Shown here: in pieces, positions 1 to 64,000 of the stretch
How the letters are laid out: each line of letters starts with the position of its first letter
Position numbering within the stretch: the first letter of the stretch is position 1
Source of the DNA: Triglochin maritima
Taxonomy: Eukaryota > Streptophyta > Magnoliopsida > Alismatales > Juncaginaceae
Length of the DNA stretch: 64,000 nt
Direction of reading: 5' to 3'
Assembly (NCBI GenBank): GCA_963682175.1
Contig: OY821791.1
Span: forward strand, 32,734,326-32,798,325
Notes under the pieces: model-generated
Told to the model about the DNA's origin: nothing
The model's database searches: none
What the model saw: the letters and a program-made list of their open reading frames with translations, nothing else
Translations under genes and position numbers: made by a program

Positions 1-2985
1 TGGCACACACAAAGTGGCTTTGTGAAGTGGCCGGATCCTATTACTTCACGACGTATTGTATGCACCAGCTATACGGTGAAATATCATTTCTGTTATTGTT
101 TTAATGAGACATGATTTTAGAGTTGTTTTTTTAGAACAATGATATGGGTTTCTACCTTGCTAACGTTTATTATAGCCGTGCTTTTCTTTCGGACAGTTTT
201 ATTGTGTTGGACGCAATTTATGATTTTAATCATAATACTAGTGCTTTTATATGCCAAAAGTCCATGAATAATGTGTCGGTTATATGACATGCTAGACTAG
301 GACAAATTGGTGTTGACCGGATAAACAAATTGGCAAAGGAGGGGGTATTAGGAGAATACTCCAAATTTGAATTGTCGACCTGTGAATCTTGTTTAGCAGG
401 AAAGGAAACTAGAAAACCGTTCGAAAAAGCCATAAGAGCTACTTCCCCTTTAGAACTAATTCACTCAGATATATGTGGACCTTTGAATGTGCGTACTAGA
501 CATGGACAAAACTACTTCATCACATTTATTGATGACTTCACAAGATACTGTCATATTTATCTTATCTCTCACAACTGAGAAGCTCTAGAATGTTTTAAGA
601 AATTCGTGAGCTTGGTGGAGAGATAAAAACTCTTAGAATGGATAGAGGTGGGGAATATCTCTCCATAATGTTCAAAGAGTTGTGTGATGAAAAAAGGATA
701 TCTAGACAACTCACTATACCTTATACACCTCAACAAAATGGTGTTGCTGAGAGAAGGAATAGAACGTTGCTAGATATGGTTATATCCATGCTGGTGCATG
801 CGAGCTTTCCAATTTCCTTTTGGGGAGATGCTCTGATGATTGCTTCCTATATCCTCAATAGAGTTCCAACAAAATCGGTGCCCTCAACTCCATATGAGTT
901 ATGGACAGGACGGAAGCTTGATTTTAGCCTGTTGCGTCCTTGGGGATGTGCGGCATACATTCATTCTACTGGCCACTGATATGGAAAACTAGGACCTAGA
1001 GGGAGAAAGTGTGTCTTTATGAAATACTGTGATCTCTCCAAGGGCTATATTTTATTGGGTTAGACGAGAATGAAAGGACGAAACTGGAGTCTAGAGATTC
1101 TACATTCTTGGTAAATGATTTTCCAACCCTTGCTGAAGTTACCAAAGAGCCAGTGGACTTCTTTGAAGAACAAGATGAGGACATTGCCACTCCACGAGAT
1201 CAGGATCTGGAAGTTGAACATGATGTTCTACTAGTCAATCCCAGTTAGAGTAGCAACGTTGATGATCTGTTAGCTCTTACAGAGGATGAGTCATCAGATA
1301 ATCATCTGCGTCGAAGTAAACATGGGCTCATTTCTCGTAGGAGGTTTCGCTTAGAGGAAGAAGCCCTTATGATAGCTCAAGAAGAAATTGATTATGAATC
1401 ATCTAGGATGACTATAATCGATGAGCAAGAACCAGAGACCTTGAAAGACGCTTTGGAGGGTCCTAATGCAAAAGAGTGGTTAGAGGCTATAAATGAAGAG
1501 TTGGAGTCGATGAAAGTTAATCGAGTCTGGGACTTGGATGGCTTACCGCCGAACCGAAAGGCCATTGGAGCCAAGTGGATCGTCAAGATTAAGAGGAAGG
1601 TGGATGGATCTATTGATAGATTCAAGGCTAGACTGGTATCTAAAGGCTACACCTAAAGGGAAGACGTAGATTTGAGGAAACTTTTCACCTGTGGTTAGGT
1701 TTGCCACCATCCACCTTCTGCTAGCTATTGTGGCACATATGGACTTAGAGCTTTACCAAATGGATGTAAAGACTGCTTTTCTCAATGGAGAACTTGAGGA
1801 GGAGATCTACATAGATCAACCTCAAGATTTTGAAGTCAAAGGACAAGAGCACAAAGTGTGCAAGCTCAATAAGTCCTTATATGACTTAAAACAAGCGTCT
1901 AGACCGTGAAATATTCGCTTCCATCAAGCTATAACAGAGAATACGTTCTCTATGCTTGAGGAATATCACTGTGTACACGTTAAGAGATCCAAAGGTAAAT
2001 TTGTCATTCTTACATTGTATGTTGATGACATACTCATGGCTGGCAATAGCAAAGAGTTGCTGAAATCCACTAAAGAGTGGTTGTCCTCCACATTTGATAT
2101 GAAGGACATGGGTGAAGCTAACTACGTCCTTGGTATCATAATAGTTAGAGATAAGTCCAAGAGAGTTTTGGGATTGTCTCAAGAGACCTACATTAACAAC
2201 ATCTTGAAGAAATACCATATGGACAAATGCAAACCGGTTGACACTCTTGTTGAGAAGGGTTTGCACTTAAACCTTGATAAGCATCATGAGACTCCTAACA
2301 GAAGGCCAAAATGGACAAGGTTCCATACTCCAATGTTGTGGGAATCCTTATGTACGCAATGATGTGTACTAGGCCAGATATTTGTTATGTTGTGATCATG
2401 GTGAGTCGATACCAGTCCAACCCAAGCATGAAGCACTGGAAGACAGTCAAGAGAATCATGGGATACCTCAGAGGAACAAGTAACTACATGTTGTGTTACC
2501 AAGCTTCAGACTTCCGTCTGATTGGCTATAGTGATGTCGATTGGGCTGGAGACATTGATGAATGGAAGTCTACCTGTGGTTATGCTTTTGCTAATGGAGT
2601 CATCTCATGGTCCAGCAATAAGCAGAATTGTATAGCCATGTCGACTATGGAAGCACAGTATTTTGCATGCTCGGCAGTAGTACAGTAGGCGGTTTGGTTG
2701 AGGAGGTTCTTACAACATACTAGGCTAGTAGAGACATCTGACAAGCCTGTTGTTGTCTATTGTGACAGCATGACTGCCCTTTGCTATGTGAAAGACCCCA
2801 ATTATCATGGAAAGACCAAACATATACAGGTTAAGTATCATTTTGTGAATGACATTATATCGAGAAAGGAAGTTGTGTTAAGACATGTGTCTACTAGTCT
2901 AATGGTAGCTGACCCTCTTACCAAATCTATAGCTAATGACTCATTTGTGTCTCATGTGAAGTCCCTAGGATTACACAGACTTTGA
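1..2985 (+). pseudogene. Ty1/copia element A: decayed pol polyprotein (protease/GAG-pre-integrase to RNase H)
   Basis: Reads as the 3' two thirds of a copia polyprotein. A GAG-pre-integrase stretch lies near 230-400, followed by the integrase zinc-binding part (CESCLAGK near 385-410) and the core with IHSDICGP (about 463-486) and DRGGEYL (641-661). The [14 protein letters not shown] motif is near 727-768. Reverse transcriptase follows (AKWIVK about 1570, QMDVKTAFLNG about 1757-1790, YVDDILMAG about 2017-2044), then RNase H ending VADPLTKS near 2905-2930. The frame is broken by stops near 577, 977, 1654, 1907 and 2686 and by at least one frameshift, so no full protein can be made. Gag and the 5' LTR lie left of the window. 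Domain order protease-integrase-RT-RNase H is the copia order, not gypsy. Confidence 0.93.
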
Positions 2986-4236
2986 TGTATTGGCATGTCT
3001 AACTTCTTTTTATGAGTAATTGTGTTTTCTTTTTCGACTATATCTGTTTGGTTGATATAGTTATTCTAGCATAAAATATCATTCTGTCAATAGGCTATAG
3101 AATGCTCGCTCACACGAGCATTCAACTCTGGAGTTTTTGATAGCGAGCAGAGATGAGACTATTCATGAAAAGATCTTGTATGATAGATCCAGAAAGGTTC
3201 ATGATAGGACAATCGCCTTGATTAGGAATCAAGGAAAGATTCTCCATGATGGTGAGGATTGACATAAATGTTCCCACGATTCATGTAGCCTATAGAAGCC
3301 AAGTACGAGCATTACATGTGGCACCAGGGGGCACCTGTATGGCGTTAAGGCGACAATGATGAAGCTCGAGTCAAGCGCAGAGGAGGTGCGACTGGACTAA
3401 GACTTATATGGTGTTGAGAGACAGACATTCTGTTGTGTACAGTATGACCCACCATAGCTTGTTTGTCATACAACATGTGCTGAGCAACCATTTGGAAGTG
3501 AAAGGATGAATTCCTGCTCCTTCACTGTGTGAGTCCAGGACTTGATTGTCATTAGTTGCCCTCAGTAACCTTCGACGACACCATGAAGCAAAGAGTTGAT
3601 GTGGCTACTTTGGGATGTTGTCTATGACCATGAGAGATTTGGTCTAATGACGCATCTTCGAGAAAGGAGTCAACTCTGATTGTAATGGTGGTCTGGGGTG
3701 AAGGGAAAGGTATGATTCGACTTCACTGAAAGTATTTGCTGGGCCCAACCGTATTGGATAAGTAGCAAGTACCTTGAAAACAAGAAGGTATTCTCTCCGA
3801 GGGATCGAAATACCATTCATGTCAAGTGAGTATTTGTGTAAACCTGGGGAACTGTGAGTATTTGACAGCTTATTTGTTGTTTTGTAAGGATGTTATCATT
3901 CTGGCCTTCTAGTAAGGTTTCTAGTTTTAGACTCCTAAATTGTAGGTATATCACCGGTCGCACGACCCAATTGTCTGTATGATCGGAAGAGTGCAATTGT
4001 CGGGTCACAAATGGTCGTGTATCGAGGATACCTGATCAGAGACTTTCATGTTGTGGATGCATTCTTGGAGAGAGGAATGGTTGTATATATCAGGGATGTA
4101 TACATATGTGTCGGGGACACATAGGGAAGTGACATGTTGCTATCGTGTGATTGTATATATCAGGAATATATGCATTTGTGTCGGGGACACAAATATAGAA
4201 GGCATGTTATTATCGTGCTGTTGTGCAAGTGGGAGA
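2986..4236 (+). other. 3' untranslated region and polypurine tract of copia element A
   Basis: This stretch between the last pol codons and the 3' LTR holds no convincing gene. Short ORFs here have no recognisable domains. It ends in a purine-rich tract (GCAAGTGGGAGAT, about 4224-4236), the usual plus-strand primer site of copia elements, directly before the LTR. Just upstream sits the 70-bp duplication listed separately. Confidence 0.7.
4081..4220 (+). repeat. Two tandem 70-bp units with a GTGTCGGGGACAC dyad
   Basis: Two head-to-tail copies begin at 4081 and 4151, both starting TTGTATATATCAGG. Each carries the interrupted palindrome GTGTCGGGGACAC and then a CATGTT..TATCGTG stretch. They differ by several substitutions, so the duplication is not recent. 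They lie just upstream of the polypurine tract of element A. Confidence 0.8.
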
Positions 4237-4638
4237 TATTAGATTAATCTTGGATTAAACAAATATTTGCTTAAAGCACTGACACATGGCATGCCCTTAT
4301 TGGGCTACATGTTTAGGGTTTAAGGTGACTCTTCTATATAAGGAGGTGGAGCCTCCCATTGGATAAGACACACAAGTGTGTGCAAACCTAGCCGCCACCT
4401 TAAACCCTAGCCGCCACCTCTCCCTCTTCCATTCGTCTCCTCCACCACCACCTTGTCTCAAGTGCACCTCCGTAGGACCCTTGGGTTGTGGACTTGTGCT
4501 TCTTCTCTAGGAGAGTAGAAGACCGACTAGTGCAACAAAGGATTCTATGAGGTGACCGCCGATCTACCTTCCGCTGCTTAGGTTCACTCCATTGAAAGGT
4601 ACTCTTGAACTTGTAGATTAAATCACCAAATACTAACA
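4237..4638 (+). repeat. 3' LTR of copia element A
   Basis: About 402 bp starting TATTAG (probably mutated TGTTAG) right after the polypurine tract and ending CTAACA. It contains a TATA-like CTATATAAGG near 4334-4343 and a downstream GC-richer leader. The matching 5' LTR lies outside the window. The bases that follow resemble the interior of a SIRE LTR, so element A probably landed inside that LTR. Confidence 0.72.
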
Positions 4639-4697
4639 ATTTAAGCAGGGATTGAGCTCGAATTAGAATAGATAAATTCGCCACACATGATCTTACA
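4639..4697 (+). repeat. 3' tail of the 5' LTR of a SIRE/Maximus-like copia element
   Basis: This short stretch matches the last bases of the LTR at 6611-8040: both carry AGGGATTGAGC followed by GAATT, a GATAAATTC/GATAAATCC run, and a TC(T/C)TACA end. A primer binding site follows two bases later. The rest of this 5' LTR is presumably on the far side of element A, left of the window. Confidence 0.7.
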
Positions 4698-4699
4698 AT

Positions 4700-4712
4700 T
4701 GGTATCAGAGTC
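4700..4712 (+). promoter_or_regulatory. Primer binding site (initiator tRNA-Met type) of the SIRE-like element
   Basis: TGGTATCAGAGTC closely matches the initiator methionine tRNA complement used by most plant copia elements (TGGTATCAGAGCC), one base off. It sits two bases after the LTR end and before the gag region, as expected for minus-strand priming. Confidence 0.8.
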
Positions 4713-4794
4713 TTGTTAGCTAAATCACACACTTAAAAATATTTTTAGCAAGGCTCTAAATACATCCACACCTAGTGAACTCTCATCTAAATCA

Positions 4795-5960
4795 ACATAT
4801 TTTGATAGTACAAACTTTGCATCATGGAAAGACAAAATGAAAATTTATTTGAATTCCATGAACAAGAACATGTGGTCTATGATTCTAACTCCATATGAGA
4901 CACCTAGATACGATTTTACACAATGGAGTTTAGAAGATGAAAGAAAAGTGTTCCTAAATGCCAAAGCCATGAATGTTTTATTTTATGCATTAGAAGATGA
5001 ACTTTTTAATGTTGTTTGCTCATGTGAAAGTGCATATAAATTTGTCAAACACTTGAAGAAAAATTTGGTGATAAGGGATAATCACCAACCAGGAGAAAGA
5101 GTGAATCAACCCCAAAGGATGAATCTCAAGAAAGAGATGATAAGAACACCTCAACATTATATTCATCAACAAACTCATTCGGAGGAGAAAATGAAGATGA
5201 ATTATCCTCTAAATCTTCTTCAAGTTGTAGTTCAAAAGATAATGCGTATAATTTTAAAGAAATATAAAATGCATTCCAAAATCTATTTTCAAATATAGAG
5301 CCTCATAAAGAACATCAACTAGCAAATGTGCAAATTAATGAGCTTAAATGTCAAAATTCATTTATCTTAGATGGTAAACATGATTTTCTTGCTAATGTTA
5401 AAACTTTAACTTTAGAGAATGCATGCTTGAAGAATGAAAATTGAAAGTTAAATTAATCTCATCTCATGCTAATGATTGTTAAATGCTTGAAAATGATAAG
5501 AATGACTTGCTTAAGAAACGTGATGAATCTTATCTTAAAAGCAAGAACTTATTGAATGACTTGACAAGCATGAATGAATTTTTTTTTGAATTAGAGGTTC
5601 ACATGCATGAAACGAATGAAAATATATTTCTTTGATTGAAAATTTAAAATGCATGAATGAATCTTTTGTGCTAAAAATAGTGAACTTAATGCTACACACG
5701 AAAATTTGATTAATGACTTGTATAAGTTCACAAATGGCAATAAAATCTTGATTTACTTTTAGGAAATCAAATATAATCTTTAGCTAAGCATAGTTTAGGC
5801 TATAATGCGTTTTATGTTAAAAATCATATTGTGCAAGATAGTATAAATGGAAAGCATCATATTGCCATTAAAAACCCTCAAGTGTTTGAGTACTTAAATC
5901 CACTTGGGTATGGGTACGAAAGAATAAATTGAATGGACTCAAGAAAAAATAGATACCAAA
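4795..5960 (+). pseudogene. SIRE/Maximus-like gag remnant
   Basis: From about 4800 the frame reads a copia gag start of the type FDSTNFASWKDKM, continuing to about residue 90 of the ORF at 4837-5298. That region is the UBN2-like gag fold with a W-SLED-R motif. The rest is frameshifted: fragments of a Lys/Asn/Glu-rich coiled-coil region continue to about 5800, and a WVRKN-like stretch near 5913 resembles the linker before protease in this lineage. Stops and frame changes are frequent. No protease, integrase or RT follows, so pol has been deleted (the internal region is about 1.9 kb, far shorter than usual for SIRE). Confidence 0.72.
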
Positions 5961-6610
5961 ATCTACACTTGTAGGTACTTGAAGGATTGGAGATTGGTGG
6001 TGATCGGGCAAGCTTGAGAGTCGAATTCAAAGATGGTTACATCACGGATTGGAGATTGGAACCAATTCAAGCTTCCATAGTGTGGTATAATTTTCTATCC
6101 TCTTAATTTTTGAATAAATTTGTTGTAGTGTAGGTAATAATATGCCTAATTGACATATCTTTTATATCATTCAGTGCATATCTTAAAATTTGAAAATCAT
6201 ACATTGATGTTAGTGTCAAATTTTTAAATGGATGTTAAAAAGGAAATTAATACATCACATGATTAATTGTCATATGTGCTTGAAGTTAAAAGTGGGAGAA
6301 TTAGAATTGAACTTAATTGAAATATCATATTCAGATTTATAAGGAGAGCTTAATGAATATCATTTACATAGAGAAATGAAGTGCAAAACTTAGGGGGAGC
6401 AACTTCTTTACAGGTCATCCAAATTCCATGTTTAATCTTAAAAAAATTGATGGATGTCAAAGGGGGAGAGATAATTGACGAGGTAACTTGAAATTCGATA
6501 ATGATTGAATAATAACTATGCCTATCCATAGGAAGAGCATTTTTATGCATAGTTTACATCTAGAAGTTCAAGTATTAAGATATAGGTTGCCATCATAAAA
6601 ATGGGGAGAT
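5961..6610 (+). other. Internal 3' region of the SIRE-like element with polypurine tracts
   Basis: No coding sequence is supported here. The stretch has several purine runs (GTGGGAGAA near 6291, AGGGGGAGAG near 6460) and ends with AAAATGGGGAGAT immediately before the 3' LTR at 6611, the expected plus-strand primer site. A short direct duplication of GGATTGGAGATTGG occurs near 5983 and 6046. Confidence 0.65.
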
Positions 6611-8040
6611 TGTTAGCTTTTCGGCCTTAATTCATGTTTTGATAATTTAATCAACCTAATCTTAATTGTATTTAATGTAGAGTAGCACACATATTGCATA
6701 ACATATATATTGCATTGTACTAATATCTACATGTGATCAAGACTCAAAGAAGAAAGGAATTCAAGTCAAGACATGTAATCAAGCTATTGAAAACATGTAA
6801 ATTTATATTTATTTTGAATCTTAGGAACATTGTATAATTGAGCACACTTGAGCTAAAAATCACTCACATGCACACTACATTCCTTATAGAAGTCATACAC
6901 AATATTTCATACATTTTGGACTTCAATAGATCACCTAAACTTAGACCGAAAAATCACTTAAAACATAAAACCAGATTTTTTGTGCTAAATAGTCGACCGA
7001 ATCAGTTCTCAGTTCGATCGTTTATAAGAGACTTTGTATTTGTATAAACCAAAACAATCCCCAAAATACTTTCAGCTTCCGGTCGAAAGAATACCCATAA
7101 ACGGTCGATCGGTTGAATAATTTTCCAAAAGCCCAAACTTACTATTTTCGGTTGATAAACTCTTTGTTTTACCGATCATCATTTACCTCAGTTGAAACTA
7201 CTTAACGGTCGACCGACCCATTTTCTGGTTCTACCGTTCAACTTAAGTTCTAGCTTTGTTGGTTCGACCATTCCTTATCCGTCCAACCTGTTGATCTCTG
7301 GATCAGTCTGGACTCTCTCTGGACAAGTCATCTGGTCGAACGTCTTACCTATACCGATCGACCGTTTTAAGACAGATTTGCATCCCGAATTTCTGCTTTG
7401 TGTGTCTTGCACTATCCAATCAAATCTATCCCCAACGGCTAGAAAACCTGAAGAGCTTATAAATAGAGGATCAAACATAGTTGTTAAGACAACTCTCCCA
7501 CTCTACATTGTCCAATACATTAGAGAGAAACTCTCAATTTTCAAAGCTCCCAAATTCACTCTTCAGGCTTATACTTCCACATCTTAGATCAATTTCATAT
7601 CATACTCTAAGTGTGCTCAAGTTAGAGAGTATTGTCCCACTCACATTTATGTTATCAAAAGAAGCAAGGATCTTGGTGAAAGCCTAAGACATAGAGTATA
7701 AACTTCAGTGAGAGACCGAAGTGTTACCTTCTCAGATTGTGAGAAAAGGATCCAAGCTAGGCGAGGGTTGTTCGCTAACTTGCTGTGTAAAAGCTTAATC
7801 TCGGTCTGGAATGAGGTTGGTAGTGAAGATGCAAGTTGAGCTCAATGGAGTTGAGCGGAGATTGCAAGAGAGAAAGTTGGCGGGAGGCTGAACCTTTACA
7901 AAAATCCGATGTCATCTTCTTGTGGTTTGTATTATTATTTTCTTTCACTACTTGCCTTTATTGATTGTTTCTACTGCATGTTTAGTAGGGATTGAGCTTG
8001 AATTGGATCAGAGATAAATCCACCCCACACAAATCCTACA
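6611..8040 (+). repeat. 3' LTR of the SIRE/Maximus-like element
   Basis: 1430 bp starting TGTTAGCTTTTCGGCC and ending ATCCTACA. The opening is shared with LTRs at 55344 and 58402 and, inverted, at 38016-39631 and about 59490-61000. U3 carries a block of CGGTCGACCG-type motifs (about 6990-7370). A TATA box TATAAATA is at 7458-7465 after an AACGGCTA run. The region downstream (7600-7880) is the transcribed leader that gives several spurious ORFs in this family. Confidence 0.85.
6990..7370. promoter_or_regulatory. CGGTCGACCG paired-motif block 1 (SIRE LTR, upstream of TATA)
   Basis: Degenerate pairs such as GTCGACCG..GTTCGATCG, CGGTCGAAA..CGGTCGATCG and GGTCGAAC..CGATCGACCG lie about 20-24 bp apart. 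The block ends about 90 bp before the TATA box at 7458. Confidence 0.7.
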
Positions 8041-9480
8041 AAGTTAAATCCGACAAGCTTGGGTTGATGTCAGTTAACGGTCGACCGGTGCTTTCACGTG
8101 GTCGACCGGTTGTAGTGTATTTCTTTGTTTTTACCCAACACTGGTCGGAAGATGCTTTGGACGATCGACCGGTTGTACATAATTTTGTTGGGTTCAGTAA
8201 TTCCTGATATTTTCGGTCGAATTAGACCCCTGAGTCGTTCGACCGTTGCCTGTGATTTTTTGTTGGACCAAGTGTTGACCATCTAAATGGTCGATCGCTC
8301 TAGACCTTGGTCTGACCGGTTGAGATTTTGGATTTGTAGGATGAACCCAGATATTTTCGGTCGGACAGGACCCCTGAGTCATTTCTATCGATTGACTTGA
8401 TTTTGACTTAGTCATATTTAGATTTTGACCTGTGAATTGTTGATCGGTTTTCACGCGTGGTTCGACCGTTGTGGACTAAATCTTGAGCCCAGAGTTCAAC
8501 CGTTGTAGGAATCTGTTTGACCGTTTCTTCTCGGAGCAGTCGACCGATTTGCTTTTTTCAGTCGACTGTTTGGGTCCTAGGTTCTTGTCATTGTGAAGTG
8601 TCAACTCTGTCCACGAAAACCCGTGTCCTCACCTAGCGCGTGAGACAGGAGGTGAGAGTGGGTACGATGATGGTGCTCCCCATGGACCGTCATGTGGAAG
8701 GGTATTGACACTTGGGATATGTCACCTCTGCTTTATGGAGGGTGGCGTAGCTTGGATTTGTCTTGACTCCTATTAGAGTAGCATACTTGGGGGTTCTCCT
8801 ATCCCATTTGCACGATGTTGCACGACTGTACGGAGCAGAATGACCCTGCGAGCTTTGACTCATATTGCCTTCTGGATGATTCTGAGGGCAATGTTGTTTC
8901 GTTCGATGATGTTCCGGACGAAGATGTTCTGCTGATGTTGTTCTGGTTGAAAGACCGTCTGTTGTTGTCGCAAACGAGGATGTACCTACCGATGTTGTTC
9001 CGACGGGAGCATAGCTGCCGATGATGCTTTCCAGCAAATAGTCTGGTCGAGCTCCGCCTGATTTGTGGACCGACATGGGCGACAGTCCCGTCAGTGAGAT
9101 GCTGACCTCGAGATTTCAGGTGATTTCTAATAGAGTAGACGTGCGAATGCTCCTCACCGATCCCTTGACTCGAGTCGTCTCGTATGGGGTTCGTTGTGTA
9201 CTCTCCGTAATACTCTGTGTGCTTACAGGTCTCTAAGGGAATCCAATATTTATTTGTAGAATGATGTCGTGTATTTACCTTTGGAGGGAATGATTTATTT
9301 GCATTGAGATTCATGTCTTGATGTACTAGTATGATAGGTTTTTCGTTGTACTACTGCACGTATATATGTGAGCTTGGTATATAGGGTTTCCTTATGGAAG
9401 CTAGCTCAAGCATTGTTGTTGTATTTTCTTTCAGGACCGCAGTAGGTGTTTGTGGCTGGTGACCGTTATTATGGTTGTGT
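8041..9480 (+). repeat. Gypsy-type LTR fragment
   Basis: It shares with the terminal LTR at 62601-64000 the CGGTCGACCG block, followed by a conserved stretch (CCGTGTCCTC.., GGGAGGTGA-like, GACCGTC.TGTGGAAG). The end (about 9455-9500) resembles the GACCGTTGACGGTC...TAAATTTTCTG tail of the LTRs at 17583 and 26600. Neither terminus is clean, so it is truncated, probably at both sides. Minus-strand ORFs inside it (8690-9314) overlap each other and look random. Confidence 0.6.
8070..8575. promoter_or_regulatory. CGGTCGACCG paired-motif block 2 (gypsy LTR)
   Basis: Contains ACGGTCGACCGG, GTGGTCGACCGG, CGATCGACCGG, TTTCGGTCG and several half-degraded copies spaced about 20-30 bp within pairs. The arrangement matches the better-preserved block at 63023-63586. 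Confidence 0.7.
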
Positions 9481-9517
9481 TATAAAGTTTAAATTTTCTG
9501 TTGATTCTGAACATTAG

Positions 9518-9874
9518 ATCAAAAAATTTAACCCCAATGCCTACAAGCCCACCATGGCCTCCTTCGGTCCCTACCACCACCACGACCCCAACCTCCTCCT
9601 CATGGAGAACCACATGCACAGGGTTCTCCTCCACTTCATCAACCGAGCCAAGCTTCCGATTGCCGACTTTTTGAACCCCATGAGGGAGGCCCTTCCCGCC
9701 ATCATGGGCGCCTACGAGAGGCTAGACACGGAGTGGGCAGGGGACCATGCAGACAATTTCCGTAAGCTCATGGTGATGGATGGTTGCTTCATGCTAGAGT
9801 TACTGCGGCACGTCACTGTAACCAATGTTAATGCTGCCGGCGATTATGCTGCTAATATAATGACCCCATATCTG

Positions 9875-9948
<74 letters not shown>

Positions 9949-10136
9949 TGCAGCATGAGGAACAAACGGACATCAGTAGGCTGGTACTGAAGGTCTTCTT
10001 TCCCAACCAGTGGGCTTGCCCGAAGTTGGACGTAATTGGCCTCCACGCCCTTGACGTCTACCGCAAGAACTTCATCCAAGGTCCCTACCGTTCTAGCAAC
10101 AAGAAGAAGTCTGGATCAGCAAGTAAAGTGCAATAG
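9518..10136 (+). pseudogene. DUF247 family gene fragment, interrupted by a (TA)n tract
   Basis: The frame from 9518 gives a DUF247 N-terminal signature: NPNAYKP directly before MASFGPYHHHDP, then MENH, a FLNPMREALPAIMGAYERLD stretch and MDGCFMLELLRH. The conserved residues start before the first ATG (9554), after an in-frame stop at 9515-9517, so the true N-terminus is missing. A dinucleotide tract at 9876-9944 replaces the next conserved part. After it another frame resumes with ISRLVLKVFFPNQW and LHALDVYRKNF, the family's middle motif. DUF247 proteins are plant membrane-associated proteins of roughly 400-550 residues; in some grasses members act in self-incompatibility. Here only about 190 codons remain and the frame is shifted, so this is a broken copy. 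Confidence 0.78.
9876..9944. repeat. (TA)n microsatellite, about 34 units
   Basis: An uninterrupted TA tract of about 69 bp lies inside the DUF247 fragment. It generates the YIYIYI ORFs on both strands, which are not genes. Confidence 0.97.
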
Positions 10137-10716
10137 AAGTCTGGCAATCCATGCTAACAATGGGTTTTAGAAGGAAAAAGCTAAAAACCTCAGGAGTCCT
10201 TATCAGGATCAAAGGGTGCTTGACACCATGGAGGAGCATTGGGAGGGAGGGAGAATTAATGCTGCAAACACATTATCAAATCATAAAACAATGCAACCAA
10301 GATACATAAAGGATGGAAGAAAAACGGTGTGAATATTTTAAAATACAAAACCTCCATTCGTGCATAAATAGGCCGTTTATAGAAATGCTGTATTGTGGTA
10401 TCATACATCACAATTAAACCAAAAATATCAAAGTTGTAATGTAATTAAGAAGAAAGGAAAGCACATATAGGATCGAATTTCGAACGCTACTTATTTTTCC
10501 GAAAGCAAATCCCAGATTTAGAATTTTAACAGGGTAAAGAAATAAAATTTTAACATCAATCACTTCATTTTTTTAGTTCCTCAAACCTTGCCTACAAGTC
10601 TACAAAAGACTATTCAACAAATAAAAACAGAAACAGCCTTCTGTAACTACATGGATGAATCAAATTTCAAACGCTACTTATTTTTCCAAAAACAAATCCC
10701 AGATTAGAATTTCAAA
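10137..10716. other. Non-coding stretch with a duplicated about 50-bp segment
   Basis: No gene is supported. A segment reading roughly AATTTC.AACGCTACTTA followed by TTTTTCC.AAA.CAAATCCCAG occurs twice in direct orientation (about 10476-10525 and 10662-10712) with a few substitutions. It probably lies in an intron of the reverse-strand gene fragment that follows. Confidence 0.6.
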
Positions 10717-10721
10717 CTTAC

Positions 10722-11227
10722 GGAGAAGATTTTCATTTCAGAGTCTGGAACATATAAGCCATACAGGAGTCCCATGTACATGGCCGTAACCACAAGTCCA
10801 CCAAACCTAACAGAATATGGTTCCAACCTTTTTGCGTTGCATATGAGGATGAGACGCAACACCTTCAATTCATGAAGAGAAGCCAGAATCAACATCATCT
10901 TTAGAACGAAGCCAGATCTCACATAGTGCAATCATTAAATACACAAATGCTAGATATTAGGCCCATGTTCCAAATGAAGAAAGAATTTCACTATATCAAA
11001 TCTTCCAACGAATATTTAGCATGCATATGGACTCCAATAACTCCATATGTTGTTAAATTGGTAAGACCATGGAAATATCCACCTGCACTCAAATGGATGT
11101 TAAAAAACACAAAGTGATTCATATTTCAATGCTATAAGTACGTACCTTGGAGTATCAAACCAAGTATGAAAAGCTTCACAGCCCTGCACACTGCTTTGCG
11201 AGTTGCAAGAACCCCGTCTGGAATTCT
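10722..11227 (-). pseudogene. Heparan-alpha-glucosaminide N-acetyltransferase-like (DUF1624/DUF5009) exon fragments
   Basis: Two exon-like pieces on the minus strand resemble plant homologues of the multi-membrane-span acetyltransferase HGSNAT. The first, 11227-11146, is bounded by an AG acceptor and a GT donor (GTACGT). It encodes RIPDGVLATRKAVCRAVKLF followed by ILGLILQ, matching the family's ATRKA..R..KLF.LG..LQG helix. The second, about 10831-10722, encodes GLLYGLYVPDSE, the family's LLYGLYVPDW motif, and ends at a GTAAG donor. Between them the family normally has several more exons; only about 315 bp is left, so most of the protein is missing. I infer a decayed fragment. The membrane helices are hydrophobic as expected, but a search is needed for a firm name. 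Confidence 0.55.
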
Positions 11228-11445
11228 CTGTATAAAGGTAAAATTGAAATAAAGATCGACAAACTTTTGATTGAAGAAAAATGCAAATACGAGACAGAGA
11301 TTACAGATTTTTAAACATTGCTGCCCTTGAGCCATTGGTCCCAGAGTTACTGAGGAATTACTAGCTACCTCCATTATATGACTGACAACATATAATGTAA
11401 AATGCAAATGTTATATTAATATTGATGGGCGGATGTGATGTGGTG

Positions 11446-11786
11446 TGGTTAAATGGGAAGTTGTGTTGTTAATGTTAAGGAATGATTTATTCGTGTGGAC
11501 CGACCAGCCCACACGACACGACACGACTCTCTCTTTGTTTAGTTAGAAGTTCAGTTGTTGAGAAACACAAACACACTTACACTTGGGGTTTTGCCATTCC
11601 AAAATCCCAGCCATGTTGGAAGTCCTCTCCTCCTCAGCCACCTCTTCCAGAGCTTTTGTCCGTCCATATAGAGATGATTCATCTTCCCATCAACCACGAC
11701 CACGATTCAACAAAAAAATCTTCCTCCAACAACCACAAATCTCCTATCCTCCTCCAACACCATGCGATGCAAACAAACAAACATAA
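11446..11786 (+). other. Possible first exon encoding a Ser-rich leader (unrecognised gene)
   Basis: An ORF opening with an ATG near 11611 (MLEVLSSSATSSRAFVRPYR) runs to a stop at 11784-11786. The start is rich in Ser, Ala and Arg and poor in acidic residues, as in plastid transit peptides, and is preceded by a CT-rich, UTR-like stretch. The sequence stops where the gypsy LTR remnant begins (about 11790). I do not recognise the product. It could be the 5' exon of a gene cut by the insertion, or chance. Confidence 0.25.
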
Positions 11787-11789
11787 TAT

Positions 11790-13232
11790 ATATATCTTCA
11801 CGTGGAAGTCATGATACAAATGGTCAAAAGAGTGATTAAAACTACAAAATCATAAAATACGTGATACAAATCATCGTTTCTACACAAGGGGCAGATGGTC
11901 CACCAGCACTGCCGCCACACACGGGCTAGACATGCAACACTGCAGCCACACAAGGGCCAAACAGGCAAAGCACAACAGAATACGCCCTCGATAGGTTATC
12001 TCCGTAGTTCTCAAGGTCAGTAAGAATATAGTTACCTAGCGAGAACATCCGTAGAACCATAGCCCTTTAAGCCGGTAGTCATCTATGCTCAACGGAATGC
12101 GTGTGTCAAGTCCACTAACTTGCGGCAAAACGGTCGACCACAAGAACATCGGTCGACCGGTCCCCACACAATACACAGTATTATTTAAACAAACGTATCA
12201 ATCAGTCGGATAAAAGATCAGAAGCGGTCGACCATTGGACTAGTCTACGCTCTGTCTTAAACATCAATACCGACAAAACGGTAGAACGAAAGTCATGTAG
12301 CGGTCGACCATTTAGAAAGTCTATGTTATTCAATATTTTAATATAAATATCCCTCCACTCAAACCAAGGATCCGTTCAACCGAAAATAGGAATTCTAGGA
12401 TTTTGCCCAAGTCATAATCGGTCGACCGACAAAGGGGTCTCATTAGTCTGAAAATAACAGACATTTCACTGCTCAACAATTATGCTCAATCGGTCGACCG
12501 AAAATCTAAGGGCGGTCAACCGTTTAGATGGTCAAAGCCCCCAACCGACTTAGCATCGATTATATCGGTCGAACTGGATCTAAGACATTCGACTGTTTAG
12601 CTGGTTTATGCCCTTAACCGACTTACTCTCATAGTTATCGGTCGACCGACTAAGGGATCTCGTTCGACAAAAAAATGCAACTAACCATTTTCCCACAAAA
12701 TCTAGCACAAACGGTCGACCGTCACCAAATATTGTTCGACCGTTGCGGGTAAGCTTACATATAATAATAGAATTGATCGACCTGAACCATACACCGATCG
12801 ATCGTTATTCGTCATCAACCTATTTCCAGGTTGATTCAGACAGGGAATCTGACGCCAACGTCCACTCCTAACACTCACACACCTCTGGTGAGTTATTATT
12901 GAGGACTTGACATACTTTTTGACGCGAGAGAATGCCTTCCAAACTTGAGCAAACTCCTCCTCTTCTTCTTCTCCTTTCTTTCTTTCTTTCTTTCCCCTTC
13001 TTCTTCTTCTTCACTCACTTCTCTCTCTTTGTTTCGTTTTCAACTGAAGAAAAGATCCAAAATATTAACCCTCACCCTTATTTATAAAGAAAATATTTTC
13101 TCAACCCAAATCCAACACAACTGCTATCTTCCACCTCACATGCCACCTCCTTCTTCACTGTTCACGTGATTAGATTAGGTTAATTACATTTAAGTTAGGC
13201 TAATCTAAGAGTCTTTAGGTTAGGTTATCACA
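11790..13232 (-). repeat. Gypsy-type LTR, reverse orientation, 3' end truncated
   Basis: Read on the minus strand it starts TGTGATAACCTAACC at 13232 and parallels the LTR at 17583: a GTGAACAGT stretch, a TATA box (TATTTATA on the plus strand at 13079-13086), a CT/GA-rich leader, then the motif block, then the GACTTCCACGTG segment near 11801. The last part of the LTR, after GACTTCCACGTG, is absent. The ORF at 12945-13169 lies in its pyrimidine-rich leader and is not a gene. Confidence 0.72.
12131..12800. promoter_or_regulatory. CGGTCGACCG paired-motif block 3 (gypsy LTR, reverse)
   Basis: TCGA-type centres lie at 12134/12153, 12206/12228, 12282/12304, 12494/12516, 12569/12589, 12642/12664, 12715/12736 and 12777/12798. 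Spacing within pairs is 19-22 bp, mostly 20-22. Successive pairs start about 72-76 bp apart over most of the block. Confidence 0.85.
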
Positions 13233-13235
13233 ATC

Positions 13236-14100
13236 GCCCTCACTCTTCCACACATCTCCCAACTCCTCAAAATGTATTTTTCTTTTTGTATGTATATATG
13301 GTTTTGCTGATCTCTTAGCATTGCATTGCTTATACAACGATAGACGAACACCGAACACATTTCGAAAAAGACAAAGCATTGGCTTGAAGATTGTAATAAC
13401 AACCAGGAGGTCTTTTGGTGGAAAGAATGTTTCAAATGGTTGAAACTCTACAAGCATCACCGGTTTTTCATGTTCCTCCTCGATTGTAATAGCAACCATG
13501 AGGTCATCTATAGTCAGTTTTCCTCTCCTATCCTTAAGAGACATACCGAAGTCTTCCCTAGACCGAAGAAATTTCTCAGTGATTGACATTACCAGAAATT
13601 TCTTGGGAAGCTTCATGTTAGTCTCTTTTAAGTCATGGATCATGATCATAAATTGATGGGTCTATTTAGTAACTGATTTGCCTTCAACCATTTAAAACTT
13701 CAAAAATTTTCCAACATAGTATTTTTCATGACCTAAATCCTGTATTTTTTATCCAACTCAATCCACAAATCCTTTGCAGTTACAGAGGTAGAGGAGGATG
13801 AACTCTATACATATCGAAGAGCATGTTGGATAGAACCAATAGAATGCAACCTTGACATAATTTTTCTTTCTCCATCCACGTCTCTTGTACTCTTTTGATT
13901 TTTGGATCTTCAGTTTCAGAAAGTGGAACAACCTTTTCAATTTCATTAACCAAACTAGTAACGGTCAACCAAATTTTTATATGTTGTTGCAAACGTTTGA
14001 AATTCTATCCAGAAAAGTTTTCCGACATGCCTGACATGTCCACTTTTGGTGCAAACGAATTATTACTCTATATGATTAATATTTTCTCTGAGATTATGTG
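13236..14100 (-). pseudogene. Copia gag fragment (same family as element C)
   Basis: On the minus strand this matches the gag of the element at 29403: HDLKETNMKLPKKFLVMSIT and LKDRRGKLTIDDLMVAITIE parallel HGLKEADMKLLEKFLVMSII and LKHRRGKLTMDDFMVAIAIE there. Upstream, near 14030-14100, the CACTTTTGGTGCAAACGA and TTTTCTCTGAGATTA segments mirror that element's gag start and primer site. Frameshifts and stops are present. Nothing beyond the gag helical region remains. Confidence 0.75.
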
Positions 14101-15212
14101 TTACATGTGAAGGGATCGTGTTTTAAAAATTTTACTTTTTAAATGTCAATTATTATGAATTGAATGAGAAATCATTTTATTCCTTGTTTATGTTATTCGT
14201 CTTTTAGAAGTGTTAAGGAAGTCCTTAACCGTAGAGCTCTAAAAGATAATGGTTTACATAAATCAAAAGTCATTCACGATCATGGTAATTGACATGAGAC
14301 ATTGATTACCAAGTTAAAATTGTCGTGTTGGTCATAGATCATTGTAGCTCTACAAATGAGTGACGACACGGGTATGCAAAAGAAGAAGATATTACTTTTG
14401 TATACTGAATGGACCTAATAAGTAAAATATTATAGAATTGTGTTTCGTGTCATTAATGTTTTACTGTGTCCTTGGTCCTTGGATATGATACTTGTATCCT
14501 ATCACTTAAGGAGTATTTAATTTAATTAGTGTTTTGAGCTATCGATGAGTGTAGTGTAAAGACATTAGTTAGTTAAATGCAACTTTAGTTGGAGAAGATA
14601 GCTAGTCAAAAGATTATCATTGCCCCTCTTATTTGAGTGATGATATTGGTGGGCCCCTTGATAAAGCAAAGTTATAATGTGCACAATGTGATTTGAGTTA
14701 AGTCACATATTTATAACTAGCTTAAAGAGATCAAGAAATGAATAGTAGTACAAAGATGACACGATCCTACTTTGTATGTATTCTCAATATCATGACGTAA
14801 GAGACGGACACAAGTGGTGCACTCCATCACTAATTGGATTGGGTTTTGGTTCGAGTGGAATTAAGATATTTAGCTAATTGGGAGCTATAATGTGTAGCTA
14901 TATACCGCTTATAGTTTGTGATTTTAATTTATTAATATCATTGTCGATTTAGCTTAGATCCTCCCATAGGTCACACCACAAAACTGTGAAACAAGGAGTT
15001 GATTTTATGTTCATATGATGTATCGAATTCGTGTGAAATCGTATACATGTGGTGAATCGATAAAATCATTATGTCATGAAAATGACATAGTTAGAATCAT
15101 GAATAAATTTATATGAGATGTACATATATTATGGGGTGTGATTGTTTGACATTATATATGATAATATATTACATGATATATGAATTTTCTAAAAAACCCA
15201 AAGATCAAATTT
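14101..15212. other. Non-coding stretch, probably retroelement 3' or LTR sequence
   Basis: No ORF with a recognisable domain is seen. The AT-rich sequence with segments such as GTGGGCCCCTTGATAA near 14651 looks like the untranslated 3' region of a copia element preceding the LTR at 15213, or part of a reverse LTR joined to the gag remnant on the left. I cannot decide between these. Confidence 0.4.
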
Positions 15213-16195
15213 TGTTGGATATTAATCCAAAATTTGATAAAGGCAAAATTGTGTCAAAATGGTCGAACGGATTTTGGAGACCGGTCGACCGAATATTCAC
15301 AGTAGTTGTTGAGCATGTGAACGGTCGACCAGATGGATGCATTTGTCCGACCGGAAACTTCCAGTAGCTTTCGCGAGCTTGTGATGGTAGTGACCGGTCG
15401 ACCGGCAAAAGGTCGTGGTTCGACCGAAAATTTCCAGGAGATTTTGGTAATGATCGGTCGACCGATTTTTGAGATGCGTCCGACCGGAATTTTCCAGTGG
15501 CTTATCCATTGACCTTCTTGTGTAGAATCGGTCGATCGGTTGGGCATTTTAGGTTGACCGGTGCACGCGATTTCTGCCAGAATTAATTAAGGAATGATGT
15601 TGATCATGGGTTGGATTTATTCAATTATGATTAAATACGGATGTGAATTAATATGTGGAATATTGTGACTGGTTTTAGGAAGAGAAAAATATGGAATCAG
15701 GGGTTAGTGTTTAACCCATGATGTGGAAATTGTGGGAGCCTATAAATAGGCCTAATTTTCTTCATTATTCAGATGAATGCAAAAAAATTCTCTTCCTAAT
15801 CACACCATTAATCCATCCAAAAATTCCTTAATTAGATTAACTTTTTGGAAATCAAAATCTCAAGAAACTAAGAGGGGGTTATTAGCTTGATTCTAAGCCT
15901 GTTTGGAGATTGTTTGGCTAGCTCCTTTCTCTCCAACTTTATTTAGAGTTTGGTGAACACTCGGAGGCGAATCATCAGGCGATTGGAGGGGCAACACAAC
16001 TCCGAATTTTCAAGAGATTTTAGAGAACCTCTAGGTGTGTTTATTTAGCATTTACTTGTTTGTTCTAATGTATGCTAAATAATTAGGACAAACAAATGCA
16101 TGTTTACAATAAAATCAAAGAAAATATAAATATTCGATCCTGTTAATAAAAATTTGAAAAATATACACATACAATAGGACAAACAATCCTGCAAC
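15213..16195 (+). repeat. Copia-type LTR (family distinct from SIRE)
   Basis: Starts TGTTGGATATTAATCC and ends CTGCAACA, about 983 bp, with a TATA box TATAAATA at 15741-15748. U3 carries a very regular CGGTCGACCG block. The sequence following it (16196 on) repeats a short gag-start segment also seen reversed near 14030. No clear 5-bp target duplication is visible, so termini are provisional. Confidence 0.6.
15261..15560. promoter_or_regulatory. CGGTCGACCG paired-motif block 4 (copia LTR, upstream of TATA)
   Basis: Five pairs have centres at 15263/15285, 15325/15347, 15398/15420, 15458/15480 and 15532/15554, every one exactly 22 bp apart. Pair starts are separated by 62, 73, 60 and 74 bp. The block ends 187 bp before the TATA box at 15741. 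This is the cleanest block in the window. Confidence 0.92.
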
Positions 16196-16489
16196 ATGTT
16201 CACTTTTGGTACAAACGAATCATGTAATTCAATAGATGTATTTGAACTTCTCAAGAATTCAAGAAAGACAAAAGATCATAAACATTTTTCCCTATCCCAC
16301 TGTATCCGATGTGGGACTAAATAATAATTTGGCATTGTAGTGAAGCCTGTATACCTAAATTGAAGTCATGCATATTGTACTTGTGTTTTTCAAGGATCTT
16401 GAGTTGAAGAAAGTATGGAAATGAAGAATGGTTATTGTTGGTGTGAGTGGTGAGTGTGTGGTTGGCATGGGTGATGGAAGAAAGGAAGA

Positions 16490-16734
16490 ATGGTTGCTCT
16501 TCTTCTTATTTCTCCTCCTTCTCTTCTGTTGTCAAGCACAACAATCAGAAGCACTGTGGGGTTGGTGCCGCCGCTTGTGAAGAGTAACCCATCATTCTGC
16601 TAGGCCTTGAAGGACTACTCCACCTCACCTACGTTTCCTTAGTTCTGCATCGTTGGCCACTTCTTTGGTGGATGCGACATCACCGTTGAAGCATACAAAA
16701 GTGGAGAGTGCTGGAGAAAACAATGTGCTCTTAA
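16490..16734 (+). pseudogene. Monothiol glutaredoxin-like (plastid type) pseudogene
   Basis: From the ATG at 16490 one frame encodes a Ser/Leu-rich, transit-like leader (MVALLLISPPSLLLSSTT). It continues, past an in-frame stop, with ALKDYSTSPTFP, a second stop, and FFGGCDITVEAYKSGE. The last part matches the C-terminal half of CGFS-type monothiol glutaredoxins (WPTFPQ.....GGCDI....SGEL). After GE one lost base shifts the frame; the +1 frame gives VLEKTMCS and a stop, the expected C-terminus. The N-terminal half of the domain, including the CGFS active site, is absent. Joining the leader straight to the C-terminal part suggests a deleted or retro-copied gene. Confidence 0.6.
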
Positions 16735-17210
16735 ATCATCAACAAACATGCATCTATTGCTTAAGGTTTGTGTAATGTATTTCTCCAAGACTTCAACATT
16801 AGATATTCATTCCTGCCACATTTTCAAATTATGACAAACCATGTGATGAATGTTTCGTTTAGCTCACTTGCCAGGAGATTACTCTGGGCAACTATGTCAT
16901 GGGTTGTGTCTGCCAAGTTCTAAGTTTGTGTCATGAATTACACATTTTAAATCACGTGTCTCAAGACTGGACCTTATTATATTTGGAGTTTTTCTTACCT
17001 TGATATTGTGATATATTCGATAGCCCTTGACTAGTCTATATTGCAATTGATAGGATCTTGGATTACTGCATTCTTGACTTTATTATATTTGGAGTAAATT
17101 AGTGAGATGTTGAACAATAAAAGTACCTTAACTGTGGATGATATGAAACCTTCATTCCACCAAAAGAACAGAGCTTGGCTAGCCAGTAGCAACATATCAA
17201 TACTAGTTTC

Positions 17211-17246
<36 letters not shown>

Positions 17247-17582
17247 ATGAATTTGCTGTGGATATGGTACAATATGGCATTTCTAAAACATATAAGTACG
17301 TTTGTCTACAATAACTGCGTGCTCGGGAAATAAAAGGATCATCATACTGGTGCTGCATGCAAATGGTCAATGAACTTTGGTTGGTGTTATCTTCTTGAAA
17401 AGTTTGTACCTCACCATTCTCGTAATCTTGTAAAACCAGAAAACACTTACCAACTGCAATCCTAAAGCCATGACATGAAAAAAAACAAAAACTGTAACGG
17501 TATCTTAACAAACACCAAACTCAAAAATAAAATTCAAAGTCTTCTAAAGAGCACACACCTTTGTGAGTAGAGGTTTTGGTGA
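16735..17582. other. Intergenic stretch with a (TA)n tract
   Basis: No gene is firmly supported. A (TA)n microsatellite lies at about 17214-17245. A reverse ORF (17203-17511) contains a possible exon ending at a GTAAG donor, but I recognise no family in it. Confidence 0.5.
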
Positions 17583-19437
17583 TGTAACTGTAATAATCTT
17601 AATCTAAGCAACTGAATTAACTAAACTAAATCTAATTAAGACTTAATTAAACCGTGAACAGTAACTGATGAGGTGGAGTTGAGGATAAAATTTGGGTTTT
17701 GCAATAAATAGAGGTGTTAGGGTTAAATTGAAACGTTTCTTTCATTGTTGATCAAAACCAGAGAGTGAGAGGCACGATTAAGGAGGAGAGGAAGAAGAGA
17801 AGGAGAATGAGAAGAAGTGAATGTAAAGTGTTTGGTTAAGCTTGACAAAGCTCGGGAGGCTTCCACAAACTTCAAAATGGTATGCCAAGTCTTCATTATA
17901 ACTCACACAAGTTTTGTGGGTGTTGGGGATCGACGTTGGCGTCGGATTCCCCGTCTGATTTCAACCTGTCCAGAGGTTGAAGAAGACAGTCTGTCGACCG
18001 GTGTCTATTAGCGGTCGACCAATTTTAATATAATAATGTTTTCTACCCGCAAACGGTCAGACGATGTCTAAGGATGGTCGACCGTCATGCTAGATTTTCG
18101 TGTGATAAAGGGTTAGATGTTGTTTCGGTCGAACGGATCCACTTAGCCGATCGACCGAAATAATGAGAATAGGTCAGTTGAGGGTTTTTGACTTATTAAA
18201 CGGTCGAACACCCTTGATCTGGTTCGACCGATATATTTGATGCTAAGTCAGTTGGGAGCTTTGACCATCAAAACGGTCGACCACTCTTTAACTCTCGGTC
18301 GACTGACTAGCATTTTAAATCGAGCAGTAAAGTGCCTGTGATATTTCGGTCGAACAGAATCTCTGTTCCGGTCGACCGAATGTTACTTGGCAAAATGCTG
18401 AAATCCGTGTAGTCGGTTGAACGGACCCTTGGTTCGATCGGTGGGATTAATATTATAAAATATTGTATAGCGTAGACCATCCAAACGGTCGACCGCTAGA
18501 TGCTTCTTGTTCGACTGATTGGTCGTTAATTCGGTTGGCATGGTTCAACCGAAGTTTAACTGTTTGAACAATACTGAGTACTGTGTGGCGGACCGGTCGA
18601 CCAATGAGCTTGGAGTGGTCGACCGATCTGCCACAGGTTGATGAATTTATTCACACGCGAGTTGTCGATGTCAGGTTGACTACCGGCTCAGAGGCGATGG
18701 CGATTACTGGCCTTAGGAGCGACGGATTTCACCTTCGATGAGGGCGTATTATTGTTGAGCCTGTCATGCCGTACGGGGTATGAGAGATGATTGCCGTAAG
18801 CCTTGGGTTGTATGCTGGGGTTTGTCGGTAGGCTGAGGGAGTTCCGGCAGAGTGCGACGTCAGGCAGTCCTTGGGGGAGCAATGACTGTTGTCTGGCCTA
18901 AGTTGTGCATTTGGCGGGCTTACTCGTTCATTGTGGCGGCGGCGGCATACTAGGGTGCCTTCCTGCGGCTCTTGTGGGAGTAGTGGTGTCGTTTGGCCCT
19001 TGTGTGGCAGCGGTGGACTGACTTGACCGTTGTGGTGGCAGGAGTGGTATAGTACGCGGTGACGGAGATGTGTATTATTGTGGGCCCGAGGTGGATGATC
19101 ATGTGCATTGCATTGTCTTTCATTTCATTTTGGTATTTTAGGAGGTTTGGCATACGGGGTTCCAGCTGGGAACTCAGGCTGTTTCATTAGAGTCTGAGGT
19201 GGTCACCGAGGAGGGTGCCTCCAGGATCATATCCAATCTTTTGTTGATCCTTTTCTTTTTGAGGTAGTGATTACATGTTGTATAACTTTTATTTGTAATC
19301 ACAGTCTGCTTGTATATTTGACTTCCACGTGGATCTATATATATATTTCATCTTGTCATTTTCGTGACGCATCATGTGTTGACCGTTGACGGTCTTTTAT
19401 TATGTTTAAATTTTCCGTTATTTTCGGGGACGTTACG
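17583..19437 (+). repeat. Gypsy-type LTR (Tekay-like ends), nearly complete
   Basis: Starts TGTAACTGTAATAATC and ends GACGTTACG, about 1855 bp. TGTAAC...GTTACA-like ends with a GACCGTTGACGGTC segment (19380-19394) are shared with the LTR ending at 28254. A TATA-like AATAAATAG lies at 17703-17711, followed by a GA-rich leader and then the motif block. No internal retroelement sequence flanks it on either side, so it is a solo LTR or a fragment. No convincing target duplication was found. Confidence 0.7.
17990..18625. promoter_or_regulatory. CGGTCGACCG paired-motif block 5 (gypsy LTR, downstream of TATA)
   Basis: Centres lie at 17994/18015, 18057/18078, 18129/18151, 18204/18224, 18278/18299, 18350/18372, 18417/18434, 18489/18511 and 18597/18619. 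Spacing is 20-22 bp except one pair at 17. Pair starts are 63-75 bp apart. In many pairs the outer half-sites are the conserved ones (CGGTCGAAC ... GTTCGACCG). The block starts about 285 bp after the TATA-like element. Confidence 0.9.
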
Positions 19438-19759
19438 TAGAGTAAAAAAGGTCCATCGATTATCCTTGCTATAAAAAAGTAGCAACAAACATTATCTACA
19501 CACATACCAAAAAAAAGTAAAACTAAATCTAAACTAAAAGGCATGATGTATATTGTTAAGAAGGAGACAAACAAAACAGTGAACTGACATCGGCAATTAG
19601 ATTGAGGCTTGTGTCTGTGTATCCCACATCTTTGAGGATCTCTCTCAGATGCAAGAACGGGTTTGAGATCTCCATTATCCACATCGTCGCAGCCATCTCC
19701 GACCCACACTACCATACGTACATGTTCGATATATTGATCATTGCCATGTTCCTTCCATA
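19438..19759. other. Intergenic stretch, no gene seen
   Basis: I see no domain or splice-supported exon. The minus-strand ORF at 19356-19787 straddles the LTR end and is likely chance. Confidence 0.5.
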
Positions 19760-20136
19760 AACATATTTCCCCCAAAAAAGGGTTCATATATATATACCAT
19801 ACCTTCTGGTATGCAAGTCCTGCTCCTATGCCAACTAGGGGAGAGCAAAACCCGGTCTGGGTTCGGTCCGAACCGAACCAAAAAATTTGGATCCGGTCTG
19901 GTCAGGTCCAATTTTTTTTTAAATTTAAGGTAAAAAATTAGGTTCTTCGGTCCGGACCCTTTGTTTTTTTCGGTCCGAACCTAAAATGTTTTTCCGGTCC
20001 GAACCGGTTGCTCACCCCTAAGGCAAACATACCAATGATGTGACATATATAATCATATTTCCCCAAAAAAGAGTTCATATATACAACCTTCTGGTATGCA
20101 AGTCCTGCTCCTATGCCAACAATACCAATGATGTGG
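19760..20136 (+). repeat. Tandem duplication, one copy carrying a MITE
   Basis: A segment from CATATTTCCCC through GGTATGCAAGTCCTGCTCC to CCAATGATGTG occurs at 19760-20042 and again at about 20053-20136. The first copy contains the 185-bp hAT-type MITE; the second retains the uninterrupted target. Confidence 0.85.
19836..20020. mobile_element. hAT-type MITE (185 bp)
   Basis: Ends TAGGGGAGAGCAAAACCCGG and, on the other side, CCGGTTGCTCACCCCTA, which is inverted to TAGGGGTGAGCAACCGG. This is the TAGGGGTGAGCA terminus common in plant hAT MITEs. Flanks ATGCCAAC (19828-19835) and AGGCAAAC (20021-20028) are an 8-bp duplication with two mismatches. The inside is made of CGGTCCGAACC repeats in both orientations, so it could fold into long hairpins. 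The neighbouring duplicate supplies the empty site. Confidence 0.9.
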
Positions 20137-20149
20137 TTAATAATTTTGG

Positions 20150-20265
20150 TAATATTTTTTCCAATGAATGTTATAAGCCATGGGAGTATATAAACGATAG
20201 TACCATAGCGGTTGGAGGATAAGTATAGACTTTTCTATTACATTGGATCATGAGCAATAAGATTG
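20150..20265 (-). repeat. Copia LTR fragment, second copy at 26283-26370
   Basis: CCAATGAATGTTATAA, GTATATAAACGATAGTACCATAGC, GGTTGGAGGA and a CTATTACATT segment parallel 26283-26370 with about four in five bases matching by eye. At 26270 the segment abuts a degenerate primer site and gag on the minus strand, so both pieces are probably the LTR end of the same copia family. Confidence 0.5.
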
Positions 20266-20411
20266 AGAGTTTAGCGTTTGATCGAGCTCATGTAGCTCAG
20301 GTCGTTACTCCCGTTTTTAGTAGGTGTGGACTTACATGACATAATGACTTAAAATGTATTTACGCTCCAAGTAATACTGAGAATGCAAATGCAATATATC
20401 AATAATGGTCC

Positions 20412-21590
20412 TGTAACGACCCGTACAATCACTCGTATAACCCAGTACGACAAAACCACCCTAACTTCAATCTCAACACGGTCAAAGCTCGCACGCTTAA
20501 TCTCAACCCCCACGTTATCACCTTTCACGCCCATCAGTGACCTATCAATCTCCACATCAAAGGTCTCACCCTATAATCACCAACCTCTTCAGGCCTCACC
20601 ATCAGGTTATTCTAATCAAATTCTACTACTCCAGTGGGTCAACCCAAAGGACCACTCTCTTGAACAAATCCTTCAAGCGTTCATGCAGAGCATGCAAGTT
20701 TGTTCTAAGCATTGGAAATGCAAATCAGCCAATTGGCTCATCATGTCTATGAATGTAGGAAGGGTCAATTCTCAAGTCAACCCGAGGTGAATCCCTGGGA
20801 CACTCAATCTCAAAGAATGCCACTACTTCCTCGTGTTACCTCTGAACCAAACCATCATGTTAATGTGATTCATACTTTCAGGTCTGGTAAGTTGGTGGAC
20901 AACTAAATTGGGGTGCCTTCTTTGCAATCACCATCCCTTGGTATCATCAGACCTGTGGTGACCCACATCTATGAGGAAGCAGGATCCTCAGGTTCCCTCA
21001 ATAAATATTTTCAAGAAGAAGGTTGATCCTGAGGTTCCTTCAACTTTTACTTCGACAATGGGGTCTAACCCTGAGATTCATTTGTCTCATCATGTGTCAA
21101 AGGAATCAAAGTCTGAGGTTCCTTCGCAAGACCCATGTTCCCCGAAGGAGTCTTTCCCTGAGCGCCTTAAATCGAAAACTTGAAATCAACACTACAAGAT
21201 GCTTGAGATTTTTTAGCAAGTTAAGGTGAATATTCTGTTGTTGGAGGTGATTTAACATATGCTATCTTATACCAAGCTTCTCAAGGATTTACACACCAAA
21301 AAGAGAAAAACTCATGTTTCCAAGAAAGCTTTTCTTGCTGCAAATGTGAGTTCATTGTTGGCACAACCCATGCAAGTCAAATACAAGGACCCTAGTTATC
21401 ATACTATTTCTTGTGTGATTACTGATGTGTCAATACATCAAGATTTATTGGACTTAGGTGCATTTGTCAATATGTTCCCATATTCTGTCTACGTCTACTA
21501 TGGTCAAGGAGACCTCAAACAAACAAAAACTATTCTTCAATCAGCTGATAGGTCAATAAAGAAACAAAGAGGTGTTGTAGAAGATGTCCT
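20412..21590 (+). pseudogene. Ty3/gypsy (Athila-like) LTR start plus gag/protease remnant
   Basis: TGTAACGACCCG at 20412 resembles a gypsy LTR start. From about 20590 gag sequence appears: SLEQILQAFMQ, then in another frame QLAHHVYECRKGQF, QPEVNPW and LVDN. From 21259 a gag end and protease region reads YTKLLKDLHTKKRK, KYKDPSYHTISCVI, DLLDLGAFVNMFPYSVY and VVEDVL. The DLGA motif stands where active copies of this lineage have D(L/S)GA. Several stops and frame changes separate the pieces. At about 21590 it joins reverse-oriented copia sequence, so RT and integrase are missing. Confidence 0.75.
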
Positions 21591-23570
21591 TATCCTAGAG
21601 GTGGAGTCATGTAGACTTCTTCTTCTAAATTTCCTTGAAGGAAGGCATTCCGACATCCATTTGATAGAGATTCCATTCATAATTGACAACAATAGAGAGA
21701 AGGACCCTAACGGTGTTCATTTTTGCAACATGTGCAAAAGTTTCTAGATAATCAAGACCATAAGTTTGAGTATATCTCTCAGCGACTAGTCTAGCCTTGT
21801 ACCTAGCAATGGAGTCATTACTATTATACTTAATTTTATATATCCATTTACAACCACAGGTTTTAATTCTAGGCGTCAAGGGGACGACAATCCAAGTTTG
21901 ATTTTTTAGAGCTAATCTAGTTCATCATTCATTTGCTTTTACCCAGTTAGGGTGCTTAAGGGCTTCATAGTAGGAGGCAAGTTCACTATTTTTATCAATT
22001 ACATCTACAAAACAATGATGAGAGGAAGTTATAGCGTTGTAGGAAATATAGTCCTTGATGGGATAAGTGACTTTATAAGTAACGAAACCTTGAAGATGAG
22101 ATGGAGTGCGAAGGGGTCGTGTGAACTTTCTTGCGGGGACCTCCTCTTCTTGTGGTTCAATATGTTCGTCATCTGGTTCACCCGTGGTACTTATGGTATA
22201 TTCGTCTTTCTGTATTAGGGAACAAGAGTTTCCTCAAGAGAAGAAGATAATTCAAACATATCAATGGTAGGGAGAGGAGTTGTCTCACCTATAGAATTAG
22301 TTTTTGTAGATTTGAAGTATGATTCATTTCAAAGAAAGATACGTTTCTAGAAATGTAAAGTTTGTGATTCGGAGGATTGTAGCATTTGTACCATTTCTTT
22401 TGGAAGCAGTACCCAAAAAAACAATTTTGATAGTATGAGCATCATATTTATCAAGCCATTTTTTATGAACATAGTAAGTACAACCAAAAATCTCAAAGTG
22501 GTTGACACTCATTGTGCCACCATTCAAGATTTCTAACGGTTGTTTATTTTGAATTGTGGGACTAGGGAGACAATTAATGAGATATACAACAGTTAAGATA
22601 GCTTCAGACCAAAACATTTTGGAACCTGAGTTTGAAATAAAAGGGATCTTGTGACATTTAAAAGGTGACGGTTTTTTCTTTCAAAAATATCATTTTGTTC
22701 AGGGGTGTTAATGCAAGTATTTTGATAAAATATGCCTTTTTCTTTCAAAAAATTTTGAAAAATATTGTTGGTGTATTCTTAACCATTATCTACTAAGAAC
22801 TTTAATTTTAGTATCATACATATTTTCCACCAAGGCAACATGCTCACAGAAAATAGAGAAAACATCATATTTTTATCTAAGCAAGTATAGCCAAGTTGTG
22901 GGAGAGAAATCATCAATAAAAGTAATAAAGTATCTAAACCCATTGTAAGACTCAACAGGGCCTGGTCCACAAATGTCAGAGTTAATCATCTCTAGAGGTT
23001 TCCCTATTTTAGTGGTAGAAGTAGTAGAAGGTAACCTATTTTGTTTTGCCAGACAACAAATCTCCCAACATAGCTCATTATTAAAATATATGCTAGAAAA
23101 TAACTATTTTAAAATCGGAAAAGACAGGTTACCGATGCGTTGGTGCCCAAATATCGAGTGCCCAGTAGGACACATTATTAGTGTGTAAAAAATTACTCGA
23201 GCTGTGAAAAATATATAGGTCATTTATGCGGACACCTCTACAAATCATCTTCGCTGATGGTCAATCCTGAAATAACACATCAAAGGATGAGAAGAATACA
23301 TGACAATTTAAATTTCTAGTAATCTTTGCAACAAACAGAAGATCAGATGTGAATTCGGGACCACATAATATTTTTTCAATTGTGTTGTTTAGTAGTTATG
23401 GTTCTCCTATTTCATTAATTTTGACTTGATTTCCATTGTGACAAATTTATTCATATTAGGGTCATACTCAATATTGCATAGTAGATCTTTATTTCCAGAA
23501 ATGTGATCGGCTCTGGTCTCTATAATCCATGAATTTATGTAGTTAGTGAGATTAGCAATGGGATTAAGGG
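21590..23570 (-). pseudogene. Copia pol fragment, reverse orientation (protease to RT)
   Basis: Read right to left, protease remains near 23500 (SWIIETRADHI, from SWIIDSGASDHI) come first. Then come integrase with INSDICGPG near 22990 and FWSEAILTVVYLINCLPS near 22615-22565, and WVP-type linker sequence. RT follows: GCKWIYKIKYNSNDSIARYK near 21860-21800, then KARLVAERYTQTYGLDY, NLYQMDV near 21665, and frameshifted NAFLQGNLEEEVYM to about 21600. Many stops and shifts are present. The RT end abuts the gypsy protease remnant. Confidence 0.8.
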
Positions 23571-23752
23571 GATTAATACCTAACTTATTACATGTTGACT
23601 TTGATTTGGACCAAATATCTGAAGAAGACTTTCAAATATTATGTGACTCGACTCTTGTTGAACCGCCCAAGCTCATAAAGTCCATGATCAGTAGGCGTAT
23701 GTCCTCCTACACTCACATCGGTACCCGGATATCGAGCCATCCGCTCGCCTAA

Positions 23753-25101
23753 GAGCACCCTCAACGGGGTGCTCAGAGACCGGTTATCCTTGGATAACCG
23801 GTCTCCAACCGGTTACAAAACCGGTTGTGCGGACAACCGATTTTTTTTAAAATGTATTTTGGTTTTTGTTTTGTGTTTTGTTTTGTAAAGTTAGATTAAA
23901 TGTTAAAGTTAATTATGTTAAAATGTTAGGATAATTTTTGTTGTTGATTTTTCATCTCTTTGAAATTAAAATTATTTTGAATTAATTTGTCTGCATTGAA
24001 AATAACCAAAATTAATATACTAAATCAAATTTGCATGCATTAATTTAAAACGGGAAGATACATTAGTACTGCTAATTAACTGAAAAAAATTTATGTTCCG
24101 TTTCTGGACACACTTTCTTCCTAAACCGGACAACAACTACACTTATTCCGGACAACAACTACACTTATTCCGGACAACAAATACACTTATTCCGGACAAA
24201 CTTGCTGTTCCGTTTCTCAAACTAGACCTCCAATTAAACTCGGCATCCTCAATGCCGAGTTCTATTTGAATCAATATTCCGGACAGCAACTACACTTATT
24301 CCGGACAACAAATACACTTATTCCGGACAAACTTTCTGTTCCGTTTCTCAAACTAGACCTCCAATTAAACTCGGCATCCTCAATGCCGAGTTCTATTTGA
24401 ATCACTATTCCGGACGGCAATTACACTTATTCCGGACAACAAATACACTTATTCCGGACAAACTTTCTGTTCCGTTTCTCAAAGTAGACCTCCAATTAAA
24501 TTCGGCATCCTCAATGCCGAGTTCTATTTGAATCACTATTCCGGACAGCAACTACACTTATTCCGGACAATAAATACACTTATTCCGGACAACAAATACA
24601 CTTATTCCGGACAAACTTTCTGTTCCGTTTCTGGACACACTTTCTTCCTAAACTGGACAACAACTACACTTATTCCGGACAACAAATACACTTATTCCGG
24701 ACAACAAATACACTTATTCTGGACAAACTTTCTGTTCCGTTTCTGGACACACTTTCTTCCTAAACCAGACAGCAACTACACTTATTCCGGATAACAAATA
24801 CACTTATTCCGGACAATGTGATATTTCCTTTTTAAAATGTTTTTAGTATTATGTAATCTTTTTATTTAGTTGTAATATTTATTTTGATGAATGAAATTTA
24901 TTTTGTGGAAATGAAAATTGTATGGATTTTTATTATTGTGGAATAGAATTAAAAATGATGTGGAAGAAAGAGAATGAGTTGTGGGGGGGTTGTGGGGGGT
25001 TATGGGTGAGGAGTGAATAGTGCTAAAGAGAGAGAAAACGGGTTGATTTGATGTGAATAGTACCATGATCGGGTTGTACCAGGTCATGGTTAATGGTGGT
25101 C
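23753..25101. mobile_element. PIF/Harbinger (Tourist-like) non-autonomous element with internal minisatellite
   Basis: The left end GAGCACCCTCAACGGGG and the right end, inverted GACCACCATTAACCATG, are imperfect inverted repeats flanked by TAA at 23750-23752 and 25102-25104. That is the 3-bp target duplication expected for Harbinger elements. A second hairpin ACCGGTTATCC/GGATAACCGGT follows the left end. The right subterminal region (GTTGTGGGGGG, GTGAATAGTG) is typical of plant Tourist-like MITEs. At 1349 bp it is long for a MITE because of the repeat array at 24110-24815. It encodes no transposase. Confidence 0.75.
24110..24815 (+). repeat. Minisatellite: TTCCGGACAA-based units within a 131-bp higher-order repeat
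   Basis: The basic unit is about 22 bp (ACACTTATTCCGGACAACAA), repeated many times with small changes. A longer unit recurs with exact 131-bp spacing: CGGCATCCTCAATGCCG starts near 24241, 24372 and 24503. This longer unit includes TTTCTGTTCCGTTTCTC and a hairpin CTCGGCATCCTCAATGCCGAG. The ORF running through it is an artefact of the repeats. Confidence 0.9.
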
Positions 25102-25104
25102 TAA

Positions 25105-25744
25105 GTCATTCCAAAAGTCAGATATTTGATGATTTGCGTCAGAGTCAGAGAGCAAACACCGACTTCTAGAGTTTGAACGGACCTGCACCCATTTTTTTGT
25201 ATTCGCCTCCAAAGTTAAGGTTTTTGGTCTAGTCTACCACCGTCATTCAAGTGTCCTTTGTTATCGCCACTTCTCTTTTCGTGTCCATCCTTGGGTGCCC
25301 GGAGGTGCAGGTAGAGGAACAACACCGGTCGCGACTCTGTCCTTATTTTTTTATAGTTGTCGTAGTGTTCATCTTTCCTTTTTTCCGAACTGTCATTTTG
25401 CTTTTGTGGTTTAGTTTGGTTTTGATTGTGGGCGGTGGTGAACGCTTGGTTTTCGTTGTTTGTAGTTTGTGGCTTGGTGTGAGCCATCACAATTATTTGG
25501 CTGAGGGGCGGTGGCTCTGATGGTAGTAATATCTGAGAGTTTAGGGTCTTGTAGCTTGAATCGAATCCCACCAGAGATTTTACTTGACCCTCTCCTGGAT
25601 GACTATGGGATATGTGGTTGGCGGTTCATAGATTCTGAGTTCATCCCACCAAATTTTAAGAGCACCGAGGTATTCAGTGACTGTCTTCTACCCTTGCTTC
25701 GTTTGTGTGAGTTCTTGTTTAACTTTAAAAATGTGGGCGAAGTT
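25105..25744. other. Intergenic stretch, no gene recognised
   Basis: Overlapping ORFs occur on both strands (25215-25571 and 25251-25520) without recognisable motifs. The sequence may be retroelement-derived, since it adjoins a reversed gag fragment. Confidence 0.4.
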
Positions 25745-26234
25745 TTATTGTTTACCATATAGATCATGGATGGCATCCCAGAGCTCCTTGGCGAAGTTGG
25801 AGTAGATGAACACCTTCGCGATCTGTGGTTGCATGGAGTTGAGCACCCACGTCATCGCAAGGTGATCAATAGTCTTCCACTCCTCAATTTTGGCGTTGTC
25901 GGTGGTCGATTTTTTCGTGATTGATCGCGCGTATGATAGGTAATTAATCCCATTAAGGAGTTGGGTGATGAGTCTTTGGGAAGCCGCTCCTTCTAAGGCC
26001 ATGGAGAGGGGTGGAGGTCGCTTCGTGCGTCAGCCCCCTCTCAGGAACATGGATGGGTTTTTTGGGTTTGAGGCTGGAAGGCCGGTGATGTTCTTGGAAT
26101 TTTTGGTTTTGGGGTTTTGGATGGTCAGACATGCGATGAATTTTTTCGTGGTCGGATCTATAATGAATATGGTAATCTGAGGTGCTGGTTTGGGGAGATT
26201 GTCTTCGATGATGCAACTCTCGTTGTGAGATCAA
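25745..26234 (-). pseudogene. Copia gag N-terminal fragment
   Basis: The minus strand encodes LLNGINYLSYARSITKK, then TTDNAKIEEWKTIDHLAMTW, VLNSMQPQIAKVF and KELWDAIHDLYG. These are the conserved N-terminal copia gag motifs (NGxNYxxWxRSM, W...D...WI.NS..P.IA, LW..L...Y). Upstream (26000-26234) the leader is frameshifted. A degenerate primer-site-like TAGTATCAAAAC follows near 26240-26252 on the minus strand, and LTR-like sequence lies beyond. Confidence 0.72.
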
Positions 26235-26599
26235 TGTTTTGATACTATATTAAATTTGGTATTGTTTTGATTTTTTTTTTCTAATGAACATTACAAACGA
26301 TGCGGGTACATAAACGATAATACAATAGCCGTTGGAGGAGAATTAGAGACTATCCTATTACATTGTATTATGATGTATATGTGAAATATTTGCTGATTTT
26401 GTGAGATATGCGATGATATGTTTCCTTTGGTGAATGTAGCCGTTGGAAGTTGATGTGTGTTTCCTTAAGACAATGATAACCGTATGTGCTCATCACACCC
26501 CTACGCACGAGACCACTGTAGCCACAGTTCACGCCTCCGTGCACAACAACCAGATCTTACAGTAGCTCATTACAATTTAATTGGGCTAAAAACCCATCC
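26235..26599 (-). other. Degenerate copia LTR end and flanking sequence
   Basis: 26283-26370 is the second copy of the LTR-like segment at 20150-20265. The rest (26370-26599) holds no recognisable gene. Confidence 0.45.
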
Positions 26600-28254
26600 A
26601 AGAATCCATAATAACCTACCAGATGTGTGTGAGGGTTAGGGATCAACGTTGACGTCAGATTCCCTGTCTGAATCAACCTTGATAGAGATTGAAGAAGATT
26701 AACGGTCGACCGATTTTATAGTTTTGGTCGACCGGTTGTATTATATTATGTATATTTTACCCATAACGATCAGACGATATCTGGTGACGGTCGACCGTTT
26801 GTGTTTGATTTCGCTAGAAAGAGGGTTGATGTTGTTTTCGATCGAACGGGACATTTAACCATTCGATCGGCGACTTTGAGAATGAGTCGGTTGGGGGCAT
26901 AGACAACCTAAATAGTCGACCACCTTTAGATCTAGTTGGACTGATTCATTCGATGTTGAACTAGTTGTGGTATGGACGAGTCTAAATGGGGTCTGGTTGT
27001 ATCGTTGGATGAGTCTGGATGCGATGGATGGACACTGGACGATGTTTGGACGAGTTGCTAGTTTGGTCTGGTCGGGTGTTGAAGCATGGATTTTACCCTT
27101 GATCGGTCAACCGCTCTGAGACATCTGTTCGACCGTTTGAGCATGTTTGTGGGCAGATAAGTGCCTGTTATTTTTGGTTGACCGGTAATGACTTAATCAG
27201 AATCATGGAAGCTCTGGTTCAACCGATGTGATTTTTATATTAAAATATTGTATGGCATCAACTTTCCAAATGGTCGACCGCCAGATTACCTTTGTCCACC
27301 GGTAGGTTGTTATTGACGGTTGGGACCAGACATAAACCATTCAAACGGTCGACCGCTTTCGACCCTCGGTTCGATGACCATTAGTATGTTTTGCTTAGAC
27401 AATACTCGGTACTATGTGGGGACCGATCGATCGGTGTTGTTGTAGCGGTCGATCGTTCTGCCGCATGTTAGTGGACTTGATTCACACTCATTCCATTGAG
27501 TTTAGGTAATTACTGGCTTGAAGGACAACAGTTCTACAAATGTTCTCGCTGAGTGACGATACTCTTACCGGCTTTGAGAGCCACGGAGGTAACCTACAAC
27601 GATGGTGGCTGTGCTTTTCCTGTCTTGCCCTTGTGTAGCAACAGTGTTTTGCATGTCTGGCCTGTGTGTGGCGGCAATGCTTATGGATTGTCTGACCTTT
27701 GCGTGGCAGCAGTGTTTTGCATGTCTGGCCTGTGTGTGGAGGCAGTGTTGATGGACCGTCTGACCCTTGTATGGTAGTGGTGTGAGGATCCCAGTTTTGG
27801 CGATAACCAAGGTTGTTGCAGGCGGGTTGTGAGTGGACCGTGGATATGGCAGTAGAATGTTGTTGGGTCGGATGGTGGATATTGTACTCATGTATTATTG
27901 TATTTTCTTTTTATATGTTAAGAAAGTTGGCATACAGGGTTCCTTCAGGGAAACTCTGACTGTATATTTTGTTTGCATTTCAAGTAGCAAGCTACATTAT
28001 TGGGTGGTGATCGAGGAGTAGTACCCCCGGAGTCAGATCATTTCTCAGTTATTTTTTTGTAGATGTGTGGTGATTACTGTACGGTTATGTAGTAGTTATT
28101 GTAATCACTTTTTTCGTCATTCTTTATAGTTGACTTCCACATGGAAATACTTTATATATATATATTCAACTTTTGTGGTTTGAGTAACGTATTCTGTTGT
28201 TGACCGTTGACGGTCTTAATTATTTTAAATTTTCTGCTGTTTCGAGGCGTTACA
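26600..28254 (+). repeat. Gypsy-type LTR, 5' truncated
   Basis: It aligns by eye with the LTR at 17583 from its GGGATCAACGTTGACGTC.GA segment onward (about 26638), through the motif block and GACTTCCACATGG near 28131, to GACCGTTGACGGTC (28201-28214) and the GGCGTTACA end. The first part, including the TATA region, is missing. An internal stretch at 27640-27760 has a local duplication of GCATGTCTGGCCTGTGTGTGG. Confidence 0.72.
26700..27460. promoter_or_regulatory. CGGTCGACCG paired-motif block 6 (gypsy LTR)
   Basis: Contains ACGGTCGACCGA with TTGGTCGACCGG, GACGGTCGACCG, TCGATCGAACGG with TTCGATCGG, and ACGGTCGACCGC with CGGTTCGAT. It ends with GACCGATCGATCGG and GCGGTCGATCG. Many are paired at about 20-24 bp, but the block is more decayed than the one at 17990. 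Confidence 0.78.
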
Positions 28255-28446
28255 CTCATTGGTCTAATTGGGAGGCACCATGGATATTGTAAAGCCTTTT
28301 GGTTGTTAAAAGTTACATGTAATTTGTTAGATGTCAGTGTAAAGTAACATATTTGGTTGCACACCGCATATGAGGTTACATTATGACGTTATGCATTTAG
28401 GAATTGGTCCTCAAGATCTAATGTTTTATTTTCTTTTTCTAACTAG

Positions 28447-28637
28447 AATCAAGCGCCATTGTTGAATTGCCTCCAAAGCTCTGTGTGATGATACTATCTC
28501 CTGTGGATGCGGGCACTTTATATTCATTTTCTTTTATTCCATCGATCATGTATCAGATTGAATCTGTGTTACTTGCATCTTATTTAAAAATCTCTTCTGG
28601 TACCTGTGCAAACAATGATGTTCTTCTGGTGAACAAG
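28447..28637 (+). pseudogene. DCL2: Dicer-like 2 gene remnant: exon just before RNase IIIa
   Basis: Bounded by an AG acceptor (28445-28446) and a GTAAAA donor (28638). The exon encodes VELPPKLCVMILSP, then LYSFSFIPSIMYQIES, VLLASYLK and a short tail. This is the conserved Dicer segment leading into the first RNase III domain (ELPPELC...SP....YSFSF.PSIM.RIE). The following RNase IIIa exons (with ESLETLGDSFLK in intact genes) are not seen before the copia element C starts. With the matching 3' exons at 35068-36080 in the same orientation, this is one gene split by retroelement insertion and deletion. Dicer-like proteins cut double-stranded RNA into small RNAs; DCL2 makes 22-nt siRNAs in plants. 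Confidence 0.78.
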
Positions 28638-28852
28638 GTAAAATCTGTTACATTTTTGTTTGATCTCCGGAATAACTTATATCTCAATTCCATAGTCACT
28701 TCAATTGCTTGTGCAAGAACAACAATTTTCCTACTATGGTAAACTAGAACATGATAGGGATTTGATGACTTGCATCATTTTATTTCTCCTGAGTGATTGT
28801 TTGATAAAAAGTCTTGATGGTAATTAGAGGGTTGACTTCAATTGCTTATTTC
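28638..28852 (+). other. Intronic remainder of the DCL2-like gene
   Basis: A donor splice site opens this stretch. No exon is recognised before the copia LTR begins. Confidence 0.5.
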
Positions 28853-28941
28853 GGGGAAATTAGAGGCTTTAGCCTAAGGTTGATAGTTGTGTCTTTTTTG
28901 TCCTCAAATTAATTGCTTATTGTAATTTTTGCACTTAACGG

Positions 28942-28983
<42 letters not shown>

Positions 28984-29378
28984 TGTTAGTTTCCCATGAT
29001 CACAGACGTTCTCATTATCTCTCTCTCCCTCAACGAAAAAACCGCCCCGACGATTTTGTCTCCACACAAATTCCAGACGTTCTCGGGCGACCTTTCTTGC
29101 GAGGTCTTGATCTGTTTTCGAGGTTTGACAAATGACCATTCTATCTTGGGAGGAAACCGCCAGACCCATCGCACCGGTACGTGGGGGCGATATTTTCTCT
29201 GAGGCAATTTGAAATACGATGACTTGGTTGTTGAGGTATTTTCTAACCTTTATTTCTTGTTTGTTTTATTATTCTAAACATGAAATTGTTCGTTGGCTTG
29301 ATTTGGATCTTTTTGTATTATTTATTTAATATATGTAACTCATTGTATTACATGACCATATTTGTAATTGTAGCAACA
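28853..29378 (+). repeat. 5' LTR of copia element C, 5'-truncated
   Basis: It parallels 34210-34762 from GGGGAAATTAGAGG through a (TA)n tract, CATGTTAGTTTC, GGGAGGAAACCGCCA, CGCACCGGTACG and TATTCTAAACATGAAATT to a CAACA end. The first about 250 bp present in the 3' LTR (33954-34205) is missing. A degenerate primer site (ATCTCAGAG) follows at 29379. Confidence 0.82.
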
Positions 29379-29402
29379 ATCTCAGAGAAAATATTGTTAA
29401 CT

Positions 29403-32400
29403 ATGTCGACTAATAACTCGTTTGCCCCAAAAGTGGACATGTCAAAGATAAATTTTCCGAGCAGAATTTTAAACGTTGGCAACAACATATGAAAATCTGG
29501 TTGACCACTATTAGATTGTTGGATGTAATTGAAAAGACTTTTCCTCTATCTGAAACTGACGATCCCAAAATCAAGGCAGTCCAAGAACATTGGATAGAAA
29601 AGGATAAATTATGTTGAGGTTGCATACTGTTGGCTCTGTCCAACGTGCTCTTCGACGTATACAGTTCATCATCCTCTGCTTCTGTAACTACAAAGGATTT
29701 GTGGGATGAATTGTATATAAAATATAATACTGAGGACTTATGTCACGAAAAGTAATATGTTGGAAAATTCCTGAAGTTTCAGATGGTAGAAGACAAGTCA
29801 GTTACTGAACACGCCCATCAGTTTATGATCTTGATCCATGGCTTAAAAGAGGCTGACATGAAGCTTCTTGAGAAGTTTCTGGTAATGTCAATCATTGAGA
29901 AGCTCCCTCGATCTTGGGAGAACTTCGGTATGTCTCTTAAGCACAGGAGAGGGAAACTGACTATGGATGACTTCATGGTTGCTATAGCAATAGAAGATGA
30001 ACATCGGGGGTGAAAAACCAATGATGCCTATGGAGTTCCAACCAAAAGCAAACGTGTTAATTGGATCCTCATCTAAATCACATTTTAAAGGAAAACATCA
30101 AGCATCTAATAAGATAAAACCTAAGGCCAAAATCTAGAAAAAGACAACAAACAAATCATGTTGGAATTATGGACAGGTTGGGCACTGGGCTAAGGATTGT
30201 CCTTCCAAAAAAGCCAAATGCCAACAAGGTACCACTGATTCGACTCCACAGGTCAAAGTTCTGACTGGTGTGGATGAAACTAACAGTAAGTTTGTTTCTA
30301 TTAATTCTCGAGTATTCTCCATTTACGAACCACATAAGTGGTTGGTTGACACTGGGGCTAATGTGCACATATGTGCTAACAAGTCCATATTTGTCTCTTG
30401 CCAGCCTGTTTATGGTAAATCTGTGGCGATGACCGATGGAAATGTTGCAAAGGTGCTTGGAATTGGACGTATCGACTTGAAGTTACCTTCAGGACGAGTT
30501 CTTTCACTGCACAAGACGCATCATGTACCTGTTGTTCGTCGCAATATTATTAGTGGTCCGTGTTTGGTAGTTGAGGGTTATGAAGTAACTTTTTAAATGT
30601 AACAAAGTTGTCATTACTCTTTCTGGTACTTTTATTGGCAAGGGGTACTTGTCTGGTGGTGTATTTTAAATTCATGTTGAACCTTCTTTTTGTAATCGTA
30701 ATTCTATTTCTGTTAATCATGTGCCTACGTCTGCTGTTTATTCCATTAATTCTTCTGATGTTAGGCATAGATGCTTAGGACATGTGAATTATCAATGTTT
30801 GAAAAGAATGATGAATTTAAACATGATTCTTATGTATGTCATTGAGAATAAAAAATGTCAAGTGTATGTACAAGCTAAACAACCAAAGAAACATTTTCAT
30901 TCTGTGACTAGAAATACTAGTATTTTAGAATTTGTACACACTGATGCTTATGAATTTAATGGCATGTTAACTAAGGACAAAAAAGAAATGTTTTTATCAT
31001 TTTCATTGATGATAGTTCGAAATATTGCTATGTTTATCTTTTGAAAAGTAAGGATGAAGCGTTGTCTAAGTTCCTTAATTTTAAGAACGAAGTACAGACA
31101 CAAACTGAAAAGAAACTTAAGAGGTTGAGATCCAATAGAGGTGGTGAATATATGTCTAACCTGTTTGAACAAGTTTGTTAGGAATCTGGCATAGTTCATG
31201 AGGTAACAAAGCCATATTAACCACAATCAAATGGGGTTGCAGAATGAAAGAATAGAACATTATCTGATATGATTAATGCATTGTTGTAGAGTTCTGGATT
31301 ACCTAAATATATGTGGGGCGAAGCTTTGAATACAGCTTGCCATATTCTGAATAAAGTTCCTCGAAGCATAAAGAGGATAGTCCTTTCGAACTCTGACATG
31401 GTCGGAAATCAAGTCTTAAATATATTAGAGTATGGGGTTGTCTTGCAAAAGTGTTAATCCCCGAACATAATAGGAAAAATCTTGGTCCAAAGACCGTCGA
31501 TGCAATATTTATCGGATACGTGATTAATAGCTATGCGTACAGATTCCTGGTAATTAAGTCCGAGATACCTGGTATAGATGTTAACACAATCGTTGAATTT
31601 CGTGATGCCACATTTTTTGAGAATGTATTTCCTATGAAATCTGGAGTTCCTGAACAAGTTTCCTATTCTGGTAATAAAACAACGTATGGTTCCATCCACG
31701 AGCATGTGGAAAGGATGACAAACGTTGGGGTAGATCGATCCGCTACCGAATATGAGTTTTCCCAAACTCAAGATGAAATTGAAGTAAGAAGAAGTGAACG
31801 ATCTAGAATTGTCAAGGATTTGGGGAGTGATTTCGTCACATACCACATCGAGGGCGGTCCAATAACTTTCAAGGATGTTATGGCTTCATCTGAAGGAAAG
31901 CAATGGAAAGATGCAATTAAGATCGAAATGGACTCTATTGTCTCAAATGAGACACGGGAGTTGGTGAATCTTCCTCCTGGTTGTTCAACAATCGGTTGTA
32001 AATGGATATTTTAAAAAAAATTGAAACCAGATGGTTCCATTGATAAATATAAGGCCAGATTGGTTGCTAAGGGGTTTAAACAAAGGGAAGGAATAGACTA
32101 TTTTGATATCTATTCTCCTGTGTCTCGTATGACTACAATCCGAGTGTTTTTAGTATTGACATCCGTATATGATTTTACGATTCATTAAATGAACGTAAAA
32201 ACTATTTTTCTTCATGGTGATCTTGAAGAAGAAATTTATATGGATCAGCCTAAATGATTTGTAGCTTCTGGAAGCGAGAACAAAGTTTGTAAACTTGTTA
32301 AGTCTCTTTATGGACTTAAACAAGCCCCAAAATCTTGGCATGAGAAATTTGACAAAATTATCTTATCATTTGGATTCCACGTTATTGATTCTGACAAGTG

Positions 32401-33393
32401 TGTTTATTGCAAAGTTCAAGTTAATGCATGCATTGCATTGTGTTTATATGTCAATGACATATTACTGTTTGGATCAAATCCTGATATAGTTCACGAAACA
32501 AAGTCCTTGTGTACTAAGTTTGAAATGAAAGATATAGGTGTTGCAAATGTGATCTTGGGTATCAAACTGATTAGATCAGTTGATGGTATTTTCATATCTC
32601 AATCTCACTATGTTGAGAAGGTTCTGAGAGATTTGGCTATACAAATTGTAGATCTGTAAAACCCCATATGACTTATCGAAACCTTTGTACAAGAACAAGA
32701 GTGGTGTTCCAGTTTCACAGTTGAGATACTCTCAAATTATAGGTAGCTTGATGTATATTGCAAATTACACACGACCAGATATTTCATTCTCGGTGAGCAA
32801 ACTGAGTAGATACACAAGTTGTCCTGATCGTTCTCATTAGGAGGATTTGGATAGAGTATTAAAGTACTTGAAAGTTACTTGTATCCTTGGGCTGCATTAC
32901 GGGAAATTCCCAGCTGTACTAGAAAGGTATAGTGATGCAAGCTGGATAGCCAAAAACTCTGGGAGTAACGGTATTATAGGGCATGTTTTTACTGTAGGTG
33001 GAGGTGCAGTCTCCTGGAGGTCTACAAAATAGATCATATTGTCTCGATCTACGTTTGAGGCTGAACTTTGTGCTTTGGATACAAGTGGAATGGAAACTGA
33101 ATGGTTGTCTCCTTTCTGAATTGCCAATGACTAGCAAACATGTTCCTGCTGTATCTGTGCATTGTGATAGTATGACTACTATTGCAAAGTTGAAAAGCTC
33201 AAAGTATAATAACAAACAAAGGAGACACATCCAAGTCAGATTGAAGTCTGTAAGGGAATTAGTCTCGGAAAGGGTGATAACTGTTGATTTTGTTGGTACC
33301 AAAGACAATATAGCTGATCCTTTCACCAAAGGACTTGATCTATCTCAAGTTCTGAAATCCAAATTGGGGATGGGATTGAGACTCATTTCATGA
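29403..33393 (+). pseudogene. Copia element C: decayed gag-pol polyprotein
   Basis: Starts MSTNNSFAPKVDMSK (29403). The gag helical region (29783-30013) ends with a CCHC knuckle CWNYGQVGHWAKDC near 30160-30200. Protease WLVDTGANVHIC lies near 30340-30375. GAG-pre-integrase GHVNYQCLK is near 30780, and integrase remnants (EFVHTDAYEFNG, then RSNRGGEY and NGVAE near 31140-31245) follow. RT GCKWIF is near 31995-32012, [17 protein letters not shown] near 32050-32100 and DQPK near 32230. The YVNDI catalytic box near 32447 has Asn for the first Asp. RNase H ends NIADPFTKGL near 33307-33336. Numerous stops and frameshifts are present. LTRs flank it on both sides. Confidence 0.92.
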
Positions 33394-33953
33394 CTCATCT
33401 AGAATGACAACTCAACCAATCTGAGTGGAGATCCCATGAAGTTGGTTCAATGTGGTAATAACAAGTTCTTGAGTGAGTTGAGTGCAACCAATTGGTGATA
33501 CACTGTAGGTCTTACATTGTATCTGTGTCAATATCCCAAAGAATAGATTTGTTGCTGAAACTGCAAGTTTAGTAAGAGTGCATACTCTGAGTTAGTTCGA
33601 GTTCGTTGAATAAGATGTTAGCAATGCATCTTTTGAGAAGCTCAATTATGTGAATGTAATTGTGTGTCCTCAATTAGGGGAATATAGGTCATTCCTTGAA
33701 ATCATTCATGAATCGGGATTCAGATGCATGACCGTAAAACATCAACCTGTAGATTATAGTATGACCTGCTTGGTGTTGTTCTCAATGGATATCTCCATAA
33801 CAAAGGTTCAAGTTCAAGATTTTGTTTGACTTAGTTCCTGTAGGGGTAAAATTGAAGGACTCAGGTAATAGTTCGAACCTGAAAGGTACTATTATTGAAA
33901 GCACTAGGCTGCAATGTTTGGTCGCTCGATTAACAATGGATTTGTAGGGAATT
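33394..33953 (+). other. 3' untranslated region of copia element C
   Basis: Lies between the RNase H end and the 3' LTR start at TGTTGG. No ORF with a domain is seen; a purine-rich GTAGGGAA precedes the LTR. Confidence 0.6.
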
Positions 33954-34304
33954 GTTGGACTATTAAGTTTGGGCTAGGCCCATGAACAACTTAATTGAAA
34001 AATTCAATATTGAGGTAACAAAATGAGATGTATTGTCATGTGACATGTGATTGCCTCTTTTTAGTCCCACATTAGAAAACTTGGAATTTGTGAGTTTATT
34101 GATAAATTTTTTTTCAATGACCATTTCTTAGCAAGAGAGGAGTAGATAATTCTCCACGCGCACGTACGCGCCCGTCCCGTCCGGTGCAAGGCGGGGCGGC
34201 AGGGGATTTGGGGGAAATTAGAGGTTTTAACCTTAGGTTGATAGTTGTATCTTTTTGGTCCTCAAATTAATTGTTTATTGCAATTTTTGCACTTAGCTGT
34301 TACA

Positions 34305-34347
<43 letters not shown>

Positions 34348-34762
34348 TGTTAGTTTCTCATGATCACACACGTTCTCGTTATCTCTCTCCCTCAACGAAA
34401 AATCCGCCTGCCGATTTTGTCTCCACACAAATTTCAGACATTCTGCGACGGCCTTTCTTACGAGATCTTGATATGTTTTCAAGATTCGTTACTCCGGTGT
34501 GCGCCCGATCGACGAATGATCGTTATATCCTGGGAGGAAACCGCCAAACCCATCGCACCGGTACGTTGAGACGATATTTTCTCTGAGACAAGTCGAAATA
34601 CGACGACTCGGTTGTTGAGGTATTTTCTAACATTTATTTCTTGTTTGTTTTGTTATTCTAAACATGAAATTATTCGTTGGTTTGATTTGGATCTTGTTGT
34701 ATTATTTATTCGACATATATAACCTACTGTATTACATGACCATATTTGTAACTGTATCAACA
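33954..34762 (+). repeat. 3' LTR of copia element C (full length)
   Basis: 809 bp, TGTTGGACTATTAAG to GTATCAACA. It includes a GC-rich stretch at about 34155-34200 (CACGCGCACGTACGCGCCCG), the (TA)n tract at about 34311-34345, and the region shared with the truncated 5' LTR. The two LTRs differ by many substitutions, so the insertion is old. Confidence 0.85.
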
Positions 34763-35067
34763 GGAAGCTCGAAAGTATAGTAGTGATGTGGCCATCCTTT
34801 GCATGCCCATTTTGAACTTTGTAAATTGATTATGATGTCATCTACTTGGATAGTGAACCTTGTTGCATATTGGATATGTAATTTTAGTCATACCAGCAGC
34901 TCTTGATGTCATATATTTAACATTGCTCAATTACAGACAGGTGCCTCTGGGTCTAATTTTTGGTTGAGGCTCTTGTCCTCCAAAAATCGTATTTGTTTTC
35001 TTCTGAATTCCTGCTTTTTTTCTCTTTATGCTTGGTATTTGACTTTGTTCTGTATGTTTCTTCGCAG

Positions 35068-36080
35068 AGATTTATAAGAAATAAAGAGTTCAACCCCAAA
35101 CAATGGATGACTACCTTTCTTTGTCATTCTTTTCTTGGAGATGATGCAACTTCCCATTCAAGTTCAAAGTTGAGTTATAATATGTGTACAAGTTGTTGGA
35201 TTATTGAGTTTAGGCTAGACCCATGAATAGCTCAATTGAAGAAATCCAATGTTGAGATGAAGATGAGAACTATTGCCCCATGTGTCATGTGCTCATATCA
35301 CTTTAGTCCCACATTGGTAAAGCTAACAAGTTGAAGGATGTTGATAAACATACTATTCATTTGTCACTTTGTAGGTGGAAAGAGAGGAGGAGAGAATTCA
35401 TGTAACTTGTACCAACACAAGTTACATGAAGAACAAGGTTGTTGCAGATGTTGTCGAGGCACTTATTGGAGCATACCTCACTACCAAAGGGGAAACTGGA
35501 GCATTGGCTTTCATGCAGTGGCTTGGTCTGGATATCAATATCCGTACTGCTGTATCTAACCAAAGGGTTCTTACATCGAGTGCTGATACTTGTGTAAATG
35601 TGAAAGCTCTTGAGTCTTTGCTGTATTATTCATTTCGTAACCTTTGGCTGTTAGTTGAAGCACTGACATTCCTAGATGTTACCTGATTTTGATTATTCTT
35701 GCTTTGGTTTTCGAAATACCTGACGTTGCTAGTAGTTCCCATTGGATACTGTATGTGCTAAAATATGTTTTTTTGTTTCTGCTATGCAGAGGTTGGAGTT
35801 TCTTGGTGACGCTGTTTTGGATTACCTTATAACAGTGCATATGTACAACATATATCCTGAACTATCTCCTGGGGAGTTAACAGACCTTAGATCTGCATCG
35901 GTAAATAACAAGTGTCATGCGCATGCAGCAGTGAAAGCAGGTCTAAACAAACACATATCAATTGCTATCGAAATTGATATTAATGGTAAGACTATCAGTG
36001 AAACTGGAACGGCAAACAACAAGAAGATGGCAAAGGAATTGGCATCCAAAGCCATATTAGAGACAATGAAGTTTAGTTAA
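35068..36080 (+). pseudogene. DCL2: Dicer-like 2 gene remnant: RNase III region to dsRBD C-terminus
   Basis: The exon at 35068 follows an AG acceptor and encodes RFIRNKEFNPKQWM. From about 35430 another piece encodes MKNKVVADVVEALIGAYL, ALAFMQWLGLDI and LESLLYYSFRNLWLLVEALT. The exon at 35790, after a CAG acceptor, encodes [18 protein letters not shown], the RNase IIIb signature with its acidic residues, then [16 protein letters not shown]. It ends in a shortened dsRBD-like tail ([20 protein letters not shown]) with a stop at 36078-36080. The order and spacing match DCL2 C-termini, but the catalytic second half of RNase IIIb is shortened and an LTR fragment (35192-35395) abuts the second piece. 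Non-functional or severely truncated. Confidence 0.8.
35192..35395 (+). repeat. Isolated 5' piece of an element-C-type LTR
   Basis: TGTTGGATTATTGAGTTTAG.. parallels the first about 200 bp of the LTR at 33954, sharing a CCCATGAA segment, CACTTTAGTCCCACATT/TTTTTAGTCCCACATT, TTGATAAA, and a final GAGAGGAG. The later part of the LTR is absent. It sits between two DCL2 exon pieces, where an intron and acceptor would be expected. Confidence 0.7.
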
Positions 36081-36395
36081 TTGAACTTATTATTATGCTA
36101 AAGGGCTTCGACTTGTAAATGTGATAAGAAAGCAGCAGTAGATGTTATTGTACCCAGAGAGAGATAATGATATGCATAATTACAGTTGTGATTTGTTTGT
36201 TCGAAGGCTCAAAAGAGTTGGGAAGCCAATTTCGGAAGAACTAGTTGAGTGGATATTTAAGAATTGTGTTAACTTATAAGTTTGTGCATGGGATTTATTT
36301 TCACATTCGGTGCTATAAAATCGTAAACAACGACGAAAAATGTTAAAAGCAACATTTCGACTCGAATATTCCCTGACTTGTAGGTTATTAGTTAT
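36081..36395. other. Flank downstream of the DCL2 remnant
   Basis: Probably former 3' UTR and intergenic DNA; nothing else recognisable. Confidence 0.4.
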
Positions 36396-36675
36396 TGAAA
36401 ATAGTAAACCCCTTAAGGAGTGGTTCACCCTTGAAGACAATGGTTACGTAACCTTAAGATTTCGGTTCAAATCTCGTAAACGTACGTTGGTGAAAATAGT
36501 AAACCCCTTAAGGAGTGGTTCACCCTTGAAGACAATGGTTACGTAACCTTAAGATTTCGGTTCAAATCTCGTAAACGTACGTTGGTGAAAATTGTGTTGG
36601 ATTATTACCGGTTTGGATCTGCAATCCAGATGCTACAAATAGGAAATAGGGTGCTGAAGAATTCTGAAAATTAAA
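36396..36675 (+). repeat. tRNA-derived SINE with a tandemly duplicated 95-bp head
   Basis: Two head-to-tail 95-bp units (36396-36490, 36491-36585) are nearly identical. Each has an A-box-like TTAAGGAGTGGT (36413-36424; 36508-36519) and a perfect B-box GGTTCAAATC (36474-36483; 36569-36578), the internal RNA polymerase III promoter. A non-tRNA body follows from 36586 and ends in an A-rich tail near 36665-36675. B-box spacing of about 60 bp is tRNA-like. No functional tRNA fold (no anticodon arm) is evident. Confidence 0.72.
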
Positions 36676-36752
36676 AAAAAACTTTTGCAAATAGCAAAGA
36701 AATTTTTTTATAAAAAAAAAAGCTTGAGAAGGAGGATAGGTATAGGAAAAAA

Positions 36753-36860
36753 GGGAAAATTTTCAAAAAAAATTGAAAAAATATGCACCACAGAAACTTA
36801 ATTAGAAAAATATGGACATTAAAAACAACACTTCTAGTGCTATTTTCATTAAGTAAAACG
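36753..36860 (+). repeat. Left terminal inverted repeat of the MULE
   Basis: Pairs with 44268-44370 after inversion, with matching GGGAAA(A)TTTTCAAAA, AATATGCACC, AAAC(T/A)TAATTAG and A(A/C)GACACxAGTGCTATTTT-like stretches. Confidence 0.82.
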
Positions 36861-38015
36861 TCATCACATATGTCGTTTTTATCAAATTCGTCTAGAACAT
36901 TTGTTTTGGATAGGCTCCTAACAGGATAGGAAACGACATCTCGGATGTCGTTTTCAACCTAAGTAAAAACGGCATCTGAGATGTCATTTTTACCTAGGGC
37001 TAAAATAGGACTAGTCAACTACCTTTCCTTCATCCACACCCAAATTATTCCCCAGTCCACATTACTCCCTCCCTACGGCGACTGACACTGTTGAGGTTGG
37101 GTTTTCATTTTGTTTTTTGGTTTTTTGATTTTAACATGAAATACAATGCATGTATAGTTAATGTATTGATGTTATTTTCCTGTATGAAATGTAGATTTTG
37201 TCCACTCGAAGTAATGAGCTTCGGTACCAGATTGGTTATGGGTTTTTTGATGGAATTGTTACGTTCGTAGATGAGGTGCCAGAATATGAAGTTGGTTACA
37301 GACGGATGCTTAATGTTAATACTGAAATACGATATGATGATTTTTGTGAAACAATTGCCGAGTTAGTGGTTTCGAGAAGGGGAGTTTGATCTGAAGTTAA
37401 CTTGTAAATGACCATCGTATGAAAAGTATATAAGTTTTTGATGATCAGAGCACGACTACGATGTTATATTTATTTAACTTCATAAATACGGTTGTATTAT
37501 TTGTTCAGAAATAACTGAAACATTATACTACTATACACCAAAGTCAGTTGACTGAGGATTATCAACCAAGGAAACAAACATATAGTCAAATGAAGCAGGT
37601 CCGTCGTCGGCAGTTCCTCTGTCCTTTTTTGAACCGTATGAGTACACACCAATGGATATTAGTAATTATGAAGCAGACGTAGTTCAGTTACAGTCTCAAG
37701 GAAGATAGGTTGAAGATGGAGAGAGTGATGAGGTAGATGATGATGTGGCAGATGGTCAAATGGATGGTGAGGAGATAGACATTGGTGATGTGGATTCAAA
37801 CCCACTTCCGGAGATGCAAAACATGCTTCATCATATGGTAGACACAGTGAATCAAGAACCTGATAACAACATACATGAAGTCATCATTGGTAATTAATTG
37901 TCATCATTGCCAGTACTACCAGATTTGAGGCACTTGCGAGACATAGAGTCTGACGAGAACTTGATTGAAGATTCAATTATTGGAAATGTCGATGGGCGTA
38001 TTGTTGGGTACTCTG

Positions 38016-39631
38016 TGTAGGATCTAATTGCCCTTAATATTAGTCTAAAGGAGGTGAATAGACTAATTATGTTCTAATAAAAAGTTAAATAATTTTAAAC
38101 TAGAACAATAAAAATAGTGAAGAGAGAAACAAACCACAACACCGGATGTATACAGGTTTGGATCCAACCACCAGATCCTAGTCATTTCTTACAAATTGCT
38201 CTTCCTTGAGCAACTTCACATTCTTCACTAATCTGATCTTCTTTCCGGGCAAAGATCAAGCCTTTACACTTCAAGCTTGCGAACTCCCTCGCCAAGCTTA
38301 GATCACATTCTCACAATCCGAGAAGAGCTCCACTCCGGAAGCTATTACAACACTTGTAGAAGAAAGAGCTAAACTTCTAATCTCAAATTCGTGAATGATT
38401 AGATGAATGCAATTTGAGTGATTCAAGTGAAAGATTGGGCACAAATGAAGTTTGGGATCAAATTTGTGTAGTATGAGTATGAGAACTTTAAAGATGGGAT
38501 TGGTGTGTTCTAAAGATGATCTAAAACTCTATTTATAAGCTTCTAAGATTTTCTAGCTATTTGGGATATATTTGATTGAGTTTTGTGCAAGATACACAGA
38601 GCAGAACTTTAGGATGCAAATCTGTCCGAAGACGGTCAACCGAATCTAGTTAACTGGTCGACCAGTATTAAAGATAAGAACACGATCAAATGAAGAGTAT
38701 ATCGGTCGAACCTAATAGGCTAGAACTTAAGTGAACGGTCGAACCAGACAAAAGGTTCGATCCGTTTAGGAGGTTTTGACCAGAAAATATGAGTACTGGA
38801 AATAACGATTGAACCAAGGAGGCAATCCGTTCGACCGAAAATAACAGTAAAAACTAAGCTCGAATTCAATGTTTATTCGGTCGACCATCATAGGGAAATC
38901 GGTCGACCAATAAACAAAAATCAAGAAATACGTTAGATAATAGAATATATATTCGACCGTTGTAGAATACGACAGGTGCAATGGTCGATACGTGAGAATT
39001 CAGCTGCTAATCGGTCGAACCAAATTGAAACTCCGGTCGACCGGTTTGCATGAAGTAAGGGACATGTGTCACAATATAAAACAATAGAGTGGGTAGGAAT
39101 CAATCAAACTGGGTTATATCAGTGGACACTAAAAATGGTCGAACATGGCAATAGAAACGGTCGACCGTGAGAAACAGGAAATTGAGAAGAATAGAATGGT
39201 CGAACTGAGTAAAGGCTAGTTCGACAGTTTTGGTAATAAGTTCAGGAAATTGTTTGTACCGGTCGAACCAGATGATCTACCGGTCGACCGGTTGAGACAG
39301 AATTCCTGCAAGAGTGGAATTTTCAAAGTATAGTTGGTCCTTAACAAGGTCGGTTTCATGTATAGTTAGGCATGCCGACTTCTATAGGTATGCAATGTTA
39401 ATGGTGATGATTTAAGTGCTTGAGTTACAAATAGACCTAAGTACAAGAATTAAATCTTATACTACTCTTCAATCTTAATTCCTTTCTTGATTCAATACTT
39501 AATTCCTAAAATGTTAGTGAAATATATATATATATATGCATGCTATTAGGAAGTCTTTTTAAACATTGATATAGATTTATTGATAAGTTAGTTAATCATC
39601 AATATAAGATGTATTAGCCAAAATGCCAATA
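38016..39631 (-). mobile_element. Solo SIRE-type LTR (reverse) with CTCTG target duplication
   Basis: The plus-strand left end TGTAGGATCTAATTG is the inverted LTR 3' end (cf. ATCCTACA at 8040). The right end AGCCAAAATGCCAATA is the inverted start (cf. TGTTGGCTTTTTGGCC at 58402). CTCTG flanks it at 38011-38015 and 39632-39636, a perfect 5-bp target duplication. An inverted TATA box is at 38530-38537. It interrupts the MULE transposase, so it is younger than that element. No internal sequence remains, as expected after LTR-LTR recombination. Confidence 0.9.
38630..39300. promoter_or_regulatory. CGGTCGACCG paired-motif block 7 (solo SIRE LTR)
   Basis: Copies include CTGGTCGACCAG, ATCGGTCGAACC, ATTCGGTCGACCATC with AATCGGTCGACC, TCGGTCGAACC with CCGGTCGACCGG, ACGGTCGACCGTG and ACCGGTCGAACC with ACCGGTCGACCGG. 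Most pairs are about 20-24 bp apart. In LTR orientation the block lies upstream of the TATA box. Confidence 0.82.
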
Positions 39632-41333
39632 CTCTGAATACAATAACTTAGAAGATGGATGAAGTTATTAGTTGCATAGAACTTTCTCAACAAAAAAAGA
39701 TTTGTTGCATAAGTTGAAGGAATGACATTTACGAAAAAATGTTCAATTCAAAGTGTTAATGTCTGGGCCAAAAAGATTTACAACTAGTTGTTTGTAAAAA
39801 GAGTGTGAATGGAGGATACATGTCTCTTACAGTCAGAGCAAAGAATATTTTAAAGTGAAGAAGTACAAGTCTGAACACACATGTAGTAACCAGGACCTTT
39901 TGCATGACCACGTGCAATGTGATGTCAGTTTTAATTTCTAACATGATTATTGCCACCATTCAAACAAACATAATCATTACACCTGCAGAATTTCAAACTT
40001 TAGTGAAGACTCATTACTTCATAGATATCAAGTATGATAAAGTTTGGTACGCCCGCAAGAAAGCATTGAAACAAGTATACGGAGGAGGTGAGACATTTTA
40101 TCATAATTTAAGACGTTTTATGTCTAATATTTGCACCAACCCTGACACCATGGTCGAGATTCAGACGAAGAGGATAAATCATAACATTGACCAGTTTCAA
40201 AGAATTTTTTGGTCATTCGCTGCCTCAATTGAAGGTTTTCAGTACTGTAGACCTGTGTTGAGCATTGATGAGACTCATTTGTTTGGGAAGTTTGAGGGGA
40301 CGTTTTTTATTGCTACGGATACAGACATGAATTTTGGTTTGTTTCCTTTGGTTTTTGATGTTGTTGAAAAAGAATCTGGCAGCTCATGACAGTAGTTCTT
40401 AAGTGTTTTGGTCAGTAGAGTATGCACATGAGATGAATTGTGTATTATAAATGATCGATTTCTGGGTCTTACAAATATTGTGAAGACATTTCCCCCCAGA
40501 GCGAGGTCATGTTCACAGGTTTTGTCTGCGGCATATGAGTGCAAATATGTCAAGAAATGCTTGGTGCAGGAATGTGGAATTAAAACATAAAATTTAGCAT
40601 GTCGTGTCGCTTTTGATAGAAAAACATTTGAAAAGCATATGAATGATATCGAGGTTAATTACCCTCATGGGTTCGACTGGATTAAAGAACAATAGAACGT
40701 TTCGTATTGGGCATTAAGTCATGATTTTGGCCGCCGTTTCAGTATAAAAACCACAAACTTGTCAGAAAGCTTCAACAATATGTTAAAGCGTGTACGTAGA
40801 TTACCACTTTGTCCTCTCATAATGATGACTTATTTGCGGCTGAATAAATATTTTGTCAATAGAAGAGATGAATGAGAGAATATGATATTGGCCTATCCTA
40901 AAAAAATTAACGATGAAATCACAAACCAATGGCAGTTGGTTGCACAGTTTTGTGTCACTAGACATAGTCGTAACATCCTAGATGCCTTTGCAACCACTCC
41001 CGTACGTATCATGTTATTTTGACAGAGTCAGGCCCAACATACTCTTACGGGTTCATAGATGCACATCACATTACATGCTCACATGTTGGTCGTATGCAGC
41101 AACCGCCACGCGAACATTCGTACTTCGTGAATCGTCTCGCATACCTAACCACTCAAGCTTACAGGAAGGCATATGCACCGTTTTTCTTTCCAATACTATA
41201 TGAAAGGTTTTGGGCAAAGGAATGACTTATAACATTAATAACATCTTCTATCGTAAGACGAAGTGGATGACCGAAAACAAAAAGAATAAAAAATAACATG
41301 GACGAACAAAGTGGTCGAGTAATACGATGTGGG

Positions 41334-42597
41334 CGTTGTCGTAAGTTAGGTCACAACAGGAAAACATGTAAAAAGACTATTTAGTATGTTCATTTCATGT
41401 TGTCTATTGTAGGCCAAAATTTCCTTGTACCCCATGTAGGGGAAACAATATTTTGTGGTAATCAACGCTACTAGAACGAGTTTGATTTTATAAAGGTGCC
41501 TACCTTAAAAACACATGAATATTAAACCATTTTACTTGTGTTGAAATCTAAAACGACCAAAGCAATTGCTTGGATTTCTGTCTTCTGGTAAAATGGCACA
41601 TATAGTGTGGTTTTTAGTTGAATAAAAACTATGATTAGAAAGAGCAAAGTAAAAGCTTAAGTAAAATTATAAGATTTCTACTTCTTACAAAGTATCAATC
41701 TCTAGCAGCTGGATGCCTATAATTCAGTAAGTCAGCATCTTCAACTCTTCTTGTCAGCCTTTGAACCATAATCTCCCAATATCACTCCATGTAAATACGT
41801 CTACAAGTAGCTAAATCTTCTGGCAGTGAAGGTGCCTTGACCTACACAAACTTTCGCCGACGTGACCATGCTTAAATGTATAATTGTTGCTATTGCAACC
41901 AGTCTAATCTAGGCTTCCCTTGAGCCTTTTTCATCTTGTAAATCTCCATTAATTTTGTAATATGGTGTTGTTGTAAGTTAGGTCACAACAAGAAAACATG
42001 TAAAGAGATTATTTAGTATGTTAATTTCGTGTTGTTTATTGTAGGCCAAATTCCCTTGTGCTTCATGTAGGGGAAACAATATTTTGTGGTAATCAGTGCT
42101 ACTATAACGAGTTTGATTTTATAAAGGTGCCTACCTTAAAAACACATGAATCTTAAAACATTTTACTTGTGTTGAAAACTAAAACGACCAAAGCAATTGC
42201 CTGAATTTCTGTCTTCTGGTAAAACGACACCTACAGTGTCGTTTTTACTAGAATAAAAAATATGATTAGAAATAGCAAATTAAAAGCTTAGGTAAAATTA
42301 TAAGATTCCCACGTCTTACCAAGTATCAATCTCTAGCAGCTGGATGCCTATAATTCGGTAATTCTGCATCTTCAACTCTTCTCGTCAGTCATTGAACAGT
42401 AATCTCCCAATACCACTCCATGTAAATACGTCTACAAGTAGCTAAATCTTATGCCTGTGAAGGTACCTCGATCTGCACAAACACTCGCTGACGTGACCAT
42501 GCTTAAATGTATAATTGTTGCTATTGCAACCTATTTACTCTAGTCTTCCCCTGAGTCTTCTTCATATTGCAAATCTCCATTAATCTGGAATATGGTG
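41334..42597 (-). repeat. 632-bp tandem duplication covering the PMD gene 3' part and the transposase end
   Basis: GTAAGTTAGGTCACAACA occurs at 41341 and 41973, exactly 632 bp apart. The whole of 41334-41965 parallels 41966-42597 with scattered differences. Each copy contains the transposase zinc-knuckle end on the plus strand and a fragment of the PMD C-terminus on the minus strand. So one copy of each gene end is surplus. Confidence 0.85.
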
Positions 42598-43471
42598 TCC
42601 GGAACGTGCATAGTAGCAACTCAGAAACAAACATCTACGTTCTACTCATCCAGACGTCATGTCCTTGACTGCAATTAGTAGGTAACGCCATCAGATCTAC
42701 TTCTTTGTATGAGGTTCAAGAAACTTGATTTTCTTCTTGAACGTGCAACTCATTTCTATAAATTTCAATCTGAGCCGTCTTTACATTGTTGACCAACAAC
42801 CTAGGAGTCTGCCAACCTGAACCTTAAGGACACGATGTAAGTTGCACACTGGGAATTCTAGATGGTCGTCCGACATGAAGATGTTTCCAATACCATATTT
42901 GTAACAATGTAAGGAAGCCAGCTAATTGTTTCCCTCTTTTAAGACATGCTTGATCCATATAGTGGTACATAACAACTAATGATGCAGCTCCCCAACTGTA
43001 GTTTCAACATTCAAATATATTCTCTAACAACAGAAAATATCTAAGGTGAACTTTGTTTCCACTCTTATCGCCTACTATCCCGGATCCTAACTGAAACAAA
43101 ATGTAAGCTCTCGTGAGCTGCATAACATGCTCATCTGTTGCATTTGCCTCCACAACTTGATAATTTCGCCGCAACCACTGCAATGACACGTATCCACCTT
43201 TCACTGCACTTGTCGCTTCTTCTTCTTCAGCACCCAACAAATTCATGCAAACCTCAATCCAATCATGATCTAAGGTTGCACACACCGTCAAACTGTTAAC
43301 ACGAAGACCACTAAGCATAGCTACGTCTTGTGATGTAATGATCATCTCCCCATCTCTAAAATGAAATGTGTGTCTCAGGTCTCCACAACAGCACTGATCA
43401 GATTCCAATCCAGTTGTAGTCGTTGCAATCGAGACACGATACCAAATCCCGTAATCACTAACATATCTCAC
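42370..43471 (-). pseudogene. Plant mobile domain (PMD, MAIN-like) gene carried by the MULE
   Basis: The long ORF 43471-43004 encodes YGIWYRVS, HTFHFRDGEMIITSQDVAML, SGLRVNSLTV and a WL motif before YILFQLGS, matching the PMD fold (TFHLP.GE.TITL.DV..L.GL.V.G...). After a stop and small frameshift (about 43003) the frame continues with GAASLVVMYHYMDQACLKRG, LTLLQIWYW, then NNVKTA, RNELHVQEENQVSW, PTNCSQGQDVWMSR and VPD..QFG. These are the domain's C-terminal motifs. The track start at 43471 is a GTG, so the real N-terminus is unclear. MAIN/MAIL proteins are nuclear factors in transposon silencing and meristem maintenance; the transposon-borne versions have no established role. Confidence 0.75.
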
Positions 43472-43799
43472 ACCCTTTCATCTTGCACATTCCACGTGTT
43501 GAACTGAATGACGTGTTTGACGCATTTAATATCCGTCAAATGCTCATGAAAATAAAAATTAATTACTTAAAGGCTAATTTAAACCAATACCAATACAAAA
43601 AACAATTAAATTGAAAATCAAAATACTTACATTTTCGAGAATCGAATATGATCTATGATGTTTCTGTAGTACTAAGATTGAAGTGTCAAAAAGACCATGA
43701 CAATCGTGTGAAATAGACATTTTGAAAACTATCGAAACATAATTAACAAAAAATTGATTTAGTCTTCGGTTTAAATAAACAAACCAAACAAATTTCATA

Positions 43800-44265
43800 C
43801 GTTATTCCCAATCAATCATATTTCAAAATTTTAAAAGTAGGTATGACCTTTTGGGATAAATTCTACAAAAATCTATTGTGTAATACAGAAATTTCTCATG
43901 GGAACCACTAACAATCATCATTAATTAACAAATATTAGCTAACGTAAAGGAAATGCAATTGCAAGTTGAATGCATAAAAATATCATTTCGGTCAACCAAA
44001 TACCAATCAATCTAAACCAATCTAAACAACTCCACACAAATCCAAACTAAACCAATCCACGGAAATCCAAACCAATAAAATCCACACAAATCCAAACCAA
44101 ACCATACAAATCCAAACCATTCAAATCCACACAAATACAAACTAGTCAATTAAAACCTTAAAAAAATCTAAAATACCTGAAATCGTGGAAGAGAGGGAGA
44201 AATAATCTGAAAATCTTTTTTGGAAGAAGTGGAGAAAAAAAGACGGTTGTTTTATCTTCTAATTT
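43800..44265. repeat. Low-complexity AAATCCAAACCAA-rich stretch
   Basis: Between about 44005 and 44155 short units of CACACAAATCCAAACCAA type are repeated irregularly. This is probably the upstream region of the PMD gene; no ORF is supported. Confidence 0.6.
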
Positions 44266-44267
44266 AA

Positions 44268-44370
44268 AATGATACTACTGGTGTCGTTTTTACTGGTGCA
44301 CAATTTACTAATTATGTTTCTACGGTGCATATTTTTCAAAAAATAAAAATTGTTATTTTGAAAATTTCCC
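44268..44370 (-). repeat. Right terminal inverted repeat of the MULE
   Basis: Inverted counterpart of 36753-36860, ending AAAATTTCCC at 44370. Confidence 0.82.
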
Positions 44371-44451
44371 AAAAAAATCCAAAATAAGAAGGTTAAAAGA
44401 TGAAAGAAATATTTTTATTAAAGTGAAAGTTTTTTTTTGTGAATTAATTGA

Positions 44452-44926
44452 GGGAACTACTAAACGTCGCCCCAAAACTACTTAAATCGTCCCTTGAAAT
44501 TACCAAATTGCCCTTAACAATATATTTAATACCCATATCGTCCCGTGTCTATAAATAAGGCCTATGGTATTGTATATTCATAATTTATCAGTAAAAACAC
44601 CACGAAAATGTCTGGCGAGGGTGATGCATCCGGTGAGGTAAGCCTGGCGCGGGGGGCGTCTCCCTCGGACGCCCACCACTTTTTTTAATTTTTTTTTTTT
44701 AAAACAAATAAATAACGTAATGTTACCGTATACGGGTATACCGGGGGAACTGCTGGCTGCTTGCCTGGCCTCCGAGACATTCGTAATCTTCTGTAGTAGG
44801 TATAGGAAGTGAAAGTTTTGAGAAAAGAGTGAAATTGTGAGATATATAAGTAAAATTAGGAAGAAGGGCAATTTGGTAATTTCAAGAGGCGATTTAAGTA
44901 ATTTTGGGACGATGTTTAGCAATTCA
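44452..44926. mobile_element. Mutator-type MITE (475 bp) with long TIRs and a small exon-like segment
   Basis: TIRs of about 60 bp: left ACTAAACGTCGCCCCAAAAC.., then TTAAATCGTCCCTTGAAATT and ACCAAATTGCCC. The inverted right end has CTAAACATCGTCCCAAAATT.., TTAAATCGCCTCTTGAAATT, ACCAAATTGCCC. It is flanked by ATTAATTGA (44443-44451) and GTTAATTGA (44927-44935), a 9-bp duplication with one mismatch, as for Mutator elements. Inside, a TATA box (44550-44557) precedes ATG at 44608, MSGEGDASGE, and a GTAAGC donor-like site at 44638. Confidence 0.82.
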
Positions 44927-44999
44927 GTTAATTGATCGATTGAAACTTGAAAGGGTTGGTGTTGTAAAGGAAAGGAGGAGAAGAGAAGGAGAAGGAGAA

Positions 45000-46962
45000 G
45001 GAGAAGGAGGTGGGCGACGTCGCGACGGCGGCAGAGATCACCAACGTCGGAAGAGGAAGAAGAAGCCCTGGTTACGTTGATCGAGTATAGATCTAAAGAG
45101 GTTGATGACCTCCGGAAGAAGACGGAATACTATGAGAACCAACTCAACGACGCCCACAAAAGCCTTCAACTCCTCAAAACCCGACTCATCAAAGCCCGAC
45201 GTCGACGCCCTTCTTCCATTCAACCCTCCCATCTCAATCCTTCATCTCAATCGCCCCTCAACCTCCAACCCCAACACCAAAAGCCTCAACTTCTCATTCC
45301 GGCCGTCAAACCCTCTTCCAATTCATCTCCTGCTACTGGTAATCCTCAGTTCCAATTGAATAGATAATCCTCAATTCTAATTGTTATCGTACTTACTAGG
45401 TGCTCCTGCTAATCTCCGCAAACTCCAACCACCAAAACAACAACAACAACAAAGCCATGTCCAAAGCAAGGACTTGATCACGAGCGTGAGAACGTCTTCC
45501 TCGCCACACCTCATCCGTCTTCATTCCAGCACCCACATACCCACCCACCACAACAGGAGGCTCAGATGTCTCGTGCTCAGTCCCACCAACGACAATCACT
45601 TCTTCACTAGGTACTTCTTTTCTTTCATACTATCTCCTCTATTTCTCTACCATATTTAATCATGTGTGGTGTGCAGTGCCCTGGATGGAGTTGTCAACCT
45701 TTGGGAACTTCGCGCCATTAGCAAGGTCATATTGACACCTCTGCCATTGCTTATGAAGTGGGAAGTCTAAGTCTTTTGGCTTTTACTTTTTGAAGAAGAA
45801 CAACCTTAACTGAAAGAAGTCAACTTCGTTTACTGGCCAACTAAAATAATACTCATTGAATTTTTCAAAATTCTTTGTTCGTCTGGTAAGTTTTACCATT
45901 CTAACTTCACTTACATTCCCTACTAATTTAGTGAACATGCTAATTTGGCAATTCATGTGCAAGAATTGTGATCCTTAATTGTGTATTGTTTCTAACCTAT
46001 GCCAACTAGTTTTGAATTAAAGATTTGTTACTGTTGTTGAAACTTGTTCACTTCTAATAAGCAGTTACATTGAACCTTAGGCTTCTATTGTCAAGTAAAG
46101 TTTGAATTAGCTGATCTGAAAATTGATTTATCTTGTTAATCTCAACAGGAAAGAGTTACTTTCTTAGAAGCGAAATCGCATGTCAAAGGTATTATCAACA
46201 ACATACAGTTCATGCCATGGACACATTTGTGCTTTGCAACCGGTGGAAGTGACCATGCTGTTGTACTATGGAACATGAATAAGGATGGCAATTCATGGAA
46301 GCCACAGGCAGTGCACAGGAACATGCATTCTTCTGCTGTCACTGGAGTTGCTGGGTTGCAACAAAAGAAAATGATACTATCTGTTGGTGCAGACAAGAGA
46401 ATTATTGGTTTTGACATGGTGTCGGCTAGAGCTGACTTCAAACATCAAATAGAAAGTAAATGCATGAGTGTTTTGCCAAACCCATTCGACTTCAATCTAT
46501 TTATGGTGCAAACAGGGTCAGTGCACTAACTCCACATTATGCACAATTTTTGCAGTTTTGTTATAATGAAACTCAGCAAAAGTGTCCCTCAAGAACCTTT
46601 ACTTCCATTGAAAGCATGTTCATTGGCTTCTTGCATGATACATCTTCCATCAAATTTGGTTCTACAGGGCACCTGGAAAGCAGCTCAGGTTATTTGACAT
46701 CAGATTAAGGCAGACAGAAATCCATTCTTTTGGTTGGAAGCAAGAGAACAGCGAATCTCAATCTGCTTTGATCAATCAGGCATGGTCCTCTGATCAGCTG
46801 ATCCGATGATTCATATCTTCGACATCAGGTGTACTGGTTGCACTCCATCTCAATCAGTGCAGGCTCATCAGAAAAGAGTCTTCAAGGCTGCATGGCACCG
46901 ATCACTCCCATTATTGGTGTCCATTTCCTCCGCTCTTAACATTGGTTTGCACAAGATAAGTT
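45000..46962 (+). pseudogene. WD40/transducin family gene with N-terminal coiled coil, decayed
   Basis: Exon 1 (to a GTAATC donor after 45341) encodes EEEEEALVTLIEYRSKEVDD and a coiled coil ending LLKTRLIKARRR; I find no convincing in-frame ATG upstream. Exon 2 (45401-45610) is Gln/Ser-rich and ends CLVLSPTNDNHFFT. Exon 3 (45677 on) completes SALDGVVNLWEL, a WD repeat. Exon 4 (46149-46517) encodes IQFMPWTHLCFATGGSDHAV, VLWNM and DKRIIGFDMV, a classic WD40 pair. The last exon (46668-46962) splices in frame as TGAPGKQLRLFDIRLRQTEI. Exons between 3 and 4 appear lost. A frame break follows AWSSD near 46797; another frame gives ADPMIHIFDIR and ends LNIGLHKIS. Copia element D sits exactly at the stop codon. 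Confidence 0.75.
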
Positions 46963-47359
46963 TGTTAGATTAACCATAATCTTTCATAAACATTATTTAT
47001 GAAACATACCTTAACGTGAAGAACCCATATTTGTACAACTGTTAGATTAAGATCGTACCTCCAGCCATATTGTCCAAGCCTCTGTCAATGTTTTGTTGTT
47101 CAAGAATATATGTATAGGAGTAGTCTTCTAGCCTTTCTCTATTCCTTAAAGTTATTTTCCAATGGAGAGATCTTTATCACTATTTATAGATAGGCTAGGG
47201 ACCAAGAAACTCCCACTAACCACCCAATAACTCCTTCCATTAGAGAGTAACCGTTCTTGGGTAGTTATGGATTTAAATTTTCCAAATTTAACGTATCCTT
47301 TCATGAAGGCATGCATTCCTTCATTAATCAAGACACGTGGGCACAATAGTTTTCCAACA
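46963..47359 (-). repeat. 3' LTR of element D
   Basis: On the element strand it starts TGTTGGAAAACTATTG and ends GATTAATCTAACA-like bases (TGTTAGATT on the plus strand). An inverted TATA box (TATTTATAG) lies at about 47182-47190. Confidence 0.96.
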
Positions 47360-47374
47360 TTCTCCCACTTGACC
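47360..47374 (-). promoter_or_regulatory. Polypurine tract of element D
   Basis: On the minus strand CAAGTGGGAGAA directly precedes the TGTTGG start of the 3' LTR, the standard copia plus-strand primer. Confidence 0.88.
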
Positions 47375-47707
47375 ATATGTCTTGATTGAAAGTACAATAA
47401 GTGGTTTATAATCTTATTATGGCCATAAACTTTGTATACTAATTATTTATATAAAAGTCTCAATATACGAATAATGGCGGTCATACCCTTTAAGCGAGTA
47501 ATTCCTTCCATCAATTACGGACATGATATTTCATATAAATACTTTATGAGTTTCATAACTTTATAAATGAACTTCCGATAAGTTATTCATGGTCCACTTT
47601 ACGCTTGACATTTACTGACTTTATGTGCACAAATAAAACATAAAATATATGTATTATATAATGTCAAACATCCAAATGAGGTCCAGTTATACTACATAAG
47701 ATCACTA

Positions 47708-50700
47708 TCATACATCACATGTATTAATAAGTCCCATACGATCCACATGATCCTTAAAAACTTTAACCGGTAATCCTTTGGTCAAGGGATCAGCAACCAT
47801 CAATTCGGTACCAATATGTTGGATGTCTATTTTCCGATCTTTGATATGACCTCTAACTGATAGATACTTTATGTCTATATGTTTGCTACGACTACTGCTC
47901 TTATTATTCTTTGAAAAGAAAACTGCAGCCATGTTATCGCAATAGATCCTTATTGGTCTCTCCACTGAGTCAATGACTCTCAAACCAGACAAAAAGTACT
48001 TTAACCAGATAGCTTGTGACGTGGCTCCATAGCATGCAATAAATTCCGCTTCCATCGTAAATGTTGCAACAATACTTTGCTTAATACTTCTCCAAGATAT
48101 CGCACCACCAGCAAGTACAAATACATAGCCAGAAGTGGATTTCTTAGAATCACGACATCCTCCGAAATCTGAATCTGAATAGCCAGTGACTTCCAAATGA
48201 TCTGAATGCTTGTATGTGAGCATATAGTTCTTTGTTCCTTGAAGATATCGCATAACCTTCTTTGCAGCTTTCCAATGATCAAGGCCTGGATTACTTTGAT
48301 ATCTGCCCAACATTCCAACTGCGTATGCTATATCGGGTCTTGTACAAACCTGAGCATACATAAGTTTCCCTACAGCAGAAGCATAGGGTATATTGTCCAT
48401 TTCTTTAGACTCTAATGAGTTGCGTGGACATTGTTCCAAACTGAATTTATCTCCTTTGACAATAGGAGCTGGAGTAGGTGAGCAATTTTGCATCCTAAAA
48501 CTTTCCAAAATCCTTTCAATGTAGCCTTTTTGAGATAAACCTAATGATCGTTGTGATCTATCTCTATGAATCTCTATGCCAAGAACATAAGAGGCTTCAC
48601 CCATATCCTTCATCTCAAATTTTTGGGAAAGAAATTCTTTAGTGTTATGAAGTAAACCCATGTCACTACTTGCAAGTAAAATGTCATCCACATATAGAAT
48701 CAAAAATATAAATTTGCTCCCACTCACTTTAAGATATACACATTGATCCATGATGTTCTCAATAAAACCAAAAGAGCTAATCACATCGTGAAATTTTGTA
48801 TACCACTGGCGGGATGCTTGTTTGAGTCCATATATTGACCTATTTAACTTGCAAACTAGGTTATCATTTCTACAAAAACCTTCTGGTTGCTTCATGTATA
48901 CTTCTTCCTCAAGATCCCCATTTAGAAAGGCAGTTTTGACATCCATTTGATGTAATTCCATGTCAAAATGAGCTACCAATGCCATGATTATTCTAAAAGA
49001 ATCCTTCGTAGAGACTGGAGAGAATGTTTCGTTATAATCAATGCCTTCCTTTTGTGTGAAACCCTTCGCCACCAATCTTGCTTTATATCGTTCAATATTA
49101 CCAAAAGCATCTTTTTTAGTCTTAAAGACCCACTTACAACCTATAGTTGTTGCCTTTTGTGGTAATTCAACGAGAGTCCAAACTTTATTATTGGCCATGG
49201 ATTCCATTTCTTCTTTCATAGCATTGTACCACAATTGAGATTTTTCTCCATTCATTGCTTGTGAAAATGTAATGGGATCATTAATGATATCAACACCAGC
49301 ATCAATATCATGTAAGTATACAACATAATCATCAAAAGTTGTCGGCTTCCTCATTCTCGAAGATCTTCTTAATTCAACTGTTTCATCCAAATTAACTAGA
49401 TTTTGGTGAGTGGCCCCATCAGTTGAATTCTCGCGATGTGGAATAGCAAGAATTTGTTCCTCATGAGTTAATTCGTCTCTTAAATGATCATTTTGAATCA
49501 TGACAAATGGACTATCTTTAGAAAGAGGACTCTCTTCTTCGATTTCCTCAAATTGAACATTACGAGGTAAATCATTTCCACAATCTTCAATATCTTCAAG
49601 AAATTTAGCATTTCTTGCTTCAACAACCGAGGGTGTGTGAGTAGGACAGTAGAATCTAAACCCTTTTGAATTCATTGCATAACCAAGAAAGTAGCCACTA
49701 GTTGTACGAGGATCTAATTTCTTTATGTTCGGGTTATAGATCCTTACTTCTACAGGACAACCCCAAATGTGTAAATGTCTTAAACTAGGTTTCCGACCAA
49801 CCCACAATTCATAGGGTGTCTTTTGAACAACCTTTGATGGTACCCTATTTAAGACATAAATGGCAGTCTTTAAAGCCTCACTCCAAAACTTTATTGGAAG
49901 ATTAGATGCACTTATCATGCTTCTTACCATGTCCATAAGCGTCCTATTTCGTCTTTCCGCCACACCATTTTGTTGTGGTGTTCCTGGCATAGTGTATTGT
50001 GCAACAATACCCTCTTCTTCAAGGAATTTTGCGAATGGTCCTGGTGCTTGCCCTTTTGAAGTGTATCTTCCAAAATATTCACCACCTCTATCTGACCTTA
50101 CAACCTTTATTTTTTGTTCATATTGTTTCTCTACTTCTGTTTTGAATACTTTAAAAGCTTCTATGGCTTCTGATTTTTCAAATAATAAATAGAGATACAT
50201 GTATCTTGTATGGTCATCAATAAAAGAGATAAAATATCTTTGTCCATTCAAACAAGGTGTAGGAGATGGGCCCCATATATCCGTATGTATAATCTCTAAT
50301 TTATTAATGCTCCTAATTGCTCCTTTTGTGGATTTATTAGTTGTCTTTCCCTTTATACAACCAATACAAGTGTCAAAATCAGTGAAGTCAAGAGAATGTA
50401 AAACTCCATCATCCACTAATCTTTTCACACGTTGGATAGAGATATGGCATAATCTCTTGTGCCACAATTTAGAAGAATCTTCATTAATGATACATCTTTT
50501 AATTCCACCATTTTGATGCAACGTGGTAAGACTATGCTCAAGTGTGGGATCCAAACACAACTTATACAAACCATCTTGTCTTTTTCCATATCCAACACAA
50601 ACATTGTCTTTGATAAATTCAAAGGTTCCATTATCAATGCTAAATTTATAACCAAATTCATCAAGTTTGGATACAGAGATCAAGTTTCTTGAAAAAGACG

Positions 50701-51694
50701 GTACATAAAAAGTGTTCATAAGATCTAATACATATCCATTATTTAACACTAGTCTACACATGCCCACAACTTCTACTTTTGAACTGATCCGATTTCCTGA
50801 AAAGATAACTTGTTCATTCCCCTTTGGTTTCCTCTGCTTTAGGAAGCCCTGCATGGTAGTAGAGATGTGAATTGTACAACCAGAGTCAATCCACCATGTA
50901 TCATTAGGAGCATCAATAAAATATGATTCATGACATACATAGGAAAAACATGTACCTTTCTTCTCAAGCCACTTCTTATATTTAAGACATTCTTTCTTCA
51001 AATGTCCTTTTTTCTTGCAGAAGAAGCATGAAAGCTTACGTTCTGCATGTCCTTCCTTGTGGACTTTTGAGATGCCTTTACTTTTCTTTGACTTATGCTT
51101 GAAATGTGCTGCTAGATGAGCACTTTCCAATTTTTCATTCTTTAACCTTTCTTCCTCTTGTACACACATTGCCAATAGTTCATTAATGGTCCAATTTTCT
51201 TTATGTGTGTTATATGAAATCTTAAAAGGACCATACTCATTAGGAAGAGAATTTAGAATGAAAGTAACAAGAAATGACTCAGAAAATTCAACCTTCAGGG
51301 AGTTGAGTTGAGATGCAATGTCCCTCATTTCCATGATGTGTTCACGAATACTATTCGAGTTGTTGAACTTCATGCTTGAAAGTTTTTTCATCAAAGTGCT
51401 TGCTTGTGCTTTATCAGATTTTGCAAACTGTTCCTCGATGGCTTTCATGAAATCTTTAGCCTTAGTGCACTCCGGGATAGAACCTCGAATTACTTTACTT
51501 ATGTGGGTCTTTATTTGCATTAAACTTAAGCGATTGGATCGCTCCCACTTTTCATAGAGGTTTTTTTCAGATGGCGTACTTGTTTCCGTTGGAACAGATG
51601 GTTCATCCATACGAAATGCCAAGTCCATGTCCATACACCCAAGTGCCAACATAACCTTTTCTTTCCATTCAGAAAAATTGTCCCCAGTCAACAT
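47708..51694 (-). CDS. Element D gag-pol polyprotein, 1328 aa, intact
   Basis: A single ORF encodes every copia domain in order. Gag/UBN2-like helical region spans residues 1-200. CCHC knuckle CFFCKKKGHLKKEC is at 223-236. Protease WWIDSGCTIH has its catalytic Asp at 270. GAG-pre-integrase with H412/H417/C443/C446 zinc ligands is followed by the integrase core with HTDIWGP (D472), SDRGGEY (D535) and NGVAER (E580). RT begins with GCKWVFK (851), followed by QMDVKTAFLNG (D917) and YVDDILLA (1000-1007). RNase H ends with HIGTELMVADPLTKG near the C-terminus. Start: ATG at 51694, because an in-frame stop lies about 26 codons upstream. The leader between may include an intron (a TTTTGCAG acceptor precedes CAATTCC) extending the N-terminus. 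No internal stops, so probably functional. Confidence 0.96.
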   Translation of the reverse strand: MLTGDNFSEWKEKVMLALGCMDMDLAFRMDEPSVPTETSTPSEKNLYEKWERSNRLSLMQIKTHISKVIRGSIPECTKAKDFMKAIEEQFAKSDKAQASTLMKKLSSMKFNNSNSIREHIMEMRDIASQLNSLKVEFSESFLVTFILNSLPNEYGPFKISYNTHKENWTINELLAMCVQEEERLKNEKLESAHLAAHFKHKSKKSKGISKVHKEGHAERKLSCFFCKKKGHLKKECLKYKKWLEKKGTCFSYVCHESYFIDAPNDTWWIDSGCTIHISTTMQGFLKQRKPKGNEQVIFSGNRISSKVEVVGMCRLVLNNGYVLDLMNTFYVPSFSRNLISVSKLDEFGYKFSIDNGTFEFIKDNVCVGYGKRQDGLYKLCLDPTLEHSLTTLHQNGGIKRCIINEDSSKLWHKRLCHISIQRVKRLVDDGVLHSLDFTDFDTCIGCIKGKTTNKSTKGAIRSINKLEIIHTDIWGPSPTPCLNGQRYFISFIDDHTRYMYLYLLFEKSEAIEAFKVFKTEVEKQYEQKIKVVRSDRGGEYFGRYTSKGQAPGPFAKFLEEEGIVAQYTMPGTPQQNGVAERRNRTLMDMVRSMISASNLPIKFWSEALKTAIYVLNRVPSKVVQKTPYELWVGRKPSLRHLHIWGCPVEVRIYNPNIKKLDPRTTSGYFLGYAMNSKGFRFYCPTHTPSVVEARNAKFLEDIEDCGNDLPRNVQFEEIEEESPLSKDSPFVMIQNDHLRDELTHEEQILAIPHRENSTDGATHQNLVNLDETVELRRSSRMRKPTTFDDYVVYLHDIDAGVDIINDPITFSQAMNGEKSQLWYNAMKEEMESMANNKVWTLVELPQKATTIGCKWVFKTKKDAFGNIERYKARLVAKGFTQKEGIDYNETFSPVSTKDSFRIIMALVAHFDMELHQMDVKTAFLNGDLEEEVYMKQPEGFCRNDNLVCKLNRSIYGLKQASRQWYTKFHDVISSFGFIENIMDQCVYLKVSGSKFIFLILYVDDILLASSDMGLLHNTKEFLSQKFEMKDMGEASYVLGIEIHRDRSQRSLGLSQKGYIERILESFRMQNCSPTPAPIVKGDKFSLEQCPRNSLESKEMDNIPYASAVGKLMYAQVCTRPDIAYAVGMLGRYQSNPGLDHWKAAKKVMRYLQGTKNYMLTYKHSDHLEVTGYSDSDFGGCRDSKKSTSGYVFVLAGGAISWRSIKQSIVATFTMEAEFIACYGATSQAIWLKYFLSGLRVIDSVERPIRIYCDNMAAVFFSKNNKSSSRSKHIDIKYLSVRGHIKDRKIDIQHIGTELMVADPLTKGLPVKVFKDHVDRMGLINTCDV

Positions 51695-52417
51695 TGGAAC
51701 ATTAGAAGTACTATAGGCAGAAGGAATTGCTGCAAAAGAATTTAAATATTGTCATGCTATTATTATATATACTTAACATTTTGATTCAACCAATGTCAAA
51801 GTCAAGTAGAAATAAATTCAGATCTACCTTTGGGCAAAGATTGCATACACGCACTGAATTTAGAAACTTTATGAACAAAAACTATTGAATAAAGTATCAA
51901 TCATGAAATCATTCAAACCTTTGGGAATAGAATTTATCCAATCTTGACAAATATATTCAATATTTTCATCTAATTAATTTATAAACATAACTACTTCCCT
52001 TTTGGGTAGAGCAATTTTGTTCATAAATTAATTACAATTTTGATGTCATTTTCTTATATGAATGATAATAGCATTCACATTAAAATAGAATAGGATGCTT
52101 TGGCTACTCCTAGAACACTTTAATATTCTTAATAGTACGAAATGACATCATAAGCATCACCCTAAATTCACTTTACATTTGTAGAAATAATAATAAATTG
52201 TGTACCTCCTTAGTTAACTTCATCACTAACAAAGTAGTAGACATATATTAAAAATGTTAATTAATTTCAATATAACATCAAATACATGTGAAACCAACAC
52301 ATACGGAGTTACAGATGTTGAATCAAACATCATAGTAATATTTCCACCCACCACATGAATTTACAATCATAACAATCAAGAAACAAAAACTGGACAACAT
52401 GGAATGGAATCTGTGCT

Positions 52418-52429
52418 CTTGATACCAAC
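52418..52429 (-). promoter_or_regulatory. Primer binding site of element D
   Basis: On the minus strand TTGGTATCAAGAGC follows the 5' LTR end, matching the initiator tRNA-Met 3' end closely, as usual for copia. Confidence 0.88.
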
Positions 52430-52826
52430 TGTTAGATTAACCATAATCTTTCATAAACATTATTTATGAAACATACCTTAACGTGAAGAACCCATATTTG
52501 TACAACTGTTAGATTAAGATCGTACCTCCAGCCATATTGTCCAAGCCTCTGTCAATGTTTTGTTGTTCAAGAATATATGTATAGGAGTAGTCTTCTAGCC
52601 TTTCTCTATTCCTTAAAGTTATTTTCCAATGGAGAGATCTTTATCACTATTTATAGATAGGCTAGGGACCAAGAAACTCCCACTAACCACCCAATAACTC
52701 CTTCCATTAGAGAGTAACCGTTCTTGGGTAGTTATGGATTTAAATTTTCCAAATTTAACGTATCCTTTCATGAAGGCATGCATTCCTTCATTAATCAAGA
52801 CACGTGGGCACAATAGTTTTCCAACA
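52430..52826 (-). repeat. 5' LTR of element D
   Basis: Same length and, by eye, the same sequence as 46963-47359. Followed on the plus strand by the AAGTT target duplication. Confidence 0.96.
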
Positions 52827-52831
52827 AAGTT

Positions 52832-54200
52832 AGCACCTTTTCCAGTTCCATGTCTTCTGATTGCTTCAACAGAATTTTGTCTTGGTGTCAACTTTTAAGT
52901 ATTTTAATGCAAGCCACAGCCACCATGCCGTGAGCTTGTTCTACATAAGTTTTCAAGCTCCAATTATTTATAGTTTTTGAAAGTCTTCGCAGTTGCAAAA
53001 AAAAAAAAAGAATTAATACGGTTAGATGCTTAATGTAGATTATTTAGCCTTGATAAGTTCAGTCAGCAAATATATTGATTGACCCTTATCTTAGTCTTCC
53101 ATCAATCTCTCATAGTATGTTGTTTTTATGTTAAGTTAGCAGCCAGTGTGTTTGATGAGTGGGTCATAGTTAGCACCTTCATTCTTATGGGTACGCAAAC
53201 ACTTTTGTATTGGTACATTGCCAACACCAACAACCATGGTACAGAAGGGTTAACTGGCCTGGGAGCCCCATGCATGAATTCAGAAGCATGATTTTTACAC
53301 AACAAACAGTTTGCCAAAGGCCTTCATAGGTTTGTGCTGATGCGTGAATATCCTGGCGCATCGATCTTTGTAGAGAATTTACTGGGCACAGATCAATTCC
53401 CCCGAATTCAGTAAGTCTTACGTTGTAGGAGATGGTGATCCCTATGTGGCATAGGGTGGGCAGGTGTGGGGGCAATGAAATAGAAAATGCAATGTTCCAT
53501 AGTAGAGTTTCTTCCGCCCTGCATAATACCGTAGGACCAAGTGCACGCCAGATGAATGAATGATTTAGCCATGATTATGATGCCTTTTTTGTTCTTTGTT
53601 AACTTAAGATAATAATATGCAAATAACTTGCACAATTTCTCAAAGCTTAGCAAGATAATGAACAGAGCTGTAACCGAGCCGCTCCCGGTGGTTTCCTACG
53701 GAAACGTGCACACGATGGAAGCAAAATCGCAGTTAAACTATTACAAGACATGATCACCTGTGAAGAAATAGAGGATTATCTAACTCATGGGCCCAGGAGG
53801 ATTCAAAAGGCAATTGAAAATATTTAACTAATTGCCTGAGCGACCAAAAATAAATAGGTAGCTGGTGCTTACCAATCATGCAACCAAATTTTATCATTTT
53901 GTACTAATATTTTACCATGAACAGCATGTATATGACAAGAACCAACACTTAGACCATGATGAAATTGAACCCAATTTCACTAGTCAAGTGGGTTCATACA
54001 TTGATGTTGGGTGTGGTGCGTAGTAGAGGTTCTTGGTATCGATCATTTTGGTGTTGTTCCCGTACACGTTAGCAACCCATCAGAGTTGAATCCAACAAAG
54101 ATGAATTGGTTCGTAACTTGAGGCACATTGAAACCATTGGACTATATCAGGATAATTAATTGCTATCTTGTCTCTTTCCAAATGTATAACGGTCACATGT
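52832..54200. other. Flank of the WD40 pseudogene and intergenic DNA
   Basis: The first bases complete the former stop codon and 3' UTR of the WD40 gene. Beyond that several small ORFs on both strands (53079-53653) have no recognisable motif. I support no gene here. Confidence 0.45.
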
Positions 54201-54208
54201 AGCATACT

Positions 54209-54651
54209 TAGACCTGTCAATTGGGTCGTGTTCGTGTACTATCGTGTCTGACAGTTCTGCATTCGTGTCAGGATTTTGTGTTATCGTGTATAGTATATAT
54301 TGAAAAGATTTCATCATGTTTAGATTGAAAATAGTTAAGTGACATGTTATATTGATATTTTTCATTCTAAATAACATCTTAATTGACTATTATTAAGTAA
54401 AAACAATTGATTATCTAACAAAAGATGCAGTTCGTGTCTGTTTCGTGTACAAAAATAACTTATCGTGTTATCGTGTCGTGTTCGTGTCAAATCGTGTACC
54501 AATTATTTTATATTTGTATGTTCACAAAACATCATAATAAATCATTCCAATCATACAAAAAAATTCGTGTAAAGTCGTGTATAAATCGTGTCTCCTTATC
54601 GTGTCGTGTCCGTGTCGTGTAATCGTGTCGTGTCCAAAATTGACAGGTCTA
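54209..54651. mobile_element. hAT-type MITE (443 bp), CGTGT-rich, perfect 8-bp TSD
   Basis: Terminal inverted repeats TAGACCTGTCAATT...AATTGACAGGTCTA (14 bp perfect). AGCATACT flanks both sides (54201-54208, 54652-54659), the 8-bp duplication of hAT elements. Subterminal regions consist of many TCGTGT/CGTGTC repeats on both sides, as hAT subterminal transposase-binding repeats often do. No transposase. Confidence 0.93.
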
Positions 54652-54659
54652 AGCATACT

Positions 54660-55343
54660 TGTATGAAAATCAGGATCCGACCCGATTAAGTGTTGGATTA
54701 GTGGTTACCGGCTACCCGATAACAAATGTATAAATGCTATGCTTGTGTGTGCCACACAGACTAACCAACTGAGAAATAAAATCCTAAATCTTCTTGTTCG
54801 ATCGTCACTTCTTTCTTCTTCTTCTTCACCTTCTTCCAGCCCGTTGCTGGATTTTCATAGTATACACACTACTAAAAAGATCAGCAAAATGTGTCCCTCT
54901 CATCGTGACTATACAAAACTTACCCCCATGCCCATGCTAGCACCTTTCAGACCAGCCTCAACATATTTATCATACAAAGAGCGTTTTTCGTTATCTGATA
55001 AAATCTACGACAGGAAACAGTAAATATATAACCCCTTTATGCATTGTCTTGTTTAGTATCAAAGAGAACAATGGACAAAACAAAGAAAGCAGCGGCTTCT
55101 CTGGGAGGCCATTCTTCTGAATATATAAAGCCATAAATTTTTGGTGCCTTGGTTTTCACCAGCATCAAAAGGCATAGTTTTTTATTTTCTCTGAACAATG
55201 ATTGCATTTCAGGAGAAAGATGAGCGCATAAAATCAAATCCAGATCTTTACTTCATTTGATGGGAACTTGTTGTAGTTGATTTCTTCGTGTCCAGTTTGT
55301 TCATATTAATATTTCATGCTTCCCCTCATTTCAACATACATTC
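54660..55343. other. Intergenic stretch, no gene recognised
   Basis: An ORF at 54739-55023 is Ser-rich but I recognise no family, and its CT-rich part is low complexity. No splice or domain evidence. Confidence 0.4.
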
Positions 55344-56924
55344 TGTTGGTTTTTTGTCCTCAATCTATGTTTTGATGATGTAATCAACCTAATCTTAATT
55401 AGGATGATGTAAATTAACACACATGTTGCATTGTATATATTTTTCTTTGTTCTAACATCTACAGGTGATCAAGACTCAAAGAAGAAAGAAAAAATAAGTC
55501 AAGACATGTAATCAAGCTGGATTTGAAGACATATATTTTGTATTTCTTTGAGTCTCAGGAACTCGTGTAAATTGAGCATACTTAGAGCTAAAATCAAATC
55601 ACACATACATTAGGTCCTTAGAGAAGTCACACACAAAATTTCACATAATTTGGACTTCATTAGATCACCCAAACTTAGACTAGAAAACACCAAACCAGAA
55701 CGCTAAACTGTCTGCCTGCGTTCGGTCAACCGGTACAGGCCGTTTGGTTGACTGAGTGACCAATTTGTTTGGTAACCCATTCTTAGTCCGGTCGACTGTC
55801 CAGACTTCGGTCACCCGATTCCAAATTTAGTGTTAGACTGGCCAGACCAGTCCGGTCGACTGTCCAGACTTTGATCGACCGAATATCAAATTTTTATATG
55901 ACCATTTTATTTGTCGTATACTTCCAACGGTCGTATTTCGTATAAAACAAAATAACCCCCAAATACACTTAGGACCGGTTGAACAAAATCCTGAACCGGT
56001 CGATCGATTGAACATTTTCCAAGTGACCAAAAATTCCTGTAACCGGTCGATACACATTAGTTCAACGGATCCAAGTTTGTCTCAGCCGAACCACTAAGTT
56101 CGGTCGACCGTTTGAGCTGTTTTGGTCGACCGTTTATTAAAGAACTTGTAGTTTTGGTCGACTGTTCCAATTTCGATCGACCGTTGATGGACAGATTTGC
56201 AACCTGCGATTTTCTGATTTGTGTATCTTGCACAATCTTCAATCAAATCTTGTCTCAACGGATAGAAACCTTTAGGAGCTTATAAATAGATGATCAAACT
56301 TAGTTTTCTGAAGATCTCTCCCACACATTATTGTCCAAACCTACAGAGAGAAATTTCAATCCTCAAAGCTCCCAATTAGATACTCCAAGCCTCAATTTCC
56401 ATATCTTTCATCATATACAAATCATACTCAAAGTGTGCTGAATCTAGAGAGTGTTGTCCCACTCATTCACTTGTGAGAAAAGAAGCAAGGGTCTTGGTGA
56501 AAGCCCAAGACATAGAGCAAAGGTCTTGGTGAAAGCCCAAGACAAGAGTAAAGTCTTCAGTGAGAGCCCGAAGAGACCTTCTCGGATTGTGAGAGGAGAT
56601 GTCAAGCTCGACGAGGGTTGTTCGCGAGCTTGAAGATATGTAAAGGCGTTCTCTCCCGGCCCAAACGGGGAGTGGATAGTGAAGGCGCAAGAGGTGCTCG
56701 AGGAAGTCGAGTGGTGCTTGCAAGAGAGAAAATAGGTAGGAGACCGAACCTCTATAAAAACCTCGTTGTCTCTCTTCTCATCTTGTGTGGTTTGTTTGTC
56801 TCTGCTTGTGTTTGTTTTAAATTCCATTGTGCATCTTTTGATTAATCATACAAGTAGGTGATTAATTAGATTATTAACAAAGGATTAATTAACATTAAAA
56901 GCCACATAATATATCGATCTTACA
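55344..56924 (+). repeat. SIRE-type LTR (solo)
   Basis: TGTTGGTTTTTTGTCC.. start, GTTTTGATGATGTAATC, motif block, AACGG run, TATA box TATAAATA at 56281-56288, the leader with GGTGAAAGCCC.AGAC repeats, and a GATCTTACA end. No primer site or gag follows, and hAT sequence begins soon after, so this is a solo LTR. No clear 5-bp duplication. A short local duplication AAGCAAGGGTCTTGGTGAAA / AGCAAAGGTCTTGGTGAAAG lies near 56483 and 56517. Confidence 0.78.
55725..56190. promoter_or_regulatory. CGGTCGACCG paired-motif block 8 (SIRE LTR)
   Basis: TTCGGTCAACCGG, CCGGTCGACTGT with CGGTCACCCG, CCGGTCGACTGT with TGATCGACCG, ACCGGTCGATCG, and GGTCGACCGTTT with TGGTCGACCGTTT lie about 18-24 bp apart in pairs. 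Ends about 90 bp before the TATA box. Confidence 0.78.
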
Positions 56925-57008
56925 TTTAATCCCACCTCATTGTCTGTATTCCAATTTGGTTAGATTTCTTGTTCTGATTTGTCTTGCTAGGATTTGGGTC
57001 CTTAGGGT

Positions 57009-58345
57009 TTGGTTGGGATTGAAGTTATTTTGGTTGGGATTAAAACTAGAAAATATAATCCAATAAAAGGTAAAGATGTAATTGTTAATTATATATTTAG
57101 AGAGGAATTACCATTTAACCAAGTTGAATCTCCAACTCTTAGAAAGACATTTACTTACCATGATCCACAATTTCAACCATTTTCCCGACGCACATTAGGG
57201 GTTGCTGCAACTACAAAATATGATAAGGGGGAAATAGACTTAATTAATATATTTGCATCAATGCATTATAAGATAGCATTAACGAGTGATATTTGGACCT
57301 CAGAATATTTTTTCCTTTTTTTCTACATAATTGCTCCTTTTTTAAATAATTCCTGGGTTTTACAAGAAAAATTATATCTTATGCACCAATTTTGCACCCA
57401 CATACTACTATGATTATATATAAACAAATAATAGATGTACTGCACGCATATTCAATAACAAATAAAATGTGTGCAATATCTTTTGACAATGCTAGTAATA
57501 ATTCTGGAGCAATAGATTTACTTTGTAATATTATGTAATCCACCCTTAGATGGTATTATTTTTCATATTAAATGTGTTTACAATGTTTTAAACTTAATTG
57601 TACAAGATGTACTTGAAATAATAAAACTTTATTTGCAAATATTAGATATGCTATCACCTATTTAGGTAGTAATAGGACATTCAGATATCAACAATTTAGA
57701 GAATTGTGCTCGAGTAATGATGTTGAACCTAGAAAATTTAAATTAAACGTCTCTCATAGATGGAACTCTACTTATGAAATATTAAAATATTGACGTCCTT
57801 ATAAATATTTGATTACAACTTTTTATAATGAAAAAATAATTATAGGATTTTAACTAATCTTGATTGGGAAAATTGTAAAATTATGTTAGATTTTTGAAAC
57901 GTTTTTTCAACTTCACAAACAAATTAAGTAGAACATATTACACAACTGCTAACTTATTTATATCTGAATTACTTCCGATTACTAAAGTATTTAGCAAATA
58001 TAGGAATAATGATTGTTTTGTAGAAATTATTAATGCAATGGAAGCTAAGTTTAATAAATATTGGAAACCTCCACTATTAATTTTTTGTTTAGCTTTTGTG
58101 ATAGATCCAAGATTTAGAATGTCTGGTTTACAAATTTATTTAGAAACTATTTTTGAAAATATGAATTATGAAGGTCATAAAGATTACTTAAAACAGATTA
58201 AAACTCACATTAATAGATATTTCAATTTATATGAACGATTACATAATGTTAATCAAATGGACTCAAACATTACTAGATCATCATCATCATCTCAACAACA
58301 CCTACTTTTGACTGAAGGTGATGATGATGAAAACTTTCAATAGAA
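57009..58345 (+). pseudogene. hAT (Ac/RICESLEEPER-type) transposase remnant
   Basis: First ORF (57009-57413): PFNQVESPTLRKTF, then LINIFASMHYKIALTSDIWT and WVLQEKLYLM. This is the hAT central start (F..VE...F......S..TDIWTS). The middle is degraded with stops. The second piece (57894-58343) has NLFISELLPITKVFSKYRNN, AMEAKFNKYW and LAFVIDPRFRMSG, the hAT DUF4413-type region before the dimerisation domain. The N-terminal BED zinc finger and C-terminal dimerisation part are not seen. A SIRE LTR (58402) inserted just downstream. Confidence 0.82.
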
Positions 58346-58779
58346 TTGGTTAAATAAAAAAATATTAAGATTAAACAAAGTGAATCACGTAACGAATTAG
58401 TTGTTGGCTTTTTGGCCTTAATTCGTGTTTTGATGATGTAATTCAACCTAATCTTAATTAGGACATGTATATTAGCACATATAGTATAATTGTATATATG
58501 CTGTATTGTGGTAACATCTATAGGTGATCAAGACTCAAGAAAAAAAGAAAATCAAGTGAAGACATGTAATCAAGCTGGATTGAAGACATGTAATTTTGCT
58601 TTTCTTTGAGTCTTAGGAACTTATGTGAATTGAGCATAACTTAAGCTAATATGCATTCATACACACACTAGGTTCCTTGTAGGAGTCACACACAAAATTT
58701 CATATCAATTGGACTCCAATAGATCACTCAAAACCTAGTAGGGAAACACCTAAAACATTAAAGTCGCCACTGCCTGTTT

Positions 58780-59315
58780 TCGGCCGACCGTTTGCCTTTC
58801 GGCCGACCGAATAATCATTTTCACACTTACTGTGTTTTCCTTGGCTTTTCCCGGTCGACTGTTTCAACTCTATCGCTCGACCGATTACACATGTATTTTG
58901 TCAACCTGACTAGTCCGGTCGACTGTCCCAACTTCGGTTGATAGATTCCAAGTTTATACCCATATTTCGCAGACTAGTCCGGTCGACCGTTAGACCTTCG
59001 GTCGACCGAATAAGGGTTATCCGAATTGTGTATAAATACTACCGTTATATTTGTCGTATTATACAACGGTCGTATACTCAAATAGTCGTATTTCCCAAAG
59101 TACATTTGCCCTTACAGGTCGAACAAATTGCCTTTACCGGTCGAACCAATTTTACAGAGACCAAATTCTCTATTATCGGTCAATACAAGATTAGTTCGAC
59201 CTCTTAAGTTTTGTCTCAACCGAATGATAAGTTGGGTCGACCGAATGACCTTATCGGTCGACCGTTTCATTAGTGAACTTAAGTGTTCGATCGACCATTC
59301 CAGGTTTGGTCGACC
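58780..59315. promoter_or_regulatory. CGGTCGACCG paired-motif block 9 (SIRE LTR, upstream of TATA)
   Basis: Centres lie at 58784/58803, 58855/58877, 58919/58938, 58983/59002, 59119/59141, 59180/59196, 59237/59258 and 59287/59310, that is 16-23 bp apart, mostly 19-22. Pair starts are 50-71 bp apart apart from one gap. TATA follows about 100 bp later at 59413. Confidence 0.85.
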
Positions 59316-59489
59316 GATTGGAGACAAATTTGGTTCCTGCGAATTTCTGCAATGTGTATCTTAAACATATTCTTACCAAATCTTCTCCAACGGCTATAAT
59401 TCTCTTAGAGCTTATAAATAGATGTTCAATCCACACATTTCATTAACACTTACACTTCCATATCATCTACACTCTATAGAGAATTCTCC

Positions 59490-61000
59490 AAGTCTCCCCT
59501 CTGGATCGTGACCCCTCTTAGTTCTAATCACTTTTTAGTAATTATCTACTTGGTTGATTAACAAGATATGCACAACGGAAATTAAAAATCAAACACAAGT
59601 AGAACAAGCAAACGACAATAGACGCAGCGGATTTTCCAGAGGTTCGGCCTACGTCCTCTCTTGCAAGTCCCTCTCGAATCCCCGTTCGAGCTCCTCTTGC
59701 GTCTTCACTATGCCTCCCCGTTCCGGGCCGGGAGCAACGCCTTTTACACTTCAAACTCGCGAACACCCTCGTCGAGTTTGGAACCTCCTCTCACAACCCG
59801 AGAGGGATCACTTCGGGCTCCCACCGAAGTCTCTACTTGTGTCTTGGGCTTTCACCAAGACCCTTGCTTCCTTTGACAACAATTGAGTGGAACTCACTCT
59901 CTAATGGAGAACACTTGAGTAAGATGAGTAATTGATCAAATGTGTGTAGTTTAGGCTTATGGAGTGTAGAGATGGGAGCTTTGAGGATTGAGGTTTCTCT
60001 CTAATGTATTGAGACAATTTGAGTTGGAGAGTTGTGTTAACAACTGGTCTTGATTCTCTATTTATAAGCTCCTAAGGTATTCTAGCCGTTGGGGATAGAT
60101 TTGGTTGGGTTTTGTGTAAGATACACAAAGCAGAAAATCGGGCTGCAAATCTGTCCAGAACCGGTCGACCGAAACTAATAAACCGGTCGACCGTTGTCTT
60201 GATATTAAAGAACACGGTCGAACAAATCAATAATCGGTCGAACCTAACGGGCTAGAACTAAACTCTACTTAAGTGAACGGTCGAACCAATACATGGGGCA
60301 GTCGACCGTTTAGGGGGATTCGGTCGAAACAAAGGTGAATCGGTTGAACGAAGAGTGTGTCGACCGATTACAGGGACTGAAAAGTGTTCAACCGGTCGAA
60401 CGAAACAAGGTCGTCGTTCGACCAGACGCCAAAGGTATTTTGGGGTTAAATTTGTTTTATACGAATACGATCGTTGTAGGAATACGACAAAGTTAACGGC
60501 CATATTAAAATCTGGGATCGGTTGACTGAAAAGGTAGAACCGGTCGACCGGTGGAGTTCGGTAAAATCACTGTGGAGAGTCTGTTATAAATCGGTCGAAC
60601 TGAGAACTCGTTCGGTCGACCGGTTAGCACAGGAATTCTGGTTTTAGGTTTTAAGTGATTTTCGACTCGGGTTTGGATGATCTAATGAAGTCCAAATGTT
60701 CTGATAATTTGTGTGTGACTTCACTAAGGAACATAGTGTGTAAGTGATTGGTTTTTAACTCTCGTATGTTCAATTTACACATGTTCCTAAGACTCAAAAT
60801 AAATCAAGATTACATGTCTTCAATATAGCTTTAATTACATGTCTTGACTTCATTTCCTTTCTTCCATGAGTCTTGATCTCCTGTAGAGGTTAGCACATGC
60901 AATATATGGCAATACAATATGTGTGCTACTCTACATTACTTATGATTAAGATTAGGTTGATTAAATCATTAAAACAAGGATTAAGACCAAAAAGAGAACA
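59490..61000 (-). repeat. SIRE LTR nested in reverse orientation
   Basis: The plus-strand right end AAAAAGAGAACA is the inverted start (TGTTCTCTTTTTGG). The left side (TTCTAATCACTTTTTAG, CACAACGGAAATTAAAA) is the inverted end also seen at 61385-61450. An inverted TATA (TATTTATA) is at 60059-60066. The left terminus is blurred, so the boundary near 59490 is approximate. A possible target duplication is imperfect (TCTCC/TCACC). Confidence 0.78.
60160..60622. promoter_or_regulatory. CGGTCGACCG paired-motif block 10 (nested SIRE LTR)
   Basis: Centres lie at 60165/60187, 60218/60238, 60281/60302, 60324/60344, 60396/60418, 60522/60544 and 60595/60616, that is 20-22 bp within pairs. Several copies are perfect (CCGGTCGACCG at 60161-60171 and CGGTCGACCGG at 60541-60551). 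Confidence 0.88.
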
Positions 61001-61488
61001 TCACCAATGCTCATTTTGATCACTTAGAGCCTAAATTTCCATATCCTTCATACTACTCACTTAGTGAAAGTTGTGCTCAATATAGTGAAGAGTGTGTTCC
61101 ACTTCTTGTTGTCAAAGCAAAGACTTCGGTGAAATTCCGAAGGGTTCCCTCTCGGGTTGTGAGAGGAGGTTCCAAACTCGGCGAGGGTGTTCGCGAGTTT
61201 GAAGTGTAAAAGGTGTTGCTCCCGGCCTGGAACGGGGAGGCATAGTGAAGACTGAAGACGCAAGAGGAGCTCGAACGGGAATTCGAGAGGGGCTTGCAAG
61301 AGAGGAAGTAGGCGGGGCCGAACCTCTGGAAAAATCCACTGTGTCATCTTCTTTGTGGTTTGCTTGTTCTACTTGTGTTTGTTTTAATTTCCGTTGCGTA
61401 TATCTTTGTCAATCAAGTAAGTAGATAATTAGCATAAAAGTGATTAGAAGTAAGCCAGATTATCGATCCATCTATTTTCAACATTAGT

Positions 61489-62600
61489 TGCATAGTTAAA
61501 TATGGATATGTACTTAATTACTGCAGATTGTATTTTTTTTGATGTTTGACGATCGCTTTGAACTAAAAAAGTGCATCTCTTTCTGTCACTAAGCATCTAG
61601 ATGGCTTAGAAACTGCATCAACAAGTGAGATCGGAAGGAATAGGATTGATGTGAGAAGTAATAAATTGGATAAGTTAGAAACCATATCGTAAAGAGAATA
61701 GCATTAAGTTGGAAGGGATTCGTTGCCATCTTGGATGTGAGTTTGGTGTCAAAGTAGGCATTGCTAAGGGGATCGTTATATACTCCAAACTTTGCCGAGT
61801 ATTGTGGAGTTTTTTTGGGCCGGGAAGTGTAAGGTGGTTTGATAATGCATTTCGTGGACCTTTCTTCTTGGGCTGTATTATGTGAACAAGTGTCATTAAC
61901 TTAATGCAAGTGTATTGAAATAAATTTGTTTTTGCTTTGGCGCCTAAAGAAAAAAACCCATGCATTACACAGATCCCATATCTCCAGGATTGCCACTAAC
62001 AGAGCAAAGTATATATGGCTGCTTCAAGAGTTCTTTTGGATTGGTTGATAGCACACAAATTTAATTTAATTAATGAAACCACCAAATTATCTAAAAAACA
62101 TTAAGAGATCGATTGGATTGGTTAGACGTCATTCTTCAGTTACAAAAGTTAAATATTTGATTTTAGTTTTTTCCAATTGTTCCTTTTTTATTATGTTGTT
62201 TTGTATATTTGATCTTCTCTTGTTTGCAGTGGTCACCACTGATTTATTGCAACAATATTGTTATGACACTTGTGTAGAAATTGTAGTCTTACGTTTATGT
62301 GTACTTGTTAATTAATGAGATATCGATATCTTTGTTTGTAGATGTCATAGTTGATTTATTGCTACATTAATGTTGTCGTCACACTCTTTATTAAATACTT
62401 GCTTTGTTGGAGTGGTTTGCGATGGCATGATCAACAAATTATGGATGGTCGTTTGAATGGAGGAGTTTGAAGGCTTGAAGCCCTGAAGAAGCCAACTTTG
62501 GATTGATGATGAAAATGGACTTTTAAGGAACGCAAGGAGAAAGTGGGCAGAAGGTCAATATCAATTGTGGTTACCAATTATGATCATCCAATATAAGTTC
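61489..62600. other. Intergenic stretch, no gene recognised
   Basis: May include the far flank of the hAT remnant, since the LTR target lies in it, but I found no hAT C-terminal dimerisation motif. Small ORFs (61675-61965, 62073-62315) have no recognisable domain. Confidence 0.4.
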
Positions 62601-64000
62601 TGTTAAGTCCCTAAACCCATTAGGGTTTGATTAGTGGTTAAGTGGAGGTTTGACTTGGAGGAGAGAGGGAGGTATGGCTGGGGGTAAGGTGAAGTGATGG
62701 AGGTAAGGTGGGAAGTGAGGGAAGTATGGTGGGACGTGCTTGGGGTGTCAGCTTGGGTTTTATAAACCAAAGCAACACCATCTCTTTTCTTCTTTTCCTT
62801 CTTCTTTTCCTCCATTCTCACCAAGCACCCATCTCCTTCCTCGGTCGCTCGAGCTCAGGCGGAGGAGGCTGCATTGGCGTAAGGCTTGCGGAGGTTGGCG
62901 CGCGAGGAGGATCACCGGAGGCAACGGAGTCGCGAGCGAGGCTTCGGCGGGTTCGTTGCGTTTACGAGGTATGCCGCTCCCTAGTGTGATTTTGTTGCTC
63001 ACCCTCGTGGGAGGGTTTTGTTGGTCGGTCGGGGGTCCCTTTGGGCGGTCGACGTAAATGACGTAAATCCTCGCCTGGCGCGAGGTTGAAGACGACCAAC
63101 GGTCGACCAGGTCCCTTTGGGCGGTCGACCGAAGTAGTGTTTTTACCTGACTTTAACCTTCACCGGTCGAACGATGCCTCGTGGCGGTCGACCGGTAGTG
63201 CATTTTGCTGGTGAGTTGGGAATGTCTGTTGTGTTTCGGTCGACCGATTCTTTGGGGTCGTTCGACCGGAACTTAAGTGTACTTGTTGTTATGCATGTTT
63301 GTTCGACCGATTATTTTTATGCGTTTGACCGTTATATGACGTAGAATTACTAGGTTGACCCTGTTAGTTTTCGGTCGACCGGGACCCCTGAGTCGGTCGA
63401 CCGATAGTTTGAATTTGATGTTGACCAGACTCCGGATTTTGACTTCGTATCGGTCGACCGGTTTTAGACCTTTGTTCGACCGTCTGGGACTTAGGTTTTG
63501 CGCAGTGAGTTCGACCGATGCAGACTTTCGGTCGACCGATTTCCTTGTGAAAGCGGTCGACCGGGTAGCCTCTTTCGGTCGACCGTTTCTGCACAGGACT
63601 GAATTCTTGGTTCCCTTTTTGAATGCCAACTATGTCCACGGAAACCCGTGTCCTCGCCTTGTGCGTGAGCCGGGAGGTGACGGTGGGTGCGTTACGCGTG
63701 CCTGCCCAGGGACCGTCGTGTGGAAGCCTGTGGGTGTTCGGGACGCGTCTCCTCCATGTATGGAGCGGGACTAATGTGATAGATTGATTGGACTCATTGT
63801 AGTGTAGCAGGCCTGAGGGATCACGGATCCCAATGTATGATGTGTGTGCGAGCACGCAACTGGCATTGGGTGAGGTGACTACCGGCCTACGGGCTAAGGA
63901 GGTCGCTGCCCTGCTTTTATAGCGGCGCGGTTGGTGTTTACTGCTCGTGGAGCCTGATGACCTTGCAGACTTCGGTCTGGACCCGTCCGATGCTGTGCCA
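62601..64000 (+). repeat. Gypsy-type LTR, continues beyond the window
   Basis: TGTTAAGTCCCTAAACCC start, AG-rich upstream part, TATA box TATAAA at 62761-62766, C/T-rich leader, GC-rich coding-like segment (62840-62980), block 11, then a tail shared with 8600-8760 (GTGTCCTCGCC.., GGGAGGTGA, GACCGTCGTGTGGAAG). The related LTR at 17583 suggests several hundred more bases to the right. ORFs at 62708-63057 fall in the leader and are not supported as genes. Confidence 0.7.
63023..63586. promoter_or_regulatory. CGGTCGACCG paired-motif block 11 (gypsy LTR, downstream of TATA)
   Basis: Nine pairs with centres at 63029/63049, 63103/63125, 63167/63188, 63240/63262, 63303/63325, 63375/63397, 63454/63476, 63511/63532 and 63557/63579. 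All are 20-22 bp apart. Pair starts step 74, 64, 73, 63, 72, 79, 57 and 46 bp. The block starts 268 bp after the TATA box. Confidence 0.93.

Follow-up and report, generated by a model that had tools for sequence, protein, structure and literature searches.

The window, that is, the whole stretch of 64,000 nucleotides of Triglochin maritima DNA analyzed here, is crowded with old transposons and contains 136 sites that match the 10-mer CGGTCGACCG, a palindrome with a CGG-CCG core, with at most two mismatches; shuffled sequences give an expectation of 5.05. A position-weight scan (symmetric weight matrix, score of at least 7, neighboring sites merged) places 150 sites in 11 arrays, c1 to c11, each of which holds 8 to 19 sites. 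Six of these had been named in the initial annotation, and the scan adds those at 6990-7364, 8078-8568, 26703-27455, 38633-39290, and 55723-56183. Four array families are distinguished by blastn: A (c1, c7, c8, c9, c10), B (c3, c5, c6), C (c2, c11), and D (c4). A looser search additionally aligns the C arrays to B and D arrays (56-69% identity), which is no proof of common descent because the palindromes themselves align. Families B and C resemble each other downstream of the arrays too, and from such similarity they may be distant relatives.

Array c4, the sole member of family D (15260..15560, plus strand), lies in a putative long terminal repeat (LTR). Its sites form five pairs (15260/15282, 15322/15344, 15395/15417, 15455/15477, and 15529/15551), and the figures first reported for it, a spacing of 22 bp in every pair and distances of 62, 73, 60, and 74 bp between pair starts, are all reproduced. 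The word TATAAATA follows downstream of the array at 15741, the linkers between pairs have a TTTCCAG-type block in common, and a search for a target duplication at c4 returned only a few chance-like candidates. The similar series described at 63023-63586 was found again in its pair starts (64, 73, 63, and 72 bp), but its first pair matches the motif poorly. The alternation of six and seven turns is present at c4 and c11, whereas the other arrays have varying gaps.

The position of the arrays within transposable elements is clearest in family A. Array c9 (58781..59316, plus) lies in an LTR: it is part of a solo LTR at 58402..61483 (plus) that is flanked by the 5-bp target duplication TTAGT and interrupted by the LTR of c10 (60162..60622, minus), which is nested in it in reversed orientation. 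Target duplications were sought at c1, c4, c5, c6, c8, c9, and c10 and found only at c9. A fragment of a hAT-like transposase (RNase-H fold) is located just upstream of the c9 LTR, at 57879-58343. Homology gives good support to an LTR location for the other family A arrays as well, namely c1 (6990..7364, plus; LTR start at 6611), c8 (55723..56183, plus; LTR start at 55344 by homology), c10, and the fragment c7 (38633..39290, minus). In all five, TATAAATA stands downstream of the array, as it does in c4: at 7458 for c1, 38537 (minus) for c7, 56281 for c8, 59413 for c9, which has another copy within the array at 59031, and 60066 (minus) for c10.

Family A appears to be Sirevirus-like, judging by the marks at c1, the one of its five arrays on which they occur: multiple polypurine tracts (PPTs) AGGGGGAG and an AT/TG attachment site. 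Two exact copies of the Sirevirus PPT lie at 6392..6399 (plus) and 6461-6468, and there is no other exact copy in the window. They are followed at 6601..6612 (plus) by ATGGGGAG-AT/TG, which combines a terminal PPT (one mismatch) with the Sirevirus attachment site and sets the LTR start at 6611; blastn homology within family A begins at 6610-6611. Further upstream, CAATTGGTATCAGAGT at 4696..4711 (plus) corresponds, with one mismatch, to the junction of the Sirevirus 5′ LTR with the primer-binding site (PBS), and a gag-like open reading frame (ORF) begins after it at 4720, with a DUF4219 match of 18.2 bits that is under the Pfam cut-off of 27. The junction pattern CA/ATTGG plus TATCAGAGC is found with one mismatch at 4696 and with four mismatches at 11332 and 59885 minus.

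The arrays of families B and C presumably lie in LTRs too. In family B, c5 (17991..18625, plus) is contained in a probable LTR at about 17583-19437 (plus) that starts with TGTAAC and ends with GACGTTACG; a TATA-like word, AATAAATAG, lies upstream of the array near 17703. The probable LTR of c3 (12131..12804, minus) starts with TGTGATAAC, with TATAAATA upstream of the array at 13086 (minus), and that of c6 (26703..27455, plus) ends with GGCGTTACA, the LTR end ...GAGGCGTTACA being at 28254. In family C, c2 occupies 8078..8568 (plus) and c11 occupies 63023..63585 (plus), with the TATA-like TTTTATAAA upstream near 62758. A TATA-like box therefore precedes the array in c3, c5, and c11. Because the TATA-like words are near-palindromic, the orientation of B and C is taken mainly from the CT-rich leader of c11 and from the similar downstream blocks. 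Exact Sirevirus marks are absent from families B and C within the window. The LTR ends of family B look like those of Ty3/gypsy elements, but with no coding domain attached, this possible affiliation is at most a lead. However, two of the nine hits in the window of a PPT-like 12-mer with two mismatches are close to family B arrays, one at 26190, preceding c6 by 513 bp, and one at 12961 minus, ahead of c3, and this weakens the case for family B being non-Sirevirus.

A tblastn search with the window's Copia polyprotein detected pol pieces at 288-2973, 21593-23061, and 30993-33336, none of which is clearly attached to an array. The polyprotein itself is an intact ORF of 1347 aa (47708-51751, minus) flanked by 397-bp direct repeats at 46963-47359 and 52430-52826 that are 100% identical; the Copia element that they bound is probably a very recent insertion. 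Relatives of this ORF are found in many flowering plants, e.g., Vitis, Fagus, Xanthoceras, and Hibiscus, among the 120 of 306 matches listed. Other repeats in the window include a 637-bp stretch present in two adjacent direct copies that are 89% identical (41332-42598), a 95-bp unit in tandem duplicate with 99-100% identity (36396-36595), and tandem copies of a 22-bp unit, TATTCCGGACAACAAATACACT, organized into larger repeats of 131 and 112 bp (24072-24816). The 22-bp unit of the latter likewise measures two helical turns and has a CCGG core.

Pairing is a general property of the sites. Gaps of 21-22 bp make up 50 of the 139 gaps between adjacent sites, compared with 7.0 under random placement (maximum of 15 in 500 draws). 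Within the 60 pairs of 19-23 bp, the outer half-sites carry 49 mismatches to the motif, compared with 101 in the inner half-sites (Wilcoxon, 9.7e-5), which bears out the initial observation of conserved outer and variable inner halves. By family, the outer and inner counts are 24 and 44 in A, 17 and 36 in B, 7 and 9 in C, where the contrast is small, and 1 and 12 in D; the 30 unpaired sites show no comparable bias (30 and 25 mismatches). The pair consensus is CGGTCGA(C/A)C ... G(T/G)TCGACCG. Its most frequent inner change, C8>A, was counted 35 times and the mirrored outer change, G3>T, 5 times, so the asymmetry is not due to CpG decay alone. Seven of the 60 pairs are spaced by 19 bp and are exceptions to the two-turn rule; in their 14 half-units, position 8 is never an A.

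Beyond the pairs, adjacent gaps fall into the classes 31-36, 38-46, 48-57, 62-64, 69-78, and 92-117 bp, and none of the adjacent gaps measures 37, 47, 58-61, or 65-68 bp. The shortest of these linker classes, 31-36 bp, is above three turns. For all site distances between 26 and 160 bp, a scan of periods from 5 to 30 bp yields a single dominant period of 10.50 bp (mean cosine, 0.434), and the runner-up peak, 0.18 at 5.25 bp, is half of that period. When the long gaps were jittered by up to 5 bp, the score had a mean of -0.009 (sd 0.059) and reached the observed value in 0 of 2000 trials; random site placement gave a mean of 0.003 (sd 0.040) and a maximum of 0.145 in 2000. Of 360 distances, 69% deviate by no more than 2.1 bp from a whole multiple of 10.5, against 40% expected, and whole-turn spacing is thus in excess of chance. 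Bootstrapping over arrays places the period at 10.40-10.52 bp, and it stays at 10.45-10.50 bp for score thresholds from 5 to 13. The phased arrangement proposed in the initial annotation from a handful of arrays is strongly supported by these results, with a period of 10.5 bp.

The signal is unevenly distributed among arrays, families, and distance ranges. Randomized arrays matched the observed phase in 0 of 2000 cases for A, 0 of 2000 for B, 42 of 2000 for C, 166 of 2000 for D, and 10 of 2000 for C and D jointly, figures that represent just four families, two of them strong, in which copies of the same family are of common descent. The rule nevertheless recurs in families whose linkers cannot be aligned with each other, A and B each displaying it on its own. 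The top peak of family C alone is at 7.15 bp and not at 10.5. When one array per family was taken, p was at most 0.01 in all 30 combinations (300 draws each). Individually, 6 of the 11 arrays are significant at p<0.05 (c3, c5, c8, c9, c10, and c11), and c1, c2, c4, c6, and c7 are non-significant in the single-array phase test. Phasing persists when the main gap class of 48-57 bp is removed (45 gaps; V-test, p 8.5e-5). In addition, 15 short control words taken from the array sequence between the sites score between -0.12 and 0.07 at 10.5 bp. At distances of 25-60 bp, a period of 26.3 bp is slightly above that of 10.5 (0.329 vs 0.292); at 100-160 bp, one of 11.35 bp is level with it (0.404 and 0.399); beyond 160 bp, the phase signal is weak (0.14, then 0.08).

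A spacing of about 10.5 bp is the pitch of free B-DNA. Units that lie whole turns apart would place whatever is bound to them on a single side of the DNA. We therefore favor, with a probability of roughly 0.6, the reading that the arrays would be one-faced cooperative arrays for a dimeric DNA-binding protein, i.e., a cis-regulatory module of the LTR. Each CGGTCGACCG-like palindrome would be the site of one protein dimer. A unit would consist of two such sites separated by two turns, with most weight on the outer half-sites and with two dimers probably side by side. Whole-turn distances of about 3 to 11 turns between units would bring their complexes onto one face of the DNA, where they would act cooperatively and govern either the LTR promoter or its silencing. 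The binding of a protein, its cooperativity, and its effect on transcription are what we infer from the arrangement of the sites. A LOB-domain (LBD) or WRKY protein was considered as the reader of the motif; we make no such claim, and the LBD-motif literature searched offers no usable support for it.

Other explanations for the same pattern have to be weighed against this one. The initial annotation had itself pointed to tandem duplication of one ancestral unit with conserved intervening sequence, and a neutral version of this idea, in which a unit of about 63-74 bp was copied, only the palindromes are still recognizable, and the phase was inherited rather than selected, appears unlikely, although part of the evidence does fit it. 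Among 28 linkers between successive pairs (gaps of 26-80 bp), 5 of 44 same-array comparisons are clearly homologous at z>4, as are 7 of 49 comparisons between arrays of the same family. Of the five, c4 provides three, which involve its four linkers, and c3 and c5 provide one each, with two linkers apiece. Similarly, a contig from outside the window, L196, which is described below, carries three similar pair units with 82-94% identity. However, z=4 is not exceeded in 39 of the 44 comparisons within arrays or in any of the 285 between families, 3 of which are above z=3. The 12-bp spacers of the 35 pairs at 22 bp are close to the level of shuffled sequence within the same array (identity of 0.305 vs 0.291; 53 comparisons) and between families (0.314 vs 0.286), and exceed it between arrays of the same family (0.347 vs 0.291), as relatives should. 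Yet gap lengths fall into classes about one turn apart, even among the homologous linkers of c4, whose gaps of 40, 51, 38, and 52 bp form two such classes. A 73.5-bp unit, moreover, would have a harmonic at 12.3 bp, where the score is just 0.159. Duplication thus accounts for some linkers of c4, c3, and c5 but not for the pair spacers or the one-turn differences in c4, and the outer/inner asymmetry together with the non-homologous spacers implies that plain tandem duplication does not account for the spacing rule. VANC targets arose through duplication, according to the accessible text of PMC5735166. Some units here did, judging by their linkers, originate in the same way, with a length rule that outlasts the sequence.

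Less probable is a role at the RNA level, in which hairpins of the LTR transcript would serve small-RNA silencing or the RNA genome and the spacing would be a mere consequence. For each of the 11 arrays, folding as RNA surpasses the average of 30 dinucleotide shuffles (z of -2.5 to -8.7; -4.97 for c4), and in maize the clustered palindromes of Sirevirus LTRs are hotspots of small RNAs, as far as the accessible parts of PMC10760457 and PMC5311732 go, but good folding is possibly a by-product of the palindromes. It is not apparent what a 10.5-bp period would mean in RNA; this pitch suits free B-DNA. Covariation between the inner bases of the two members of a pair is absent (Fisher, p 0.75), their Watson-Crick share being 0.594 vs 0.625 with shuffled partners, a result that speaks against selection for a stem. 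Small-RNA targeting may then be a side effect. Least probable is the chromatin-positioning element that the initial annotation offered beside its cooperative array, with the phased boxes fixing either the rotational setting of nucleosomes or the edge of a chromatin domain. GC-rich boxes phased within AT-rich DNA could set a rotational phase, but the nucleosomal pitch is nearer 10.2 bp, which fits badly with a period of 10.40-10.52 bp and scores 0.016 here. AA, TT, and CG outside the sites lack a 10.5-bp phase, and neither the strict 10-mer nor the conserved outer halves would be explained. Of the two original suggestions, the cooperative phased array is the more likely one. A bolder extension of the protein-array reading, which we consider doubtful, is that one spacing grammar is common to unrelated lineages (Copia Sireviruses and perhaps Ty3/gypsy) and would be read by one conserved plant protein that forms a one-faced filament or enhanceosome.

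Outside the window, the pair pattern matches 118 stretches in public viral contigs, of which 2, both with 68-69% GC, contain three exact or eight near-exact sites (a loose filter); a stricter pair pattern gives 9 matches and the PBS-junction pattern 14. In prokaryote genomes, 112 loci match the pair pattern, and among adjacent exact pairs at 19-22 bp the commonest spacing is 21 bp (59 of 121). Eight of the 11 loci examined closely are runs with a 21-bp period (L133, L151, L171, L187, L188, L198, L212, and L224); L234 has mixed short steps and L223 three clustered sites. L133, L151, L187, L188, and L198 are on four contigs of one Odoribacteraceae metagenome-assembled genome (MAG) and in one Planctomycetaceae MAG. 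The remaining locus, L196, is a 3.2-kb contig with 44% GC that is assigned to an Acidobacteriota MAG, with three CGGTCGACCG pairs at 2473-2680 whose members are 21 bp apart and whose starts are 74 and 94 bp apart. In the window it matches only c11 (93 bp at 72% and 154 bp at 64%), palindromes dominating the alignment. Its longest ORF has 124 residues, and its end, which looks gag-like, has no match in Pfam and is not counted as evidence. The composition and missing long ORFs suggest a eukaryotic origin, and L196 is probably misbinned eukaryotic LTR DNA.

The motif has been described before. In the accessible parts of PMC2829016 (Bousios et al., 2010), CGGTCGACCG is listed in Table 3 as the “repeated motif” (RM) of a Vitis Sirevirus with 10 copies in the 3′ LTR; RM clusters form CpG islands upstream of the TATA box, and the authors were unable to name a common RM-binding factor (PMC2829016). 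The statement in the initial annotation that no such plant LTR module had been described therefore falls for the motif; for the spacing rule it stands in the literature searched, which missed many subscription papers and contained no paper describing helical spacing in LTRs. The accessible text of PMC2829016 has no RM spacing, pairing, or helical phase. The motif is known, then, and the spacing rule is possibly unpublished.

The arrays share with the Sirevirus RM the identical 10-mer (in Vitis), at least eight copies per element, the CGG-CCG palindrome, the LTR location, and, in family A and c4, an array upstream of the TATA box (PMC2829016, accessible parts). They differ in that the RM is held to be Sirevirus-specific there, whereas families B and C are devoid of exact Sirevirus marks, and in that the TATA-like box is upstream of the array in c3, c5, and c11. 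A 2016 study of maize palindromes, as cited in the available portions of PMC10760457 and PMC5311732, likewise concerns folded clusters of CGG..CCG palindromes in LTRs, but with a different motif, CACCGGACNNNGTCCGGTG, and with structure and small-RNA targeting as its subject. The VANDAL/VANC system is similar in that short motifs are densely packed into non-coding regions of a transposable element; in contrast, the VANC21 motifs (YAGTATTAY) are non-palindromic and lie within tandem repeats in a single orientation, and the accessible text of PMC5735166 and PMC10398659 makes no mention of motif spacing, periodicity, or palindromes. The boxes of tobacco Tnt1 (cited in PMC2829016, in part accessible) are also repeated LTR regulatory boxes bound by host factors, but boxes of this type usually occur as two or three in tandem and have other motifs.

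The heat-shock elements of ONSEN are a further case of repeated LTR regulatory boxes that host factors bind, again with other motifs. Known since 2010, the Sirevirus RM would, under the helical grammar, be read as DNA and not just as RNA. A dimer-of-dimers footprint of about 32 bp would be expected from this grammar, and the natural pair would provide a probe with a built-in control, a half-turn change of the spacer, with which to fish out the protein. If it holds for several retrotransposon lineages, one factor may control much of the plant's transposons.
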